From NCBI RefSeq assembly GCF_003290025.1, contig NZ_QNHG01000001.1:241868-304232 (forward strand): 62,365 nt of DNA. The letters run 5' to 3'. The stretch comes from Pseudogemmobacter bohemicus. GTDB lineage: Bacteria > Pseudomonadota > Alphaproteobacteria > Rhodobacterales > Rhodobacteraceae. Of the stretch, positions 1 through 62,365 are shown one piece after another (the stretch's first letter is position 1; each line of letters begins with the position of its first letter). Below the pieces are notes generated by a model. It did not search any database, was not told the DNA's origin, and was given only the letters and a program-made list of their open reading frames with translations. Position numbers and translations under genes: made by a program.

Positions 1-31
1 GGAGGGGGAACCCCTCCCCTGCCCCCTCCCC

Positions 32-55
32 GCCGCCCGCCGTGAGGCGGGCGGC
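32..55 (-). terminator. GC-rich hairpin downstream of dioxygenase gene
   Basis: A perfect 10-bp stem (GCCGCCCGCC / GGCGGGCGGC) with a four-base loop lies 30 bases beyond the stop of the minus-strand dioxygenase gene. No T-run follows it on the minus strand, so it is a terminator-like or mRNA-stabilising hairpin rather than a textbook intrinsic terminator. Confidence 0.45.
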
Positions 56-84
56 CAGCGCCCTTGTCTGGTGGAGCACCAGGA

Positions 85-1041
85 TCAGAGCGGTTTCAGC
101 CCCGCCTCGATCCGCGCGCGTTTTGCCTCCAGGAAGGGCGGCAGGGACAGGCGTTCTCCGAGGGTCTCAAGCGGCTCATCGACAGTGAAACCGGGGGTGT
201 CCGAGGCGATCTCGAACAGGTTCCCGCCGGGTTCGCGGAAATAGAGGCTGCGGAAATAATAGCGCTCCACCTCGCCCGAAGAGGGAATGCGGAACTCCCT
301 CAGCCGCGCCGCCCAGTCCTCTATGCCCTGGGCATCCGGGGTGCGGAAGGCGACGTGATGCACTGCACCCGCGCCCTGGCGTGCCACCGGCAGCCCGGGC
401 TGCACTGCGACATGCAGTTCTGCCGCCGGGCCACCCGCGCCCATCGAGAACACATGAACCGACCCCTCGCCATCCGGACTGGCATAGTCGCCGGTCTCGC
501 GCATATTCATCACCCGCTCCAACACCGCTTTGGTGGGCGCAAGATCGGCGACCGAGATGGTGATCGGCCCAAGACCCCGGATCTGATGCGCCGTCCCGAC
601 GGGGCTGCGCTCCCAGGGGTTGGCCGGGCCGGGCTGGTCAGCCGTCAGCCGGAACCTCTGACCCTCCGGATCCTCGAAATCGAGGCTCACCCGCCCATCC
701 GTCGCGGCGATCCCGCCGGAGGCAAGCCCGGCATCGCGCAGCCGCCCGGCCCAGAAATCGAAACTGTCAGCCGCGATCCTGAGCCCGGTACGGCTGATCG
801 AATGGGTGCCCCGGCGCTCGCGCCCCACGGGCCAGTCGAAAAAGGTCAGGTCGGTGCCGGGGCTGGCCAGACCGTCAGCATAGAACAGGTGATAAGCCGA
901 TGTATCATCCTGGTTCACGGTTTTCTTGACCAGCCTCAGCCCCAGGGTCTCGGTATAGAACCGTTTGTTTTCAGGGGCATTGGCGGTGATTGCGGTCAGG
1001 TGGTGGATGCCACCCAGGGTAAGATCAGAAGAGTTTGCCAT
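85..1041 (-). CDS. Ring-cleaving dioxygenase of the VOC superfamily (MhqO-like)
   Basis: This 318-residue protein has two tandem vicinal-oxygen-chelate halves. Candidate metal ligands are visible as a His pair near the N-terminus (GIHHLTAI), a second His pair (VHHVAF) and a Glu in NLFEIASD near the C-terminus. It resembles the Bacillus MhqA/MhqE/MhqO family, which is linked to resistance to catechols and hydroquinones; the substrate here is inferred only. The ATG at 1041 is preferred over upstream codons because AAAGGAGG lies just before it. The gene is divergent from a LysR regulator that probably controls it. A second VOC dioxygenase of the same family, fused to a hydrolase, lies 1 kb to the right. 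Confidence 0.85.
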
Positions 1042-1115
1042 GATCGGCCTCCTTTCGCTCTCGCTGAATATGCGCCGCCCCCCTGTTTCCTTCCAGCGTG
1101 GCATTGCCGGAACCT

Positions 1116-1136
1116 GCGTTCGCTCTTTACGAACGC
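1116..1136. promoter_or_regulatory. Probable LysR operator palindrome
   Basis: The divergent gap between the dioxygenase and the LysR gene holds GCGTTCG and CGAACGC as a perfect inverted repeat separated by seven bases. The size and spacing (TTCG-N7-CGAA) fit LysR-type recognition sites. The site lies about 25 bases upstream of the regulator's start, where autoregulation plus control of the divergent gene would be expected. Binding is inferred. Confidence 0.5.
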
Positions 1137-1160
1137 CGCAGCAGGAGCCACACTCACCGC

Positions 1161-2096
1161 ATGCGCTATACGCTTGATGAGATCGACACGTTTCTGACCG
1201 TGATGGAGCTGGGCACCGTCACCGCCGCCGCCGCGCGGCTGAACCTGTCGAAATCGGTGATCTCGAAGCGGCTGAATGACCTGGAAACCGGGCTTGGCGC
1301 GGCGCTTTTTCGCAGGAATGCCGGCCGCATCACCGCAACCGAGGCCGCGCATCGCCTGGCCGCCCGCTTTCGCCCGGCGCTGACCGATCTGCGCGCGGCG
1401 GCGGAATCGGCGGCCTGGGGCGGCGCGGGCGACGGGGAAGGGCTGCGCGGCAGCCTCTCGCTGGCCGCGCCGATGACCTTTGGCACCCTGCATCTGACCG
1501 GGATCATCGCGGATTTCGCCAGGGCGCATCCGGGGCTGGAGATCCGGGTCGATTATGACGACCGCGCCCGTGATCTGGCGCGCGAAGGCTTTGACCTTGC
1601 GATCCGGGTCGGCCAGTCGCCGGGCGGCGCGCTGATGTCGCGGAAACTCTGCGAGGATCGCTCGCTGGTCTGTGCCAGCCCCGATTTCCTGGCCCGCCAT
1701 GGCCATCCCCGCACCCTGCAGGATCTGACGGGCCAGCCGGTGATCGGCTACAGCCATATCTCCAACGCCGATCTGTGGCAGCTGAGCGAGGGGGGCCGCA
1801 TGGTCTCGCCCGCTGTGACCGAGCGGATCAGCGTCAATAATGGCGAGGCGATGCGCGATCTGGCGGTGGCAGGGCTGGGGCTGGCGATGCTGCCGGGCTT
1901 CATCGCGGCGCCGGCACTGCAAACGGGGGCGCTGGTGACGGTACTCGGGCAATGCGGCACGCGCTCGCTGCCGGTAACGGCGCTCTGGCCGCCGGTTCAG
2001 CCGATGCCGTTGAAACTCAGGCGGTTCATCGACCATCTGCTGGGGCATTTCAACGGCGAGGCCCCCTGGCTCAGGGTGATCCAGGGGGCCTTATAG
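1161..2096 (+). CDS. LysR-family transcriptional regulator
   Basis: This 311-residue protein begins with a typical LysR winged helix-turn-helix (about residues 1-60, opening [20 protein letters not shown]). An effector-binding domain of the periplasmic-binding-protein fold follows, with recognisable LAAPMTFG and DLAIRVG segments. An in-frame extension to 1098 exists, but homologues start at the conserved MRYTLDEI region and a palindromic operator lies in the extension. Divergent placement next to the ring-cleaving dioxygenase makes that gene the likely target. The effector is unknown; an aromatic or quinone compound is a guess from context. Confidence 0.88.
2060..2090. terminator. Hairpin overlapping the end of the LysR gene
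   Basis: A perfect 10-bp inverted repeat (GGCCCCCTGG / CCAGGGGGCC) with an 11-base loop ends four bases before the LysR stop codon and is followed by TTAT. It sits between convergent genes, so it could end transcription from both sides. Confidence 0.55.
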
Positions 2097-2138
2097 GGTC
2101 TGGCGCGGGATTCTCGCGCGGGGGGGAGGCAGCAGGGG

Positions 2139-3635
2139 TCAGGCGCGCGCTTTGAGCCAGGCGCTTGCGCGGATCAGGTCTTCATTGGCCAGCTCATGCC
2201 CGGCAGAAAGCGTCCCGGCGGTCAGATCGGCGCCGCCCTGGCGCAGCGCGCTTTCCAGCGCCGGGGCCATGCGGGCGAAAGGATCGCGGGCGCCGTTCAG
2301 CATCAGAACCTCCGATCCGGCCATCGCGGCTTCGGATGGGGTCTCCAGCGCCTGCACGGCCCGGAGCAGCATCGCGCGTTTCACCACGCCCGGATGCAGC
2401 TGCAGGATCGCGCCGAGCAGGTTCGCACCATTGGAATAGCCAAGGAAGGACAGCGTCCCCTCGTCGATCCCATAGCCGCGGATCGCGCCTTCGGTGAAGC
2501 CGGCGAAAGCCTCGGCCTCGGCCCGGATATCGGCCTGATCATAGGTCACGGCATCAAACCGGCGGAACCAGCGGTTGATGCCTTCCTCGGTCGAGCGTCC
2601 CCGCACGCCCAGAAGTGTCGCGCGCGGATTGATCTTATGTGCCAGTGGCATCAGGTCGGTCTCATTGCCGCCGGTGCCATGCAGCAGCATGATGGTCGAG
2701 CCATCGGGGTCTTCGGGCCGGTGAAAGCGGTGGATGAAGGGGAGATCACGCATCGGAAACCTTTCCTCGCCCGGGCGGGCGAATTGCGGCAGCATGACCC
2801 GAAGGTCATCGGCGCGGGCCGTGTCAGAAGGCGGCACCATCAGGGTGCGGCCCAGTTGATCGGGTGCCTCGTCAACGCTCATCCCCGGACCGTCGGTGGC
2901 ATATTCGATCAGGGCGCCAGCCGGTTCGCGGACATAGAGCGACAGGAAATATTTGCGGTCATGGACATGGGTGGGGCCATGGTCTTTCAGCGAGATCCGC
3001 ATGGCCTGAACCGCTGCCACATCTGCCGCACGGAACGCCACATGATCGGCCACACCTGCGCCCTGGATCGAAGGGACGAAACCGGAAACCTCTCGGATAT
3101 CAACCACATCCGTGTCGGAGTTAAGGCGGCGGTTCGCACCGTCGCGGGCGGTTTCCCGATAGCCGAAGCGGGTGATGAACTCTGCTGTCTCATTGCCTTT
3201 GTCGGTCAGGAGCGTAACACCGCGCACCCGCATCGCAGCCATGGCTCCGGTGCCGGTCAGCTTGACCACCATCCCGTCCGGGTCTTTCAGCCGCAGGACC
3301 GGCTCGCCGAATTCGCGGCTAGGGCCTTCGACCGGGATCCGGGCCGAGAGCGCCTTTGTCAGCCAGTCGCCGATCGTCTCGGGGGCCACGGCCAGCGCGA
3401 GTTCCGACACCTGGCCAAGCCCGGTGCGCCCCCTTCCCGCAGCCTCCCAGACCAGGAAGGTCAAAAGCGAGCCGGGGCTGCCGGTCTGATCGCCATAGAT
3501 CAGGTGGAGCTGCTCGGCATCCTCAAATCCGCCGGTCTGTTTGACCAGATTCAGGCCCAGAAAGCCCATGTAGAAATCGACATTGGCCTGAACATTGGCC
3601 GTGATTCCAGTGATATGATGGATGCCGGTTGTCAT
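2139..3635 (-). CDS. Fusion of VOC ring-cleaving dioxygenase and alpha/beta hydrolase
   Basis: This 498-residue protein joins two enzymes. Residues 1 to about 290 are a double VOC domain of the MhqO type, with His pair GIHHITGI, DHVAFR and IEYATDGPG. Residues about 300-498 are a phospholipase/carboxylesterase-type hydrolase: LLHGTGG forms the oxyanion region, Ser401 lies in GYSNGA, and Asp451 (ARDPF) and His480 (AGHEL) complete the triad. In Bacillus the equivalent MhqO and MhqD are separate proteins of one detoxification regulon. The fusion would couple ring opening to hydrolysis of the product; that coupling is inferred. A GST gene starts upstream in the same operon, 21 bases away. A Shine-Dalgarno AAAGGAG precedes the ATG. 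Confidence 0.88.
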   Translation of the reverse strand: MTTGIHHITGITANVQANVDFYMGFLGLNLVKQTGGFEDAEQLHLIYGDQTGSPGSLLTFLVWEAAGRGRTGLGQVSELALAVAPETIGDWLTKALSARIPVEGPSREFGEPVLRLKDPDGMVVKLTGTGAMAAMRVRGVTLLTDKGNETAEFITRFGYRETARDGANRRLNSDTDVVDIREVSGFVPSIQGAGVADHVAFRAADVAAVQAMRISLKDHGPTHVHDRKYFLSLYVREPAGALIEYATDGPGMSVDEAPDQLGRTLMVPPSDTARADDLRVMLPQFARPGEERFPMRDLPFIHRFHRPEDPDGSTIMLLHGTGGNETDLMPLAHKINPRATLLGVRGRSTEEGINRWFRRFDAVTYDQADIRAEAEAFAGFTEGAIRGYGIDEGTLSFLGYSNGANLLGAILQLHPGVVKRAMLLRAVQALETPSEAAMAGSEVLMLNGARDPFARMAPALESALRQGGADLTAGTLSAGHELANEDLIRASAWLKARA

Positions 3636-3656
3636 TTCGTAGCTCCTTTCGCGGGG

Positions 3657-4277
3657 TTATTTCCCCGCTTCTCGCGCGAGGATCTTCTGCACCTGTTCGT
3701 CAGCCGCCAGCCGGTCATGCAGCGCCTGGATATTCGGATAATCCTTCAGCCCGCCCGGAATTTTCGCCCGACCCCAGCGGATCATCGGGAAGGCATAGGC
3801 GTCGATCACCGAGCGCCCGCCATCGAGGAACCAGTCGCGCCCGGCCAGATGGTCATTCAGGAGGGCGAATTTCTTCTTCACCATCTCAATTCCGGCGGCC
3901 TGCACCTTTGCCTTCGCCTCGTCCGACGGGTCGGTCGTATAGCGGTCGGGCATGAAGACCGGCCAGAAGGCGGCATGCACATCCGAGGTCAGGAAGGCGG
4001 ACCATTTATGCGCCTCGGCCTTCGCGCGCAGGCTGTCGCCGCCGGAAAGCCCGGCTTCGGGATGCTTTTGCGCCAGATAGTCGAGGATCGCGCCCGCCTG
4101 TGTCAGCAGCCAGCCATCGTCTTCGCGCAAAACCGGCACCGCGCCCGTGGGGTTCACCGCCAGGATTTCGGGCGAGCCTGCGGACACCGGCACCGCCTTG
4201 TAAGGCGCGCCGATCCATTCCAGCACGATATGCGGCGCCAGCGAACAGGCGCCCTGTTTGTAAAAGAGTGTGGTCAT
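3657..4277 (-). CDS. Glutathione S-transferase family protein
   Basis: This 206-residue protein has an N-terminal thioredoxin-like domain (TLFYKQGACSLAPH) and a helical C-terminal domain. Cys11 in the GACS motif and the cis-Pro region GAVPVL are as in beta-class bacterial GSTs such as E. coli GstA. It probably conjugates or reduces electrophiles with glutathione. The ATG at 4277, preceded by AGGAGG, is chosen over a codon seven residues upstream. It is the first gene of a two-gene operon with the dioxygenase-hydrolase fusion, consistent with a shared role in handling quinone-like electrophiles. Confidence 0.87.
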   Translation of the reverse strand: MTTLFYKQGACSLAPHIVLEWIGAPYKAVPVSAGSPEILAVNPTGAVPVLREDDGWLLTQAGAILDYLAQKHPEAGLSGGDSLRAKAEAHKWSAFLTSDVHAAFWPVFMPDRYTTDPSDEAKAKVQAAGIEMVKKKFALLNDHLAGRDWFLDGGRSVIDAYAFPMIRWGRAKIPGGLKDYPNIQALHDRLAADEQVQKILAREAGK

Positions 4278-4391
4278 CCTTGCCTCCTGTCGGATCATCC
4301 TGCCCGACCATATGGCAATTTGCCGGGCGAGGGGCAGCCCCCGCAGCCGGAATGCTGCGTTCTCGATTGGCGAACGGCGAAAGCCTGCGCG

Positions 4392-5102
4392 TCAGCTCCG
4401 GGGCGGCGAGGTGGGGGGCAGCCAGGTGCGGGCGACCTTCTTCGCGAAACTCTTCAGCCCCTGGCCCGGGCCTTCCAGAAAGGCCTCTGCCCGCGCCGCG
4501 TCATGTTTCGACAGATCCCGCACCCACCAGCCCACCGCCTTTTGCATGAACCAGTCGCTTTCGGTGACGTAGCCCGTCGCCCAGCCGAGCACCCGCTCGC
4601 GGATCTCAAGGTCTTCGGGTTTCGGATTGTTCATCCGCGTCCAGGGGAGCGTGAAGGTCAGCGCCGCACGTCGCGCCCACATATGGGGCGATTTCGTCCA
4701 GGTCTCTACCTCGTCCAGCCTTGAGGGATCGGCGATCAGGCGGCGCCCGCCGGCATCTGCGACCTGATCGGCAATCGCCCAGCCGTCGAACTGCGGCACC
4801 CAGGCTGCGATCAGCGCCCAGACCCCGTCATCGGGGCGGATACGGGCCTGGACCAGCAGCTTTGCCGCCGCCACCCGCGCCTCGTGGATATTGCTGTCCC
4901 AAAGGCCCGAAGCCAGCGCGATCCGCTGGTCGATGGTGATCTCCTCGCGCCAGGTCTTTGCCAGATCGGTCAGGCGCGGCACCGGAATGCCAAGGGAATC
5001 CCGCGCGGTCTTGTGACAGGCAGCAGCCTCGGTTGCGCGGGCGGGATCGGCCTCGGCCCTCAGCTGTGCCAGCGCGGTATCAAGGGGGATCGGGTCTGAC
5101 AT
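4392..5102 (-). CDS. DNA alkylation repair protein, AlkD-like
   Basis: This 236-residue all-helical HEAT-repeat-like protein matches the DNA alkylation repair (AlkD/AlkC) family in length and in its conserved text: a GIPVPRLTDLAK segment near residue 40, SGLWDSNIHEARVAA near 65, and RRAALTF and WFMQKAVGWWVRD in the C-terminal half. AlkD enzymes excise N3- and N7-alkylated purines without base flipping. It stands alone on the minus strand, about 90 bases from the GST start, so it may or may not belong to the detoxification group. Confidence 0.85.
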   Translation of the reverse strand: MSDPIPLDTALAQLRAEADPARATEAAACHKTARDSLGIPVPRLTDLAKTWREEITIDQRIALASGLWDSNIHEARVAAAKLLVQARIRPDDGVWALIAAWVPQFDGWAIADQVADAGGRRLIADPSRLDEVETWTKSPHMWARRAALTFTLPWTRMNNPKPEDLEIRERVLGWATGYVTESDWFMQKAVGWWVRDLSKHDAARAEAFLEGPGQGLKSFAKKVARTWLPPTSPPRS

Positions 5103-5187
5103 TTGCGGCTCCGGCCTTTGGGGCTGTGCGGGGTTGCTTTTTCTATAGCCTCCCGCCCGTGCGGGGGCCAGCCCGGGAACCGGCGCG

Positions 5188-5840
5188 TTGCTTTGCTGTA
5201 GCGCCTGCGGCAGTCTGGCGGAGAGGGCGGAGCCGGGTGCCAGAAATGGAAACCAGAATGACCGGCGAGGGCGGGATGTTTTCGCCGCTGGTGGCCGGAT
5301 GCCTTGCAGACAGACTGCTTGCGGTCAGCCTGCCTGGAAGATGTGTCGCGGGGCAGGCGGGCCGCCGCCAGATCCCGCGCCCGATGTGATCGCATGGAAC
5401 AGCGACGGCACGTTCAGCGGCAGCCGGGGCGGCCGGCTCTATGCCGATGACTGCTATATCACCATCACCCGCCCTTCGGCGAATTCTCGGAAAAGCGCCG
5501 CCAGCTGACGCCCGGCAGCGATCACCGGGCGCTGGCCTGGCTGCGCGCCAATCCGCTGCCGCGCGGCGCCATTCCGAAAGCGCTGCCCTGTCCTTACTAC
5601 GGGACGGACCGGGTCAGCCGGAGCGGGCCGGCCTCGGCCGGAAAGCCGATCTCCTGGTCCGCCTCCTGCCCGAATGAGCCGCTGGCGGCGCTGCGCCAGG
5701 GGCTGCTGGACGAGATGACCCGGGCGGCGCCGCAGGTGAAAAAGGTGGAAATGGATCGCTCAGACCGCATGCAGATCCGCAAGGCGGCTGATCCAGGCCG
5801 CGTGGAACTCATCCGCCCGCGCGGTCGGCTGACGTTCTGA
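5188..5840 (+). pseudogene. Frameshifted hypothetical gene
   Basis: One frame reads convincingly up to about 5474 (…DVIAWNSDGTFSGSRG, YADDCYITITRP). The reading then continues without a stop in the next frame from 5475 to 5840 (GEFSEKRRQLTPGSDHRALA, then CPYYGTDR). Adding one base to the CGCCCTTCGG run at 5470-5479 restores a continuous protein. The last 80 bases run antisense into the 3' end of the HDAC-family gene. I do not recognise the family. The start is unclear: a TTG at 5188 precedes a weak lipobox-like LCCSACGS, and the stretch before 5341 is less protein-like. It is either a decayed gene or a sequencing error in a live one. Confidence 0.4.
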
Positions 5841-6863
5841 CAGGGTTCTGGCCAGCGGGTCGGGCGCATGGATCCGGCTGCCTGACAGCTCTTCGATCAC
5901 CGCATGGCCGCAAAACGGCACATGGACCTCGGAATAGCCGCCCTCATGGCTGAGGACGAGCCGCCCGCTGCACAGATCGCGCGCGGCCTTCATCACGCGG
6001 CGCGTCATCAGGCGGAAGGTCTCGGCCGTGGCCAGCATCCGCCCCAGCGGATCGACGCCCGAGGCATCGAAGCCGCAGGCCACAAGGATCACATCGGGGC
6101 GAAAACGGGTCAGCGCCGGGATCACCACCGTTTCGAACAGTGTCAGATAGGCAAGATGCCCGGCGCCGGGAGGCAGCGGCAGGTTGATATTGGCGCCAAA
6201 CCCCGCACCTTCGCCCCGGTCTTCGGCATCGCCGGTATTCAGCGGGTAATTCCGCTCCTGATGCAGGGAAATCGTCAGCACATCGGGGTCGTTATAGAAA
6301 ATCGCCTCGGTGCCATTGCCGTGATGGACATCCCAGTCCACCACCGCGAAGCGCGTGGCACGACCCTCGGCGCGGGCGGCCGCGATCGCCACCGCGATAT
6401 TGTTGATCAGGCAAAAGCCGTTCGGCCAGTCGGGCAAAGCATGGTGCCCCGGCGGGCGCGAGAGCGCATAGGCATTCTGCATCTCACCTTTCAGAACAGT
6501 GCGGAGCGCTTCGGTGGTCAGACCGGCGGAAAGCGCTGCAATCTCATAGCCCCCGGGCCCGAAAGGGGTGCGCAAACCCAGCTCGCCGCCGCCCGCATCC
6601 GAGGCCGCGCGAAAGGCATCCAGATAGCTTTGCGGATGGATGCGCGCCAGGTCCGCATCCGTCGCCGGCGCCGCAGAACGGTGGTCGAGATCGCGGATCA
6701 GCCCGGTCACCTCCATCAGGTTCTTCAGCCGTCGCTTGGTTTCCGGATTCTCGGGCAGGCCGCCCATGGTCGGCTGTACCAGCCCGCCGACCGGCAAAGT
6801 CAGGGCATAATTGCCGCCGCCATGCCAGAAACAGCGCTCATCCGTGAAAAAACCGGTGGTCAT
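5760..6863 (-). CDS. Histone deacetylase-superfamily amidohydrolase
   Basis: This 367-residue enzyme carries the complete zinc-amidohydrolase signature: RPPGHHA (catalytic His pair), DWDVHHGNGTE (zinc ligands Asp and His), CGFDAS (third ligand region) and a late LSHEGGYS loop. Bacterial members deacetylate acetylpolyamines or other small amides; the exact substrate cannot be read from the sequence. GGGAGA lies before the ATG at 6863. It is divergent from the DUF167 gene across a 69-base gap. Its 3' end overlaps the decayed ORF on the other strand. Confidence 0.9.
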   Translation of the reverse strand: MTTGFFTDERCFWHGGGNYALTLPVGGLVQPTMGGLPENPETKRRLKNLMEVTGLIRDLDHRSAAPATDADLARIHPQSYLDAFRAASDAGGGELGLRTPFGPGGYEIAALSAGLTTEALRTVLKGEMQNAYALSRPPGHHALPDWPNGFCLINNIAVAIAAARAEGRATRFAVVDWDVHHGNGTEAIFYNDPDVLTISLHQERNYPLNTGDAEDRGEGAGFGANINLPLPPGAGHLAYLTLFETVVIPALTRFRPDVILVACGFDASGVDPLGRMLATAETFRLMTRRVMKAARDLCSGRLVLSHEGGYSEVHVPFCGHAVIEELSGSRIHAPDPLARTLSERQPTARADEFHAAWISRLADLHAV

Positions 6864-6932
6864 GCGGGTCTCCCTGTCTTGTGGCCAGGATTGCTTCGCG
6901 GGAAGCTGACCGCAAGGGGAAAGGGAGGAAAG

Positions 6933-7190
6933 ATGGCCTTGCCGGATCTGAGCGCATGGGCGGTGCCGGGGGCGGAGATCCCCGTGCGGGTCACCCCCAA
7001 TGCAAGGCGCGAGGCGCTGGAGGCGGAGACAGGCAGCCCGGTCAGGATCAGCGTGACCGTTGTGCCGGAGGACGGCAAGGCGACCCTCGCCGCGCGCGAT
7101 CTGCTGGCAAAGGCGATGGGCATAGCCAAATCGCGGCTGACCCTGGTGCGCGGCGCCAAATCGCGCGACAAGCTGTTCCGGCTGGACTGA
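6933..7190 (+). CDS. DUF167 (YggU-like) protein
   Basis: This 85-residue protein matches the DUF167/YggU family: VRVTPNARREALE near residue 20, then VTVVPEDGKATLAARDLLAKA and SRLTLVRGAKSRDKLFR at the C-terminus. The family is small, widespread and of unknown biochemical function, often beside yggT. No yggT is present here. GGGAGGA precedes the ATG at 6933; the same frame stays open far upstream only as a shadow of the deacetylase gene. Confidence 0.85.
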   Translation: MALPDLSAWAVPGAEIPVRVTPNARREALEAETGSPVRISVTVVPEDGKATLAARDLLAKAMGIAKSRLTLVRGAKSRDKLFRLD

Positions 7191-7272
7191 TCCCGGCGCC
7201 CGGGCCTGAGAGCCGGTCTTTGCAGCGGATGCGACCGACTCTCGCCCCGTCGCCTCTGGCCGATGATGGACG

Positions 7273-7337
7273 CTCCGCGGGGAGTATTTAAGTCAAGAGG
7301 AAAGGCATTTCCCCTGACAGAAATACTCCCGCCGGAG
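7273..7337. repeat. Inverted-pair intergenic repeat, likely bidirectional terminator
   Basis: Two copies of the same ~30-base motif (CTCCGSSGGGAGTATTT, then TGTCA, then GRGGAAA) face each other. They can fold into a hairpin of about 65 bases with GAGTATTT pairing to AAATACTC and an inner GGAAA pairing to TTTCC. The element lies between the convergent DUF167 and small hypothetical genes. A second inverted pair is at 27115-27179 and a related single motif at 12594-12623. Confidence 0.65.
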
Positions 7338-7401
7338 GCATCTGCAGTCAGTCCGGGCACGGAACCATGCGGATTATACGCCAGCTCACGGTATTCGGGG
7401 G

Positions 7402-7647
7402 TCAGCCCTTGCGGCGTTCGATCCGGTAACTGCCCTCGGGCAGATCCAGCGCGGCGGCCAGATCGGCGATCTGCGCCATCGAGAGGGTGATGCGGAAGGT
7501 CTCATCCGTCTCGGGATCGGTCTGTTCTACCGTCACACATTCATCAAAAGCGGTGATGATGACATCGCCGGTCAGCGGCATACCATCGCCGCCCTCGTCG
7601 ATCAGGGTGACAACGGTGGCATCATAATCGTGCTCGATGGTGAACAT
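7402..7647 (-). CDS. Small conserved hypothetical protein
   Basis: This 81-residue acidic protein opens MFTIEHDYDATVVTLIDEGG, contains ITAFDECVTVEQTD and ITLSMAQIADLAAALDLPEG, and ends in a basic RIERRKG tail. It has no signal peptide or membrane segment. The composition and clean reading frame look like a real gene, and similar short proteins occur in Rhodobacteraceae, but I can assign no function. It is convergent with DUF167 across the inverted-pair repeat. Confidence 0.65.
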   Translation of the reverse strand: MFTIEHDYDATVVTLIDEGGDGMPLTGDVIITAFDECVTVEQTDPETDETFRITLSMAQIADLAAALDLPEGSYRIERRKG

Positions 7648-7851
7648 GGGGTCAGCATGGCCTGGTTGCAGCCCATGTGCAATGGGCGCCGGGCGCGGGC
7701 GGCGATTGCCCGGGACGGCGGCCCAGCGGTAAAATCATGGTGTGCCGGGGACCTTCGGGCCGCCGCGGCCCGGATCCACGGCATTGCGCCCTTTCCGCCG
7801 GTCATCCTAAGCTGCTAATGCTGTGGAAATCCTTTCTGATTGTCCGGCGCC

Positions 7852-8667
7852 ATGGTTTCCGATTCCCTGCTTTGCTCTTCCGATCTCCTCGCGCGCGGGG
7901 CAGCCCGGCCTGCCTTGCCGCTGCTTGCCGCTGTTCGGTTGGCGGGGCGGGCGGCGGTGCTGTCGGCTGCCCTTGCCCTCTCGGGCTGTGTGGTTCCGGC
8001 GGCCTATCCGACCGATACCGGTGCCAGCGGAGCGATGCGCCAGGAGGTGCTGACCTCGAACGGGAAGCCCCTCGCGCCGAATGACCCGATCCTCGGCGCC
8101 GCGGCCCGGATGACTCCGGTTGTCAGCCGCTTCTGTCGTGAACGGCTGCGCAAGGGGAATTGCAATTTCCTGGTCGCGGTGGATGAGGACCGGTCGCAGC
8201 CCGCCAATGCCTTCCAGACCGTCGATGATCGCGGTCGCCCGGTGATCGTTTTCACCCGCAGCCTGCTGAATATGGCGAAAAACCCGGATGAGCTGGCCTT
8301 CGTGCTTGGCCATGAGGCGGCGCATCACATCGCCGGCCATATTCCGCGCCGCCAGGATCAGGCGATGACCGGGGCAATTCTGGTGGGGATCCTGGGCCAG
8401 TCCGCCGGGCTGACCGGCGAGGAGCTGAAACGCGCGCAGGAGATCGGCGCGGGCCTCGCCGCCCAGCATTATTCCAAGGAATTCGAGCTGGAGGCCGATG
8501 CGTTTGGTGCCGAGATCGCGCTGGCGGCGGGCTATGATCCGATCCGGGGCGCCAATTTCTTCACCCGCCTGCCGGATCCGGGAAACCGCGTCATGGGCTC
8601 GCATCCCGCCAATGCCGAACGCCTCGCAGTGGTGCGGGCAACCGTGAAACGGCTCGGGGGCGGCTGA
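7852..8667 (+). CDS. M48-family zinc metalloprotease, lipoprotein
   Basis: The reading frame encodes about 271 residues. The zinc-peptidase motif HEAAHH and the downstream ELEAD third-ligand motif identify family M48 (the family of Loi and BepA-like periplasmic proteases). A lipobox LALSGC puts the mature protein on a membrane facing the periplasm, probably in envelope protein quality control. The N-terminus before the signal core is long and odd. The ATG at 7852 is used, a TTG at 7840 is possible, and neither has a clear ribosome site. The early coding region contains an exact 13-base match to a common sequencing adapter end (7874-7886), so the 5' end should be treated with caution. Confidence 0.82.
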   Translation: MVSDSLLCSSDLLARGAARPALPLLAAVRLAGRAAVLSAALALSGCVVPAAYPTDTGASGAMRQEVLTSNGKPLAPNDPILGAAARMTPVVSRFCRERLRKGNCNFLVAVDEDRSQPANAFQTVDDRGRPVIVFTRSLLNMAKNPDELAFVLGHEAAHHIAGHIPRRQDQAMTGAILVGILGQSAGLTGEELKRAQEIGAGLAAQHYSKEFELEADAFGAEIALAAGYDPIRGANFFTRLPDPGNRVMGSHPANAERLAVVRATVKRLGGG

Positions 8668-11218
8668 AAACTGGCGCAATCGCCGGGGGACGGAGACAGG
8701 CCTGATGCGGTGGAAGCGCGCCGCATCGTGAGGCCGATCAGCAAGCCTTCTTCCTGCAAAAGCTCCGGCCCGCCGGCTTTCCGCCTTTCCCAGGGACCGA
8801 TGCCCGCAGGGCCCCGGTAAGAGTTTTGGGCAGACAGCGGAAAGGTCGCAGACAGCGGAAAGGTTCCGGCATTGCGCTGCGGCGCAGAGCGAGAGCAGCT
8901 ATCTGTCGATATGGCGTTTGGCAGGTCAATGCCGTAGTCACCCGGTCGCTGCCACCGCTTCCCGGCGCTTGCCGCTTACCCTGAACCGGGCGGCGGGCAG
9001 GCGTCTCCCCAGGCGCTGAGGAGGCTGCGTCACTTTTCCCAAAGCTGCCGCATGCAGAGCTGGCCACAGGATCTGCCCGGTGATAATGCGGTACACCCAC
9101 CGGGAAAAAGGTCCTGCGGGGTCGCGTTCCGACCTCTCTCATGGTTCGATCAGCTGGGATATGCTGGTCCGCGATGTCGAAGCCCGGTGCATGGGTCTGG
9201 TTGATCCAAAGCAGGATGACGCCCCGGTGGAACCGTAGGGCTTTCGTTCGACGCGGGAAAACCGGACCGCAGATTATGCAATGGCTGGCGCCGACGTTGC
9301 GGAGCGCAGCCCTGGCCAGATAATTGGAACCGATGCTTCCCGTCGTCAGAAGAGAACCGAAATATCGGATCTGCGGGGGGTAAGACCGTTTCGCTGTGCG
9401 GCACTGGCATGTTCAGAGTGATCCGCGCAGCTTGGGCAAAAGATCGGTCGTGCTCGCCCCGACTGTAATGCCAGTCCGGACGTCAGGATCGGACCGCGTT
9501 GGGAGCATTTTCGTTGTTCCGGACAGTCGGCAGGCCGGAAATCCCCTGGCGGAATGCCCTTTGATGACTGCGAAACCTGGGCTAAAACATGGGGCAGGCC
9601 AGAAATATTTGATGTGGTGTTATATTATTGATTTATAATGATATTTATTTGTAAGACAGGCAAGGCGATGCAATTTCACGATCCGCGAAGATCAACTCAT
9701 CCTTAGGGGAGTTGCCGCAGTGATGTTGAAAAAGCCGCCCTCGCATCGCCCCGGCCATGGCTGCCCGATCTGGGGTCTGCCGTATACCGCGAAGGTGTTG
9801 GGAGTGTCAGGGGCCACCGCCCGGCAACTGCCCGGCGATGGGCTGAACGACCGGGCGTTCCGCTCTGTCAACCTGTCTGGCAAGCGCTTTCGCGAGAGAG
9901 TTGAAGACCTGGCTAAGGGGGGGACTGAGACGGGTGCCCCGGCTGAGAGGATATGCTGGCAGGTTTATACGCCCTGTAAGCCTCATGGAGTCCCCGCAAA
10001 GCACGGCGAGTGGCAACCTGGCCGGGTCAGGTAAGGGTTCATGGCCTTCCATGTGCTCCCTCAGCTTTGGCGGAGGTAATATCCCTTGAACAGCGCCGCG
10101 TTTCTCGGACACTTCGCGTCGCATCCTCTGCTGCCGTTCGTACCCGATGGGCGACAGCATCCCGTTCCTCGCATGTTTGGCCTGGGGTTTCAGAACATCT
10201 CGATGTCTTGCCTTTTCTTCTTCGAGGATACGGCAGGTTTGCCTGACCAGTCGGTCGGCAGGGCGCGGTGCAGATCGAGGCCCGCCCGCGCGAGGATCTG
10301 GATTTGACGGTATCAGGGCAGATGATCCGCATATCTGGCTCGCCAGAACATGGGCGAGTATGGCCCCGGGTCGGCAGGCCGCCTGTGATCAGATGCGATT
10401 GTGCCGGGCCTGCGTTCCCCCATCGCCGGAGGTGCGGCAGGCCGTTCGGGCATTCCTTCGGAGCAATGGGCGTCATGCGCTCCATTCCTGTGCTGGGCGA
10501 CGATGATACGCGCCGGCGCCGGCACGGTGTCCCGCCGCTCCGGGCGGTCTTGTGCAGGATGCCGCAGCTGCAGGGGCAGATCAGGCTGGAGGGTTTGATG
10601 ACCTCTTCGATACGCGGCAGCGCTGCAGGCAGGTTGCCTTATGATCTGTGCGAATAGCCTGCCTGTCGGTCCAGACGCAGCTTTGAGCATGTGCAAAGAC
10701 TGAAGGCGGGGCAGAAGAAATCCTGCGCGCAACCAGACCAACGCAGCCGTTGATAGCTGTTGCCAGGAGGATGTTTGTCGATCTCTGGAACATGCGGCAG
10801 AACCAGGGGCATGATGCCAGGGCCATGATCGCGGCACCGGTGAATGACATGGGCAGCCAGATCCATGCCTGGCCGGATAAAATCATCAGCGCCATAAGGC
10901 CGTCCGTTATCTCGGCCTGTGAAGCACGGCGCGAAGCTCTGGGGCGTCAGAGCTGCGTGCTGATCGGCCAGGCCAGGAAAGTGGTGCCGGTGCAAGGCGG
11001 GATGGGGCGTTTAACGAACATGCCATGACGGTCATGGAAGAGCCCTGGAAAGCCTGTGAAAAAGGAGCTCCGCCTTAAGCGTGCGGTGTTGAAGCCAGTG
11101 TTTCCGGTGCCTTCGAGTTTCCGGCGCCTCTGGCCTGCAGCTCCGAAAAGGCTGTCTGCCCAGGAAATTTCGTTTCCGTTCATGGGCTTAGTAGATATTT
11201 TCGGTCACAGGAAGTGTC
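8668..11218. other. 2.5 kb without recognisable genes next to tRNA-Ala
   Basis: No open frame here looks like a known protein; the frames of 90-170 codons overlap each other on both strands and lack coherent composition. The stretch contains a markedly AT-rich patch at about 9599-9660 in otherwise GC-rich DNA. Just after it a short ORF (9720-10034, opening MMLKKPPSHRP) has GGGGAG upstream, but I do not recognise it. The region abuts the 3' end of tRNA-Ala, a common integration site, so it may be the decayed remnant of an integrated element; no integrase is visible. Confidence 0.4.
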
Positions 11219-11294
<76 letters not shown>

Positions 11295-11416
11295 ACGGCT
11301 GTCCGGGTTCTGGACCCTGGCGCGAGGCCTGTCAAGATCCGGTGCATTATGGCGGCTTTGGGGCGGGAGGATCGCGAGGGCAGGGCGGACTGCCCTTCGC
11401 CGCAGGGCGCGGTGCC

Positions 11417-11743
11417 TCAGCGGCGGGCGTTTTTTTCGGCGATGCCGGAAAGGCCTTCGCGGCGGGCGAGTTCTGCAAGCACTTCGGCCAGTTCCACATC
11501 ACGGGCGGTGAGCATCACGAGGAAATGGTAAAGCACATCCGCGCCTTCGGAGATCAGCCGGTCGCGGTCGCCCTTTGCGGCCTCGATGATCGCCTCGACC
11601 GCTTCCTCGCCGAATTTTGCGGCGCATTTCTCCGGACCCTTTGACAGCAGTTTCGCGGTCCAGGAGGTCTCGGGATCGGCGGCTTTACGACCGGCGATGG
11701 TCTCCGCGAGACGGGCGAGGATATCCTGATCCGGATCGGCCAT
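11417..11743 (-). CDS. hisE: Phosphoribosyl-ATP pyrophosphohydrolase
   Basis: HisE removes pyrophosphate from phosphoribosyl-ATP in the second step of histidine biosynthesis. The 108-residue protein has the all-alpha MazG-like fold signature, with [17 protein letters not shown] and [14 protein letters not shown] supplying the acidic metal-binding residues. The ATG at 11743 (AAAGGAA upstream) is preferred. An alternative ATG at 11773 overlaps the hisF stop as ATGA and would add ten residues. It is the last gene of hisA-hisF-hisE. Confidence 0.92.
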
Positions 11744-11769
11744 GAGGGTTCCTTTCGCAGGCTCTGGCG

Positions 11770-12531
11770 TCATTCCAGCCGCATCGGGATGCCGGCTGCC
11801 GCCATATAGGCCTTGGCCTCGCCGATTGTCCAGGTGCCGAAATGGAAGATCGACGCGGCCAGCACCGCCGAGGCGCCGCCTTCGCGGATGCCGGCGACGA
11901 GATGGTCAAGCGTGCCCGCGCCGCCCGAAGCGATGACCGGGATCTTCACCGCGTCGGAAATCGCGCGGGTCAGCGGCAGGTTATAGCCGTCTTTGGTGCC
12001 GTCACGATCCATCGAGGTCAGCAGGATCTCGCCCGCGCCCTTCGCCTCGACGAGGCGGGCGAAGTCGACGGCGTCGATGCCGGTCGGTTTGCGGCCGCCA
12101 TGGGTGAAGATTTCCCATTTGCCGGGGCTGACGGTTTTGGCGTCGATGGCGACGACGATGCACTGGCTGCCGAAACGGTCGGCGGCCTCGGCCACCACAT
12201 CCGGGTTTGCGACGGCAGCGGAATTGAAGCTGACCTTGTCGGCGCCGGCGAGCAGCAGCGCGCGGACGTCTTCTTGGCTGCGGACCCCGCCGCCCACGGT
12301 GAGGGGGACATAGATCTGCTCAGCGGTACGGGTGACGAGGTCGAACATCGTGCCGCGGTTTTCATGCGTTGCATGGATGTCGAGGAAGGTGATCTCATCG
12401 GCGCCGGCGCGGTCATAGGCGGCAGCCACGGCGACCGGATCGCCGGCATCGACCAGATTGACGAAGTTCACGCCCTTGACCACGCGGCCATCGGCGACGT
12501 CGAGGCAGGGGATCAGACGGGTCTTCAGCAT
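11770..12531 (-). CDS. hisF: Imidazole glycerol phosphate synthase cyclase subunit
   Basis: This 253-residue TIM-barrel protein opens [20 protein letters not shown] with the conserved catalytic Asp near residue 11. A second catalytic Asp lies in [14 protein letters not shown], and phosphate-binding glycine motifs ([19 protein letters not shown]) are present. HisF uses ammonia passed from HisH to form imidazole glycerol phosphate and AICAR. The AICAR links to purine synthesis, for which purH is also in this window. hisH is not here and must be elsewhere. Confidence 0.96.
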
Positions 12532-12561
12532 CGGGGCGGGCTTCCTTTGGCTGAGGGCGGA

Positions 12562-12623
12562 GGGGGCGCTGCCCCCGTCCCCTGTCGGGGACTCCCCCGG
12601 GATATTTATGGACAGATGAAAGG
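12562..12623. repeat. Double hairpin plus repeat motif between hisA and hisF
   Basis: The 93-base hisA-hisF gap holds two adjacent perfect hairpins: GGGGGC/GCCCCC at 12562-12576 and GTCCCC/GGGGAC at 12577-12592. They are followed by CCCCCGGGATATTTATGG…GATGAAAGG, a single copy related to the inverted-pair repeats at 7273 and 27115. It could attenuate transcription between the two his genes. Confidence 0.5.
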
Positions 12624-12624
12624 G

Positions 12625-13344
12625 TCAGGCTTTCAGTGTTTTCAGAGCCTCGGCGAGGTCGATGGCGCCATCATAGAGGGCGCGGCCGGAAATGGCGCCG
12701 GCGATCACGCCGGTATCTCGCAGCTGGATCAGGTCTTCCATGCGGGAGACTCCACCCGAGGCGATCACCGGGATCGAGACGGCGCGGGCGAGGGCCTCGG
12801 TCGCTTCGATATTCGGGCCCTGCATGGCGCCGTCGCGGTCGATATCGGTATAGATGATGGCGGCAACGCCGGCATCCTCGAAGCTTTTCGCGAGGTCGGT
12901 GACCCGGATGGTGGTTTCCTCGGCCCAGCCTTTGGTGGCGACGAAACCCTTGCGGGCGTCGATCCCGACGGCGACCCGGCCCGGGAAGCTGCGGGCGGCC
13001 TCGCGCACGAGATCGGGGTTTTCCACCGCGACAGTACCGAGGATCACCCGGGCAAGCCCCTTTTCCAGCCAGAGCGCGATGGTCGCCATATCGCGGATAC
13101 CGCCGCCAAGCTGGGCAGGCACTTTGATCCGCGCGAGGATCGCCTCAACCGCCGCAGCATTCACCGGCTGGCCGGCGAAAGCGCCGTTCAGATCGACGAG
13201 ATGCAGCCATTCGCAGCCTGCGGCCTCGAATTTGGCAGCCTGGGCGGCGGGGTCATCGCCGAAGACGGTGGCTGCGGACATCTCACCACGCAGGAGCCGC
13301 ACGCATTGGCCGTCCTTGAGGTCGATGGCGGGGTAGAGGATCAT
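12625..13344 (-). CDS. hisA: ProFAR isomerase
   Basis: HisA, 239 residues, is a TIM-barrel isomerase acting just before HisF/HisH on the phosphoribosylformimino-AICAR ribonucleotide. The start motif [20 protein letters not shown] carries the catalytic Asp near residue 8, and the second Asp is in [16 protein letters not shown]. Phosphate loops GGGIRD and VIASGGVS are present. The ATG at 13344 is the only start that fits homologues; the frame is open further upstream only by chance. The gene is separated from hisF by a repeat-containing gap. Confidence 0.95.
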
Positions 13345-13517
13345 GGGCCCGGGCTCCGTCACTTCTGTCTGCTGCGGACCTTTCGCATGGGTGGGGCCGG
13401 AAGGGAAGGCCCGGGGCCGCGACCCGACGTCATCGGCAGCCGGACCCCACGTCACGCTTGATCGGTATGGTGCCGCGCCAGAGGCTGAGGGGGTTTTCAG
13501 GGAAGGAGGAGCCCGCA

Positions 13518-13922
13518 ATGAGACCCGCAATGAGAACTGTAGCTTTGGCCATGGTGCTGTCCATGTGCGCCGGTGCCGCGATGGCGGCGGATCCGGTTTT
13601 GGGGGTCTGGAAGACGAAGCCGGATGATAACGGCAATTTCGGCCATGTCAGGGTAGAGACCTGCGCTGCGCTGATCTGCGGCACGCTGGTCAAGGCGTTC
13701 GACGGGGCGGGGAAGGAAATCGACTCGGACAATGTCGGAAAGCGCATCATCTGGGATATGCAGCCCTATGGCGATGGCTTTTACGATGACGGCAAGGTCT
13801 GGTCGCCGGATCGGAACAAGACCTATAATTCAGAAATGCAGCTGAGCGGTAACAGCCTGGCGGTCAAGGGCTGCGTGCTGGGGATCTGCCGCGATGGCGG
13901 GACCTGGACGCGGGTGAAGTGA
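13518..13922 (+). CDS. DUF2147 family secreted protein
   Basis: This 134-residue protein has a clear Sec signal peptide (hydrophobic core [16 protein letters not shown], cleavage before ADPVLG). A DUF2147 domain follows, with the typical opening [17 protein letters not shown], paired cysteines in ETCAALICG, and the closing [17 protein letters not shown]. The family is periplasmic and of unknown function; it is often near his genes in Rhodobacteraceae, here divergent from hisA. AAGGAGGA precedes the ATG at 13518. A start four residues later (13530) is also possible. Confidence 0.85.
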
Positions 13923-14076
13923 TCTGTCCTGGCGGGGCCGGCGGTCGTCGCGCCGCTGACCCCGCCCGGGCAGGCCGGCATCCGTTCCGGGGTGCCCGGG
14001 GGGCAGAGCAGGGGTTTTATGGCGCTGCCCGCTCCGTCCTTGACGGGAAAGCCGCTGATCCCCATGGTCCGGCGCT

Positions 14077-14496
14077 ATGAACAGTGCCGAACAGCTTTCG
14101 CAATGCCTTGTGCTGAACACGGTTTCGGCCGCCCGCATCCTTTTGCGGCGCTATGATCAGCGGCTGAAGGCGCATGGGGTGACGGTGCAGCAATTCGCCC
14201 TGCTCTCGGCGATCCGCTTTCACCCCTCAGAGCCGGTGGCGGCGTTTGCGCAAAAGGTTGCGCTGGACCGCACAAGCCTGACGCGCAGCCTTGATCTGCT
14301 TGAGAAAAAGGGCCTCGTGCGCCGCGTGGCGGGCAGCGGCAATGCCCGGCTTTGCGCCCTGACCGAGGCCGGAGACCAGTTGCTGGACAGGCTGCATGGC
14401 GAATGGCTGGCGGCGCAGAACGAGCTGATCTCGCGGGTGACTGCGGCCGAGGCGGATACCTATCTCAAGGTTGCCCGGGCGCTTTCGGAGGAGTGA
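14077..14496 (+). CDS. MarR-family transcriptional regulator
   Basis: This 139-residue winged-helix protein has the MarR layout: an N-terminal helix with AARILLRRYDQRL, a recognition region LDRTSLTRSLDLLEKKGLV, and a wing RRVAGSGNARLCALTEAG. It lies 88 bases upstream of a ketoacyl-ACP synthase gene on the same strand. A 29-base palindrome in that gap is the obvious candidate operator. The ligand is unknown. Confidence 0.85.
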   Translation: MNSAEQLSQCLVLNTVSAARILLRRYDQRLKAHGVTVQQFALLSAIRFHPSEPVAAFAQKVALDRTSLTRSLDLLEKKGLVRRVAGSGNARLCALTEAGDQLLDRLHGEWLAAQNELISRVTAAEADTYLKVARALSEE

Positions 14497-14540
14497 CACC
14501 GGAACAGACGTCGGAACAGGAGGGTTGAGTTTGATTGCCA

Positions 14541-14569
14541 ATGTGTATATGCACAGTGCAAATACACAT
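14541..14569. promoter_or_regulatory. 29-base palindrome, probable MarR operator
   Basis: The half ATGTGTATATGCAC is followed, after one central base, by GTGCAAATACACAT; 13 of 14 positions are complementary. It sits 16 bases before the ATG of the ketoacyl-ACP synthase and 44 bases after the MarR stop, so bound protein would block ribosome-site-proximal transcription. It stands out as AT-rich in GC-rich surroundings. Confidence 0.65.
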
Positions 14570-14584
14570 AAAAGGGCGCCCGCC

Positions 14585-15871
14585 ATGCAGGATCCGATTG
14601 TCGTCACCGGCCTTGGGGCTGTCACGCCGCTTGCTTCCGGCGTTCAGGCCAACTGGCGCCGCCTTATGGCCGGCGAAAGCGGGATCAGGCGGAATGACCG
14701 CTTTGACACCCTGGGCTGGAAATGCCGCATCGCAGGGCTGGTTCCGCCGGCGGGCGAGACTGCGGATGGTTTCGACCCCGAGACGGCCATGTCGCCGCAG
14801 GAGCTGCGCAAGACCGATCTCTTCATCCATTACGCCATGGCCGCCGCAGATGAGGCGCTGCGCCAGGCGGGGTGGCAGCCGCAGGATCCGGGGGGCAGAT
14901 CCCGCACCGCGACGCTGATCGGCACCGGGGTCGGCGGTGTGCCCGCCATCACCGGCGCGACCGAGACGATCCGCACCGCAGGCGTGCGCCGGCTGTCGCC
15001 CTTTGTGGTGCCGTCTTTCCTGCCCAATCTCGCGGCCGGTCAGGTCTCGATCCGTTACGGTTTTCACGGACCCTCGGGCGCGCCGGTGACGGCCTGCGCG
15101 GCTTCGGCCCAGGCGATCGGCGATGCGATGCGGCTGATCCGCAGCGGCGAGGCCGATATCGCGCTGTGCGGCGGGGCGGAGGCCTGTGTCGATCCGGTCG
15201 CGATTGGCGGCTTCACGGCGGCGCGGGCGCTGTCTTTCGGGTTCAATGAGGATCCGGCCGGCGCCTCGCGCCCGTTTGATGCCGCGCATGACGGGTTCGT
15301 TTTGTCCGAAGGGGCGGCGATGCTGGTGATCGAGCGGCTCAGCCATGCCCAGGTGCGTGGCGCGACGCCGCTGGCCGTGGTCTCGGGCTATGGCACCACC
15401 ACCGACGCGCATCATGTCACTGCCGGCTGGGAGGATGGCCGCGAGGCCGCGCGCGCGATGGAAATGGCACTGGCCATGGCGGGGCTGGCGCCGGGCGAGA
15501 TCGGCTATGTCAATGCTCATGCCACCTCCACCCCGGTGGGGGATGCGGCCGAGCTTCAGGCGCTGACCAGGGTGTTCGGGGCGGATGGTGGCGGGGTTCC
15601 GGTCAGTTCCACGAAATCGGCCACCGGCCATATGCTGGGGGCGGCGGGCGCCATCGAGGCGGTGTTCTCGGTGCTGGCCTTGCGCGATCAGCGGCTGCCG
15701 GCGGGGCTGAATATCGACACACCGATGGAGGCGGCGGCGGGGTTCGACCTCGTGCGCGGCCAGGCGCGCGCGGCAGAGGTGAACCATGTCCTGTCGAATG
15801 CTTTCGGCTTTGGCGGGGTGAATGCGGCGCTGATCTTCAGCCGGCCCGCATCGCTGAGCCCGCATCGCTGA
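14585..15871 (+). CDS. Beta-ketoacyl-ACP synthase, FabF-like
   Basis: This 428-residue thiolase-fold condensing enzyme has the full catalytic triad: Cys171 in VTACAAS, His312 in NAHATSTPVGD and His349 in KSATGHMLGAAG. It is the KAS II type, which elongates acyl-ACP with malonyl-ACP. It lacks an adjacent acpP, fabG or fabD, so it is not the housekeeping fab cluster; it is a stand-alone copy behind a MarR gene and palindromic operator. This suggests conditional use, for example tuning acyl chain length or making a special fatty acid. The ATG at 14585 fits the conserved N-terminus DPIVVTGLGAVTPL. Confidence 0.9.
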   Translation: MQDPIVVTGLGAVTPLASGVQANWRRLMAGESGIRRNDRFDTLGWKCRIAGLVPPAGETADGFDPETAMSPQELRKTDLFIHYAMAAADEALRQAGWQPQDPGGRSRTATLIGTGVGGVPAITGATETIRTAGVRRLSPFVVPSFLPNLAAGQVSIRYGFHGPSGAPVTACAASAQAIGDAMRLIRSGEADIALCGGAEACVDPVAIGGFTAARALSFGFNEDPAGASRPFDAAHDGFVLSEGAAMLVIERLSHAQVRGATPLAVVSGYGTTTDAHHVTAGWEDGREAARAMEMALAMAGLAPGEIGYVNAHATSTPVGDAAELQALTRVFGADGGGVPVSSTKSATGHMLGAAGAIEAVFSVLALRDQRLPAGLNIDTPMEAAAGFDLVRGQARAAEVNHVLSNAFGFGGVNAALIFSRPASLSPHR

Positions 15872-16019
15872 GCGCTGGTCGCTGTGCAGTGCCCCGGCGG
15901 CAACGGCGCGGGCGGTCTGGGCCAAGGATCAGAGTGGTTTCACTGTGTTGACGCTATGCCGGCGCCGCATTGTGGCCGCCCGCGCCCGGGGCGGGCGTTG
16001 GCCAGATTGCCCCACCGTT

Positions 16020-16463
16020 TCAGGGTGCCTCACCCGGGCGGGTCAGAGCGTCGTGCAGCTCCCGGATCTTGCGGTTCAGGGCGATCATCTCCGCCGGTTC
16101 CATCCCCGCTTTGGTGAAAAGCGCCTCACCAAGGCAGCGGCTTTCCGATTTCAGCGCCACCCCGCGCGGGGTCAGCGCGACCGCCACGCCGCGCTCATCC
16201 TCGGGGCGGCGGGTGCGGGTGACCAGCCCGGCGGCCTCCAGCCGCTTGACGAGCGGGGTGATCGTGCTTGGCTCCAGGTCCAGCCGGGCGGCGATGGCGC
16301 CGATGCCGCGACCGTCTTCCTCCCATAAAGCGCTCAGCACCAGGTATTGCGGATAGGTGATCCCCAGCTGATCCAGCAGCGGTTTATAGAGGCGGTTGAT
16401 CGCCATGGAGGTCGCATAAAGCGAGAAGCACAGCTGATCTTCGAGGGTGAGGTCATAGGCCAT
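16020..16463 (-). CDS. ohrR: OhrR-type MarR regulator (organic peroxide sensor)
   Basis: This 147-residue MarR protein opens with LTLEDQLCFSLYATS. The Cys at residue 12 corresponds to the reactive, peroxide-sensing Cys of OhrR proteins. The winged helix follows (LDLEPSTITPLVKRLEAAGL, then RTRRPEDERGV). It is divergent from ohr, the standard OhrR target. A GTG five codons upstream (16478) is an alternative start. Oxidation of the Cys by organic hydroperoxide should release repression. Confidence 0.88.
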   Translation of the reverse strand: MAYDLTLEDQLCFSLYATSMAINRLYKPLLDQLGITYPQYLVLSALWEEDGRGIGAIAARLDLEPSTITPLVKRLEAAGLVTRTRRPEDERGVAVALTPRGVALKSESRCLGEALFTKAGMEPAEMIALNRKIRELHDALTRPGEAP

Positions 16464-16481
16464 AATGCCGCTTATCACGAA

Positions 16482-16560
16482 ATTAGTTATCGCGCCAATA
16501 AAAAGCTGGACAGGGTTCGTCGGGCGGCGTAAAGAAAATTATCGCAATAATTATTATCGG
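16482..16560. promoter_or_regulatory. ohrR-ohr intergenic operator elements
   Basis: The AT-rich divergent gap has a perfect palindrome AATTAT-CGCA-ATAATT at 16537-16552. The word TTATCG recurs at about 16487, 16540 and 16554, once close to ohrR and twice close to ohr. The layout fits OhrR binding that controls both genes. Confidence 0.5.
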
Positions 16561-16580
16561 AAAAATAAAGGAATCGCCCT

Positions 16581-17006
16581 ATGTCAGTCCAGGTTCTCTA
16601 CCGTACAAGGGCCACCGCAACCGGCGGCCGTGAGGGCGAAGCCCGCAGCGAAGACGGCCACCTTACAGCCGCGCTTTCGACGCCGAAAGAACTTGGGGGT
16701 GCCGGAGGGCCTGGCACCAATCCCGAGCAGCTTTTCGCTGCCGGCTATGCCGCCTGTTTCCTCGGCGCGCTGAAACTGGTGGCCGGGCAGCAGAAGGTGA
16801 AGCTCCCGGCCGGGGCCGCGATCACCGCGAGCGTGGGCATCGGGCCGCGCAGCGAGGGCGGTTTTGGCATTACGGCGGATCTTGAGATCAGCCTGCCCGG
16901 CATCCCCCGTGAGGACGCGCAGCGCCTGATCGAGGCCGCGCATCAGACCTGCCCCTATTCCAACGCCACCCGCAACAATGTCGATGTCGGTCTGAGCCTC
17001 GTCTGA
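16581..17006 (+). CDS. ohr: Organic hydroperoxide resistance protein
   Basis: Ohr, 141 residues, is a thiol peroxidase that reduces organic and lipid hydroperoxides with lipoylated proteins as electron donors. The two catalytic cysteines are visible: Cys59 in GYAACFLGA and Cys124 in [13 protein letters not shown]. The conserved [15 protein letters not shown] and the C-terminal VDVGLSLV are diagnostic of Ohr rather than OsmC. AAAGGAAT precedes the ATG. It pairs with divergent ohrR. Confidence 0.94.
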
Positions 17007-17105
17007 CCTCCCAAAATCGGCTGCCAGAACCGGGGCGGCCTTCAGCCCTCCGGATCTGCGCGCCAGCAATGGCGCCGATCACCCACATCATCACAGGAAA
17101 CCACC

Positions 17106-17603
17106 ATGTTCGGGATCTCGCCTCCCGGCTGGCTGCATACGCTTGGCAGTCTGCCCGCCATTCCCCTTGCGCTCTGGATGCTGGCCCGCCACGGTCGGAT
17201 CGTGCCACGCTCCGGCGCCGGGCTCGCCTGGTTCATCTTCATGCTGATCGGCGGGCTGACGGTATTTCCCATTGCGAAACTGCCGGTCAGCAATGTGGTC
17301 GCAGTGGTGACACTGACGCTCCTGCTGGCGGGCTACTCGGTCGGGCGTATCCCTGGCCTGGGCCGCGCTGGCCCCTATCTGGAGACCATCCTCCTCAGCC
17401 TGACGGTGTTCCTGCTGATGGTGCCCACCGTCAACGAGATTCTGACCCGGGTGCCCGACGGCAATCCGATTGCAAAGGGATCGGATTCGCCGGTCCTGCT
17501 GGGCGCTCTGGTTGCGCTGGTCGTGATGCTGATCCTCGGGCTGACGGCGCAGATCCTGCATCTGCGCCGCCGGGGGAGGGAGGCCAGCGCCCCGACGCGC
17601 TGA
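17106..17603 (+). CDS. Four-helix integral membrane protein of unknown function
   Basis: This 165-residue protein has four hydrophobic stretches (about residues 13-28, 39-58, 60-78 and 90-107) and a further strong one at 130-152, ending in a basic RRRGREASAPTR tail. I do not recognise a named family. AGGAAA before the ATG supports the start. It follows ohr after 100 bases on the same strand and may be co-transcribed. The stop codon lies in the first unit of a 14-base tandem repeat. Confidence 0.65.
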   Translation: MFGISPPGWLHTLGSLPAIPLALWMLARHGRIVPRSGAGLAWFIFMLIGGLTVFPIAKLPVSNVVAVVTLTLLLAGYSVGRIPGLGRAGPYLETILLSLTVFLLMVPTVNEILTRVPDGNPIAKGSDSPVLLGALVALVVMLILGLTAQILHLRRRGREASAPTR

Positions 17604-17631
17604 CCCCGGTGCGCTGACCCCGATGCGCTGA
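17590..17631. repeat. Three tandem 14-base units
   Basis: CCCCGACGCGCTGA, CCCCGGTGCGCTGA and CCCCGATGCGCTGA follow one another without gap. Each carries TGA, and the first TGA is the stop codon of the membrane protein gene. Looks like a slippage-type minisatellite in the gap before the convergent SDR gene. Confidence 0.75.
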
Positions 17632-17642
17632 GCTTTACGCGG

Positions 17643-18398
17643 TCAGATCGCCTGGCCGCCCGAAACCTCGATCCGCTGGCCGGTGACCCAGCGGTTGTCG
17701 TCGGAGAGCAGGCTTGCCACCATCGGGCCGATATCGTCAGGCAGACCGACACGGCCAAGCGCGGTCAGCCCGGCATATTTCGCGTTCAGATCCTTGTTGT
17801 CCCGCACCAGGCCGCCGCCGAAATCGGTCTCGATGGCCCCTGGCGCCACCGCATTCACCGTGATCCCGCGCGCCCCCAGCTCCTGCGCCATGTAGCGCGT
17901 CAGCACCTCGACCGCGCCCTTGGCGGCCGCATAGGCCGAGAAACCCGCCGCCGAGAAGCGCGTCAGCCCGGTCGAGAAATTCACGATCCGCCCGCCATCG
18001 GCGATCAAAGGCAAAAGCGTCTGGGTCAGAAAATAGACGCCTTTCACATGGACGTCGAAAATGCCGTCGAACTGTGCCTCGGAGGTCTGGGCAAAGGGGG
18101 TGAACTCGCCATGGCCGGCATTGTTCACCAGATGGTCGAAGCTCTCGCGCCCCCAGGTTTCTTGCAGGCCGGCGCGCAGCCGGGCGGCGAAATCCGGGAA
18201 AGCTGCCAGATTCGAGACGTCGAGTTGCAGTGCCAGGGCCTTGCGCCCAAGGGCCTGGATTTCCTGAACGACCCCGGCGGCCTGGCCGGCATTGCCGCGA
18301 TAGGCCACCACCACATCGCCGCCATGGCGGGCGATGGAAAGGGCGGTGTTGCGGCCAAGGCCGCGATTGGCACCGGTGATCAAAGCGATCTTGCTCAT
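17643..18398 (-). CDS. SDR-family NAD(P)-dependent oxidoreductase
   Basis: This 251-residue classical short-chain dehydrogenase has the cofactor loop TGANRGLG, the NNAG motif (LVNNAGHGEF), the catalytic Ser region FSTGLTRFS and the YxxxK pair in SAYAAAKGAVEVL. Its C-terminus GQRIEVSGGQAI is typical. The substrate is unknown. AAGGAACAG precedes the ATG at 18398. The gene is divergent from an AraC-type regulator, an arrangement common for inducible SDR oxidoreductases. Confidence 0.9.
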   Translation of the reverse strand: MSKIALITGANRGLGRNTALSIARHGGDVVVAYRGNAGQAAGVVQEIQALGRKALALQLDVSNLAAFPDFAARLRAGLQETWGRESFDHLVNNAGHGEFTPFAQTSEAQFDGIFDVHVKGVYFLTQTLLPLIADGGRIVNFSTGLTRFSAAGFSAYAAAKGAVEVLTRYMAQELGARGITVNAVAPGAIETDFGGGLVRDNKDLNAKYAGLTALGRVGLPDDIGPMVASLLSDDNRWVTGQRIEVSGGQAI

Positions 18399-18569
18399 GC
18401 TCTGTTCCTTCTTCTGAGCGGATGGGTGAAATATGGGGCAGGGTGGGCCGGTCATGTTGCCTGTTCCTCGCCCGCTCTTGCCTGTTTCCGCGAAAGGCGC
18501 ATGAAATCCTTGCACCGGGGCGGGTATTCTTGCCTGATGCTGTGACGCCTGCTTGCAAGGACGCCGCCG

Positions 18570-19445
18570 ATGCCCAGCCTTTCTGACCTTGTCCGCCGCC
18601 ATGCCGATGCCCATGCCGACCGCTTTGGCTATGCCGCCACGCCGTTTCAGGGCCTGGGCGTGGTGCGTCAGCTCCATCCCGGTGAGCTGCAGGTGGCGGT
18701 GCAAAAGCCGCTGATCGCGATCTGCCTGCAGGGGCGCAAACGGGTGACCATGGGCACGACCAGCTTCGATTATGGCGCCGGAGAGGCGTTGGTGATCACC
18801 GCCGATGTGCCTACGATCAGCCAGATCACCGAAGCCAGTCCCGCAGCGCCCTATTACGCGCTGGCGCTGGAGCTGGACCAGGGCCTGTTGCGCAGGCTGG
18901 CGGTCGAGGCCGATCTGGGGGTGACCCACGGCGCCCCCGTCCGTATTGAACCCGCCGACCCGGACGTGACGGATGCGGCCTTGCGGCTGATGCGGCTGAT
19001 CGGGCGGCCCGAGGCGCAGCCGGTGCTGGGCGAGGCGCTGCTGCGCGAGATGCATTACTGGCTGCTGACCGGAGGCCACGGCGCCGCGATCCGGGCGCTT
19101 GGGGCGGTAGACAGCCATGCCCATCGCATCGCCCGCGCGGTCGCGCTGATCCGCCAGGACTATGCCAGCGCGCTGCGGGTGTCCGGGCTGGCAAGGGTGG
19201 CGGGGATGAGCGAATCCTCCTTCCACCAGCATTTCCGGGCAATCACCACGCTCTCGCCCTTGCAGTTCCAGAAACAGCTGCGGCTGATCGAGGCTCGCCG
19301 CCTGATGCTCTCGCAGGGTGCGGTAATCAGCCATGCCGCCCATGCCGTTGGCTATGAAAGCGTGCCGCAATTCACCCGCGACTATGCCCGTCTCTTCGGC
19401 GCCCCCCCCGGGCGTGACATGCGCGAGGCGAAGCTCAGCGCCTGA
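18570..19445 (+). CDS. AraC-family transcriptional regulator
   Basis: This 291-residue protein has an N-terminal AraC_N cupin-like ligand domain (residues about 20-170; GELQVAVQKPLIAICLQG, DYGAGEALVITADVP). The C-terminal double helix-turn-helix (about 195-290) has LARVAGMSESSFHQHFRAIT and ISHAAHAVGYESVPQFTRDY. Placement suggests control of the divergent SDR gene across a 171-base gap. The ligand is unknown. Confidence 0.9.
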   Translation: MPSLSDLVRRHADAHADRFGYAATPFQGLGVVRQLHPGELQVAVQKPLIAICLQGRKRVTMGTTSFDYGAGEALVITADVPTISQITEASPAAPYYALALELDQGLLRRLAVEADLGVTHGAPVRIEPADPDVTDAALRLMRLIGRPEAQPVLGEALLREMHYWLLTGGHGAAIRALGAVDSHAHRIARAVALIRQDYASALRVSGLARVAGMSESSFHQHFRAITTLSPLQFQKQLRLIEARRLMLSQGAVISHAAHAVGYESVPQFTRDYARLFGAPPGRDMREAKLSA

Positions 19446-21313
19446 CTGGCCCGGATCCGGGCGGCTGTCGCTTTGCTGTCGCAGCCACCGGCGATCTGTC
19501 TTCTGCCTTTTTCCCGAACCGGCAAAGGCGCTGCCCGATGCGTCCGGATATCCCGGTAGCCCGTCAGGCAGGGCAGACAGTCATCACCATCGCTTTCCTT
19601 CCTTCGGTTCCGGCGCGGGTCTGACAGCTTCGCGGCGGTACGCGATGCTGACACGCGCGGGGCGGTCATGCTCCTCGTTTCGGGCTGGTGATGATCTCTC
19701 GCGCCGCATGCCTCGGGTGACAAAGCGCAGATTGCCCATTTCCGCAGTCAGCCGGTCACAGGCTGATCATTGCAGACCCGCATGCGCCAAAGGTTCCGGA
19801 TCCACCCAGGCCGGGCAAAGGTCGCTATCGCGGGCCGGTTGCCAGAGCGCAGCATGCCCGGGGCCAAAGACCGGAACCCGCAAGCCTCCTGCGCTCGGGA
19901 CCTTCCTGCTCCGGCTTACCCGTGCTGGTGACACCCTCGATGCGCCGGGGCGGGGCGACAGAGTTCATCCTCCCCGCCTCCCTCTGGCGAGATGAAGGAG
20001 GGTGTTGAGGGCGAACATCGTAAGCAGTGCAAAGCCCCTCCTGTTTCAATAAGGGTATTGAGGCAATCCGGCGGGACAAGTTGGAGAGTTTGAGATGTCG
20101 GGCCGCAGGCCGAACGCCCCTCTCATGGTCCGGGGCATGTCGGTGCCGCGGGACCGGAATGGCCGCACTGTGGGGCCGCCAATATGGCTGCCCGGCGGGG
20201 TATCGCAGGGAAAGCGTCGCGGCCATCGCCCGAGAGAACCCGGCGAAAGAGCGCCTGATCGGGAAATGGATGCGAGAGCACGGCCCGTGCCGGGAGTTTG
20301 ATTGCGGTGCTCTCTGCCAGAAAATCCGGCGGGCCCTCAGCACGGTGCTACGGGATCGGGACTGTCAGGCTCTGCTGCCGATGGCAAAGGGGGAATAATC
20401 GGGAATGGGCCGGCCTGGCGCAGGAGGCCGGCGACCGTCCCCGGCGTCTGCCCTGGCGCGATCTTAAACAGCGCCCTGACCGACCGACAGAACCGGATCG
20501 CCTCATTCGAAAGATCGGCCCCCCGGCGCGAGCCAGGTCAGTCCTTGTCCGGCCAGATCAGCAGACCCCCGTGCTTCCCGAGGGCTGAAATGTCGCCGGA
20601 CCAGTTCCTGTGGCAATAGCGGGCGGCTATGGCCTCACGCATCCGCATCTTCTGACACCATGGATCACCATGGAAAAACTGCAAAGCCAGAAGTTGGAAA
20701 CAAGGCCTGTTCCCTGACCGTTCGCGGGACCGCCCGCCCCGTCCGACACGTTCGCGGATCGGAGGCCCATGCCGATGGCCCATGCCGATGCGAGAGCTTC
20801 CCGATGATGTTAAAGCCCCATGCTGACCGCCGCCCGCCGCTTGGGGGGGGAGTGTCACATGGGTCAATTCCCGATGGAAACTATGCGCCTGTCCGGAGAG
20901 TTTATGTTTTTAAATCAACGGAATGATTCATTGGGGCCCGTGTGATCGGAGCGCTGCTGATTTTTTGGATGTCGCGCGCCCGGTCACTCGCGTGCCGGCT
21001 CGCGCTGCGCTCGCCGGATTCCCGGCTTTATGGTCAAGGCCGGTCGACTTCGCCATCGGCTTTCAGGCAGCTTCAATCATTTATACACCCAATGCGAACA
21101 CAGCCCAAAGCGCTGCGAAATAGCGGGAAGCGGGCATCCCCCGGGCTGTGATCTGCTGCACAGCATCCCGCCTGAACCCGTCGCTGTTGTTGAGTGCGGC
21201 CTGTCGGCCTCAAAAGGCAGCGGTCAATGCCACGGCAAATCCAGGTGCTGTTCCGGGATCAGCCGGCCGTGATCGCCGCCCGACAGGGGCCCATCCGCCC
21301 AGGCCAGGTGTCG
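19446..21313. other. 1.9 kb without recognisable genes
   Basis: Only overlapping short frames occur on both strands, the longest plus-strand one encoding 123 codons (20027-20398), none resembling a known family. There is a locally AT-rich patch near 20900-20930. No tRNA, transposase or inverted terminal repeat is visible. It may be decayed foreign DNA like the 8668-11218 stretch; this is inference. Confidence 0.4.
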
Positions 21314-21349
21314 CCGTTTGCGAGGGGGGGCTCGCCCCCCTCGCAAACG
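21314..21349. terminator. Perfect 16-bp-stem hairpin downstream of rppH
   Basis: CCGTTTGCGAGGGGGG pairs perfectly with CCCCCCTCGCAAACGG around a four-base CTCG loop. It begins 14 bases past the rppH stop codon, at the end of a four-gene minus-strand run. There is no T-run on the minus strand, so the stem may stop transcription with help or protect the mRNA 3' end. Confidence 0.65.
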
Positions 21350-21362
21350 GTGGGTTCCGCAA

Positions 21363-21863
21363 TCAGGCGAGGTGATCGCGGAAAGCCGCCACCACCTCTT
21401 CATAGACCGCGCGTTTGAAGGGCACGATCGCTGCAACCATCTCATCGGCGCGGATCCAGCACCAGGAGGAGAATTCCGGATGCTCGGTTTCGATCCGGAT
21501 CTGCTCATCCGTGCCCAGATAGCGCAGCAGGAACCATTTCTGGCGCTGGCCGCGATATTTGCCGCCCCAGACCTTGCCGATCAGCTCATCGGGCAGATCA
21601 TAGGTCAGCCAGTCCTCTGTTTTCGCGAGCTTTTCGACCAGATCGGCGGTCACGCCGGTCTCTTCCCAAAGCTCGCGCAGCGCGGCTTCTTTCGGCTTTT
21701 CGCCCTCATCTATGCCGCCCTGGGGCATCTGCCAGGCCAGCTTTCCCTCGGGACTGTTCACCCGCCCGCCATCAATGCGCTGCCCGGCAAAGACCAGCCC
21801 GTCGCGGTTCACCAGCACCACACCGACACAGGGCCGGTACGGCAGATCTTCGGCCTTCACCAT
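21363..21863 (-). CDS. rppH: RNA pyrophosphohydrolase (Nudix)
   Basis: This 166-residue Nudix hydrolase removes pyrophosphate from mRNA 5' ends and so starts decay. The Nudix box is complete: [20 protein letters not shown] followed by TGV. The surrounding text [17 protein letters not shown] and [11 protein letters not shown] is characteristic of RppH. It is the last gene of the run gpmI-envC-ctpA-rppH, only five bases after the ctpA stop, and is followed by a strong hairpin. Confidence 0.93.
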
Positions 21864-21868
21864 CGCGC

Positions 21869-23209
21869 TTACTCGTCCTTGAGGGTGTTCAGCCCTTTCA
21901 GGATATCGACCGCATAGGCCAGCTGGTAATCCTCGTCGCGCAGTTTCGCGGTTTCCTCGGCAGCGGCCTGCTCTTCGAGATAGAGCTTTTTCTCGTCCTC
22001 GGTCATCGAATCATTGGTGATCGCGCCGCGCAGCCCGGCTTCGGTGCGGGGTTGCACTGCCGTCGAGGGCTCATCCGCCGGGGTGTCGGTGGCCGGATTG
22101 GGGCGCGCCGGCTGCTGCACCACGATATCGGGCGAGATGCCAAGCGCCTGGATCGAGCGGCCCGAGGGCGTGTAATAGCGCGCCGTGGTAAGCCGCATGG
22201 CGCCCTCGTCGCGCAGCGGGATCAGCGACTGGACCGAGCCCTTGCCGAAACTCTTGGTGCCGACGATCACCGCGCGGCGGTGGTCCTGCAGCGCGCCGGC
22301 CACGATCTCAGAGGCCGAGGCCGAGCCGCCATTGATCAGCACGACAACGGGCTTGCCTTCGGCCAGATCGCCGGGTTTGGCATTATAGCGCTCGCCATCT
22401 TCCGGCGCGCGGCCGCGGGTCGAGACGATCTCGCCCGAATTCAGGAAAGCGTCCGAGACGGTGATCGCCTCGTTCAGAAGCCCGCCCGGATTGTTCCGCA
22501 GGTCGATCACCACGCCGTCAATATTCGCCAGACCGCCCAGCTCTTCGATCCCTTTGGCCAGAGCCGCAGTCAGGTCGGTGGTGGTCTGGTCGTTGAAGGT
22601 GGTCACGCGCAGCACCACCGCCTTGCCGACGGTGCGGCCCTTGACGGCCTCAAGCTTGATGGTGTCGCGGATGATCGAGACATCAAACGGCTGATCGGTG
22701 CCCTGGCGCACCACGGTGATGATGATTTCCGAGCCGACCGGGCCGCGCATCAGATCCACCGCCTGGTTGAGGTTCAGGCCAAGGATCGATTCGCCGTTCA
22801 CATGGGTGATATAATCGCCCGCAAGGATCCCGGCCTTGTCGGCGGGGGTGCCATCCATCGGCGAGATCACCTTGACGAAGCCCTCTTCCTGGGTGACCTC
22901 GATCCCCAGACCGCCGAATTCGCCTTTGGTCTGCACCTGCATATCGGCGAAATCCTTGGCCGACAGATACGAGGAATGCGGGTCCAGCGAGGTCAGCATG
23001 CCGTTGATCGCGGCCTCGACCAGCTTTTCGGTATCGACCGGCTCGACATATTGCGCGCGGACACGGTCGAAAATGGTGCCGAACAGGTCAAGCTGCTCAT
23101 AGACCGAACTGTCGCGGCTCGCCTGCTCGGCGATCAGGGGCCCGACCTGCGAGGTCAGAACCACACCGGCAAAGGCACCGCCAGCGGCGGCAAGCACGAG
23201 TTTCTTCAT
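21869..23209 (-). CDS. ctpA: C-terminal processing periplasmic protease (S41)
   Basis: This 446-residue S41 protease has an N-terminal hydrophobic anchor or signal ([17 protein letters not shown]) and a PDZ domain around residues 90-180 ([18 protein letters not shown]). The catalytic core has Ser in [17 protein letters not shown] and Lys in [11 protein letters not shown]. Such enzymes cut proteins at hydrophobic C-termini and help control peptidoglycan hydrolases. It lies eight bases downstream of envC, which fits a cell-wall-remodelling operon. The tail after residue 400 is acidic and low in complexity. Confidence 0.93.
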
Positions 23210-23216
23210 AAGGTCC

Positions 23217-24473
23217 TCAGTCTCCTGTCGAGGCGGTGGCGGCGAACCATTCGGTCGGATCGACCGCAGTGGCCCCCATTCTCAATTCCAAGTAAAGCGT
23301 TTCCGTCGCTTCGGCGCCAGCCCCGCTTTGCGATCCGTTTGGTGCAAGCGGTGCCTGCTCGGTGGGTTCCGGCGCGGGGCCGCTGCCGTCACTGCCGCCC
23401 ATCAGGCCAAGCGGCGCCCCGGTTGCGACCACTTCACCCACTTCGCCATAAACCGTTCCAAGCCCGCCCAGAACCAGAAGATAGCCGTCGCCGAGTTCCA
23501 GGATGATCACATTTCCGTAGTCGAGCAGCGGGCCGAGATAGCGGATGGTGCCGGGCCAGGGCGCGGTGACCAGCGCGCGGGTGCGGGTGGCAAGCGTCAT
23601 GCCGGGGCGGCGCACGCCGGCGGCATCCGCCTCATCGGGGCGGCGCAAGAGGCTGCCCACGACCGGCAAAGGCAGCGCCCCCATCGCGGTGACAAAGGGG
23701 CGTGGTGCCGCGCCATCGGTCGAGGTCTCGATCAGCCCGGCAGCGAAACTGTCCAGCGTATCGGCGCTTTCCAGCAATGCGCGCAGGATCACCGGATCAT
23801 CGGTAAAGCGTTTGGGCAGATCGGTGCGCTCCGAGATCGCTTGCGACAGAGCGGTGCGCGCGGCCTGGGCCGAAGCGAGCCCGTCGGTCAGATGCTGTCC
23901 GGCCGAGACCTGCAAGGCCCTGAGATCGGCGAGTTCCTGCAATTCGCCGCGCAGCTGATCGACCTCGGCCTGGATCAGCGGCGTGACCTCGGCCACCAGC
24001 ATTCCTGATCTCGCAGTGCCCAGCGGGCCGGATGGATGGATCAGCAAAAGCGGGCCCCGGTTCTGTTCCATCTGCGCCAGCGCAGACACCAGCTGCCCCA
24101 TACGGTCGCGCTTGGCGTTGAACCGCAGTTTCAGCACCTCCTCGCGCAGCTCCGCCTGGCGCAGCGCCTCGCGCAGGGCCGCGAGACCTTCCTCATAGGC
24201 GCGCACCGTCTGGGTCAGCGCCGCGACCTGAGTGCGACCGGTGGTTGCCGCCTCCATCGCGGCCACTGCCTCGCGCAATTGTGCTGATGCCCGCGCCGCC
24301 TGGTCCGAGACCGTCAGTGCCGCGCCCGTTGCCGGTTCGGCAGTGGCGGGCGGGGCCATGTCGGCCTGGGCCATGTCATCCCGGGTCGTATCATCCTGGG
24401 CGCGCGTCAGCACGGGCGTCAGCACCAGCGCCAGTGCAAGACCGGTAACGAGGGGCCGGCGCAGGGCTTTCAT
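23217..24473 (-). CDS. envC: Murein hydrolase activator EnvC-like
   Basis: This 418-residue protein has a signal peptide (VTGLALALVLTPVLTRA, cut before QDD), long coiled-coil segments (about residues 55-260, e.g. QTVRAYEEGLAALREALRQA) and a C-terminal LytM-like domain (about 300-418). The LytM part lacks the zinc-binding His motifs of M23 peptidases (it reads IILELGDGYLLVLGGLG), as expected for an EnvC-type activator of amidases rather than an enzyme. The ATG at 24473 overlaps the gpmI stop as ATGA, so translation is probably coupled. Confidence 0.87.
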   Translation of the reverse strand: MKALRRPLVTGLALALVLTPVLTRAQDDTTRDDMAQADMAPPATAEPATGAALTVSDQAARASAQLREAVAAMEAATTGRTQVAALTQTVRAYEEGLAALREALRQAELREEVLKLRFNAKRDRMGQLVSALAQMEQNRGPLLLIHPSGPLGTARSGMLVAEVTPLIQAEVDQLRGELQELADLRALQVSAGQHLTDGLASAQAARTALSQAISERTDLPKRFTDDPVILRALLESADTLDSFAAGLIETSTDGAAPRPFVTAMGALPLPVVGSLLRRPDEADAAGVRRPGMTLATRTRALVTAPWPGTIRYLGPLLDYGNVIILELGDGYLLVLGGLGTVYGEVGEVVATGAPLGLMGGSDGSGPAPEPTEQAPLAPNGSQSGAGAEATETLYLELRMGATAVDPTEWFAATASTGD

Positions 24474-25993
24474 GTCAGGATCAGACTTTCGCCGGTCATC
24501 TCTGCCGGTTTTTCCAGCCCCATCAGATCGAGCAGCGTCGGCGCCAGATCGGCAAGCCTGCCACCCGCGCGCAGATGCACCCCGCGCGGCCCACCGACCA
24601 GGATCACCGGCACCGGGTTCAGCGTATGGGCGGTATGGGGCTGACGGGTGACCGGATCGGTCATCACATCGCAATTGCCGTGATCGGCACAGACCACCAT
24701 GGCGCCGCCCGTGCGCTCCAGCGCGGCCAGAGCCTGCGCCAGCCCCTGATCCACCGCCTCGCAGGCCCGCCTCGCGGCCTCAATCTTGCCGGTATGGCCG
24801 ACCATATCCGGGTTGGCATAGTTCACGATGATCAGGTCATAACCCGCCTCGATGGCGCCCACGAATTTCGCGGTCACCTCGGGCGCCGACATTTCGGGCT
24901 GCAAATCATAGGTCGCCACTTTCGGCGATTTTGGCATGAAACGGTCTTCGCCGGGGAAGGGCTCTTCGCGCCCGCCATTCAGGAAGAAGGTCACATGCGG
25001 ATATTTCTCGGTCTCGGCCAGGCGGAACTGGGTCTTACCTTGTTTCGCCACCCATTCGCCGATGGTGTTCACGATATCCTGCTTGGGGAACATCGTGGTC
25101 ATATAACCGTTATGCGCCTCGGAATAATCGACCATGCCAAGCCGCGCGACCAGATGCGGGCGGGCGCCGGGGGCAAAGCCGTCGAAATCCGGCTGGCCGA
25201 TGGCGGCGAGGATTTCCCGCGCGCGGTCGGCACGGAAGTTCAGGAAGAACAGCCCGTCGCCATCCTTCATGCCCGGGTAATCGCCGATCACCGTGGCCGG
25301 GATGAATTCATCGGTGACGCCTGCCGCATAGGCCTGGGCAATGGCCTGGCCGGCGGTCTCTGCCGCCATACCCTTGCCATGCACCATTGCCTCATAGGCA
25401 GTGGCGACGCGCTCCCAGCGATTGTCGCGGTCCATCGCGAAATAGCGCCCGGTGACGGTGACGATTTTTGCGGATGGCGGCAGTGCTGCCTCGATTTCCG
25501 CGACCTGGGCGGCGGCGGAAGAGGGCGCCACATCGCGCCCGTCCGTGATCGCATGGATCGCGACCTTCACACCCTCGGCGGCGATGATCTTCGCGGCCTC
25601 GATCAGATGTGCCTGATGGGCATGGACGCCGCCGGGCGAGCAGAGCCCCGCCAGATGCGCAGTGCCGCCCGAGGCCTCGACAGCCGCGATGAACTGCCTC
25701 AGCGCCGGGACCGCCCCGAACGAGCCGTCTTCTATCGCCAGGTCGATCTGGCCCAGATCCATCGCCACCACGCGGCCGGCGCCGATATTCGTGTGGCCGA
25801 CCTCGGAATTCCCCATCTGGCCGGTGGGCAAGCCCACATCCGGGCCATAGGTCACCAGAGTGGAATTCGGGCAGGTCGCCATCAGGCGGCGAAAGGTCGG
25901 GATATTGGCCTGGGCAGGGGCCGAGGTCGCCGGGTCCGGCCCGATGCCCCATCCGTCGAGGATGCACAAAACGACGGGTTTTGGAGCAGACAT
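24470..25993 (-). CDS. gpmI: 2,3-bisphosphoglycerate-independent phosphoglycerate mutase
   Basis: This 507-residue glycolytic enzyme interconverts 3- and 2-phosphoglycerate using two metal ions and a phosphoserine. It opens PVVLCILDGWGIG with a metal-ligand Asp. Ser63 in GQMGNSEVGHTNIGAG is the nucleophile, and late ligands lie in NYANPDMVGHTG and CADHGNCD. It is the first gene of the run leading to envC, ctpA and rppH, a conserved order in alphaproteobacteria. Confidence 0.96.
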   Translation of the reverse strand: MSAPKPVVLCILDGWGIGPDPATSAPAQANIPTFRRLMATCPNSTLVTYGPDVGLPTGQMGNSEVGHTNIGAGRVVAMDLGQIDLAIEDGSFGAVPALRQFIAAVEASGGTAHLAGLCSPGGVHAHQAHLIEAAKIIAAEGVKVAIHAITDGRDVAPSSAAAQVAEIEAALPPSAKIVTVTGRYFAMDRDNRWERVATAYEAMVHGKGMAAETAGQAIAQAYAAGVTDEFIPATVIGDYPGMKDGDGLFFLNFRADRAREILAAIGQPDFDGFAPGARPHLVARLGMVDYSEAHNGYMTTMFPKQDIVNTIGEWVAKQGKTQFRLAETEKYPHVTFFLNGGREEPFPGEDRFMPKSPKVATYDLQPEMSAPEVTAKFVGAIEAGYDLIIVNYANPDMVGHTGKIEAARRACEAVDQGLAQALAALERTGGAMVVCADHGNCDVMTDPVTRQPHTAHTLNPVPVILVGGPRGVHLRAGGRLADLAPTLLDLMGLEKPAEMTGESLILT

Positions 25994-26089
25994 GCGTGAC
26001 CTCTCAGGCAGTAACGCGCGAAGTTTTACGCGCGGCCCCAGGCCGGGGCAACCGCAGAAAACCAGCCCTTGCGCGCAAGGCCACGGGCT

Positions 26090-26977
26090 TCACGCAGCTT
26101 TGTTGTGCTGCGCCCGGATCCGCTGCCGCCAAAGGGTGAAAAGCCCGGCCGCAACCACGATCACCGCCCCGATCACCACATTGATGCGCAGGTTCTCGTT
26201 GAAGAGCATAAGGCCCAGGAAAGAGACGAAAGGCAGCTGGAAATAGGCGAAGGGCTGGATATCCGATGCCTCAGCCACGTCATAGGCCTTGATCAAAAGC
26301 CAGTGCCCCAGCACGGCGGTGCAGCACAGAACCGCCATCAACCCCCAATCGGTGGCGGACATGTTCTGCCAGTTCAGGAGGCCGATGGGCGTGATGAAGA
26401 CCGCGCCGGAAATCCCGGTCCAGAAGAAACTGGTCGAGGCGCTGTCCTCCCGCGCGACATAGCGCGTCAAAAGCCCGTAAAGTGCGAACATCGCTGCAGC
26501 AGACAGCGGCAACAGCGCCCAGGGGGTGAAAACGCCGCTGCCCGGGTTGAGGATGACAATGACGCCAAGGAACCCGACCAGCACCGCCAGCCAGCGCCGC
26601 CAGCCGACTTTTTCGCCGAGGACCGGGCCGGAAAACAGCGTCACCAGCAGCGGATAGATCACGAAAACCGCATGGGTCTCGATCAGGCCCAGCCTGATGA
26701 AGGCCACAACCATGATGCAGATTTCCGCCACCAGCAGAAAACCACGCAGAATATGGAGCAGGGGGTAACGGCTTTTCGCCGCCGCTTTCAGCCCGCCGGG
26801 ACTGCGCGCGGCCAGCGCCAGCACGAAAACGGTCATGAACCAGAAGCGGATCATCACCACCATATAGATATTCACCGCTTCGCCGAGATGGCGGGAGATA
26901 CCGTCCTGAACAGCAAAAATCGCCGAAGTGGCGATCATCAACAGGATACCGAGTCGGGTGTTCTGGGGGGCGCTCAT
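26090..26977 (-). CDS. DMT-superfamily (EamA) transporter
   Basis: This 295-residue protein has about ten hydrophobic segments in two EamA-type halves. The first starts GILLMIATSAIFAVQDGISR and the second around residue 150 (LLPLSAAAMFALYGLLTRY), with the typical closing segment VVIGAVIVVAAGLFTLW. Family members export metabolites or amino acids; the substrate is unknown. The ATG at 26977 fits homologues; the frame is open upstream into a repeat and is not coding there. Confidence 0.88.
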   Translation of the reverse strand: MSAPQNTRLGILLMIATSAIFAVQDGISRHLGEAVNIYMVVMIRFWFMTVFVLALAARSPGGLKAAAKSRYPLLHILRGFLLVAEICIMVVAFIRLGLIETHAVFVIYPLLVTLFSGPVLGEKVGWRRWLAVLVGFLGVIVILNPGSGVFTPWALLPLSAAAMFALYGLLTRYVAREDSASTSFFWTGISGAVFITPIGLLNWQNMSATDWGLMAVLCCTAVLGHWLLIKAYDVAEASDIQPFAYFQLPFVSFLGLMLFNENLRINVVIGAVIVVAAGLFTLWRQRIRAQHNKAA

Positions 26978-27114
26978 GGTGCCTTTACCGCTATCATGGA
27001 GCTTTGGGGGACAACAGGGTTGCGGGGCAGGATCCTGCCGCCATGACATCTGGCGTGACATTTCTGGCAGCCTTGCGCCGCAGGCATGGCGCGGTGCCTC
27101 TTGCTGACCTTCGC

Positions 27115-27179
27115 CTCCGGCGGGAGTATTTGTGTCAAGAGGAAACGGATCAGCTTTTCCCCTGATACAAATACTCATC
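27115..27179. repeat. Second inverted-pair intergenic repeat
   Basis: CTCCGGCGGGAGTATTT, GTGTCA and AGAGGAAA are followed, after a short spacer, by the inverted copy TTTTCCCCTGATACAAATACTC. It is the same element as at 7273-7337 and can form a long hairpin. It lies between the rmuC stop and the downstream transporter start on the minus strand, so it likely ends the rmuC transcript. Confidence 0.65.
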
Positions 27180-27213
27180 TTCTGCGACGCGGCGGAAGGT
27201 CGGGCCGGACCGA

Positions 27214-28431
27214 TCAGAAGCCTTCGTTTTCACGGTCCGGAAGCGCCGGCCTGACGACCACTGCCCCGGTTACAGCCTCCGTGCCAGCCCCCGTGACAGC
27301 CCCTGCCGCATCCGGCGCCAGTTCCTCGAAATCGAAATTATCGAGCCTTCGCGCGCGTTTGCCGGCCTTGTCCGAGGAGATGCGGATTTCCTCGATATCC
27401 TTTGCGGCCATCTGGAAATGGCGGTCGAGATTGCCGACCCGGGCTCCGAGCCTTTCGACATCCTGCGACAACAGCGACAGTTCCTTGCGGATCGCGCCCG
27501 CCTGTTCGCGCATGCGGGCGTCTTTCAGCACCGCGCGCATCGTGTTCAGGGTTGCCATGCAGGTGGTGGGCGAGACGATCCAGACCCTGGCCGCGAAACC
27601 CTCCCGCACGAGGTCAGGGAAATTGGCGTGCAGCTCGGCATAGACCGCCTCGGAGGGCAGGAAGAGCAGCGCCCCATCGGCGGTTTCGCCCTCGATGATA
27701 TAGCGATCAGAGATGGCGCGGATATGGGCGCGCAGCGACTGGCGCAGCTGCTGTGCCGCCTCCTGGCTCTGGCGCGGGTTTTCGGCGCGGCGCAGCGCCT
27801 CATAGGCCTCCAGCGGGAATTTCGCGTCGATCACGATCGGGCCGGGGGGATTGGGCAGATAGATCAGGCAATCTGCACGTCTGCCATTCGAAAGCGTCGC
27901 CTGCATCGTATAGCTGTCCGAAGGCAGCGCCTTCTGAACGATGTCATGCAGCTGGATCTCGCCAAAGGCGCCGCGGGTCTGTTTGTTCGAAAGAATATCC
28001 TGCAAGGACAGCATATTACCCGAGAGTTTCTCGATCTTTTCCTGCGCCTTGTCGATGGTCTCAAGCCGCTGCTGCAATTCGCCAAGCGAACGCGCGGTGC
28101 GGGTTGACGACCCATGCAGCGCCTCGGTCATCTGGCGCTGGACATCGGCAAGCCGGGTTTCCATCAGTTTCAGCATCGAGACCTGCGAGGCGGCCTGGGC
28201 CTCGGACACATGCGAAAGCCCGCCCGAGAGCCGCTCCTGCCCCTCCGAGAGCGCCTGGACGCGGTGGCTCATCCAGGAGATTTCATTCATCAAAGGCTGC
28301 GCGGAATTGCCGGCCCGGTTGGCGGCGCGCAGGATCAGGATCAAAAACAGCGCAAGGATCAGCGCGCCGGCCCCGATCAGCAGGATCTCGGGGTCGTTCC
28401 AGGCATGGGTCTGGCCAAAAAGCGTGATCAT
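27214..28431 (-). CDS. rmuC: DNA recombination protein RmuC
   Basis: This 405-residue protein has an N-terminal membrane anchor (about residues 15-33, ILLIGAGALILALFLILIL), a coiled-coil stretch (40-140) and the RmuC nuclease-like domain (about 140-350). The domain contains GAFGEIQLHDIVQKALP, IVIDAKFPLEAYEAL, GALLFLPSEAVYAEL and VWIVSPTTCMATL. RmuC limits inversions at short inverted repeats; its enzymatic activity is not firmly defined. The C-terminal 40 residues are low-complexity. It starts ten bases downstream of mutL, pairing two genome-stability genes. Confidence 0.92.
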   Translation of the reverse strand: MITLFGQTHAWNDPEILLIGAGALILALFLILILRAANRAGNSAQPLMNEISWMSHRVQALSEGQERLSGGLSHVSEAQAASQVSMLKLMETRLADVQRQMTEALHGSSTRTARSLGELQQRLETIDKAQEKIEKLSGNMLSLQDILSNKQTRGAFGEIQLHDIVQKALPSDSYTMQATLSNGRRADCLIYLPNPPGPIVIDAKFPLEAYEALRRAENPRQSQEAAQQLRQSLRAHIRAISDRYIIEGETADGALLFLPSEAVYAELHANFPDLVREGFAARVWIVSPTTCMATLNTMRAVLKDARMREQAGAIRKELSLLSQDVERLGARVGNLDRHFQMAAKDIEEIRISSDKAGKRARRLDNFDFEELAPDAAGAVTGAGTEAVTGAVVVRPALPDRENEGF

Positions 28432-28441
28432 CTGCGTCCCG

Positions 28442-30367
28442 TCATCTGCGCCCGAAAAGCCGTTCTATATCATGGAGTTTCAGCTCGACCCAGGTGGGGC
28501 GGCCATGGTTGCACTGGCCGGAATTCGGCGTGACCTCCATCTCGCGCAACAGCGCATTCATCTCTTCGGGGCGCATCTGGCGGCCAGAGCGGACCGAGCC
28601 ATGGCAGGCCATGCGCGACAGGACCGCGTCGATTTTGGTCCGGGCAAGCGTGCTGTCGCCCTGATCTGCAAGCTCATCCAGAATGTCGCGTATCAGGGCG
28701 GCGGCGTTGACCGGGCCAAGGATCGCCGGGGTCTCGGTCACCGAGATGGCCGAGCCGCCGAAAGGCTCAATCACAAGGCCCATCGCCGCAAGGCTCTCGC
28801 TTGCCGAGAGGATCAGGCCCGCATCGGGGGGCGAGAGGGTGATGATCTCGGGGATCAGCAGCACCTGGCGCGGAATCTCACGCGCGGCCATCTGGGCCTT
28901 GAGGCGCTCATAGACGAGGCGCTCATGTGCGGCATGCTGATCGACGATGACGATGCCGTCCTGGGTCTGGGCGATGATCCAGTTTTCATGCAACTGGGCG
29001 CGGGCGGCGCCAAGGGGGAATTGCTGCGATGCGGGGCCGGCCTCGACGACTTGCTGCGCAAGCGTCTCGGCCAGTCCCGTGCCGGTGGGCTGCTCCGCGC
29101 CCATGATTTGACCGCAGGTCTCGGCGAAGCCCTGTGGCTCCGGGATGGGGGAGGCAGAGGCCTGAAAGACCGGCGCCTGAAAGACCGGGGCCTGAAACGC
29201 GAAGGCCTGGGCCAGGGTGGTCTGTGCAGGGCGCTGCGGCAGATCGCGCGGCGCAAAAGGCTGGCCGGGGCGGAAGGCGCCCAGCGTCCCGGCCCCCACG
29301 GTGGTCGAGGCGCGGTGTCCTGCGCCGGTCAAAGCGCTCCTGATCGCGGTGATGATCAGCGCGCGCGCCGCATCGGGCTCACGAAACCGCACCTCGGATT
29401 TCGCCGGATGCACATTCACATCCACCCGCTCGGGATCGGTGATCAGGTTCAGCACCGCTGCCGGGTGGCGGTCGCGCGACAGCACGTCGAAATAGGCGGC
29501 CCTGAGCGCGCCGATCAGCAGCCGGTCCGAGACCGGCCTGCCATTGACGAAGAGATATTGCTGCGTGGAAGAGCCGCGCGAATAGGTCGGCAGGGCGGCA
29601 AGCCCGACCAGCGCCATCCCGTCGCGACTGGCCTCAATCCGCATCGCATTGGCGGTGAAATCTGCGCCGATGATCCGGGTCAGCCTGCCATGCAGCGCAT
29701 CGAACAGGTCGCCCTGTTCCGGATCGAGACGCAGGATCACCCTGGGTCCTTCGGCGGTGACTTCGGAGAGGGTGAAACCCACCGCCGGCTCCGCCATGGC
29801 GAGGCGTCTGACCACCTCATGGATCGCCTGGGCCTCGGCCCGGTCCGTGCGCATGAATTTCAGCCGGGCCGGTGTTGCGTGGAAAAGATCGCGCAACTCG
29901 ACCACGGTGCCCGAGGTCAGCGCCGCCGGGCGCGGCCCGTCCAACCGCCCGCCATTGCAGCTGATCTGGCCCGCCTCGAACCCCGCCGCGCGCGAGGTGA
30001 TCACCAGCCGCCCGACCGCACCCAGCGAAGGCAGCGCCTCGCCGCGAAAGCCGAAGGAGCGGATGTTCAGCAAATCACTGCCGTCGATCTTCGAGGTCGC
30101 ATGACGGGTCAGCGCCAGCGGCAGATCATCCGGCGCCATGCCGCAACCATCATCGGTGACCCGGATCAGCGTTTTGCCGCCATCGGTGTAATCCACCCGG
30201 ATCCGGGTCGCCCCGGCATCCAGCGCATTCTCGACCAGCTCCTTCACCGCCGAGGCGGGGCGCTCCACCACCTCACCGGCGGCGATGCGGTTGATCGCGG
30301 CCTCGTCCAGCTGGCGGATCACCGGGCGCGCGTCGATTTGCGAGGGATTGGGAGAAATCTGGCTCAT
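28442..30367 (-). CDS. mutL: DNA mismatch repair protein MutL
   Basis: This 641-residue MutL has the N-terminal GHKL ATPase (residues about 10-340): ERPASAVKELVENALDAG, TDDGCGM, FGFRGEALPSLG. The C-terminal dimerisation/endonuclease domain (about 450-641) contains DQHAAHERLVYERL, the metal-binding endonuclease motif of MutH-less bacteria, plus ACHGSVRSGRQM and CNHGRPTW. MutL therefore probably nicks DNA itself. The linker (about 345-445) contains tandem FQAPV repeats. It is followed by rmuC. Confidence 0.95.
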   Translation of the reverse strand: MSQISPNPSQIDARPVIRQLDEAAINRIAAGEVVERPASAVKELVENALDAGATRIRVDYTDGGKTLIRVTDDGCGMAPDDLPLALTRHATSKIDGSDLLNIRSFGFRGEALPSLGAVGRLVITSRAAGFEAGQISCNGGRLDGPRPAALTSGTVVELRDLFHATPARLKFMRTDRAEAQAIHEVVRRLAMAEPAVGFTLSEVTAEGPRVILRLDPEQGDLFDALHGRLTRIIGADFTANAMRIEASRDGMALVGLAALPTYSRGSSTQQYLFVNGRPVSDRLLIGALRAAYFDVLSRDRHPAAVLNLITDPERVDVNVHPAKSEVRFREPDAARALIITAIRSALTGAGHRASTTVGAGTLGAFRPGQPFAPRDLPQRPAQTTLAQAFAFQAPVFQAPVFQASASPIPEPQGFAETCGQIMGAEQPTGTGLAETLAQQVVEAGPASQQFPLGAARAQLHENWIIAQTQDGIVIVDQHAAHERLVYERLKAQMAAREIPRQVLLIPEIITLSPPDAGLILSASESLAAMGLVIEPFGGSAISVTETPAILGPVNAAALIRDILDELADQGDSTLARTKIDAVLSRMACHGSVRSGRQMRPEEMNALLREMEVTPNSGQCNHGRPTWVELKLHDIERLFGRR

Positions 30368-30471
30368 GCCGCAATATCTAGCAGCCAGGGCCGAGTCGCG
30401 AAAGACCCGCCACTGCCCTGTCGCCTGGTTCGGATAACAGGGTTAACCATCTGTGCGCGGCGGGGAGGGGG

Positions 30472-30494
30472 CCGGGGAGGGTTGCCCTCCCCGG
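30472..30494 (-). terminator. Hairpin after the M16 peptidase pair
   Basis: CCGGGGAGGG and CCCTCCCCGG form a perfect 10-bp stem with a TTG loop, 16 bases beyond the stop of the minus-strand M16 gene and before mutL. No T-run follows it. Likely a terminator-type structure separating the two transcription units. Confidence 0.5.
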
Positions 30495-30509
30495 CGCTGC
30501 CAGAGGAAT

Positions 30510-31823
30510 TCAGGGGGTAGAGCCGACGCCTTCCGGCTGGCCCACCACCACGAAGCGCAGCGCTTCGGGCTGATAAAGCCGCGCGGCGACCCGTTTCACA
30601 TCCGCCATCGTCACCGCGTCAATCCTGGCATTGCGGGTATTCGGATAGTCGATCGGCATCCCCTGCATCTGCATCCCGACAAGGATAGAGGCAATCGGCG
30701 CATTGCCGTCAAACCGCAACGGATAGGCGCCGGTCAGATAGGTCTTCGCATCCGCCAGTTCCTTCTCGGTGATGCCCTCCTGCGCGATCTTGGTCCATTC
30801 GTCGCGGATCACCCCGATCGCCTCGGCCACCTTGTCATTCGAGGCCTGGAATTGCCCGAGATAGCTGTCCGAATGGTCCATTCCGACCAGGAAGGAACCG
30901 ATCCCATAGGTCAGACCACGCTTGTCGCGCACTTCGGTCATCAGTCGGGCCGAGAAGCGCCCGCCGCCCAGCACATCATTCAGAAGATAGGCGGCAAAGA
31001 AATCCGGGTCATTCTGCGAGATCCCCGACTGGCCAAAGACCACCACCGATTGCGGCGAGGGGAAGTCGATCACGCTGACCCCCGGCGTCATAAGCCAGGG
31101 CGCCACCCCGGGCTGGGCCGCGCCGGTCTCCGGCAAGGCGCCAAGCAGGCGGTCGATGATCAGCCCCAGCTCTTCGGCAGTGATATCGCCCGCCGCCGAA
31201 ATATAGACCCGGTCGCGCGCCAATGCGGCTTTCCAGGCCTCAACCATATCGGCCCGGGTCAGGCCCGCGACCGAGTCGAGCGTGCCGCGCCCGGTGCTGC
31301 CATAGGGATGATCGCCATAGGCGAGACGGTCGAATTCCTTCGACGCGATGGAGGACGGGTCGCGCAGATCCGAGCGCAGGCCCGAAAGCACCTGTTCGCG
31401 CACCCTGACCACCGCATCCTCATCGAAACGCGGCTTGTTCAGCGCCAGCGCCAGCAGATCCACCGCCTCATCGCGATTCTCGCTCAGAAACCGTGCCGAA
31501 ACCGAAAAGGCATCGGTCGAGGCGGAGAAAGAGAAGGATGCCGCAAGGGTGTCCCGCGCCTCGGCAAAGCCCTTGCTGTCGAGATCGCCCGCGCCCTCCT
31601 CGATCAGCCCCGACATCAGGTAAATTGCGCCGCGCTTTGCCGGATCATCCAGCGAAGTGCCGCCGCGGAAACGGATTTCAAGCGCGGTGAAGGGGATATT
31701 CTGATCCTCGACCAGCCAGGCGGTCAGGCCACCGGGGCTTTTCACCTCTTTGATCGGGATATCGGCCAGCGCAAGGCCGGGAAAAATAAGGGCAGCAGCG
31801 GTCACCAATGCACGGAAAATCAT
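30510..31823 (-). CDS. M16-family peptidase-like protein, non-catalytic partner
   Basis: This 437-residue protein has a signal peptide (RALVTAAALIFPGLALA) and two M16 domains. The place of the zinc motif reads GAIYLMSGLIEEGAGD, without HxxEH, so it should be inactive on its own. The later R/Y substrate-binding region is present (LMTEVRDKRGLTYGIGS). In this family an inactive subunit commonly pairs with an active one, and here its ATG overlaps the stop of the HxxEH-bearing gene (ATGA). Periplasmic peptide degradation is the likely role. Confidence 0.88.
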   Translation of the reverse strand: MIFRALVTAAALIFPGLALADIPIKEVKSPGGLTAWLVEDQNIPFTALEIRFRGGTSLDDPAKRGAIYLMSGLIEEGAGDLDSKGFAEARDTLAASFSFSASTDAFSVSARFLSENRDEAVDLLALALNKPRFDEDAVVRVREQVLSGLRSDLRDPSSIASKEFDRLAYGDHPYGSTGRGTLDSVAGLTRADMVEAWKAALARDRVYISAAGDITAEELGLIIDRLLGALPETGAAQPGVAPWLMTPGVSVIDFPSPQSVVVFGQSGISQNDPDFFAAYLLNDVLGGGRFSARLMTEVRDKRGLTYGIGSFLVGMDHSDSYLGQFQASNDKVAEAIGVIRDEWTKIAQEGITEKELADAKTYLTGAYPLRFDGNAPIASILVGMQMQGMPIDYPNTRNARIDAVTMADVKRVAARLYQPEALRFVVVGQPEGVGSTP

Positions 31824-33361
31824 TGCCCAGCCTCCGTCTCATTTACAGCGGGCTCTGATCCGGTGGTTTCCGCCCCGTCGCCATCGCCATTCTCTGGTTT
31901 GAGAATGAACTGATCCATCGGATGGTAGATGTTGGGGTCGATTTTGGCAGCCGCTGGTTCTTCCGGGCGCTCCAGCCAGCCGGTCACCGCCTGGTCTCGG
32001 TTCAGCACCTGTTGCGCGGCCGTCATCACATCCTCGATGGTGACTGCATCCAGCACCTGATTATAGGTCTGGATATCGACCAGCCCGAGGCCGATCGACA
32101 GCTCTTCACCATAAAGCTTTGCCAGCCCCATCGCATCGTCTTTGGCATAGATATCCGAGGCACGGATCTGGGTCTTGATGCGTTCGAACGCTTCGGGATC
32201 GGGGCCTTCTGCCAGGAATTTCGCCAGAACCGCATCCATCGCCGCCTCGGCATCCGCAAGGCTCACCCCCGGTGCGGGCACGACATAAAGCCCGAAAGTG
32301 CCGTCATCCAGCGCGGTCCCGTCATAGAAGGCCGAGGACCAGACTGCGACATTGCTGTCGAATTGCAGCGCGCGGGGCAGGATGGCGGTCTGGCCATTGC
32401 CGCCCAGCAGCTCGGCCAGGATCGACAGCGCAGCGGCGGTTTTCTGATCACCCGGGTCGCGTTCCGGGGCGAGATAGCTGCGATAGACATAGGGGTCCGG
32501 GACCCGCTCATCGGCATAGGCCAGCCGGCGCTCGGCCAGCTGCGGCGGCTCCTGCGGGCGCTGGCGCGGCGCTATGCCCTCGGAGGGGGCAATGGGGCCG
32601 TAATATTTTTCGGCCAGCACCTTCACCTGATCGGGTGTCACGTCGCCGGCGATGATCAGCGTCGCATTGTTCGGCGCATAGTATTTCTCATACCAGGCCA
32701 GCGCATCCTCGCGCGTAAGCTCGGCGATCTCATGGCGCCAGCCGATGATCGGGATGCCGTAGCGGTGATTGAGGAACAAGGCCGCCCGCATCTGCTCGCC
32801 CAGAATAGCGCCGGGATCGGAATCGGTGCGCTGTGCGCGTTCTTCCAGGATCACCTGACGCTCGGTCAGCACCACGGCGGGGTCAAGCTTCAGCCCCCGC
32901 ATCCGGTCGGCCTCCATCTCCATCACCATTTCCAGCTTATCGGCGGCAATGCGCTGAAAATAGGCGGTGTAATCCCAGGAGGTGAAGGCATTGTCATCGC
33001 CGCCATGCGCCTCGACCGTGGCCGAGAACTGGCCGGCCGGGATCTTGTCGGTGCCCTTGAACATCAGATGTTCCAGATAATGCGCGATGCCGGATTTGCC
33101 CGCAGGCTCATCGGCGGCGCCGGTGCGATACCAGATCATCTGGACGACGACCGGCGCGCGGTGATCCTCGATCACCACCACATCGAGGCCGTTATCCAGC
33201 CGGAAGGAGGAGACGGTTTCCGCCCGGGCCGCAAAGGCCGACAGCGCTGCGATCAGCGAAAGGGGGGCGAGAGCCGCGAGGCGCGGCAGGGCAGGCAGCA
33301 TCCTCGCAAATCCAGGGGATTTCGCCCTGGCTTTGCGGGTAAGTCGGGTCACGAGACGCAT
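31820..33361 (-). CDS. M16-family zinc peptidase, catalytic subunit
   Basis: This 513-residue protein has a long signal region (hydrophobic core LAALAPLSLIAALSAFAARA) and the inverted zinc motif HYLEH (residues about 84-88) with the downstream Glu in LTERQVILEERAQR. The C-terminal half is a second, non-catalytic M16 domain. GGAGGA precedes the ATG at 33361; an internal ATG at 33301 would still keep the signal peptide. It is translationally coupled to the inactive partner. A low-complexity acidic tail (GDGDGAETTGSEP) ends the protein. Confidence 0.9.
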   Translation of the reverse strand: MRLVTRLTRKARAKSPGFARMLPALPRLAALAPLSLIAALSAFAARAETVSSFRLDNGLDVVVIEDHRAPVVVQMIWYRTGAADEPAGKSGIAHYLEHLMFKGTDKIPAGQFSATVEAHGGDDNAFTSWDYTAYFQRIAADKLEMVMEMEADRMRGLKLDPAVVLTERQVILEERAQRTDSDPGAILGEQMRAALFLNHRYGIPIIGWRHEIAELTREDALAWYEKYYAPNNATLIIAGDVTPDQVKVLAEKYYGPIAPSEGIAPRQRPQEPPQLAERRLAYADERVPDPYVYRSYLAPERDPGDQKTAAALSILAELLGGNGQTAILPRALQFDSNVAVWSSAFYDGTALDDGTFGLYVVPAPGVSLADAEAAMDAVLAKFLAEGPDPEAFERIKTQIRASDIYAKDDAMGLAKLYGEELSIGLGLVDIQTYNQVLDAVTIEDVMTAAQQVLNRDQAVTGWLERPEEPAAAKIDPNIYHPMDQFILKPENGDGDGAETTGSEPAVNETEAGQ

Positions 33362-33369
33362 CCGTCCTC

Positions 33370-33397
33370 CGATGATTTTCCGGCGATGATTTTCCGG
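33370..33397. repeat. Two tandem 14-base units upstream of the M16 gene
   Basis: CGATGATTTTCCGG occurs twice in direct succession, followed by a partial third TTTCCGG. The proximal unit starts two bases from the ribosome site of the M16 peptidase gene, so copy number could alter the 5' leader. Confidence 0.7.
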
Positions 33398-33529
33398 TGT
33401 TTCCGGACACCAGAAGGGGGGCGCCAGAATGAAAGCGCCTTAGCAGGGGCGCCTGTTTCCGGCTCTGCCCGGCAGGGGCAGGGCAGGCGGGCCGGGCGGC
33501 CTGAGGGCAAGGGCGGGCGCCCCCGGGCC

Positions 33530-34132
33530 TCAGAACAGCTGCAGACCGCCGCGCTTCTTCTTCTGGCGTTCCTTTTCTTCCTTCTGCTTATCATAGCCTT
33601 CCGGCGGCGCAGAGGGGGTCAAAAGACCGCGAGAACGCCAGTATTCAACCTCTTTATACTGGTTGAGCGACTGGTCCTGATAGGCCTGGTAATAGGTGTT
33701 GACGGCAAAGAGGCGCTCAAGAATGCGGCCCTTGTTGTCGCGGCGCCATTGCAGGTCTTCCGAGGCCAGCTGGCTGCGGATATCGCCCTGGTTGCCCAGC
33801 CGCGCGGCATGGGCGTAAAGTGCGGAATCGGCGGCCGGGATACCCCCCGCAGCGCCCGGCTTGCCGCCAAGCGCCACCACCGCATCATCAAGCGGGCGCT
33901 GATCGGTGCGGTTGCCACCGCCCGGAGTGGGCGCGGGCAGGTCATTCAGGCTGGTCGGCATTTCCAGCGCCTTGGGCGGCAGAACCGCGAATTCATCCGG
34001 CCCGTCTTTCGAGCGCAGCCGCATCAGATCGGTGGACTCGCCCTTCCCGGCGGCGCAGCCGGACAGCACAAGCGCAATCACCAGCGCGAGGGCGCCCTTA
34101 CCCGGTCTTGCCTGCATCCTGTTTCCCGGCAT
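33530..34132 (-). CDS. DUF3035 lipoprotein (BamF-like)
   Basis: This 200-residue protein has a signal with lipobox VLSGCAAG (lipid-modified Cys about residue 26). A DUF3035 region follows, with PDEFAVLPPKALEMP and a C-terminal basic tail KQKEEKERQKKKRGG. In Caulobacter a DUF3035 lipoprotein, BamF, is a subunit of the outer-membrane beta-barrel assembly machine, and this protein is likely its counterpart. It lies between lspA, the signal peptidase for lipoproteins, and the M16 pair, all on the minus strand. Confidence 0.82.
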   Translation of the reverse strand: MPGNRMQARPGKGALALVIALVLSGCAAGKGESTDLMRLRSKDGPDEFAVLPPKALEMPTSLNDLPAPTPGGGNRTDQRPLDDAVVALGGKPGAAGGIPAADSALYAHAARLGNQGDIRSQLASEDLQWRRDNKGRILERLFAVNTYYQAYQDQSLNQYKEVEYWRSRGLLTPSAPPEGYDKQKEEKERQKKKRGGLQLF

Positions 34133-34247
34133 TCGTTTTTCCGTCTTATCCTGCCCGTCGGCCTTTGAAGTCTCTTAGCCTATGGGATTGGTCGCGTCAC
34201 GGGGTCTTTCGGTCCGGGGCGTCGCCCATGGTCGTCAGAAACCCGCA

Positions 34248-34742
34248 TCAGCGCTTTTTAACCCGCGATTTGTCGCCTGCACCCGGCTTGCCGGTGAACA
34301 GAACCAGCCCGAAGGCGCCGGCAAAGATCGCGATATCCGCCACATTGAACGCATAGGGATTCTCGAATCCGCAGCAGGACATGTTGAGGAAATCCGCCAC
34401 CGCGCCATACCAGATGCGGTCGATGACATTGCCAAGCGCGCCGCCGACCAGCAGACCGGCGGAAATCTGCGCAAGGGGGCCCGGGCGCGAGCGTCTGACC
34501 CAGATCCAGGCCCAGGCTGAGATCACCAGCGAGATGGCAACGATTCCCCAGCGGACCGTTTCGGTATCGCCGGCAAAGAGGCCGAAATTGATGCCGCGAT
34601 TCCAGGCCATGCGGAAGACGAGGAAAGGCGGCCAGATATCGACCTCGCCCCGGTTGATCAGGTCCATGCCCTGGACCACGGCCAGTTTCGACGCCTGGTC
34701 GAGGCCAAAGGTGATGAGGGCTGTAAGCCAGGCCGCGCGCAT
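34248..34742 (-). CDS. lspA: Lipoprotein signal peptidase (signal peptidase II)
   Basis: This 164-residue protein has four membrane segments and the catalytic aspartates of aspartic signal peptidase II: Asp in GNVIDRIWYGAVADF and in FNVADIAIFAG. The conserved LDQASK and MAWNRGINFG motifs are present. It cleaves prolipoprotein signals, including those of the DUF3035 and M48 lipoproteins seen here. The ATG at 34742 lies one base after the purH stop, indicating coupling; the frame upstream belongs to purH shadow sequence. Confidence 0.93.
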   Translation of the reverse strand: MRAAWLTALITFGLDQASKLAVVQGMDLINRGEVDIWPPFLVFRMAWNRGINFGLFAGDTETVRWGIVAISLVISAWAWIWVRRSRPGPLAQISAGLLVGGALGNVIDRIWYGAVADFLNMSCCGFENPYAFNVADIAIFAGAFGLVLFTGKPGAGDKSRVKKR

Positions 34743-34743
34743 A

Positions 34744-36357
34744 TCAGTGCCGGAAATGGCGCTGGCCGGTGAAGACCATCGCAAGGCCAAGCCGGTCGGC
34801 GGCCTCGATCACGTCCTGGTCTTTCATCGAGCCGCCGGGCTGGATCACCGCCTTCACGCCATTGCCCGCCAGCACTTCGATCCCGTCGGCAAAGGGGAAG
34901 AAGGCGTCAGAGGCCGCGACCGAACCGACCGCCGGGCTTTCCGAAAGGCCAGGCGCCCGGACGATCTCGCCCGCCTTGCGGGCACCGATCATGGTGCTGT
35001 CGACCCGGCTCATCTGGCCCGCACCGATGCCGACGGTGGCGCCGTCTTTCACATAGACGATGGCGTTGGATTTGACGTGTTTCGCGACCTTCCAGGCGAA
35101 GAACAGGTCTTCCAGCTCCTGCCCTGAGGGCGCGCGTTTCGTGACCACCTTCAGATCCGCCGGCGTGATGGTGTCGACATCCGAATCCTGGACAAGGAAG
35201 CCGCCTGCCACCTGGCGGAACGAGAGCACTCCCTTCGACGCATCCGGAAGCGCGCCGGTGGTCAGAAGGCGCAGGTTCTTTTTCGCGGCGAAGACCGCCT
35301 TTGCCGCAACGGTTGCCGAAGGTGCGATGACGACCTCGGTGAAGATCTTCACGATCTCTTCGGCGGTGGCCGCATCCAGCTCCTGGTTCAAGGCCACGAT
35401 GCCGCCGAAAGCCGAGGTGGTGTCGCAGGTATAGGCGCGCTGGTAAGCCTGAAGCAGCGAGGAGCCTTTGCCGACGCCGCAGGGGTTCGCATGTTTGATA
35501 ATGGCAACCGCCGGGCCCTGACCCTCGAATTCCGCCACCAGCTCGAACGCGGCATCGGTGTCGTTGATATTGTTGTAGCTGAGTTCCTTACCCTGCCACT
35601 GTTTCGCGGTGGCCACGCCGGGCCTGTTCGATCCGTCCAGGTAGAAGGCCGCTTTCTGGTGCGGATTCTCGCCATACCGCAGGGTTTGTGCAAGTTTGCC
35701 CGCCATCGCGCGATAACGCGGCGCCGGTTCGGCAATCGCTGCCGCCAGCCAGGTCGAAACGGCAGTGTCATAGGCCGCCGTGCGGGCATAGGCCGTCAGC
35801 GCCAGACGTTGGCGGAACGCATAGCTGGTGCCGCCATTTTGTTCGATTTCGGAAATGACGCCCGCATAATCTTCGGTATCGGTCACCACCGCGACAAAGG
35901 CGTGGTTCTTGGCCGCCGCCCGGATCATCGCCGGGCCGCCAATGTCGATATTCTCGACCGCGGTGGCGTAATCGGCGCCTTTCGCGACGGTTTCCTCGAA
36001 CGGGTAGAGGTTGACGACCAGCAGATCAATCGCCCCGATCCCGTGCGTCTCCATCGCCGCCGTGTGATCCGCATTGTCGCGCAAAGCCAGCAAGCCGCCA
36101 TGCACCATCGGATGCAGGGTCTTGACCCGGCCATCCATCATCTCGGGAAAGCCGGTGATCTCGGCGACATCCTTGACCGGCAGGCTGGCCTCACGCAGCG
36201 CCTTTGCCGTGCCGCCGGTCGAGAGCAGCTCGACCCCATGCCCATGCAGCGCGCGGGCGAAACCGATCAGCCCGGTCTTGTCCGAAACCGACAAAAGCGC
36301 GCGGCGCGGGCGGAGGGGCGTGGTGGGGGCGGTGGAGCTGGGCGCGGAAATCGACAT
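34744..36357 (-). CDS. purH: Bifunctional AICAR transformylase/IMP cyclohydrolase
   Basis: This 537-residue enzyme does the last two steps of IMP synthesis. The N-terminal IMP cyclohydrolase domain (residues about 15-160) shows [20 protein letters not shown] and [15 protein letters not shown]. The C-terminal transformylase shows [20 protein letters not shown] and the Lys-His pair in [15 protein letters not shown], its substrate, is also the by-product of HisF/HisH. Next upstream is the heparinase-like gene, 22 bases away. Confidence 0.96.
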
Positions 36358-36379
36358 GGGGCCTCTTCTTCAGTGGCAG

Positions 36380-38146
36380 TCAGATGGGAGCCGGGTCGTC
36401 CCGGTCCAGATCGCGGATGGCGAGCGGAGTATCCTGGGCTTTCGCAAGCGTCCAGCCGATACGGTTGTCATAATTCTGCGCGAACCCCATCAGCACGATC
36501 TGCTGGGCATGGCGCGGCGCAAGGCGTCCACGCTCCAGCCAGGCCGAGGGTTCCAGCGACAGATCGGCGCCGCTGTCATGGCGGAAAACCCAGATCTCGC
36601 CGGAGCGCAGCTGCATCGACACCGCCGCGCCCCCCATATCCAGCGAGGCATCGACATCGGGATGCAGGTGAAAGCGGATGGTGAAGGGCAGGCCCCCAAG
36701 GGGCGAGCGTTCGACCATCCGCCCGAACTGCGCGCGGGCGGCGGGGGTGGTCGAGGACAAGAGATCGGTGCCGTTGAGCCGCCGCCCATCGGGCGAAAGC
36801 TGCAGCTCCCGCGTGGCAATCAGCCCATGGCCTGCCTGCCAGCCGTCATGGCTGAGCCGCACGAAAGCCCCGTCAGAACCCGCGAAATGCAGGTCCGAGA
36901 CCTGGGCACGCTCGGTCAGGGAGCTGGAGGAGGCACCGAAACGCGAGGAGGAAAACCCGGTCAGCGACAGCGCCGAATGCGATTGCGTCGCGCGGGCGGC
37001 CAGCCGCCATTCCGGTCCGGCGCTCTGGCCGGGGCCACAATTGACGATCAGCGGGCGGCGGCCGGAACTCAGCTCGAAAGCGGCGGTCGAGGCATGGGCG
37101 GTCTGCGCTGCAGGCCCGTCCGGCGGTGCCGCGACATCAAGGATCACCGTGGTGCGGGCGGCGGAGAGCCGGGCATAGCCCATGGCAAGGGTGACATGGC
37201 CGGCGGGCGGCAGCACCTTTGACGCCGCCAGTGCAAGGTCAAGCTTGCCCTCGGCGCCGGTGCCGCCCGAATGGAACCGCGCAAGTCCGCCATCGGAATG
37301 GCGCAGCGCCCTGAGGCAGGGGGCCACACGGTCAATCGCGGCGGCAAGACCCGCAGGCACCGGCTGTCCCGCATCGGAAAGGCTTTGCACCGCCCAGCCG
37401 AGCAGGGTGAAAATCTCCAGCAATTCTTCGGGGTTGCGGCTGGTGATGGCGCCGCTGCGGTCGATCCGCTCGTCGCATTCCTTTGCCAGCGCCGCCAGCG
37501 CCTGGGCCAGTTTCGGCGCGGCTTCCTCCAGCGAGAGATGGGCATAGACCTGGCCGGTCAGGGCCTCGATCCGGGCAAGCCCCGGCCGGGCCGACGCAGC
37601 ACGCCGCGCCAGAAACCCCGATTGCCGCGCCAGCGAGGCGAAGAAGCGGGCGCGCTCCGCCGACGCCCTGTCCCCCGACGCCTCATCCCCGGATGCCTCG
37701 CCTTCAAGCAGGAAATCCGAATGGTGGATCCAGCGGATCACCCGACGCCCCGTCAGCGCAGGTGTCCAGCCCGGGCGTGAACCCTCGCCGAATCGCCGGA
37801 TCCAGCTTTGGGTCCAGGCCCGGGCCCTTTCGCGGGCGCGGCTGGTGCCAAGTGCTGCCAGATCGTCAAGCCAGGAAAAGCCATGCGCCTCGTCGGTAAA
37901 GACGGGATCGGGGGCGGCAAGATCCCAGATCTCACTGTCGCCGGCCTCGACCAGATGGCCGGCCAGCATGATGTTTCCGGCCATGATCTGCTTGCCGCGC
38001 GCATAAAGCCCGACAGAGCGCGGCTCGGGGCGCAGCGAAAAGCCTCCGGCCGGTTTGGCACGGCGCGCGGCCCAGGCGGCATAGCGATTGGCCAGCCGCT
38101 CACGGCGGCTCGGCGCCTCGGAGCCTGTATGACTGGCTTGTGTCAC
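36380..38146 (-). CDS. Heparinase II/III-like protein
   Basis: This protein of about 588 residues has the heparinase II/III layout: an N-terminal alpha-helical toroid (with WIHHSDFLLEG) and a C-terminal beta-sandwich (from about 330; GPGQSAGPEWRLAARATQSH, VSDLHFAGSDGAFVRLSHDG). Heparinase II/III lyases cleave uronic-acid polysaccharides; in Rhodobacteraceae this protein sits constantly beside purH and its substrate is unknown. Two GTG starts are possible. That at 38146 has AGGAAGG suitably placed and is preferred over 38200. It lies back to back with the exopolysaccharide locus. Confidence 0.85.
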   Translation of the reverse strand: MTQASHTGSEAPSRRERLANRYAAWAARRAKPAGGFSLRPEPRSVGLYARGKQIMAGNIMLAGHLVEAGDSEIWDLAAPDPVFTDEAHGFSWLDDLAALGTSRARERARAWTQSWIRRFGEGSRPGWTPALTGRRVIRWIHHSDFLLEGEASGDEASGDRASAERARFFASLARQSGFLARRAASARPGLARIEALTGQVYAHLSLEEAAPKLAQALAALAKECDERIDRSGAITSRNPEELLEIFTLLGWAVQSLSDAGQPVPAGLAAAIDRVAPCLRALRHSDGGLARFHSGGTGAEGKLDLALAASKVLPPAGHVTLAMGYARLSAARTTVILDVAAPPDGPAAQTAHASTAAFELSSGRRPLIVNCGPGQSAGPEWRLAARATQSHSALSLTGFSSSRFGASSSSLTERAQVSDLHFAGSDGAFVRLSHDGWQAGHGLIATRELQLSPDGRRLNGTDLLSSTTPAARAQFGRMVERSPLGGLPFTIRFHLHPDVDASLDMGGAAVSMQLRSGEIWVFRHDSGADLSLEPSAWLERGRLAPRHAQQIVLMGFAQNYDNRIGWTLAKAQDTPLAIRDLDRDDPAPI

Positions 38147-38236
38147 CCGGTTTCTGCCCTTCCTGCCGAATGCGCTCCGATTGTCCCCCGGAGGCGGCAC
38201 GGAGAATAGCCGCAGCGTGGAAGAATGTCACCCAAC

Positions 38237-38281
38237 GGCCCCGTGAAAACTGGCCCCGTGAAAACTGGCTTTGCGAAAACG
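38237..38281. repeat. 15-base tandem repeats upstream of the exopolysaccharide locus
   Basis: GGCCCCGTGAAAACT occurs twice in tandem and is followed by a degenerate third copy, GGCTTTGCGAAAACG. They lie in the 320-base divergent gap between the heparinase-like gene and the first gene of the polysaccharide locus, where regulatory sites would be expected. The remainder of the gap shows no gene. Confidence 0.7.
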
Positions 38282-38466
38282 GCTCTGGGATATCGGAGGC
38301 CTGCGACGGCTTCAGGCATGGCAGGACAGAAGCGGGGCTCTCTCCGGTCTGTCGCATCGTTTTCGGCATGGAAACGCAGCATTCACGCCCGGACTGTGGT
38401 ATCTGCTGCAAATTAAGGGCAAAATCAGCCATGACAGATCATGCCATCACAGCCAGGGAATAAGCG

Positions 38467-39426
38467 GTGGAAAAGGCGACGATCCTGCTGGCGGGGGCCG
38501 TTCTGGTCCCGGCCCTCGTGCTGGCTGCGGTGCTGAGCCTGCCCGTCCTTGCGCCTTCGGCGGCGCCTGGGCGCGATTTGTCGCAAGAGGAATTCGCCGC
38601 GAGATATGCCGTGCCGCTGGTGCCGCCAGATGGCCCGGTCGCGGTCTACCACCTGGGCCATTCGCTGACCGGTCGTGACATGCCGGCGATTCTCGCGGGT
38701 TTTGGCGGGCATGACTGGAACAGCCAGCTGGGCTGGGGCGCCAGCCTGAACGCCCATCGCCGGGGCGAGGTGGCGGGCATGGCCGAAGAGAATGCCAGCC
38801 CCGCCTTCCGCCCGGTGGCCGAGGCGATCAGCAGTGGCGATTATCCGGTGGTGGTGCTGACCGAGATGGTCGCGCTGGAGGATGCGATCCGCTGGCATGA
38901 TGCGCCCGGGGCGCTGGCCTTCTGGGCGGCTGAGATCCGCAAGGCGCGGCCCGATGCGCGTATCTATCTTTACGAGACCTGGCATTCGCTCAACGATACA
39001 TCGAATGACCCCGGTGACTGGCTGGGGCGGATCGACCGCGATCTGGCGGCTTTGTGGGAAGGAAAGCTCTTGCGTCCTGCCATGGGGCAGGACGGGGTCG
39101 GCACCATCTATGTCATTCCGGGCGGCCAGGTGATGGCGGCGGTGGTCAGGGCGGCCGGGGCCGGGGAATTGCCCGGAATCCGGGGCGTTGAGGATCTGCT
39201 CAGCGACGATATCCATTTCAACGATACCGGCGCCTGGCTGATGGCGCTTGCGCATTATGCGGTGATCTATGGCCGCTCGCCGGTCGGATTGCCGGCGGAA
39301 GTGGCCTGCGCCGATGGCTCCCGTTTTGCGATTGACCCGGTGGCGGCCAGGCGGATGCAGGAAATCACCTGGGATGTGGTGACCGCCTATCCGCCCAGCG
39401 GCGTCGCGCAGCGGCGGGGGGAGTGA
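38467..39426 (+). CDS. Membrane-anchored SGNH-hydrolase-like protein
   Basis: This 319-residue protein has an N-terminal membrane anchor or signal (about residues 5-30, TILLAGAVLVPALVLAAVLS). SGNH-type catalytic residues follow: Ser66 in YHLGHSLTG and the D-x-x-H motif at Asp247-His250 in SDDIHFNDTGAW. Such proteins add or remove acyl groups, often acetyl, on polysaccharides outside the cytoplasm. The GTG at 38467 is preceded by AGGGAA. It is the first gene of the exopolysaccharide locus and its stop nearly touches the next start, so it probably works with the glycoside-hydrolase-like protein. Confidence 0.75.
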   Translation: MEKATILLAGAVLVPALVLAAVLSLPVLAPSAAPGRDLSQEEFAARYAVPLVPPDGPVAVYHLGHSLTGRDMPAILAGFGGHDWNSQLGWGASLNAHRRGEVAGMAEENASPAFRPVAEAISSGDYPVVVLTEMVALEDAIRWHDAPGALAFWAAEIRKARPDARIYLYETWHSLNDTSNDPGDWLGRIDRDLAALWEGKLLRPAMGQDGVGTIYVIPGGQVMAAVVRAAGAGELPGIRGVEDLLSDDIHFNDTGAWLMALAHYAVIYGRSPVGLPAEVACADGSRFAIDPVAARRMQEITWDVVTAYPPSGVAQRRGE

Positions 39427-39428
39427 GG

Positions 39429-41165
39429 ATGGCTCTGACCCGCCGGGCCGTTGCGGGCCTTCTTGCCGTGCCGCTGGGGCAGGCGCTGTTCGGGCAGGTG
39501 CTGCTCGGCCCGGCACTGCTGCCAGGAGGGGTCTTCGCGCAGGGGGCGGGCAGCGCCGGATCCGGTCTTGGGATGGGCCTCCTGGGCGGGCGCGACTGGT
39601 CGCCGGAACAGCCCTTTCTCGATGTGATGAAATCGGCCCGCGACTGGATCGGGCATCGCCCTGGCCAATGGGGTGGAGAGGACCATGATGCGCTGGCGGC
39701 GGCGGGGGTGCTGGACGGCCAGGGCTGGCCGCGCCTGATCCCGCCGGATCTGGAGTCCATCGGCACCGTGATGCTGACCGATATGCCGGAGGGCGCACAG
39801 GATCTTGCCGGTCGCTATCTGGTGACCTGGAGCGGCACGGGCGAGGTCGGTCTGGGTGGCCTTGCGCGCAATCCGCGCCGAGAAGGCCGCCGCATCACCT
39901 TTGACTACAGCCCCGGGCCGGGCCTTGTCGATCTGCGCATCACTGCCAGCGATCCGGCCGATCCGGTTCGCAACATCCGGGTCTCGCGCGCAGACCGTGA
40001 GGCGCTGCTGGCTGCGGGCGAGATCTTCAACCCCGATTTCCTCGCGCGATTGCAGGGGATCGGGCTTTTGCGGTTCATGGACTGGCTTCAGACCAACAAT
40101 TCGCCGCTGGTGACGCCCGAAGACCGCCCGAAGCCCGATGATTACACCTGGACCCGCCGGGGCGTGCCGATCGAGGTGGTGGTGCAGCTGGCGAACCGGC
40201 TTGAGGCCGATCCCTGGATCACCCTGCCGCATATGGGTTCAGACGCGCTGTTTGGCGAGATGGCGCAGGTTGTGGCACGGGATCTGGCGCCCGGGCGGGT
40301 TGCCTGGGTGGAATATTCCAACGAGGTCTGGAACTGGCAATTCGGCCAGGCGGCCTGGGCCGATCAGCAGGCAAAGGCCCGCTGGGGCGACGGGGGCGGC
40401 TGGCTTGCCTTTTACGCGTTGCGCGCTGCCGAGGCGATGGCGATCTGGGCCGGGGAAATCGCCGATCCGGCGCGGCTGGTGCGGGTTCTCTCGACCCAGA
40501 CCGGCTGGCTGGGGCTGGAAGAGCATATCCTTGCGCCAAAGCCGGTCACGGACGAAGGCCGGCCCGCGCCGGTCGGCAGTTTCGATGCCTGGGCGGTGAC
40601 CGGCTATTTCTCGGGCGCGCTTGGCCATGAGGACCGGATGCCGATGATCCATGCCTGGCTTGCGGAAAGCAAGGCGGCGGCAAAGGACCATGCCGCGCGG
40701 CTTGGCCTCAAGGGAAGCGCGCTGGAGGCCTGGGGCGAGAAATACGGGCTCGACGAGGCGCTGACGCGCGCTGTGGCCGAACTGCGCGATGGCTCGGTTT
40801 CCGGGCGTCCCGATGATACGCTCGCGCATCTGACCGGAGTGGTCTGGCCCTATCAGGCCGATATTGCAAAGAAATATGGGTTACGGCTGGTGATGTATGA
40901 GGGCGGCACCCATGTGACCGGCATCGGCCCGGTCGCCGATGATGCACAGATCACCGCTTTCTTCACCGCGCTGAATTATTCCGGGGGGATGGGCGCGCTG
41001 TATGATGATTTGCTGGCCGCCTGGGCCGCGCAGAGTGATGCGCCTTTCACCCATTACGGCTTTGTCGCGACGCCGGGGCGGCATGGCAGCTGGGGTGCGC
41101 TCAGGCATCTGTCGGATGACAATCCGCGCTGGCGGGCGCTGATGCGGGGCTGCGGCTCATGCTGA
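39429..41165 (+). CDS. Secreted glycoside-hydrolase-like protein (clan GH-A type)
   Basis: This 578-residue protein has a signal peptide rich in Leu/Gly (RRAVAGLLAVPLGQALFG … GGVFAQGAG). Glu299 in WVEYSNEVWNW looks like the Asn-Glu acid/base of clan GH-A barrels and Glu491 in LVMYEGGTH like the nucleophile; this assignment is from motif spacing only. The start at 39429 follows the previous stop by two bases, and its end overlaps the next glycosyltransferase by seven bases. A periplasmic enzyme that trims the polymer made by this locus is the simplest reading. No specific family number can be given. Confidence 0.72.
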   Translation: MALTRRAVAGLLAVPLGQALFGQVLLGPALLPGGVFAQGAGSAGSGLGMGLLGGRDWSPEQPFLDVMKSARDWIGHRPGQWGGEDHDALAAAGVLDGQGWPRLIPPDLESIGTVMLTDMPEGAQDLAGRYLVTWSGTGEVGLGGLARNPRREGRRITFDYSPGPGLVDLRITASDPADPVRNIRVSRADREALLAAGEIFNPDFLARLQGIGLLRFMDWLQTNNSPLVTPEDRPKPDDYTWTRRGVPIEVVVQLANRLEADPWITLPHMGSDALFGEMAQVVARDLAPGRVAWVEYSNEVWNWQFGQAAWADQQAKARWGDGGGWLAFYALRAAEAMAIWAGEIADPARLVRVLSTQTGWLGLEEHILAPKPVTDEGRPAPVGSFDAWAVTGYFSGALGHEDRMPMIHAWLAESKAAAKDHAARLGLKGSALEAWGEKYGLDEALTRAVAELRDGSVSGRPDDTLAHLTGVVWPYQADIAKKYGLRLVMYEGGTHVTGIGPVADDAQITAFFTALNYSGGMGALYDDLLAAWAAQSDAPFTHYGFVATPGRHGSWGALRHLSDDNPRWRALMRGCGSC

Positions 41166-41992
41166 AACCGCAGCTCGCGCTGAGCGTGATCATCCCTGCC
41201 TCGAATGAGGAGGCCTGGATCACCCCCTGCCTTGCGGCGGTCTTTGCCTCGCATCCGGTGCCGGGAAGGGCCGAAGTGATCGTGGTTGCCAACGGGTGCC
41301 GCGACCGCACTGCCGAACTCGCGCGGGCTGTGCCGGTGCCGCCGGGCTGGGAGATGACGGTGCTGGATCTCGCCGAGGGATCAAAGCCGGCTGCGCTGAA
41401 TGCGGGTGAGGCGGTGGCGCGGGGGCGTGTGCTGGCCTGGCTTGATGCGGATTGTGTGGTCTCGCCCGGGGTGATGGCGGGGCTGGTGGCGGCGCTGGCG
41501 CCGGCGCGTGCGCTTTACGGCGGGGCGACGCCGGTGATCCCTGCAGCGAAGTCGCGGATCACCCGGGCCTATGCGCGTTTCTGGCAGCGCCTGCCTTTCG
41601 CCCAAAGCACCGCGCCGGGTTACGGGCTTTACGCCACCAATCCCGAAGGCCGCGCGCGATGGGGCGAATTTCCCCGGCTGATCTCGGATGACACTTTCGT
41701 ACGGCTGCAATTCCAGCCCGCCGAGCGTGTGCAGATCGCCGCCCCCTACAGCTGGCCGATGGTCGAGGGCTTTGGCCCGCTGGTGAAGGTGCGCCGCCGC
41801 CAGGATCTGGGGGTGCGCGAGCTGGAGGCGACATATCCCGGCATTCTGGCGCGTGAAGGCAAGGCCGGGCTGCGGGCAGGCTGGCTGATGCGGCTCGTGC
41901 TGCGCGATCCGGTCGGGTTCGTCACCTATGCGGCGGTGGCACTGGCGGTGCGGCTCGGCCGCGGCAAGACGGGGTTCACCCGTGGTCGCTGA
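41159..41992 (+). CDS. Family 2 glycosyltransferase
   Basis: This 277-residue GT-A enzyme opens LSVIIPASNEEAWITPCL and has the nucleotide-sugar/metal DxD motif in LAWLDADCVV. A C-terminal hydrophobic stretch (PVGFVTYAAVALAVRLG) may anchor it to the membrane. It should transfer one sugar during polymer assembly; donor and acceptor are unknown. It overlaps the preceding gene by seven bases and converges with the GT4 gene, sharing 17 bases at the 3' ends. Confidence 0.87.
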   Translation: MLKPQLALSVIIPASNEEAWITPCLAAVFASHPVPGRAEVIVVANGCRDRTAELARAVPVPPGWEMTVLDLAEGSKPAALNAGEAVARGRVLAWLDADCVVSPGVMAGLVAALAPARALYGGATPVIPAAKSRITRAYARFWQRLPFAQSTAPGYGLYATNPEGRARWGEFPRLISDDTFVRLQFQPAERVQIAAPYSWPMVEGFGPLVKVRRRQDLGVRELEATYPGILAREGKAGLRAGWLMRLVLRDPVGFVTYAAVALAVRLGRGKTGFTRGR

Positions 41993-43238
41993 CTGGCTCG
42001 GGGCCTTCCGCCGGCAGCCGCATCGCGGCGCGGAAATGACGGGCGAGCTTGGCGGCCTCGGTATTGATGTCATGGCGGGCGAAGACATCGGCCCGTGCCT
42101 CGCGCCCCATTCGCGCCAGAACCTCGACCGGCACGGCGGCAAAGCCGCGGATCGCCCCGGCCAGCGCATCCGCATCGCCCGCCGGCACCAGCCAGCCGGT
42201 GCCGGGTGTCACCAGTTCCGGCACGCCGGCAATGGCGCTGGCAATCGCGGGGCGGCCGGCGGCGAAAGCCTCCATCAGCACCATCGGCAGGCCCTCGGCG
42301 AAAGAGGGCAGCACCAGCGCATGGGCGCGGGCGAGTTCATCGCGCACCCCGGCCTCGTCCAGCCAGCCGGTCAGGGTGATCCGGTCCTCAAGCCCAACTG
42401 TCCGGATCATGGAGTCTATCATCGGGCGCAGCTCGCCCTCGCCGATAAGGGTCAGGCGCAGATCGGGCAGGTCGGATTTCACCTGCGCCATCGCCTCGAT
42501 CAGCAGGGGAAAGCCCTTTTGTTCCGACATCCGCCCAATGGCGACCAGCCGGCGCGGGCCGGTCTCGCGCATCGGCGCGGGTTCGGGAAAGCGCCAGGGC
42601 TCGATGCCGCAATGGACGACCTCCAGTGTCGGCCAGTCCTGCATCCCGGCCCAGCGACAAAGCTGAGAGCGCCCGAAAGAGGAAATCGCCACCGAGAAAT
42701 CGGCGCGGGCGGTTTTCTCGGCCAGATTATGGGCGCGGGGCGCGTCGAATTCCTCGGGCCCATGGGTGGTAAAGGAAAAGCCGAGGCCCCCGATTTCCGC
42801 CGCCAGCATGGCGACGGTGGTGGAATTGGTGCCGAAATGGGCATGGATATGCGGCAGCCGGGCCAGATGGCAGCGCCGCGCCACCTCGGCGCCCTCGATC
42901 CAATAGACCAGGTGGCGCAGCCGCCCGCCTGTTCCCGGCGCGCCGCCAGCCCCATTGCCCCCGCATTTCAGCGCGAGCCTGAGGCTGCGCAGTGCCGCCC
43001 CCGGACGGCGGATCGCGAAAGGCAGCGCCGAGCGGATCAGGCTGAAAAGCCCGTTTTTCAGCAGATGTTCGGTGCGGCTGTCTTCGGCGATATCGGCGGC
43101 ATCGACGAGACGCGCCCGTTCGGATCGCATGGCGAAGCGATGCACCTGCCAGCCCATCCGCTCCAGCGCGTGGATTTCGCGGCGGATGAAGGTCTGCGAG
43201 GGCAGCGGATAGCTGTTGACCAGATAGGCGAGTTTCAT
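41976..43238 (-). CDS. Family 4 glycosyltransferase
   Basis: This 420-residue GT-B enzyme opens KLAYLVNSYPLPSQTFIRRE. Its C-terminal half contains the retaining GT4 signature: GRMSEQKGFPLLIEAM, LIGEGELRPMI, and FAEGLPMVLMEAFAAGRPAI with the E-x7-E pair. The ATG at 43238 is chosen by homology; the frame extends upstream. It is the only gene on the minus strand in this part of the locus and is divergent from the flippase gene. Confidence 0.9.
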   Translation of the reverse strand: MKLAYLVNSYPLPSQTFIRREIHALERMGWQVHRFAMRSERARLVDAADIAEDSRTEHLLKNGLFSLIRSALPFAIRRPGAALRSLRLALKCGGNGAGGAPGTGGRLRHLVYWIEGAEVARRCHLARLPHIHAHFGTNSTTVAMLAAEIGGLGFSFTTHGPEEFDAPRAHNLAEKTARADFSVAISSFGRSQLCRWAGMQDWPTLEVVHCGIEPWRFPEPAPMRETGPRRLVAIGRMSEQKGFPLLIEAMAQVKSDLPDLRLTLIGEGELRPMIDSMIRTVGLEDRITLTGWLDEAGVRDELARAHALVLPSFAEGLPMVLMEAFAAGRPAIASAIAGVPELVTPGTGWLVPAGDADALAGAIRGFAAVPVEVLARMGREARADVFARHDINTEAAKLARHFRAAMRLPAEGPEPVSDHG

Positions 43239-43399
43239 GGACCGGATTTCGGGCAGCGGCAGCAAAGCCCAGGATCGGGCGCGGCCGGGCGGCTTGCAAG
43301 CATAAAGCAGGCAGGCCAAAGGGATGGTGGCAAAGCGTTGCACGGCAGCACTGGTTGCCGATGGACTGGTTGTCGGGGCGGGACAGAAAAGGGCGGATC

Positions 43400-44743
43400 A
43401 TGGACGTAACCGGGGGCAGGGGCCTCTTCCGGCGCGCGCTTGGCGGCGGCATGTTTGTCGCGGGATCCTATGTTTTCGCGCAATTCGCCCGGCTGTTGTC
43501 GAACCTCGTGCTGACGCGGTTGCTTTACCCCGAGGCTTTCGGGGTGATGGCGCTGGTCATGGTTGTGCTGGTCGGCCTCCAGATGTTCTCGGATGTCGGC
43601 ATCGGCCCGGCGATCTCGCGTTCCGCGCGCGGCGATGAGCCGGATTTTCTGAACACCGCCTGGACGCTGAATGTGTTCCGGGGCGCGGGGCTTTGGGTGC
43701 TGACCTGCCTTGTCGCCTGGCCCGCCGCCTGGTTCTATCAGGTGCCTGACCTGGCGCTGATGGTGCCGGTTGCGGGGCTGACCCTGCTGATCGGCGGCTT
43801 CAACCCCACGCGGATCGACACGGCCAACCGGCATCTGCTGCTGGTTCGCGTCACGGCTCTGGATCTGGCGGCGCAGATCGGCGGCATTGTCGTTATGGTG
43901 GTTTTCGCCTGGATCACCGGCTCGATCTGGGCGCTGGTCGTTGGCGCGGTGGCGCAGGTCTTGCTGAAACTGTGCCTCACCTCGGCCTTCCTGCCCGGCG
44001 CGGCCAACCGCTTCCGCTGGGAGCCGGAGGCCGCACGCGAACTGGTGCATTTCGGGAAATGGATCCTCGCCTCGACTGCGGCGGGGTTCCTGCTGACGCA
44101 GGGCGACAAGGCGGTGCTGGGTTCTTACCTCGGCATGGCCGATCTCGGGCATTACAATATCGGCTTTTTCCTCGCGTCTTTCCCGGTTCTGCTGGCGGGG
44201 CTGGTGGTGACGCGGATTATGATCCCGATCTACCGCGAGCTGGGGCATCACGCCGATCCGGGCGGGGTGAGGAAGCTCAGGCTGTTGCGGTTCGGGGTGA
44301 CGATCCCGATGCTTCTGGTGATGGGGGGCATGGCGATCTGTGGCGATCTGATCGCGGGGTTTTTGTATGATGCGCGCTATTATGATGTCGGCGTGATCAT
44401 CTCGGCGGTGGCGATGGCGCAGATGCCGATGCTGATCGGGCTGACCTATGACCAGGCGGCGCTGGCAGCGGGAGACGGGCGCGGCTTCTTTTTCGTCCAG
44501 GCGATCCGGGCGGCTTTGCAGACCACGGCACTGATCATCGGCGCGTCATGGGGGGGGCTTGGTGGTGCGCTGCTGGGCCAGGGACTGGCGCTGGCGCTGA
44601 CGCATCCCTTCCTGATCCGGCTGGCGCGCCGCCACGGCGCCTGGGATGGCTGGCACGATCTGAGCGCGGGCCTGCTGGCCTTCCTGCTGATCCTTGCCAT
44701 CTCCTGGACCGGGCGTGACGAATTGCTGACATTATTTCACTAG
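43400..44743 (+). CDS. Polysaccharide flippase (Wzx/oligosaccharide translocase type)
   Basis: This 447-residue integral membrane protein has about 12-14 hydrophobic segments. It opens GGGMFVAGSYVFAQFARLLS, followed by TRLLYPEAFGVMALVMVV, typical of the MOP polysaccharide exporters. It should flip lipid-linked repeat units across the inner membrane for Wzy polymerisation. GGGCGG precedes the ATG at 43400. It is the expected partner of the ExoY-type priming transferase and the polymerase found further right. Confidence 0.9.
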   Translation: MDVTGGRGLFRRALGGGMFVAGSYVFAQFARLLSNLVLTRLLYPEAFGVMALVMVVLVGLQMFSDVGIGPAISRSARGDEPDFLNTAWTLNVFRGAGLWVLTCLVAWPAAWFYQVPDLALMVPVAGLTLLIGGFNPTRIDTANRHLLLVRVTALDLAAQIGGIVVMVVFAWITGSIWALVVGAVAQVLLKLCLTSAFLPGAANRFRWEPEAARELVHFGKWILASTAAGFLLTQGDKAVLGSYLGMADLGHYNIGFFLASFPVLLAGLVVTRIMIPIYRELGHHADPGGVRKLRLLRFGVTIPMLLVMGGMAICGDLIAGFLYDARYYDVGVIISAVAMAQMPMLIGLTYDQAALAAGDGRGFFFVQAIRAALQTTALIIGASWGGLGGALLGQGLALALTHPFLIRLARRHGAWDGWHDLSAGLLAFLLILAISWTGRDELLTLFH

Positions 44744-44878
44744 ATACGGGGCACGCGGGATGCGGGCTTTTCCGCCCCCTTCGGGCCTCGGCGCTTGTGC
44801 AGCGATGCGCGCCGGCTATGAAGGGGCAAAGCCTGTCGTGACCACGCCTGAATGCGCCCCCTGAGGATGACGAGCCAG

Positions 44879-45448
44879 ATGCAGACCGAAGCCACCGCCC
44901 TTCCCGAAGTGCTCTTGCTGACCCCGCGCCGTTTCGGCGATGCGCGCGGCTGGTTCACCGAGACCTTCAACGCCGCCCGCATGAAAGAGGCGGGGATTGA
45001 TATTGGCTGGGTGCAGGACAACCACTCGTTTTCCGCAGCCAAAGGCACGCTGAGGGGGCTGCATTACCAGTCTGCCCCACATGCCCAGGACAAGCTGGTC
45101 CGCTGCACGCGTGGCGCCATCCTTGATGTGGCGGTGGATTTCCGCGAGGGCTCACCCCGGTTCGGGCAGTGGGTGGCCAGGGAATTGTCGGCCGAAAACG
45201 GCTGTCAGCTTTTGATCCCGCAAGGCTTCCTGCATGGCTTCGTCACCCTGACCCCGGATGTCGAGGTGCAGTATAAATGCTCGGACTTCTATGCGCCTGA
45301 ATGCGATGGCGCGGTGCGGTGGGACGATCCGGATATCGGCATCGACTGGCGGCTGGATGGTGCCGCACCGGTGCTGTCCGACAAAGACCAGGCCGCGCCC
45401 TTCCTGAAAGATGCGCCCCGTCCCTTCCGCTATGAGGTGAAGGCATGA
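44879..45448 (+). CDS. rfbC: dTDP-4-dehydrorhamnose 3,5-epimerase
   Basis: This 189-residue cupin-type epimerase shows the catalytic His in GTLRGLHYQ and the family text [33 protein letters not shown] and [11 protein letters not shown]. It makes the third step of dTDP-L-rhamnose synthesis. The start is uncertain: 44879 (MQTEATALP) best matches homologues, while ATGs at 44867 and 44852 are in frame. The stop overlaps rfbB by four bases (ATGA). Confidence 0.94.
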
Positions 45449-46494
45449 AACTGCTGGTAACCGGCGGCGCAGGGTTCATCGGCTCTGCCGTGGTGCGGCT
45501 TGCGGTCTCGCGCGGGCATAGCGTGGTCAATGTCGATGCGCTGACCTATGCCGCCTGCCTTGAGAATGTCGCGTCGGTGGGGAACAGCCCGCTTTATGGG
45601 TTCGAACAGGCCGATATCCGTGACCGCGCCGCTTTGGACCGGATTTTCGAGGCGCATCAGCCCGATGCGGTGATGCATCTGGCGGCGGAAAGCCATGTCG
45701 ACCGCTCGATCGACGGGCCGGGGGATTTCGTCGAAACGAATATCACCGGCACCTATAATATGCTGGAGGCCGCGCGGAGCTACTGGACCCGCAAGGGCAG
45801 GCCGGAGGGGTTCCGCTTTCATCATATTTCCACGGATGAAGTGTTCGGCTCGCTGCCGCATGATCCTGCGGTGAAATTCACCGAGGAAACGGCCTACGAC
45901 CCGCGCTCGCCCTATTCGGCGTCGAAAGCGGCATCCGACCATCTGGTCCGCGCCTGGGCCGAGACCTACGGCCTGCCGGTGGTGCTGACCAATTGTTCGA
46001 ACAATTACGGGCCCTTCCATTTTCCGGAAAAGCTGATCCCGGTGATCATCCTGAATGCGCTGGCCGGAAAGCCGCTGCCGATCTACGGCGATGGCTCGAA
46101 CATCCGCGACTGGCTTTATGTCGAGGATCACGCCGACGCGCTTTTGCTGGTGGTCGAAAAGGGCCAGCTGAACCGCAGCTATAATATCGGCGGCGAGAAT
46201 GAGCGGACCAATCTGGAACTGGTGCAGACGCTTTGCGCCATCCTGGACCGCAAGCGCCGGAAATCTGCCGGCAGCTATGCCGACCAGATCACCTTTGTCA
46301 CCGACCGCCCCGGCCATGATGCGCGCTATGCCATTGATCCGTCGCGCATCCGCGAGGAGCTGGGCTGGCGGCCCTCGGTCACTGTCGAAGAGGGGCTGGA
46401 GCGTACCGTCGACTGGTATCTCGCCAATGAAGCCTGGTGGCAGCCCTTGCTGGCGCGTCATGGCGTGGGTGAGCGCTTGGGGGTAAAGGCATGA
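45445..46494 (+). CDS. rfbB: dTDP-glucose 4,6-dehydratase
   Basis: This 349-residue extended SDR has the Rossmann motif [14 protein letters not shown], the catalytic region [10 protein letters not shown] and the YxxxK pair in [15 protein letters not shown]. Later conserved text [14 protein letters not shown] and [19 protein letters not shown] is diagnostic. It converts dTDP-glucose to the 4-keto-6-deoxy form, the second rhamnose step. ATGA overlaps couple it to rfbC and rfbD. Confidence 0.96.
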
Positions 46495-47345
46495 AACTGC
46501 TTGTCTTTGGCAAGACCGGTCAGGTCGCGACAGAACTCGCGCGCCGTCTGCCCGCTGATTTCCAGGCGGTGTTTCTGGGCCGCGATGAGGCCGATCTCTC
46601 GGACCCCGCCGCCTGCGTGGCGGCGATTGCCGATGGACGGACCGAAGCCGTGATCAATGCCGCTGCCTGGACGGCGGTTGACAAGGCCGAAAGCGAAGAG
46701 GATCTCGCGACCCGGGTCAATGGCGATGCCCCCGCCGCCATGGCCCGGGCCTGTGCAAAGGCCGGCATCCCCTTCCTGCATATCTCGACCGATTATGTCT
46801 TTGCGGGCAGCGGTGACCAGCCCTTCCGCCCGACAGATCCGGTGGCGCCGCTGGGCGCCTATGGCCGTTCAAAACTGAAGGGCGAGGACGGGGTGCGTGC
46901 CGCAGGCGGCCAGCATCTGATCCTGCGCACCTCCTGGGTGTTTTCCGCCCATGGTGCGAATTTCGTGAAAACCATGCTGCGCCTGGGGCGTGAGCGCGAC
47001 AGCCTGAACGTGGTTGACGACCAGCATGGCGGCCCGACCCAGGCCGGTGCCATTGCCGATGCGCTGCTGTCTGCGGTGCGGGCGATGAAGGCCGGAGCGA
47101 CTGGGGGAACCCATCACTTCTCGGGCGCGCCCGATACGACCTGGGCCGGTTTCGCCCGCGAGATCATGGCGCGCGCCGGCCTCGCCTGCCAGATCAACGG
47201 CATCCCGACCAAAGACTACCCGACTCCGGCGCAGCGCCCGCTGAATTCGCGGATGGATTGTTCGGCGCTGGAGACGGCATTCGGTATCCCGCGCCCGGAC
47301 TGGCGGGCCGGGCTTGACGAGGTTCTGAAGGAGCTGGTGGCATGA
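46491..47345 (+). CDS. rfbD: dTDP-4-dehydrorhamnose reductase
   Basis: This 284-residue reductive SDR completes dTDP-L-rhamnose. It shows the nucleotide loop [32 protein letters not shown] and the YxxxK pair in [10 protein letters not shown]. It overlaps both neighbours by four bases, so the four rhamnose genes form one tightly coupled operon. Confidence 0.95.
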
Positions 47346-48214
47346 AACGCAAGGGCATCATTCTCGCGGGCGGTTCGGGCACAAGGCTTTACCCGATTAC
47401 CATGGGCGTCTCGAAGCAGCTCTTGCCGCTTTATGACAAGCCGATGATCTATTACCCGCTGTCGGTCCTGATGCTGGGCGGGATCCGCGAGATCGCGATC
47501 ATCACCACGCCGGAGGACCAGGCGCAGTTCCAGCGCCTGATGGGCGATGGCAGCCAATGGGGGCTGTCGATCACCTGGATCACCCAGCCTTCGCCCGATG
47601 GTCTGGCCCAGGCCTATCTGCTGGCCGAGGATTTCCTTGCAGGCGCGCCTTCGGCCATGGTGCTGGGCGACAATATCTTTTTCGGCCATGGCCTGCCCGA
47701 AGTGCTGGCAGCGGCCTCGGCGCGCGAGACCGGCGGCACGGTGTTCGGCTATCACGTCTCGGACCCCGAGCGGTATGGCGTGGTTGATTTCGATCAGGAT
47801 GGCAATGTGCGCGCGATCATCGAAAAACCCGCAAAGCCGCCGTCGAATTTCGCGGTGACCGGGCTCTATTTCCTCGACGGCCGCGCGCCGGAACTGGCGG
47901 CGCGGGTGCAGCCCTCGGCGCGCGGAGAGCTGGAAATCGCCGATCTGCTTGAGATTTACCGCGAAGAAGGCAGTCTGATGGTTGAACGGATGGGGCGGGG
48001 CTATGCCTGGCTTGATACCGGCACCCATGGCAGCCTGCTTGATGCCGGGAATTTCGTGCGCACGCTGACCTTGCGCCAGGGGCTGCAGGTGGGATCGCCG
48101 GATGAGATCGCCTTCCGCCAGGGCTGGATTGATGCGGACCAGCTGGCTGCGCGGGCAAAGCTTTTCGGCAAAAACGATTACGGGCGCTACCTGGCCGGGC
48201 TGCCTGCCGATTGA
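47342..48214 (+). CDS. rfbA: Glucose-1-phosphate thymidylyltransferase
   Basis: This 290-residue nucleotidyltransferase makes dTDP-glucose, the first rhamnose step. It has the signature GIILAGGSGTRLYPIT, the activator/substrate region SKQLLPLYDKPMIYYPLS, and metal-site text VLGDNIFFGHG. The C-terminal regulatory part is present (GRGYAWLDTGTH). It is the last gene of rfbC-B-D-A and is followed by a nested palindrome. Confidence 0.96.
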   Translation: MKRKGIILAGGSGTRLYPITMGVSKQLLPLYDKPMIYYPLSVLMLGGIREIAIITTPEDQAQFQRLMGDGSQWGLSITWITQPSPDGLAQAYLLAEDFLAGAPSAMVLGDNIFFGHGLPEVLAAASARETGGTVFGYHVSDPERYGVVDFDQDGNVRAIIEKPAKPPSNFAVTGLYFLDGRAPELAARVQPSARGELEIADLLEIYREEGSLMVERMGRGYAWLDTGTHGSLLDAGNFVRTLTLRQGLQVGSPDEIAFRQGWIDADQLAARAKLFGKNDYGRYLAGLPAD

Positions 48215-48296
48215 GGGGGCCGCTGCCGCCGGTCTGCGGGCAGGATCCCGCAGGCCGGTCCCTGCCTTCCTTCTGCAAACTTGCTGAACCTTTAGG

Positions 48297-48324
48297 GGAT
48301 TGTTAACCTGTTCGGGAACAATCC
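48297..48324. promoter_or_regulatory. Nested palindrome after the rhamnose operon
   Basis: GGATTGTT and AACAATCC form a perfect outer inverted repeat, and TGTTC-GG-GAACA a perfect inner one within the 12-base spacer. It is 83 bases past the rfbA stop and 113 bases before the next small gene. It could be an operator for the right-hand part of the locus or a terminator; the lack of a T-run favours an operator. Confidence 0.45.
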
Positions 48325-48436
48325 TTGGAAATCTGCCACCACTTCGGCCCGACCGGGCACAATGACAGCAAAGGGGGCAGCGGCAGGACCGGGTTTGAAG
48401 GCGCCATAAGGGCGGATGATGAGGCAACGGGAAAAT

Positions 48437-48625
48437 ATGATCACAGGATATCTTGCCTTTTCGGTTCTGATGGCCGCCTCCGCGCTCAGCCTGTCGGTTT
48501 CTGCCGGCCATCCGCCGCTGGCCTGGGTGCTGGCCTATAGCGGTGCCGGGGCTACCTCTCTGATCGCAATGGCCTTTTTCCGCAGCCTCACCGGCGGTGA
48601 GGCCGCAGGCGCCCGGGGCCGCTGA
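48437..48625 (+). CDS. Small two-helix membrane protein
   Basis: This 62-residue protein starts MITGYLAFSVLMAASALSLS and has two hydrophobic segments (about residues 4-24 and 28-48), ending in a Gly/Arg-rich tail. Small membrane proteins of this type occur beside ExoY-like genes in related bacteria. Its role is unknown. An earlier in-frame ATG at 48416 adds seven residues. GGGAAAA precedes the chosen start. Confidence 0.55.
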   Translation: MITGYLAFSVLMAASALSLSVSAGHPPLAWVLAYSGAGATSLIAMAFFRSLTGGEAAGARGR

Positions 48626-49072
48626 TCATTCGCCAAAGCCTGTCGCCAGAATGGCGGCCAGATCCTGCGATTGTAATTGAATAAGAAACAACATGTGAGA
48701 AGCCTCTCCGGCGCGGGCAGGCTCCCTGACAGGCTGGTATTCCGCGAATCGACCTCTGGCCCGATCTGGATTCCGGGCGCGGCACGGCCCCTGCACCGCC
48801 GACCCGGGGCGCCACCGGGCCAAAACCCGGTGCCGGTGGCCGCGATGTGGCAGAAATTCGTCGAATTGCGTCGGAATTGTGGTGAACGCGTGGCGATCCT
48901 GCTTTCACCCGCCTGGCAGCTTCGGATAAAATGGTCGCCGGGGGCATTCTGACCGAGTGCTGAAGATGTGGTTTGACCTTCTGCCAATGCCAGAGACCGC
49001 GACGGGGATGCTCGCCGCAGGGGCGGGTTCTTTTGTGCCCGGACTGGCCGATTTGTTGATCGGACACTGACA
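48626..49072. other. 450-base leader region before the ExoY-type gene
   Basis: No convincing gene is seen. A locally AT-rich run at about 48672-48695 (containing GTAATTGAATAAGAAACAAC) contrasts with the GC-rich surroundings and may mark a promoter. The gap is long for this compact locus and may hold regulatory sites for the priming transferase. Confidence 0.35.
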
Positions 49073-49783
49073 ATGTCGATCATTTCAGCAAAGACCGCCG
49101 GGGCTGCGGGAGTGGCCCCTGTGATCAGAACGGCGCCGGACAAGCAGGAGCCGGTGGTGAACCTGCCCGGTCGCGGCGGGATCTATCGCCATGTCTTCAA
49201 GCGGGCGCTGGACCTTTTCGCGATCCTCGCGGCGGTGCCCATCGTGCTGCCGGTGGTTCTGGGGCTGGCGATCCTGGTGGCGCGCGATGGCGGCAGCCCC
49301 TTCTACAGCCAGATGCGCGTCGGTAAGGGTGGTCGCTCGTTCCGGATGTGGAAGCTGCGCTCGATGGTGATCGACGCGGATCAGCGGCTCGACTCCTGGC
49401 TTGAAGCCAATCCCGAGGCGCGGGCGGAATGGGACAGCACGCAAAAGCTGCGCAATGACCCGCGCATCACCGCCTTTGGCCATTTCCTGCGCCGCTCGTC
49501 GCTGGATGAGTTGCCGCAGCTGTGGAACGTTTTCATCGGCGATATGAGCCTTGTCGGCCCGCGCCCGATGATGTTGAATCAGCGCGATCTTTATCCCGGC
49601 ACCGCTTATTATGCGTTGCGTCCGGGCGTGACCGGCTACTGGCAGACCGCAGGGCGCAACCGCACGACCTTTGAGGCGCGGGCGGAATATGATGCGGTCT
49701 ATGAGGAGCGCCTGTCGCTGGCCACCGATCTTGGCATCATGGCGCGCACTGTGGCTGTTGTCCTGCGCGGCACCGGCTGCTGA
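49073..49783 (+). CDS. Undecaprenyl-phosphate sugar-1-phosphate transferase (ExoY-like)
   Basis: This 236-residue protein belongs to the bacterial sugar transferase (PHPT) family that loads the first sugar phosphate onto undecaprenyl phosphate. A membrane segment at about 45-65 is followed by the family motifs FYSQMRVGKGGRSFRMWKLR, LRRSSLDELPQLWNVFIGDM, SLVGPRP and PGVTGYWQTAGR. It is the short, single-helix type like ExoY. The sugar it transfers cannot be read from sequence. It starts polymer assembly for this locus. Confidence 0.92.
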   Translation: MSIISAKTAGAAGVAPVIRTAPDKQEPVVNLPGRGGIYRHVFKRALDLFAILAAVPIVLPVVLGLAILVARDGGSPFYSQMRVGKGGRSFRMWKLRSMVIDADQRLDSWLEANPEARAEWDSTQKLRNDPRITAFGHFLRRSSLDELPQLWNVFIGDMSLVGPRPMMLNQRDLYPGTAYYALRPGVTGYWQTAGRNRTTFEARAEYDAVYEERLSLATDLGIMARTVAVVLRGTGC

Positions 49784-49808
49784 GCCCACCGCGTGGTGGC
49801 GATGGCGG

Positions 49809-50146
49809 CGGATCGTCCCGAATATCGGCACCGGCGGCATCGCCGGTTTAGGTGCATTTTAAAGGCTCTTCGGTCTGGACCTGGTGATGGATCGCGGCTG
49901 GGTCGTCTCGCTTGCCACAGGCGAGACCGCGCTGGTGCAGATCGGCATCGCGACGGAGGGCGGCTCGGGTCTGCCGGTGCCTGATCTCTCGATTGAGGTC
50001 TATGGTCATACGGTCTTTAGCCGCGCCCCCCCGAGGGGGCGTCTATCCTCGCTCCGTTGACCGATGAGCCCTGGGGCCTGTGCCGGCTCTGCCTGCGCGA
50101 CCCGGCGGGGAAGGTCGTGAATATCCTTCGCCATCGCCGTGCCTGA
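49809..50146 (+). pseudogene. Decayed VOC/glyoxalase-like gene
   Basis: Frame one reads RIVPNIGTGGIAGLGAF, then an in-frame TAA (49860-49862) where Tyr is expected, then RLFGLDLVMDRGWVVSLATG and VPDLSIEVYGHT. After about 50040 the match moves to another frame and ends PLTDEPWGLCRLCLRDPAGK then VVNILRHRRA with a stop at 50144-50146. This is a full-length small VOC protein broken by one stop and at least one indel. It is unrelated in function to the polysaccharide genes around it. Confidence 0.7.
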
Positions 50147-50180
50147 ATGCGGCTCCGGTCCAGCCCCGTCCCCTCCGGCC

Positions 50181-51434
50181 TCAGCTCAGCCGTATCCGGC
50201 CCCGGCCCGAAGGGCGGATTTCCGGCAGGGCGATGATCGGGCGCAGGCCCAGTTCACGCTCCATCTGCGCCGAGGTGCGGATCACCGGTTTCAGCAGATC
50301 CAGCAGGAAGGCGAGGATCAGACCGCCCAGAAGCCCCGCAATCGCCCCTACCGCGACAAACATCTTGCGGCGCGGCCCGTCGGGATGTTCGGGCGTGATG
50401 GCGCGGTCAAGAATGCCGAAGCGTTCGCCCTGCTGGCGTTCGGCAAGGCGCAGCTGGGCCTCGGCCTCGGCCTGCGCATCGGAGGTCTGGTCGAAATTGC
50501 GCTGGATCTGGCCCAGGTCCCGCTCAAGATCGGCAAGGCCGCGTTCGGCCACCGCGACCCCGGCAAGGCCCGCCTCGATTGCGGCAGCACGCGCGTTCAG
50601 AGCATTTTTCTGACCGGCGATCAGCACGGTCTGGTCATCCAGTTCGCGCAGCCGCTGGCGATCGGTCGGGCGCAGCGTCTCGCGGGCCGAGATGCGGCGG
50701 CGCTCCTCATCCACCAGCAAAAGGTCACGGTCCAGGTCGCGCAGATCGGTCTCGATGGTGGTCAGTTCCTCGCGCCGGGTCGCCGAGACCGGCGGCAGCA
50801 TTTCGGCATTGGCATTGCGCCAGGCGATGATCTTCGCCTCCTGCGCCTGGATCTCTGTCGAGAGAACCGACAGCCGCTCGCTGTGGAAGGTATAGCTTTC
50901 CCGCGCGCGCTGCAGTTGTCCTGAGGCCGAGAGGTCCACCACGCTTTGCGCGAGGTCATTGGCGATCCGCGCGGCGTTTTCGGCATCGCCGAAAGTCGCG
51001 CTGATCACCACCGCCGACACCTGGGTCGGCTGGCCATAGGCCGGATCGCCCGAGACCTCGACCGTGTTAAAGCGGATGGCGGCGCGTAAAGCGGTCACCT
51101 TCGCCTCGGTCGAAAGCGCCGGCAGATCGCTGTAAAGCCGGTGCCGCTCGATGATCGCGACCAGGTTCTGCCGCGTCGTCAGCCGGTGTTGCAGCGATTG
51201 CACAAGCTGCGCCGAGCCCGAGGCCTGGGCGGCATCGGTGGGCGCGCTGCCGGCGACCGGCACCCGCACCTGGGCGGTCTGGATCTCGATCGAGGCCCAG
51301 GCGGTATAGCTGTCGGGCCGCCGCTTGGCATAAGCGGCCGCCAGCGCCACGGCCAGCAGCGCGCAAAGGGCGATCAGCAAGCCGCGCCGTTTCAGAAAGC
51401 TGAGAAGATCCTCGATCGTGCGCAGATGCCCCAT
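50181..51434 (-). CDS. Polysaccharide chain-length regulator (Wzz/ExoP N-terminal type)
   Basis: This 417-residue polysaccharide co-polymerase has a membrane helix near the N-terminus (about 18-35, GLLIALCALLAVALAAAY) and one near the C-terminus (about 360-382). Between them lies a long periplasmic coiled-coil domain. There is no kinase domain, so it is the split form. The cognate ATPase gene lies immediately upstream, ten bases away. It should set polymer length together with the Wzy-like polymerase and export machinery. Confidence 0.87.
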   Translation of the reverse strand: MGHLRTIEDLLSFLKRRGLLIALCALLAVALAAAYAKRRPDSYTAWASIEIQTAQVRVPVAGSAPTDAAQASGSAQLVQSLQHRLTTRQNLVAIIERHRLYSDLPALSTEAKVTALRAAIRFNTVEVSGDPAYGQPTQVSAVVISATFGDAENAARIANDLAQSVVDLSASGQLQRARESYTFHSERLSVLSTEIQAQEAKIIAWRNANAEMLPPVSATRREELTTIETDLRDLDRDLLLVDEERRRISARETLRPTDRQRLRELDDQTVLIAGQKNALNARAAAIEAGLAGVAVAERGLADLERDLGQIQRNFDQTSDAQAEAEAQLRLAERQQGERFGILDRAITPEHPDGPRRKMFVAVGAIAGLLGGLILAFLLDLLKPVIRTSAQMERELGLRPIIALPEIRPSGRGRIRLS

Positions 51435-51443
51435 TGCCGCCCC

Positions 51444-52421
51444 TCAGCCCCGCCCGATACCATGCCCGAACCAGCGGCCCAGCAGGCCCTGGCCCGCCAG
51501 CAGACCGCGATCCTGGGCGCGGTTCAGCACCACGGCCAGCAGCGGGATCCGGCCCTCGAACATCCGCTCGCAGGCGGTGATATCGGCGGCGGTGGTGCTG
51601 GTGCCGTCGACCACCAGCAGCACGGCATCGACCAGGCCCGTCAGCGCGATCATATCATCATAGTCCAGCGCCGGCGGCGTATCGAAAAGCTGGATATCGG
51701 GCTGCAGCAGGTCGCTGGCCGATTGCAGTGCCGCCGCGCAAAGCGGGTCCTGCAGCGTCTCGGCCGGGCGGGCGACGCGCTCGCTGTTCAGCGCCAGCGC
51801 GAGGTTGGAGCCGATGCGGCGGAACTGACCCTCAAGCGGCTGCTCTCCCAACAGGAATTCCAACAGCTGCGGCGCGGTGCTTTGGGCGAAAAGCCCGGCC
51901 TGGCGCGGGCGGCGCAGATCAAGATCCATCAGGAGCGTCCGGCAGGATGGCAACCGGCCCAGAGACAGCGCCAGATTGGCGGCGACATAGCTTTTGCCGC
52001 AGCCGGCGCGCGGCGAGGTGATGGCCAGCCGGCTCATCCCTTCCTTTGCCATCGCCTGGGCGATGCGGGTGCGCAGCATGTCGAAATAGCGGGTGATCTG
52101 GTGGTGTTCCGGTTTCAGGAACAAACCGTTTCTGATCAGCCTGGCGGGGTCGGCCTGCATCTCGCCAATCGATTCCCAGACCTTTGACGGGTTCGGCCCG
52201 GCAAAGACCGAAGGCGGGATGGTGATCTCGCGCCCGGTGCGCTGGTCCAGCGCGATGGGCAGGCTGATGCGCGGATGGCCGGGCCGGAACAGCGAGACAA
52301 GGCTGCCGCGCGCCGTGGATTCTGCGTTGCGATCCTGGTCGTTATCTTCAGCGCCCATCAGGGGAAATCCCGTATCCAGGGGTTTTGAACCGAAAGGGCC
52401 AGGGATATTGTGGCGGCTCAT
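51444..52421 (-). CDS. CpsD/CapB-type ATPase, tyrosine-kinase-like
   Basis: This 325-residue protein has the P-loop SPRAGCGKSYVAANLALS, a Walker A' motif LLMDLDLRRPRQ and a Walker B QLFDTPPALDYDD, as in bacterial tyrosine kinases that control capsule export. The first 110 residues are a variable extension. The C-terminus (LLGRWFGHGIGRG) lacks the usual tyrosine cluster. It pairs with the separate Wzz-type protein just downstream, an arrangement like the split CapA/CapB of Gram-positives. Confidence 0.87.
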   Translation of the reverse strand: MSRHNIPGPFGSKPLDTGFPLMGAEDNDQDRNAESTARGSLVSLFRPGHPRISLPIALDQRTGREITIPPSVFAGPNPSKVWESIGEMQADPARLIRNGLFLKPEHHQITRYFDMLRTRIAQAMAKEGMSRLAITSPRAGCGKSYVAANLALSLGRLPSCRTLLMDLDLRRPRQAGLFAQSTAPQLLEFLLGEQPLEGQFRRIGSNLALALNSERVARPAETLQDPLCAAALQSASDLLQPDIQLFDTPPALDYDDMIALTGLVDAVLLVVDGTSTTAADITACERMFEGRIPLLAVVLNRAQDRGLLAGQGLLGRWFGHGIGRG

Positions 52422-52764
52422 CTATGGTCCGGTTCCGACAGAAGGGCGTCGGCAAGACCGCGCGCCCCGAATTGATACCCCCTGCCGGAAGGCAGGCATG
52501 ACGCCGGCACCGGCTGCGAAATCGCCCCGGGACCGGTCTGGTCCAAAGGATGCAGCCATGGGTCCGGGCCCCCGCCCAGAAGGCTATGTCTAACCGATCA
52601 GAGACAAAAATGAAAGCCCGGGGCAGGGGACAGGCGGCCCGCCCGCCCTGTTCGGCCGACCTGTTCTGCCGACCTGTTCGGGCGGCCCGTTCCGGCGGGG
52701 GGAACCGACGGGGGAACTGACGGGGCTTTGACACTGTGTCCCCGGCGGCTTACCCCTGTCGGCG
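52422..52764. other. Divergent 343-base intergenic region with direct repeats
   Basis: This gap separates the ATPase (minus) and a glycosyltransferase (plus) and should hold both promoters. GCCGACCTGTTC is repeated with a 13-base period at 52655-52679, with a partial copy before it. No gene is seen. Confidence 0.4.
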
Positions 52765-53808
52765 ATGAGAGAGGAACCGCCCATACCCCCGTCGCTGCCG
52801 GATCCGGCTGCTGCGCCGCTCGTGATGCCGGGGGGCGGCGGGATCGTCGATGCAGTGGTGATCGGCCGCAATGAGGGCAGCCGGCTCGCCGTCTGCCTCG
52901 CCTCGTTGCGGGGGCAGGTGCGGCGGCTGGTCTATGTCGACAGCGGCTCGACCGATGGGTCCCGGGCGCTGGCCCGGGCGGCGGGCGCGATTGTGGTGGA
53001 TCTGGACCTTTCGCGCCCCTTCACGGCGGCAAGGGCGCGCAATGCCGGGGTGCTGGCGCTGATCGTCGAGGGGAATGAGCCGGATTTCGTGCAATTCGTC
53101 GATGGCGATTGCGAGATGGTGCCGGGCTGGGTGGCGCGGGCGCTTCAGGGGTTTTGCGACCATCCCGGCGCGGTGGTGATCTGCGGGCGGCGGCGGGAAC
53201 GGTATCCCGGGGCCTCGGTCTGGAACCGGCTTTGCGACCGCGAATGGAACACGCCCATCGGTGAGGCGCTGGCCTGTGGGGGCGATGCGCTGATGCGGCT
53301 GCGCGACTTCCAGTCGGTGCGCGGCTACCGTGAGGATCTGATCGCGGGCGAGGAGCCCGAGCTGTGCCAGCGCCTGCGCCGGGCGGGCGGGCATATCTGG
53401 CGGATCGACGCGGACATGGTGCTGCATGACGCCGCGATGACGCGGCTCTCGCAATGGTGGCGGCGGACGAAACGCGCGGGTTATGCCTTTGCCGAAGGCT
53501 ATGCGCTGCATGGGCGCGGCCCGGATCGCCACTGGCGGCGCGAGACGCTGCGCGCTCTGGCCTGGGGCGCCGCGCTGCCGCTGGTGGTGATCGTGCTGGG
53601 GCTGATCCATCCCGCCTTCTGGCTGCTGGTGCTGATCTGGCCTTTGCAGATGCTGCGCCTTGCCTGGGCCTGGCGGCATGAGGGGCGGACGGGGATTGAA
53701 GCGGCGATTTTCACCGTATTGGGGAAATTTCCCGAGGCGCTTGGCGCGCTTGGCTATCTGCGCGACCGGCTCCGGGGCCACAAGCGCGGGCTGATCGAGT
53801 ATAAGTGA
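52765..53808 (+). CDS. Family 2 glycosyltransferase, membrane-associated
   Basis: This 347-residue GT-A protein opens its domain at about residue 28 (VDAVVIGRNEGSRLAVCLAS) and shows YVDSGSTDGSRALA and the metal motif FVDGDCEMV. A hydrophobic C-terminal part (LPLVVIVLGLIHPAFWLLVL and on) suggests two or three membrane helices. It likely extends the lipid-linked repeat unit. The start is uncertain, since the first 25 residues are Pro-rich and the ribosome site is weak. Confidence 0.85.
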   Translation: MREEPPIPPSLPDPAAAPLVMPGGGGIVDAVVIGRNEGSRLAVCLASLRGQVRRLVYVDSGSTDGSRALARAAGAIVVDLDLSRPFTAARARNAGVLALIVEGNEPDFVQFVDGDCEMVPGWVARALQGFCDHPGAVVICGRRRERYPGASVWNRLCDREWNTPIGEALACGGDALMRLRDFQSVRGYREDLIAGEEPELCQRLRRAGGHIWRIDADMVLHDAAMTRLSQWWRRTKRAGYAFAEGYALHGRGPDRHWRRETLRALAWGAALPLVVIVLGLIHPAFWLLVLIWPLQMLRLAWAWRHEGRTGIEAAIFTVLGKFPEALGALGYLRDRLRGHKRGLIEYK

Positions 53809-53821
53809 CCGTTCCGCCTGC

Positions 53822-54574
53822 CTATTCCGACCTTTGCCGCCAGGCCTTGACCGCCTCCTCCGGCAGGATCGCGAAACAGGCGGCATAGCGCGGGATCAGC
53901 CGGCGCGGCGAAGACAGCGCCCGCCAGGCCCATTCCATCGCGATCTTGCGGACCCAGGCCGGCGCGCGGCTCTGGTCTCCGGACAGAAACTCCACCCCCG
54001 CGCCGACCGAGGCGAAGCCGGTCTGCGGCGCGAGGCTGCGGCCAAGGGCGGCGAAGCGCTCTTGCTTCGGGGCACCAAGTGCGATCAGGCAAAGCCCCGG
54101 CCCAAGGGCCGCCAGATCCGCCAGCGCCTTGCGGGCCTCCGGCCCTTCGGGGTCGAACCCCATCGCCGGCGCGATCAGCAGCCCCTGGCGGTAGCCGGGG
54201 ATCTCGCGCGAAAGCCGCGCGCTTGCCGCCTCCAGCGCGGCCCCGGTCGCCCCCAGCATCGAGACCGGCAGCCCCGCATTGGCCGCAAGGCCGCAGAGCG
54301 GCAGCACGAGATCCGAACCCGGCATCAGATCGACCGGCTTTTTCGCCAGCGAGGACAGCCAGACGATCGGATTGCCATCGGCCACGACCATATCCTGCCC
54401 GGCATAGGCGGCGCGAAATTTCGGGTCGCGCCGCAGCTTGACCAGGTGGTCGACATTGATCGTTGCGAGCGCAAAGCCTTCGCCACGCCGGAAACGTGTC
54501 GCCACATCGCGCAAAAGCGCCGCGCGGCTGGCATGGGTCACCTCGATACGGGTGTCGCTGAAGGTAAAGCGCAA
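53822..54574 (-). CDS. WecG/TagA/CpsF-family glycosyltransferase
   Basis: This protein of about 250 residues matches the GT26 family: FALATINVDHLVKLRRDPKF, ADGNPIVWLSSL, RMPGSD-like LMPGSDLVLPL, VSMLGATGAALEA, and the closing VGAGVEFLSGDQSRAPAWV. Family members add N-acetylmannosamine-type or similar sugars to lipid carriers. A TTG at 54574, preceded by AGGATCACCCGC, gives the length and N-terminus usual for the family. The upstream ATG at 54706 adds 44 Arg/Pro-rich residues that look non-coding. Confidence 0.85.
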   Translation of the reverse strand: MRFTFSDTRIEVTHASRAALLRDVATRFRRGEGFALATINVDHLVKLRRDPKFRAAYAGQDMVVADGNPIVWLSSLAKKPVDLMPGSDLVLPLCGLAANAGLPVSMLGATGAALEAASARLSREIPGYRQGLLIAPAMGFDPEGPEARKALADLAALGPGLCLIALGAPKQERFAALGRSLAPQTGFASVGAGVEFLSGDQSRAPAWVRKIAMEWAWRALSSPRRLIPRYAACFAILPEEAVKAWRQRSE

Positions 54575-54812
54575 GCGGGTGATCCTGTCAGGCGGCGGCG
54601 CGCGCAGCCTAACCTGCCTGCGTGCCGGAGGCGACAGCGAAAGGCGCTGGCCGCGCGCGGCAACACTTTGTTTCCACGCGCGCGGCTTCGGCGCCGGGCG
54701 GGGCATCGTGGCGCCGGGCGCGGCACCATGCTAAGGAAGGGGCGAAAACAGCCCCCCGCCCTCCACCCCCGACGCCAACCCAACACGCCAGTGCAGAACG
54801 GATCCCGGCCGG

Positions 54813-56210
54813 ATGTCATCGACGATTGCCCTGCTGGCGCTCTTGTCCTGGCCCTTCGTGGTCTGGATCTTTTACAACCGGATGGGGCCGGGGCGGGCGC
54901 TGATCTGGTCGGTGCTGGGCGGCTATATGGTGCTGCCCGAGCTGGCGAAAATCAATCTTCCCATGCTGCCCGACCCGGACAAGCATATGCTGCCGGCGCT
55001 GGCGGCGGCGGTGTTGTCCTGGCTGATGCTGGGGAAAAGCCTGCCGGTCTTCACCGGGAATATGCTGATCCGGGTGCTGGTCGCGGGCTTCCTGATCTCA
55101 CCGGTTTTCACGGCACTTCTGAACATGGACCCGGTGGTTCTTGGCTATGGGCGCGATATTCAGGGCATGCGGATCTACGATTCCATCGCCATTGCCGGCA
55201 CCGAGGCGATGTATCTCCTGCCGCTGTTCCTTGCGCGCCGCGACCTCGCCACGCCCGAGGCGATGCGCGACCTGCTGATGGCGCTGGTGATCGCAGCGCT
55301 GCTTTATACCGGGCCGATCCTGATCGAGACGGTGATGTCGCCGCGGCTCCATATCTGGGTCTATGGCTATTTCCAGCATGACATGTCCCAGGCGGTGCGT
55401 TTCGGCGGCTGGAGGCCGTTTGTCTTCATGCCGCATGGGCTTTGGGTGGCGTTTTTCGTGCTTTCCTGCCTGATCGCGGCGGGAGTGATGCTGCGGCTCG
55501 GGCCGGCGCCGGCACGGGTCTGGCAGCTGCCGGTCTTCCTTTTGACCTGCGCGCTGTTGATCCTGTGCAAGAGCTTTGGCCCCATCGCCTATGCGCTGGC
55601 TGCGGCGCCGCTGGTCTTTCTGGCAAAGCCCCGCCTGATCCTGGTGATCGCCGGGCTGCTGGCGGTGGTGGTGATCCTGTATCCGCTGCTCCGGGGCCTG
55701 CATCTGGTGCCGGTCGATTATATCGCGAGCTTTGCAGGTGATCTCAGCGAGGACCGTGCGCAGAGCTTCGGCTACCGGCTGATGAACGAGGATCTGCTGC
55801 TTGAGCGCGCCGCTGAACGCCCGCTGTTCGGCTGGGGCGGTTACGGGCGTGGCTTTCTTTACGACCCCGATACCGGCGCGCTGGAGACGGTGGCCGATGG
55901 CGCCTGGATCATCCGCATCGGTGCTTTCGGCTGGATCGGCTATATCGTGCAATTCGGGCTTTTGTGCCTGCCGCTCTGGCTCTTGTCGCGCGAGGCGCGG
56001 CTGAGGCCCGGCTCGGTCGGGCTGCCGGCGGCGGGGGTGGCGCTGATCCTTGGGCTGAACCTTGTTGATCTCTTGCCCAATGCGACGCTGACGCCGCTGA
56101 CCTGGCTGATGGCGGGCGCGGTGCTGGGCATGGCCGAGGCGCTGCGCAATCAGCGCGAGGCGGCGGGTGCTGCGCTGCGGCAAAGCCAGCCGCGCCGCAC
56201 CATTATCTGA
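54813..56210 (+). CDS. O-antigen ligase/Wzy-like polysaccharide polymerase
   Basis: This 465-residue protein has about 11-12 hydrophobic segments, with a larger loop at about 310-355 (SEDRAQSFGYRLMNEDLLLE, then RPLFGWGGYGRGF). The loop text resembles the Wzy_C/O-antigen ligase domain, where G-W-G-G-type motifs are common. It should polymerise repeat units in the periplasm, completing the flippase/co-polymerase set. It is followed after 270 bases by the polyketide synthase gene on the same strand. Confidence 0.82.
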   Translation: MSSTIALLALLSWPFVVWIFYNRMGPGRALIWSVLGGYMVLPELAKINLPMLPDPDKHMLPALAAAVLSWLMLGKSLPVFTGNMLIRVLVAGFLISPVFTALLNMDPVVLGYGRDIQGMRIYDSIAIAGTEAMYLLPLFLARRDLATPEAMRDLLMALVIAALLYTGPILIETVMSPRLHIWVYGYFQHDMSQAVRFGGWRPFVFMPHGLWVAFFVLSCLIAAGVMLRLGPAPARVWQLPVFLLTCALLILCKSFGPIAYALAAAPLVFLAKPRLILVIAGLLAVVVILYPLLRGLHLVPVDYIASFAGDLSEDRAQSFGYRLMNEDLLLERAAERPLFGWGGYGRGFLYDPDTGALETVADGAWIIRIGAFGWIGYIVQFGLLCLPLWLLSREARLRPGSVGLPAAGVALILGLNLVDLLPNATLTPLTWLMAGAVLGMAEALRNQREAAGAALRQSQPRRTII

Positions 56211-56479
56211 GTGCTTTTCCCGGAGCTGCCGGAGAACCTGGCTCGGTTTTGCGCGAAACAGGGCGCAAATGTGGCTTTTTTGCGTCAGTATTGTGGCATT
56301 GTTGCCCGCCCGGATATGAACTGGTCACGCCCCCGGCAAGGGTATGAGTTTGCCCGGGATTGCGCTAGATTAACGCGGGTAATCAATGCGCTGGCAGGGG
56401 AGTGTCTGTCGGGGCTGGAGCAATGGCTGTTTCCTCCCCATATCTCTCCCCAGGTCTCTCTGCCGGCAGAACCGAAGTG

Positions 56480-59400
56480 ATGGATGATATGACGCGCAGA
56501 CCCCAAGGTGTGGCCGCGACCGACATTGCGATTGTCGGCATGGCCGCGCATTTGCCGGGGGCGGGCGATATCAATGCCTTCTGGGACAATCTGCGCGCCG
56601 GGGTGGAATCGATCCGGGTGCTCTCACGCGAGGAATTGCTGGCGGCGGGGGAAAGCGCTTCCAGGATGGCGCGGCCGAATTATGTGCCCTCGGCCGCCGT
56701 GCTGGACGGGTTCGAGACATTCGATGCCGAGTTCTTCGGCTTTTCCCCGAAAGAGGCGGCAATCCTTGATCCGCAGCACCGCCAGTTCCTGGAGGTCGCC
56801 TGGGAGGCGCTGGAAAATGCCGGCCACCCGCCCGAGGCCTTCCCCGGCTCGATCGGGGTCTGGGCCGGCTGCGGCATGGGATCGTATTTCTATTTCAACC
56901 TTTGTACGAACCCCGATCTGGTCGAAGAGACCGGCATGTTCCTTCTGCGCCATACCGGCAATGACAAGGATTTTCTGGCCACCCGCGCCAGCCATATCCT
57001 TGATCTCAAGGGCCCTTCGGTCAATGTGCAGACCGCCTGCTCGACCAGCCTTGTCGCCGTACATTACGCCTCGCAGGCGCTGCTGAACGGCGAATGCGAC
57101 ATGGCGCTGGCGGGTGGGGTGACCATCGAGCTGCCCCATGCGCGGGGCTATCTGTTCCAGGACGGTGAGATCCTGTCGCCGGACGGGCATTGCCATGCCT
57201 TTGACCACCGGGCGCAAGGGACGGTGTTCGGCTCGGGCGCGGGCTGTGTGGTGCTGCGCCGCGCGGTCGATGCGATCCGGGACGGCGATCATATCTGGGC
57301 GATCCTGAAGGCGACCGCGATCAACAATGACGGCGCCGCCAAGGCGGGCTATCTCGCGCCCTCGGTCGATGGCCAATCGGCCTGTATTGCCGAGGCCCAG
57401 GCGCTGGCCGGGGTCACCGCAGATACGGTGACCTATATCGAATGCCACGGCACCGGAACATATCTCGGCGACCCGATCGAGGTTGCGGCGCTGACCGATG
57501 CTTTCCGCGAGACGACGGATGCGGTGGGCCATTGCCGCATCGGCTCGGTCAAGACGAATATCGGCCATCTCGATACAGCGGCGGGGGTTGCCAGTCTGAT
57601 CAAGGTGGCGCTGTCGCTGCATCACCGCGAATTGCCGCCGAGCCTCGGCTATGAGGCGCCGAACCCGTCGATTGATTTTGAGACCTCGCCCTTTCGCGTC
57701 AATGACCGGCTGGTGCCCTGGCAGGCACCGATCCTGCGGGCAGGCGTCAACAGCCTTGGCGTCGGCGGCACGAATGCCCATGCGGTGCTGGAGGAGGCGC
57801 CTTTGCGGCTGGCATCCGAGGACAGCGACTGGCCATTCCAGCCGCTGGTGATCTCGGCCCGCTCGAAAGCTGCGCTGGAGGGCCAGGCTTTGCGACTGGC
57901 CGCCCATCTGCGCGCCCATCCTGACCAGAAGCTGGCCGATATCGCCTGGACCCTGAAAGAGGGCCGCCGCGCCTTCGAGAAGCGCCGGGTCATCGTGGCG
58001 GAAAGCCATGATCAGGCGGCGGGCCTGCTGGAAGGCGCCAATCCGCGCCTTGTCTTCAACCATGACCATCTGGGCGACAACCCCGAAGTGGTCTTCATGT
58101 TCCCCGGTGGCGGCGCGCAATTTGCCGGCATGGCCCGCGATCTTTACGAGACCGAGCCGGTCTTCCGCGACTGGATGGACCGGGGCCTCGCGGTGCTGGA
58201 GCCGCAGCTGGATTACGACATCCGCGCGCTCTGGCTGCCCGAGAAGGGCGCCGAAGAGGCGGCGGATCAGGCGCTGAAAAAGCCCTCGGTGCAGCTGCCG
58301 CTGATTATGATCACCGAATTCGCGCTGGCGAAGCTTTATGAAAGCTGGGGCGTCACCCCCGCCGCGCTGATCGGCCATTCGATGGGCGAGAACACCGCCG
58401 CCGCTTTGGCGGGCGTGATGAGTTTCGAGGATTGCATCGGTCTTGTCCTGCTCCGCGGCCGGCTTTTCGACAGCGTGGCGCCGGGGGGGATGCTTTCCGT
58501 GCCGCTGCCCGAGGCGGATCTGGGGCGCTACTGGGCCGATGATCTCGATATGGCCTCGGTCAATGCGTCGGGGCTTTGCGTGGTCTCTGGCCCGGATGCG
58601 GCGCTTGACGCTTTGGCGGCGCGGCTGATGGTGGATGAGGTCGAGACGCAGCGGATCGCGATCAACATCGCCGCCCATAGCCGTATGCTCGATCCGATCC
58701 TGGAGGATTTCGGCGCCTATCTGCGCGGCATCCGGCTGTCGGTGCCGCAAATCCCGATCATCTCGAACCGCAGCGGCGCGGTGCTGACGGATGCCGAGGC
58801 GACCAGCCCCGATTACTGGGTCGCGCATCTGAGGAATACGGTGAATTTCCGTGCCGGGCTGGCGGCGCTGATGGCGGTTCCGGGCCGCGTCTATATGGAG
58901 ATGGGGCCGGGCCGCGCGCTGTCTTCGCTGGCGGGGGCGAACGGTGTGGCGCCGGGCCAGGTGGTGCCGGCTTTGCGTCATCCGGAACAGAGGATCGCCG
59001 ATGATGCCTGGCTGATCGGCTCTGTCGCGCGGCTCTGGGCCTGCGGGGTTGCGGTCGATTGGGGCCAGATCTGGGGTGGGCGGGCGCGTCAGCGCGTGGC
59101 GCTGCCCGGCTATGCCTTTCAGCGCAAACCGTTTTTTATCGCACCGGGTGAGGCGGCGCCGGCCCAGGCAGAGCTGCCGGCGCGGATCGAAGATCTCGCG
59201 AACTGGGGCTGGAAGCGCCATTGGTCGCCGGCGCTTGCCGGGTTTGACATTGACGATCTGGACGATCTCGCCGCGGCAAGCTGGCTGGTCTTTGCCGATG
59301 ATGCCGGGCTTTGTGCGGCGGCTGCCACGCGGTTGCGCGAGGCCGGGCATCGGGTGATCCTTGTGACCCCCGGCGACAGTTTCCGCCGCCAGAGCGAGGA

Positions 59401-62365
59401 CCGCTATACACTCGCGCCCGAGCGCGGGCTGGAGGGGTATGAGGCGCTGATCCGCGATCTGGCTGGGCGCGGCATCGCGCCGGCGCATATCCTGCATGGC
59501 TGGCTGGTGACCAGGGATGAGAGTTTCCGCCCGGGCTCCAGCTTCGCGCAGAGGCTGGTTGAGCAGGGGTTCTGGTCGGCGTTTTTCCTTGTGCAGGCGC
59601 TGGCGGGGGAGAACCTCGCCGGAGAGGCCTTTGTCGGGGGTGTCAAGCTGACCTTCCTGACCAATGGCGCGGCGGCGGTGAAAGGCAGCCGGCCCGGCTG
59701 GCCGGAAAAGGCGCTCTTGCGCGGGCCGGTGCTGGTAGCGGCAAAAGAGCTGCCGGGGCTGGCGCTGGCGCAGCTGGATCTGGAGCTGCCGCAGCTGCGG
59801 CGCGGTGAGGCGCTGCCGGAGGCGCTGGTCGCGGCTGTGATCGAAGAGGCGCTGTCTGCGGGCGGTGGTGTCGCCGCCCTGCGCGGTGCGCGGCGCTATG
59901 GCGAAGGCTTGCGCCCGGCGCCGCTGCCGGAGGCGGGCTTTGATTTTCCCGATGGCGCGCATGTGCTGATCACCGGCGGCTTTGGCGGCATCGGCCTGAC
60001 CCTGGCGGAAGAGCTGATCCGGCGGCACCGCGCGAAGGTGACGCTGATCGCCCGCTCGCGCCTGCCCGAGGGCGCGGCGCGGCGGGCCTGGCTTTCGGGC
60101 CATGCGCCCGGCGATGCGGTCTCGCGCCGGATCCTCGCGGTGGAACGGCTGGAGGCGCTGGCGCAGGAAAGCGGCGGCAGCATCGCGCTGGCTTCGGCCG
60201 ATGTGGCCAATCTCTTCGAGATGCGGGCGGCGGTGGAGGCGGCGGCCCTGCACTCGGGGCCGGTGGATGTGGTGATCCATGCGGCGGGGATGGTGGCGGA
60301 TGGGCCGATCCTCGGCAAGGATCCGGCCAGGGTAGAAGAGGTTTTTGCCCCCAAGCTGCACGGCACCGGGGTGATCGACCGGCTGTTCCCGGATGGGATG
60401 CTGAAGCTTCTGGTGCTGTTTTCCTCGACCTCGACGGTGACGGGGCCGGCGGGGCAGGTCGATTATGTGGCGGCGAATGAATATCTGAATGCCTTTGCCG
60501 AGGCGCGGGCCGGGGGTGCAACCCGGGTGGTGGCGCTGGATTGGGGGATCTGGCAGGGCGTCGGCATGGCTGCCGAGAGCCTGTCGGACCGGCTGGGTCG
60601 CGAGGAGACGCCGGAGGTGCCGGTGCGTCAGCCGATGCTGCGCAGGGCGGGCTTTGATGCCGCCGGCAACCGGCTGTTTACCGGCGTCGTGGAGTGCGGG
60701 CAGTGGATTTTTGATGGCCACCGCACCCGGGAAGGCCAGGCCTTGCTGCCGGGAACCGGCTATCTGGAGCTTGCGGCTGAGGCCTGGGCTTTGCAGGAGG
60801 GCGGCGACGGGGCGGCGCCGGGGATCGGCGCGGGGTTCGGGATCCGCGATCTGACCTTTTTCGCGGCGCTGGATCTTGCCGAAGACGAGCGCCGGGCGCT
60901 GCGGGTGCGGCTGCGCCGCAGCGATGAGGGGTATGATTTCGAGGTGCAGACGCTTGTGCCCGCTGGTGGCCGCGAGGGCTGGGCGACCCATGCCACCGCG
61001 CGGCTTCTTGCTCTGACCGCAGAAGAGGCCGCGATCGCGCCGGGGATCGACCCCGGCGCGATCGCCGCGCGGCTTCGCGCGCCCGAGGCAGGCAGGCCGG
61101 CGGAGGGCGGGGACAGTGCTGCGGGGGCGGAGGCCTGGCTCGCCAGTCCGCAGGAGGCCTTTCTGGACTTTGGCCCGCGCTGGCGGGTGCTGCGTTCGCG
61201 TGTCTTTGGTGCGGGCGAGGGGCTTGCGTTTTTGTCGCTGCCGGTGGCGTTCCGGCAGGAGGCGGTGGAGGGGGGCGGAACAGCCACCCTTCAGCAGGAC
61301 GCAGCGGAGAGCTGGCTCTTGCATCCGGCGCTGATGGATCTGGCGACTGGCTGGGCGATGGATCTGATCGCGGGCTATCAGCCGGACCGGCTCTGGGTGC
61401 CGCTTTCCTATGGCGCGGTGCGGGTTTTCGCGCCGCTGACAGCCGGGGTGATCAGCCATATCCGCAATGCGGACGACAATCGGGTCGACCGGCCGACTGC
61501 CGTTTTCGACATTACCCTCGCCGCCCCGGATGGCCGTGTGCTGGTCGAGATCGCGGGCTTCACCATCCGGCGGCTCGATGCGGCTCTGGCTTTCCCGAAA
61601 CCCGATCCGCGCCTGCTGGAGGCACCGGAAGGGGGCCCCGCGCGGGCGCTGTCGCCGGCCGAAGAGCGGCTGATGCTGGCCTTACGCCAGGGCATCCGTC
61701 CTGAAGAGGGCGCCGGGGTTTTCGGCCGCGCGGTGAATGCAGGCCTGTCGCAGGTCCTGGTCTCGTCGCTGGATCTGCCGGCGCTGATCCGCCAGACCGC
61801 TGCCATTGTCGCGGCCCGTAAATCCGGCCAGAGTTTCGAGCGCCCGGATCTCGACACGGATTACATCGCGCCGCGCGACGATATCGAGCGCAGCCTGACC
61901 GGGTTCTGGCAGGATCTGCTGGGGGTCTCCCAGGTGGGGGTCGAGGATAATTTCTTTGACCTTGGCGGCCACAGCCTGATCGCGGTCAGGCTTTTTGCGA
62001 TGGTGAAAAAGACCTGGTCGGTCGATTTCCCGATCTCGGTTCTGTTCGAGGCGCCGACCGTGGCGGCCTGTGCAGGGCTGATCCGCGAGGCGGCCGGTAT
62101 CGTCGGCCTGCCGGAGGCGGGCGGTGGCGATGCGACCCCGGCGCCGGATCAGGGCGGCGCTGCGACGGGGACGGGCGCGCTGGCAAAGGCGGTCAAACCC
62201 GCGCGCCGCTTTACCCATCTGGTGCCGATGACGCCGGAGGGCGGCCGCAATGTGGGGCAGAATGCGGGGAAAACGCCGTTCTTCCTCGTCTCCGGCATGT
62301 TCGGCAATGTGCTGAACCTGCGGCATCTGGCGCAGCTGGAAGGGCGCGACCGACCGTTTTACCCT
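56480..62365 (+). CDS. Type I polyketide synthase (partial, runs off window end)
   Basis: 1,962 codons are present with no stop before the window edge. Domains in order: ketosynthase (about 14-440; Cys187 in TACSTSL, His323 in ECHGTGTY, His363 in TNIGHLD); acyltransferase (about 520-840; Ser634 in GHSMGEN); a KR structural half and ketoreductase (about 900-1370; TGGFGGIGL, Ser1315/1316, Tyr1329 in DYVAANEYLN); dehydratase double hot-dog (about 1390-1690; His1414 in DGHRTREGQALLPG, Asp1620 in HPALMDLATG); ACP (about 1790-1870; Ser1832 in DLGGHSLIAV); and the beginning of a thioesterase (FFLVSGMFGNVLNLRHL). All key residues look intact. KR before DH is not the usual order. The start could be 56480 or the ATG at 56489. 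It follows the polymerase gene of the exopolysaccharide locus. Confidence 0.93.
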   Translation, partial: MDDMTRRPQGVAATDIAIVGMAAHLPGAGDINAFWDNLRAGVESIRVLSREELLAAGESASRMARPNYVPSAAVLDGFETFDAEFFGFSPKEAAILDPQHRQFLEVAWEALENAGHPPEAFPGSIGVWAGCGMGSYFYFNLCTNPDLVEETGMFLLRHTGNDKDFLATRASHILDLKGPSVNVQTACSTSLVAVHYASQALLNGECDMALAGGVTIELPHARGYLFQDGEILSPDGHCHAFDHRAQGTVFGSGAGCVVLRRAVDAIRDGDHIWAILKATAINNDGAAKAGYLAPSVDGQSACIAEAQALAGVTADTVTYIECHGTGTYLGDPIEVAALTDAFRETTDAVGHCRIGSVKTNIGHLDTAAGVASLIKVALSLHHRELPPSLGYEAPNPSIDFETSPFRVNDRLVPWQAPILRAGVNSLGVGGTNAHAVLEEAPLRLASEDSDWPFQPLVISARSKAALEGQALRLAAHLRAHPDQKLADIAWTLKEGRRAFEKRRVIVAESHDQAAGLLEGANPRLVFNHDHLGDNPEVVFMFPGGGAQFAGMARDLYETEPVFRDWMDRGLAVLEPQLDYDIRALWLPEKGAEEAADQALKKPSVQLPLIMITEFALAKLYESWGVTPAALIGHSMGENTAAALAGVMSFEDCIGLVLLRGRLFDSVAPGGMLSVPLPEADLGRYWADDLDMASVNASGLCVVSGPDAALDALAARLMVDEVETQRIAINIAAHSRMLDPILEDFGAYLRGIRLSVPQIPIISNRSGAVLTDAEATSPDYWVAHLRNTVNFRAGLAALMAVPGRVYMEMGPGRALSSLAGANGVAPGQVVPALRHPEQRIADDAWLIGSVARLWACGVAVDWGQIWGGRARQRVALPGYAFQRKPFFIAPGEAAPAQAELPARIEDLANWGWKRHWSPALAGFDIDDLDDLAAASWLVFADDAGLCAAAATRLREAGHRVILVTPGDSFRRQSEDRYTLAPERGLEGYEALIRDLAGRGIAPAHILHGWLVTRDESFRPGSSFAQRLVEQGFWSAFFLVQALAGENLAGEAFVGGVKLTFLTNGAAAVKGSRPGWPEKALLRGPVLVAAKELPGLALAQLDLELPQLRRGEALPEALVAAVIEEALSAGGGVAALRGARRYGEGLRPAPLPEAGFDFPDGAHVLITGGFGGIGLTLAEELIRRHRAKVTLIARSRLPEGAARRAWLSGHAPGDAVSRRILAVERLEALAQESGGSIALASADVANLFEMRAAVEAAALHSGPVDVVIHAAGMVADGPILGKDPARVEEVFAPKLHGTGVIDRLFPDGMLKLLVLFSSTSTVTGPAGQVDYVAANEYLNAFAEARAGGATRVVALDWGIWQGVGMAAESLSDRLGREETPEVPVRQPMLRRAGFDAAGNRLFTGVVECGQWIFDGHRTREGQALLPGTGYLELAAEAWALQEGGDGAAPGIGAGFGIRDLTFFAALDLAEDERRALRVRLRRSDEGYDFEVQTLVPAGGREGWATHATARLLALTAEEAAIAPGIDPGAIAARLRAPEAGRPAEGGDSAAGAEAWLASPQEAFLDFGPRWRVLRSRVFGAGEGLAFLSLPVAFRQEAVEGGGTATLQQDAAESWLLHPALMDLATGWAMDLIAGYQPDRLWVPLSYGAVRVFAPLTAGVISHIRNADDNRVDRPTAVFDITLAAPDGRVLVEIAGFTIRRLDAALAFPKPDPRLLEAPEGGPARALSPAEERLMLALRQGIRPEEGAGVFGRAVNAGLSQVLVSSLDLPALIRQTAAIVAARKSGQSFERPDLDTDYIAPRDDIERSLTGFWQDLLGVSQVGVEDNFFDLGGHSLIAVRLFAMVKKTWSVDFPISVLFEAPTVAACAGLIREAAGIVGLPEAGGGDATPAPDQGGAATGTGALAKAVKPARRFTHLVPMTPEGGRNVGQNAGKTPFFLVSGMFGNVLNLRHLAQLEGRDRPFYP

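Follow-up and report, generated by a model that had tools for sequence, protein, structure and literature searches.

The window analysed here, a 62,365-nucleotide stretch of the Pseudogemmobacter bohemicus genome, contains a Wzx/Wzy-type pathway set in one locus, with a priming transferase, flippase, polymerase and chain-length control. On the forward strand lie a GT2 glycosyltransferase (41159..41992; Glycos_transf_2, 4.8e-19), a Wzx-type flippase (43355..44743; Polysacc_synt_3, 1.1e-46), a four-gene dTDP-L-rhamnose operon, rmlC-rmlB-rmlD-rmlA (44852..48214; top Pfam matches 3e-70 to 9e-99), a priming sugar-phosphate transferase (Bac_transf; 49073..49783; PF02397, 3e-57) and an EpsD-like GT2 glycosyltransferase (52765..53808; Glycos_transf_2, 2.2e-15; EPS_EpsD, 7e-12, below cut-off). 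The reverse strand encodes an EpsE-like GT4 glycosyltransferase (41976..43343; Glycos_transf_1, 2e-32; EPS_EpsE, 3.7e-60, below cut-off), a Wzz-type chain-length determinant (50181..51434; Wzz, 2.6e-8; pepcterm_ChnLen, 3.8e-28, below cut-off), a Wzc/CpsD-like tyrosine-kinase ATPase (51444..52421; pepcterm_TyrKin, 4.8e-19, below cut-off) and a WecG/TagA/CpsF (GT26) glycosyltransferase (53822..54706; PF03808, 7.6e-38). The Wzy-like polymerase (54813..56210, forward strand) matched Wzy_C at 2e-4, below the Pfam cut-off, and its assignment also draws on position and conservation. Pfam and NCBIfam matches thus bear out the polymer pathway that a first-pass annotation had described, comprising the priming transferase, rhamnose synthesis, flippase and chain-length control. 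That annotation had also named an SGNH enzyme and a glycoside-hydrolase-like protein. The two forward-strand open reading frames are present, encoding 319 amino acids (38467..39426; SGNH-like motifs, a signal-like N terminus, probably exported and possibly a polymer esterase) and 580 amino acids (39423..41165; probably exported), but neither has a Pfam or NCBIfam match, and their names come from motifs recognized by eye. Homologues of the latter occur in the corresponding loci of many relatives. Codon-position GC and opposite-strand Pfam matches placed the GT4 and GT26 genes on the reverse strand and identified three long open reading frames as shadows of real genes: 41928-43409(+) opposite the GT4 gene, 53834-55381(+) opposite the GT26 gene and 56624-61459(-) opposite the gene described next.

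On the same strand behind the Wzy-like frame, a type I polyketide synthase (PKS) occupies 56402 to the window end at 62365 (forward strand; GTG start, with a later start codon possible). Pfam resolved a ketosynthase (KS; 56519..57652, PF00109/PF02801, residues 40-417), an acyltransferase (AT; 58091..58909, PF00698, residues 564-836), a ketoreductase (KR; 59960..60556, PF08659, residues 1187-1385), a dehydratase (DH; 60632..61582, PF21089/PF14765, residues 1411-1727) and a carrier domain (ACP; 61895..62080, PF00550, residues 1832-1893), and no enoylreductase (ER) domain. The position of the DH behind the KR departs from the textbook domain order. The N-terminal part of a thioesterase (TE) can be read by eye ahead of the window end, where the gene is truncated by an assembly gap. 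A run of 1412 N bases begins at the very next base, and the TE resumes beyond it and stops at L006:10406. These features agree with the first-pass description: the PKS has a single reducing module and a TE of its own. PKS and TE were fused in one gene of 2097-2215 amino acids in 27 of 32 loci, the P. bohemicus locus included; the other five comprise a cut contig, a split gene, the gapped P. bohemicus gene itself and two cases in which our script picked the wrong start. The catalytic motifs are kept in relatives, and the C-terminal half of the protein was matched in 104 of 295 genera of the family (E<=1e-100), showing that this is no chance open reading frame. The TE of a relative scored better against TEs of non-ribosomal peptide synthetases (NRPSs) than against the Pks13 TE, and the top-scoring solved KS-AT was PDB entry 8xjz, which also contains a chain named peptide synthetase.

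Extending the analysis rightward past the window, where the first-pass annotation had anticipated further genes, revealed the rest of the TE followed by a GT2 glycosyltransferase, an NRPS and a phosphopantetheinyl transferase (PPTase). Together these form a cassette of four tightly packed genes, PKS-GT2-NRPS-PPTase, whose carrier and catalytic motifs are intact. The locus seems to stop at the PPTase, as the forward-strand open reading frames tested beyond it lie over reverse-strand genes for FdhD and formate dehydrogenase; we did not count them as members. In a structure search with the cassette GT2 of P. hezensis, the 50 best matches listed were glycosyltransferases of low identity, and no PDB sequence matched the cassette GT2 at E 0.01.

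The NRPS consists of a formyltransferase, a glycine-type adenylation (A) domain with an inserted luciferase-like monooxygenase, and a peptidyl carrier domain (PCP). The formyltransferase domain, ahead of the A domain, was identified by Pfam and has N-H-D catalytic residues in 30/30 sequences; structure prediction for the P. hezensis homologue gave a fold that matches Fmt/ArnA formyltransferases. The A-domain pocket, read by eye as D-I-L-S-x-G-M-I-W-K, is conserved, and we take it to be a glycine code. The best-scoring solved A domain was module 2 of LgrA, which is presumably glycine-specific. The monooxygenase insert (residues 745-1095) has PuwE (6ket) as its closest solved relative, and the NRPS passes the curated cut-off of TIGR04020, the MupA/Atu3671 family of luciferase-like monooxygenases (474 bits versus 244). 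Approximately 200 residues between the formyltransferase and the A domain have no assigned domain. The possibility that residues ~291-474 are the remainder of a condensation (C) domain was rejected, the alignment being colinear but not significant (hhalign E 0.11).

The relationship between this loader and the PKS is illuminated by loci in which the loader lies directly ahead of a KS, found in Aliiroseovarius (L192), Methylobacterium (L189), Deinococcus (L188) and the genomes G586 (L182) and G644 (L183). These arrangements support transfer from loader to PKS. In the Aliiroseovarius locus the PKS continues into C-A-PCP-TE, and in the Deinococcus locus into C; the former has no polysaccharide gene within the 34 kb shown, indicating that such a loader-PKS pair can serve ordinary natural products. 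The starter of the P. bohemicus PKS most likely comes from the NRPS, which makes a plain fatty-acyl product unlikely, and we set such a product aside. The proposal of a PKS tied to the polymer held in part: a reducing module does sit in the exopolysaccharide locus and probably acts for the polymer, but not alone, having an NRPS loader two genes downstream, outside the window.

To assess the conservation of the cassette, we surveyed the 295 genera. Both PKS and NRPS were found in 104, the NRPS only in 5, the PKS only in none and neither in 186; the GT2 was present in 99 genera, all of them NRPS-positive. The PKS lay immediately 5' of the NRPS on the same strand in every named locus with sufficient flank (66/66), and the PPTase was present in 57 of 66 with sufficient flank on that side. 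Twelve of 66 named loci had the GT2 outside the PKS-NRPS interval, and six of these had it ~9 kb downstream on the other strand. A core exopolysaccharide gene was found in the flanks of 56 of 59 named loci and was absent from the available flanks of three (L140, L154 and L177), and 37 of 60 genomes had a priming transferase no more than 30 kb from the NRPS, compared with 2.5 expected. The NRPS-PKS pair also occurs in polysaccharide loci of Hyphomicrobiales, where no GT2 separates PKS from NRPS, and on a Deinococcus plasmid. Neighbouring sugar genes and gene order differ among loci, and near the PKS we observed a TolC-family gene in Aminobacter and a type I secretion pair in Shinella. Rhamnose synthesis, which had been annotated as part of the same system, proved not to be a constant partner. 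Of 32 loci, 12 had rml genes close to the cassette (the P. bohemicus locus, 9 of 10 genus-mates fetched, G046 and Ruegeria conchae); of 59 named loci with at least 9 kb on both sides, in flanks that extend only ~10 kb, none did. On these counts we set aside a general link to rhamnose polymers and place the rhamnose genes outside the system.

The polymerase behaves differently from the sugar genes. Its adjacency to the PKS, on which the first-pass annotation had staked its case, extends well beyond P. bohemicus to related genomes. In a first test, the Wzy family of the window was present in 80/80 cassette-positive genera versus 4/80 cassette-negative ones (G129, G132, G144 and G156), and adding six harder positives and two further negatives gave 84/86 versus 4/82, counts that, like the others in this survey, treat genera without regard to kinship. 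In 13 of the 80 cassette-positive genera the Wzy gene was >50 kb away or on another contig. NRPS-positive genomes that lack this Wzy family were G034 and G196, and cassette and Wzy were jointly absent from G011 and G985, both members of genera that carry the cassette. The link between the cassette and a specific Wzy family is new here. We consider a functional link between cassette and polymer well supported, and attachment of the product to the polymer an inference.

We propose, with about even confidence, that NRPS and PKS act in turn as a two-protein assembly line for the exopolysaccharide of the same locus, with the PKS as the second half and the product lying in or on the repeat unit polymerized by Wzy. 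The NRPS would activate glycine, the formyltransferase domain would formylate the PCP-bound glycine, and the inserted monooxygenase would oxidize the glycyl group, most likely at the alpha carbon and less likely at nitrogen. The KS would accept the N-formyl, oxidized glycyl starter for a single malonyl extension; KR reduction and DH dehydration could then give a C4 group, for example an oxidized 4-formamido-3-hydroxybutanoyl or crotonoyl group. The TE would release this group or attach it to one of the sugars in the lipid-linked repeat unit, and the cassette GT2 may add a sugar to that unit; flipping of the modified unit by Wzx and its polymerization by the dedicated Wzy would follow. If every repeat unit were decorated with, or partly made of, such a product, this would explain why genomes retain or lose the cassette and this Wzy family jointly while the sugar genes vary. 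In its strongest form, which we hold to be possible but doubtful, the NRPS-PKS line builds one residue of the repeat unit of a surface polysaccharide in approximately one-third of sampled family genera. A formyl-glycine-derived polyketide would then be obligatory in the unit seen by the dedicated Wzy, making the secreted polymer a sugar-peptide-polyketide hybrid, which might conceivably bind metal were the monooxygenase to act on nitrogen. A literature search found no polymer structure of this kind and no mutant.

Several observations count against placing the product in the repeat unit: the TE type, the four cassette-negative genera with Wzy, the two NRPS-positive genomes without it, the variable GT2 placement, the Aliiroseovarius locus, the three loci that lack a core exopolysaccharide gene, and the export genes in Aminobacter and Shinella. 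TEs often yield free acids or macrocycles. Some of the same evidence would suit a cassette that makes a free small molecule for signalling, metal binding or defence. The GT2 might glycosylate this molecule, which would be secreted or trapped in the matrix, and its genes would lie in an exopolysaccharide locus because molecule and polymer are both part of life attached to surfaces. A PKS that terminates in a TE, the NRPS line started by a like pair in Aliiroseovarius, the nearby export genes, the company that the best solved KS-AT keeps in 8xjz and, in the available parts of their papers, the classification of the cluster by earlier authors among secondary-metabolite clusters all point this way. 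A free molecule, however, would not require one Wzy family to track the cassette even when not adjacent, and we saw by eye no common exporter or receptor gene in seven annotated records that carry both PKS and polysaccharide genes. We regard it as somewhat unlikely, while giving it serious weight.

The product might instead sit at the end of the polymer as its anchor or primer, for which the capsule-locus PKSs RkpA and WcbR of rhizobia and Burkholderia provide an established precedent, as far as the accessible text of PMC3908369 goes. The lack of an ER domain and the glycine-type loader argue against a lipid-like chain, and an anchor would not obviously dictate the choice of Wzy; we judge this improbable. 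That cassette and polymer genes are mere neighbours on a common genomic island is the least credible account. Exopolysaccharide loci can gather cargo genes, and the nearby sugar genes and gene order do vary, but chance proximity sits poorly with the 80/80 versus 4/80 distribution of a Wzy that in 13/80 genera is not close by, with the joint absences, and with similar associations in Hyphomicrobiales and Deinococcus. We retain the repeat-unit proposal as our working model.

The four-gene set has been published before: PMC4337385 and PMC5014874, citing Martens et al., describe a PKS/NRPS orphan cluster conserved in the Roseobacter lineage, and in the portion available its product was called uncharacterized and worth elucidating (PMC4337385). 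As there described, its gene content (PKS, glycosyltransferase, NRPS and phosphopantetheinyl transferase) is the same as in P. bohemicus, and in Phaeobacter inhibens the PKS and NRPS locus tags are two apart according to the excerpt of PMC4062626. Strains ANG-Vp and JC1, discussed in the available sections of the papers on that cluster, are among our 80 named loci as contigs of Leisingera sp., together with ANG59; their GT2 matched as well, and we equate the published cluster with the cassette by gene content. The accessible parts of PMC4337385 and PMC5014874 give no product, domain anatomy or polymerase link, and no link between cassette and polysaccharide appeared in the titles or abstract openings among the matches listed from the open-licence literature. 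Our analysis adds the spread to Hyphomicrobiales and Deinococcus. With the tie to Wzy, the question of what this orphan cluster makes can be put directly to a surface polymer. The tie could account for the lack of any free metabolite assigned to the cluster, and would bring assembly-line enzymology and surface glycans together in a bacterial family that is widespread.

Among known systems, RkpA and WcbR, as described, are likewise type I PKSs in capsule or surface polysaccharide clusters, but an NRPS loader like that of the cassette is not mentioned in the available text (PMC3908369). By the family's cut-off the NRPS monooxygenase belongs to the MupA/Atu3671 family (TIGR04020); its proposed substrate is the glycyl group. 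The closest parallels to the loader are the starter modules of conglobatin (CongA) and oxazolomycin (OzmO), in which, according to the portion of PMC4504003 available, a formyltransferase and a glycine A domain start a PKS. Our scan of the neighbouring genes, made without a profile search, showed no oxazole-forming cyclase. Unlike those systems, the cassette has an A domain that holds an inserted luciferase-like monooxygenase, the ~200 unassigned residues that separate formyltransferase and A domain, and a single PKS module terminated by a TE.

The 5.6-Mb genome of P. bohemicus carries an exopolysaccharide locus, delineated by Pfam and NCBIfam matches, open reading frames and codon-position GC, that spans position 38467 to the end of the window. 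It contains rmlCBDA and genes for two GT2 and one GT4 glycosyltransferases, a GT26 enzyme, a priming transferase, Wzx, Wzz, a Wzy-like polymerase (54813-56210, + strand), a tyrosine-kinase-like protein, and SGNH-like and hydrolase-like proteins. Next after the polymerase is a polyketide synthase (PKS) gene starting at 56402. This placement, proposed in the first-pass annotation, is real, and the neighbourhood is kept in relatives. Adjoining the locus is a gene for a Heparinase II/III-like protein (36380-38200, − strand), neighboured by a purH-like gene (34744-36357, − strand).

The PKS comprises KS-AT-KR-DH-ACP domains by Pfam, followed by the beginning of a thioesterase (TE) read by eye; the DH is C-terminal to the KR, a departure from textbook domain order. 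A run of 1,412 N bases (L006:8234-9645, where L006 is C1:296000-315999 and window position equals L006 position plus 54132) starts one base past the window end at 62365, within the thioesterase, and interrupts the gene upstream of the TE serine; the TE ends beyond the run, at L006:10406. Since the flanking sequences read like one thioesterase, the recorded length of the gap is probably an estimated value. All 28 PKS sequences in an alignment keep the cysteine and two histidines of the KS and the serine motif of the ACP; the AT motif GHSMGE and a TE-type serine motif were each present in 27, and the KR nucleotide motif in 26; for the DH, the loose pattern HxxxG was found in 27 and HPALxD in 23. 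An open frame of 1,611 codons antisense to the PKS (56624-61459, − strand) was rejected, by codon-position GC, as a shadow ORF of this high-GC gene.

Extending the contig rightwards, as the first-pass annotation had suggested, recovered the TE remainder and then a GT2 glycosyltransferase (L006:10403-11431), an NRPS of 1,533 residues (L006:11433-16034) and a PPTase whose apparent start lies within the last NRPS codons and which ends at L006:16656. These genes overlap or nearly touch and thus very likely form one operon. The next genes to the right, encoding FdhD and formate dehydrogenase, lie on the opposite strand, so the locus seems to end at the PPTase. Also right of the locus, L007:2734-7409 (− strand) encodes a formate-dehydrogenase-type flavin subunit, a LysR regulator and an acyltransferase-3 protein.

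The NRPS consists of a formyltransferase, approximately 200 residues without a domain assignment, an A domain and a PCP, with a luciferase-like monooxygenase inserted in the A domain between its A4 and A5 parts. In the 30 of 32 sequences longer than 1,400 residues, the formyltransferase N-H-D, the A4 motif and the carrier GGHS were all conserved (30/30). The A-domain pocket reads D-I-L-S-x-G-M-I-W-K; its M is kept in all but G059, which has F (29 of 30), and its W in all 30. By the specificity code this pocket would denote glycine; the top-scoring solved A domain was module 2 of linear gramicidin synthase, presumably its glycine module. A predicted model of the first 530 residues of the P. hezensis homologue (mean pLDDT 91.5) matched the formyltransferases Fmt and ArnA.

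Loader and KS are directly consecutive, in that order, in Aliiroseovarius (L192), Methylobacterium bullatum (L189), Deinococcus actinosclerus (L188) and genomes G586 and G644; the PKS continues into C-A-PCP-TE in L192 and into a C domain in L188. The simplest reading is therefore that the NRPS loads the assembly line and the PKS forms the module that comes after it. As the PKS of the exopolysaccharide version ends in a TE, the most economical product would be a single glycine-derived unit after one round of extension. The Deinococcus version (plasmid CP029777.1) has a separate formyltransferase gene, an A-monooxygenase-PCP NRPS and a PKS ending in C, and lies within a polysaccharide locus in a different phylum. 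Both L192 (Aliiroseovarius sp. M344) and L038 (Ruegeria conchae) have a gene for the VPLPA-CTERM exosortase XrtD close to their loader-PKS genes.

To assess the spread of the cassette, we examined 295 genomes of the family, one per genus, sampled evenly out of a larger set. Of these, 109 encode the NRPS, 104 the C-terminal half of the PKS and 99 the GT2, and every PKS-positive and GT2-positive genome was also NRPS-positive; five had the NRPS without the PKS (G034, G137 with GT2 present, G196, G199 and G325). A class-level sample gave 7 matches to the NRPS in 385 genomes: P. bohemicus, four others of its family, and G586 and G644, where the best match is the A-monooxygenase-PCP part and a diverged formyltransferase adjoins. 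The phylum sample gave 16 of 398, ten belonging to the same family, and of 2,610 matching plasmid records, 17 covered 80% or more of the NRPS at a single site.

Gene order was followed in 80 named loci, the best 80 of 576 confirmed relatives and thus biased to close ones. The PKS was directly upstream of the NRPS on the same strand in all 66 loci with at least 9 kb upstream, and GT2 lay between them in 54. In six of the other 12 (L124, L130, L135, L145, L148 and L160), GT2 instead lies on the opposite strand, approximately 9 kb downstream; it may thus be a glycosyltransferase of the polymer whose position within the locus shifts. The PPTase followed the NRPS in 57 of 66 loci with at least 8 kb downstream (a partly different 66), and 56 of 59 with both flanks contained at least one core exopolysaccharide gene. 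The cassette neighbourhood is conserved well beyond chance. In three Hyphomicrobiales loci (Shinella L191, Aminobacter L039 and Neorhizobium L190), PKS and NRPS are divergent without GT2 in between; these loci too contain flippases and glycosyltransferases, with priming transferases in L190 and L191. Near the PKS, Aminobacter has a TolC-family gene and Shinella a pair of type I secretion genes.

In at least 37 of 60 cassette-positive genomes, a priming transferase was encoded no more than 30 kb from the NRPS, compared with 2.5 predicted from how many such genes each genome has. Stronger evidence came from the window's Wzy family, which we sought in 80 hand-chosen genomes of the 109 NRPS-positive ones (all also PKS-positive; those left out were mostly fragmented or damaged cases, plus P. 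bohemicus) and in 80 NRPS-negative genomes picked from 186 in the order of their handles, passing over four. The family was present in 80/80 versus 4/80 (Fisher p ~4e-41, uncorrected for relatedness). Six left-out positives brought this to 84/86, with Wzy in G137, G149, G199 and G325 and none in G034 and G196; G011 and G985, NRPS-negative species of cassette-bearing genera, lacked it, giving 4/82 negatives. The association was not confined to P. bohemicus: in 66 of the 80 positives, no more than 30 kb separated Wzy from the NRPS. In six others the two share a contig at a distance of 52 to 420 kb, and in eight Wzy is on a different contig from the NRPS. One of those eight is G343, where Wzy is on the contig of the PKS and 13 kb from it; in all, Wzy was not close by in 13, although another contig in a draft genome need not mean distant.

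As a rule, a Wzy polymerase is specific to its own repeat unit, and that one Wzy family tracks the cassette suggests that the cassette product is part of the structure recognised by this Wzy. The full mechanism, in which the NRPS supplies a formyl-glycine starter, the PKS extends it and the group is placed in the polymer, is in our judgement evenly balanced between right and wrong; a functional link of some kind between cassette and polymer is much more likely. Candidates for acyl transfer to sugar are acyltransferase-annotated genes in cassette loci of Paracoccus liaowanqingii (L194:8538-10508) and Ruegeria sp. (L193:2592-6320). In Paracoccus (L194:1-3812 and L040:653-5289), the polymer locus also encodes a second amino-acid-activating NRPS, immediately ahead of the WecB/TagA/CpsF glycosyltransferase, and this NRPS is perhaps the source of a second aminoacyl group on the polymer.

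The four-gene set is an already known orphan cluster. Genes for an NRPS, a PKS, a glycosyltransferase and a PPTase are reported to form a cluster conserved in the Roseobacter lineage, present in 28 of the 57 genomes that had been sequenced earlier and with a product described as uncharacterised (PMC4337385), a statement repeated for Leisingera sp. JC1 (PMC5014874). A PKS and NRPS genes, one pair with tags two apart, are reported in Phaeobacter inhibens (PMC4062626), and PKS and NRPS-like clusters described as without known relatives in Tritonibacter mobilis (PMC11225332). Among the open-licence papers that our searches listed, none tied the four-gene set to a polysaccharide. Formyl-glycine loaders have been described for conglobatin and oxazolomycin (PMC4504003), and the PKSs RkpA and WcbR in capsule loci (PMC3908369). 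To the known cluster, our results add the tie to a particular Wzy, the anatomy of the loader and a wider spread.
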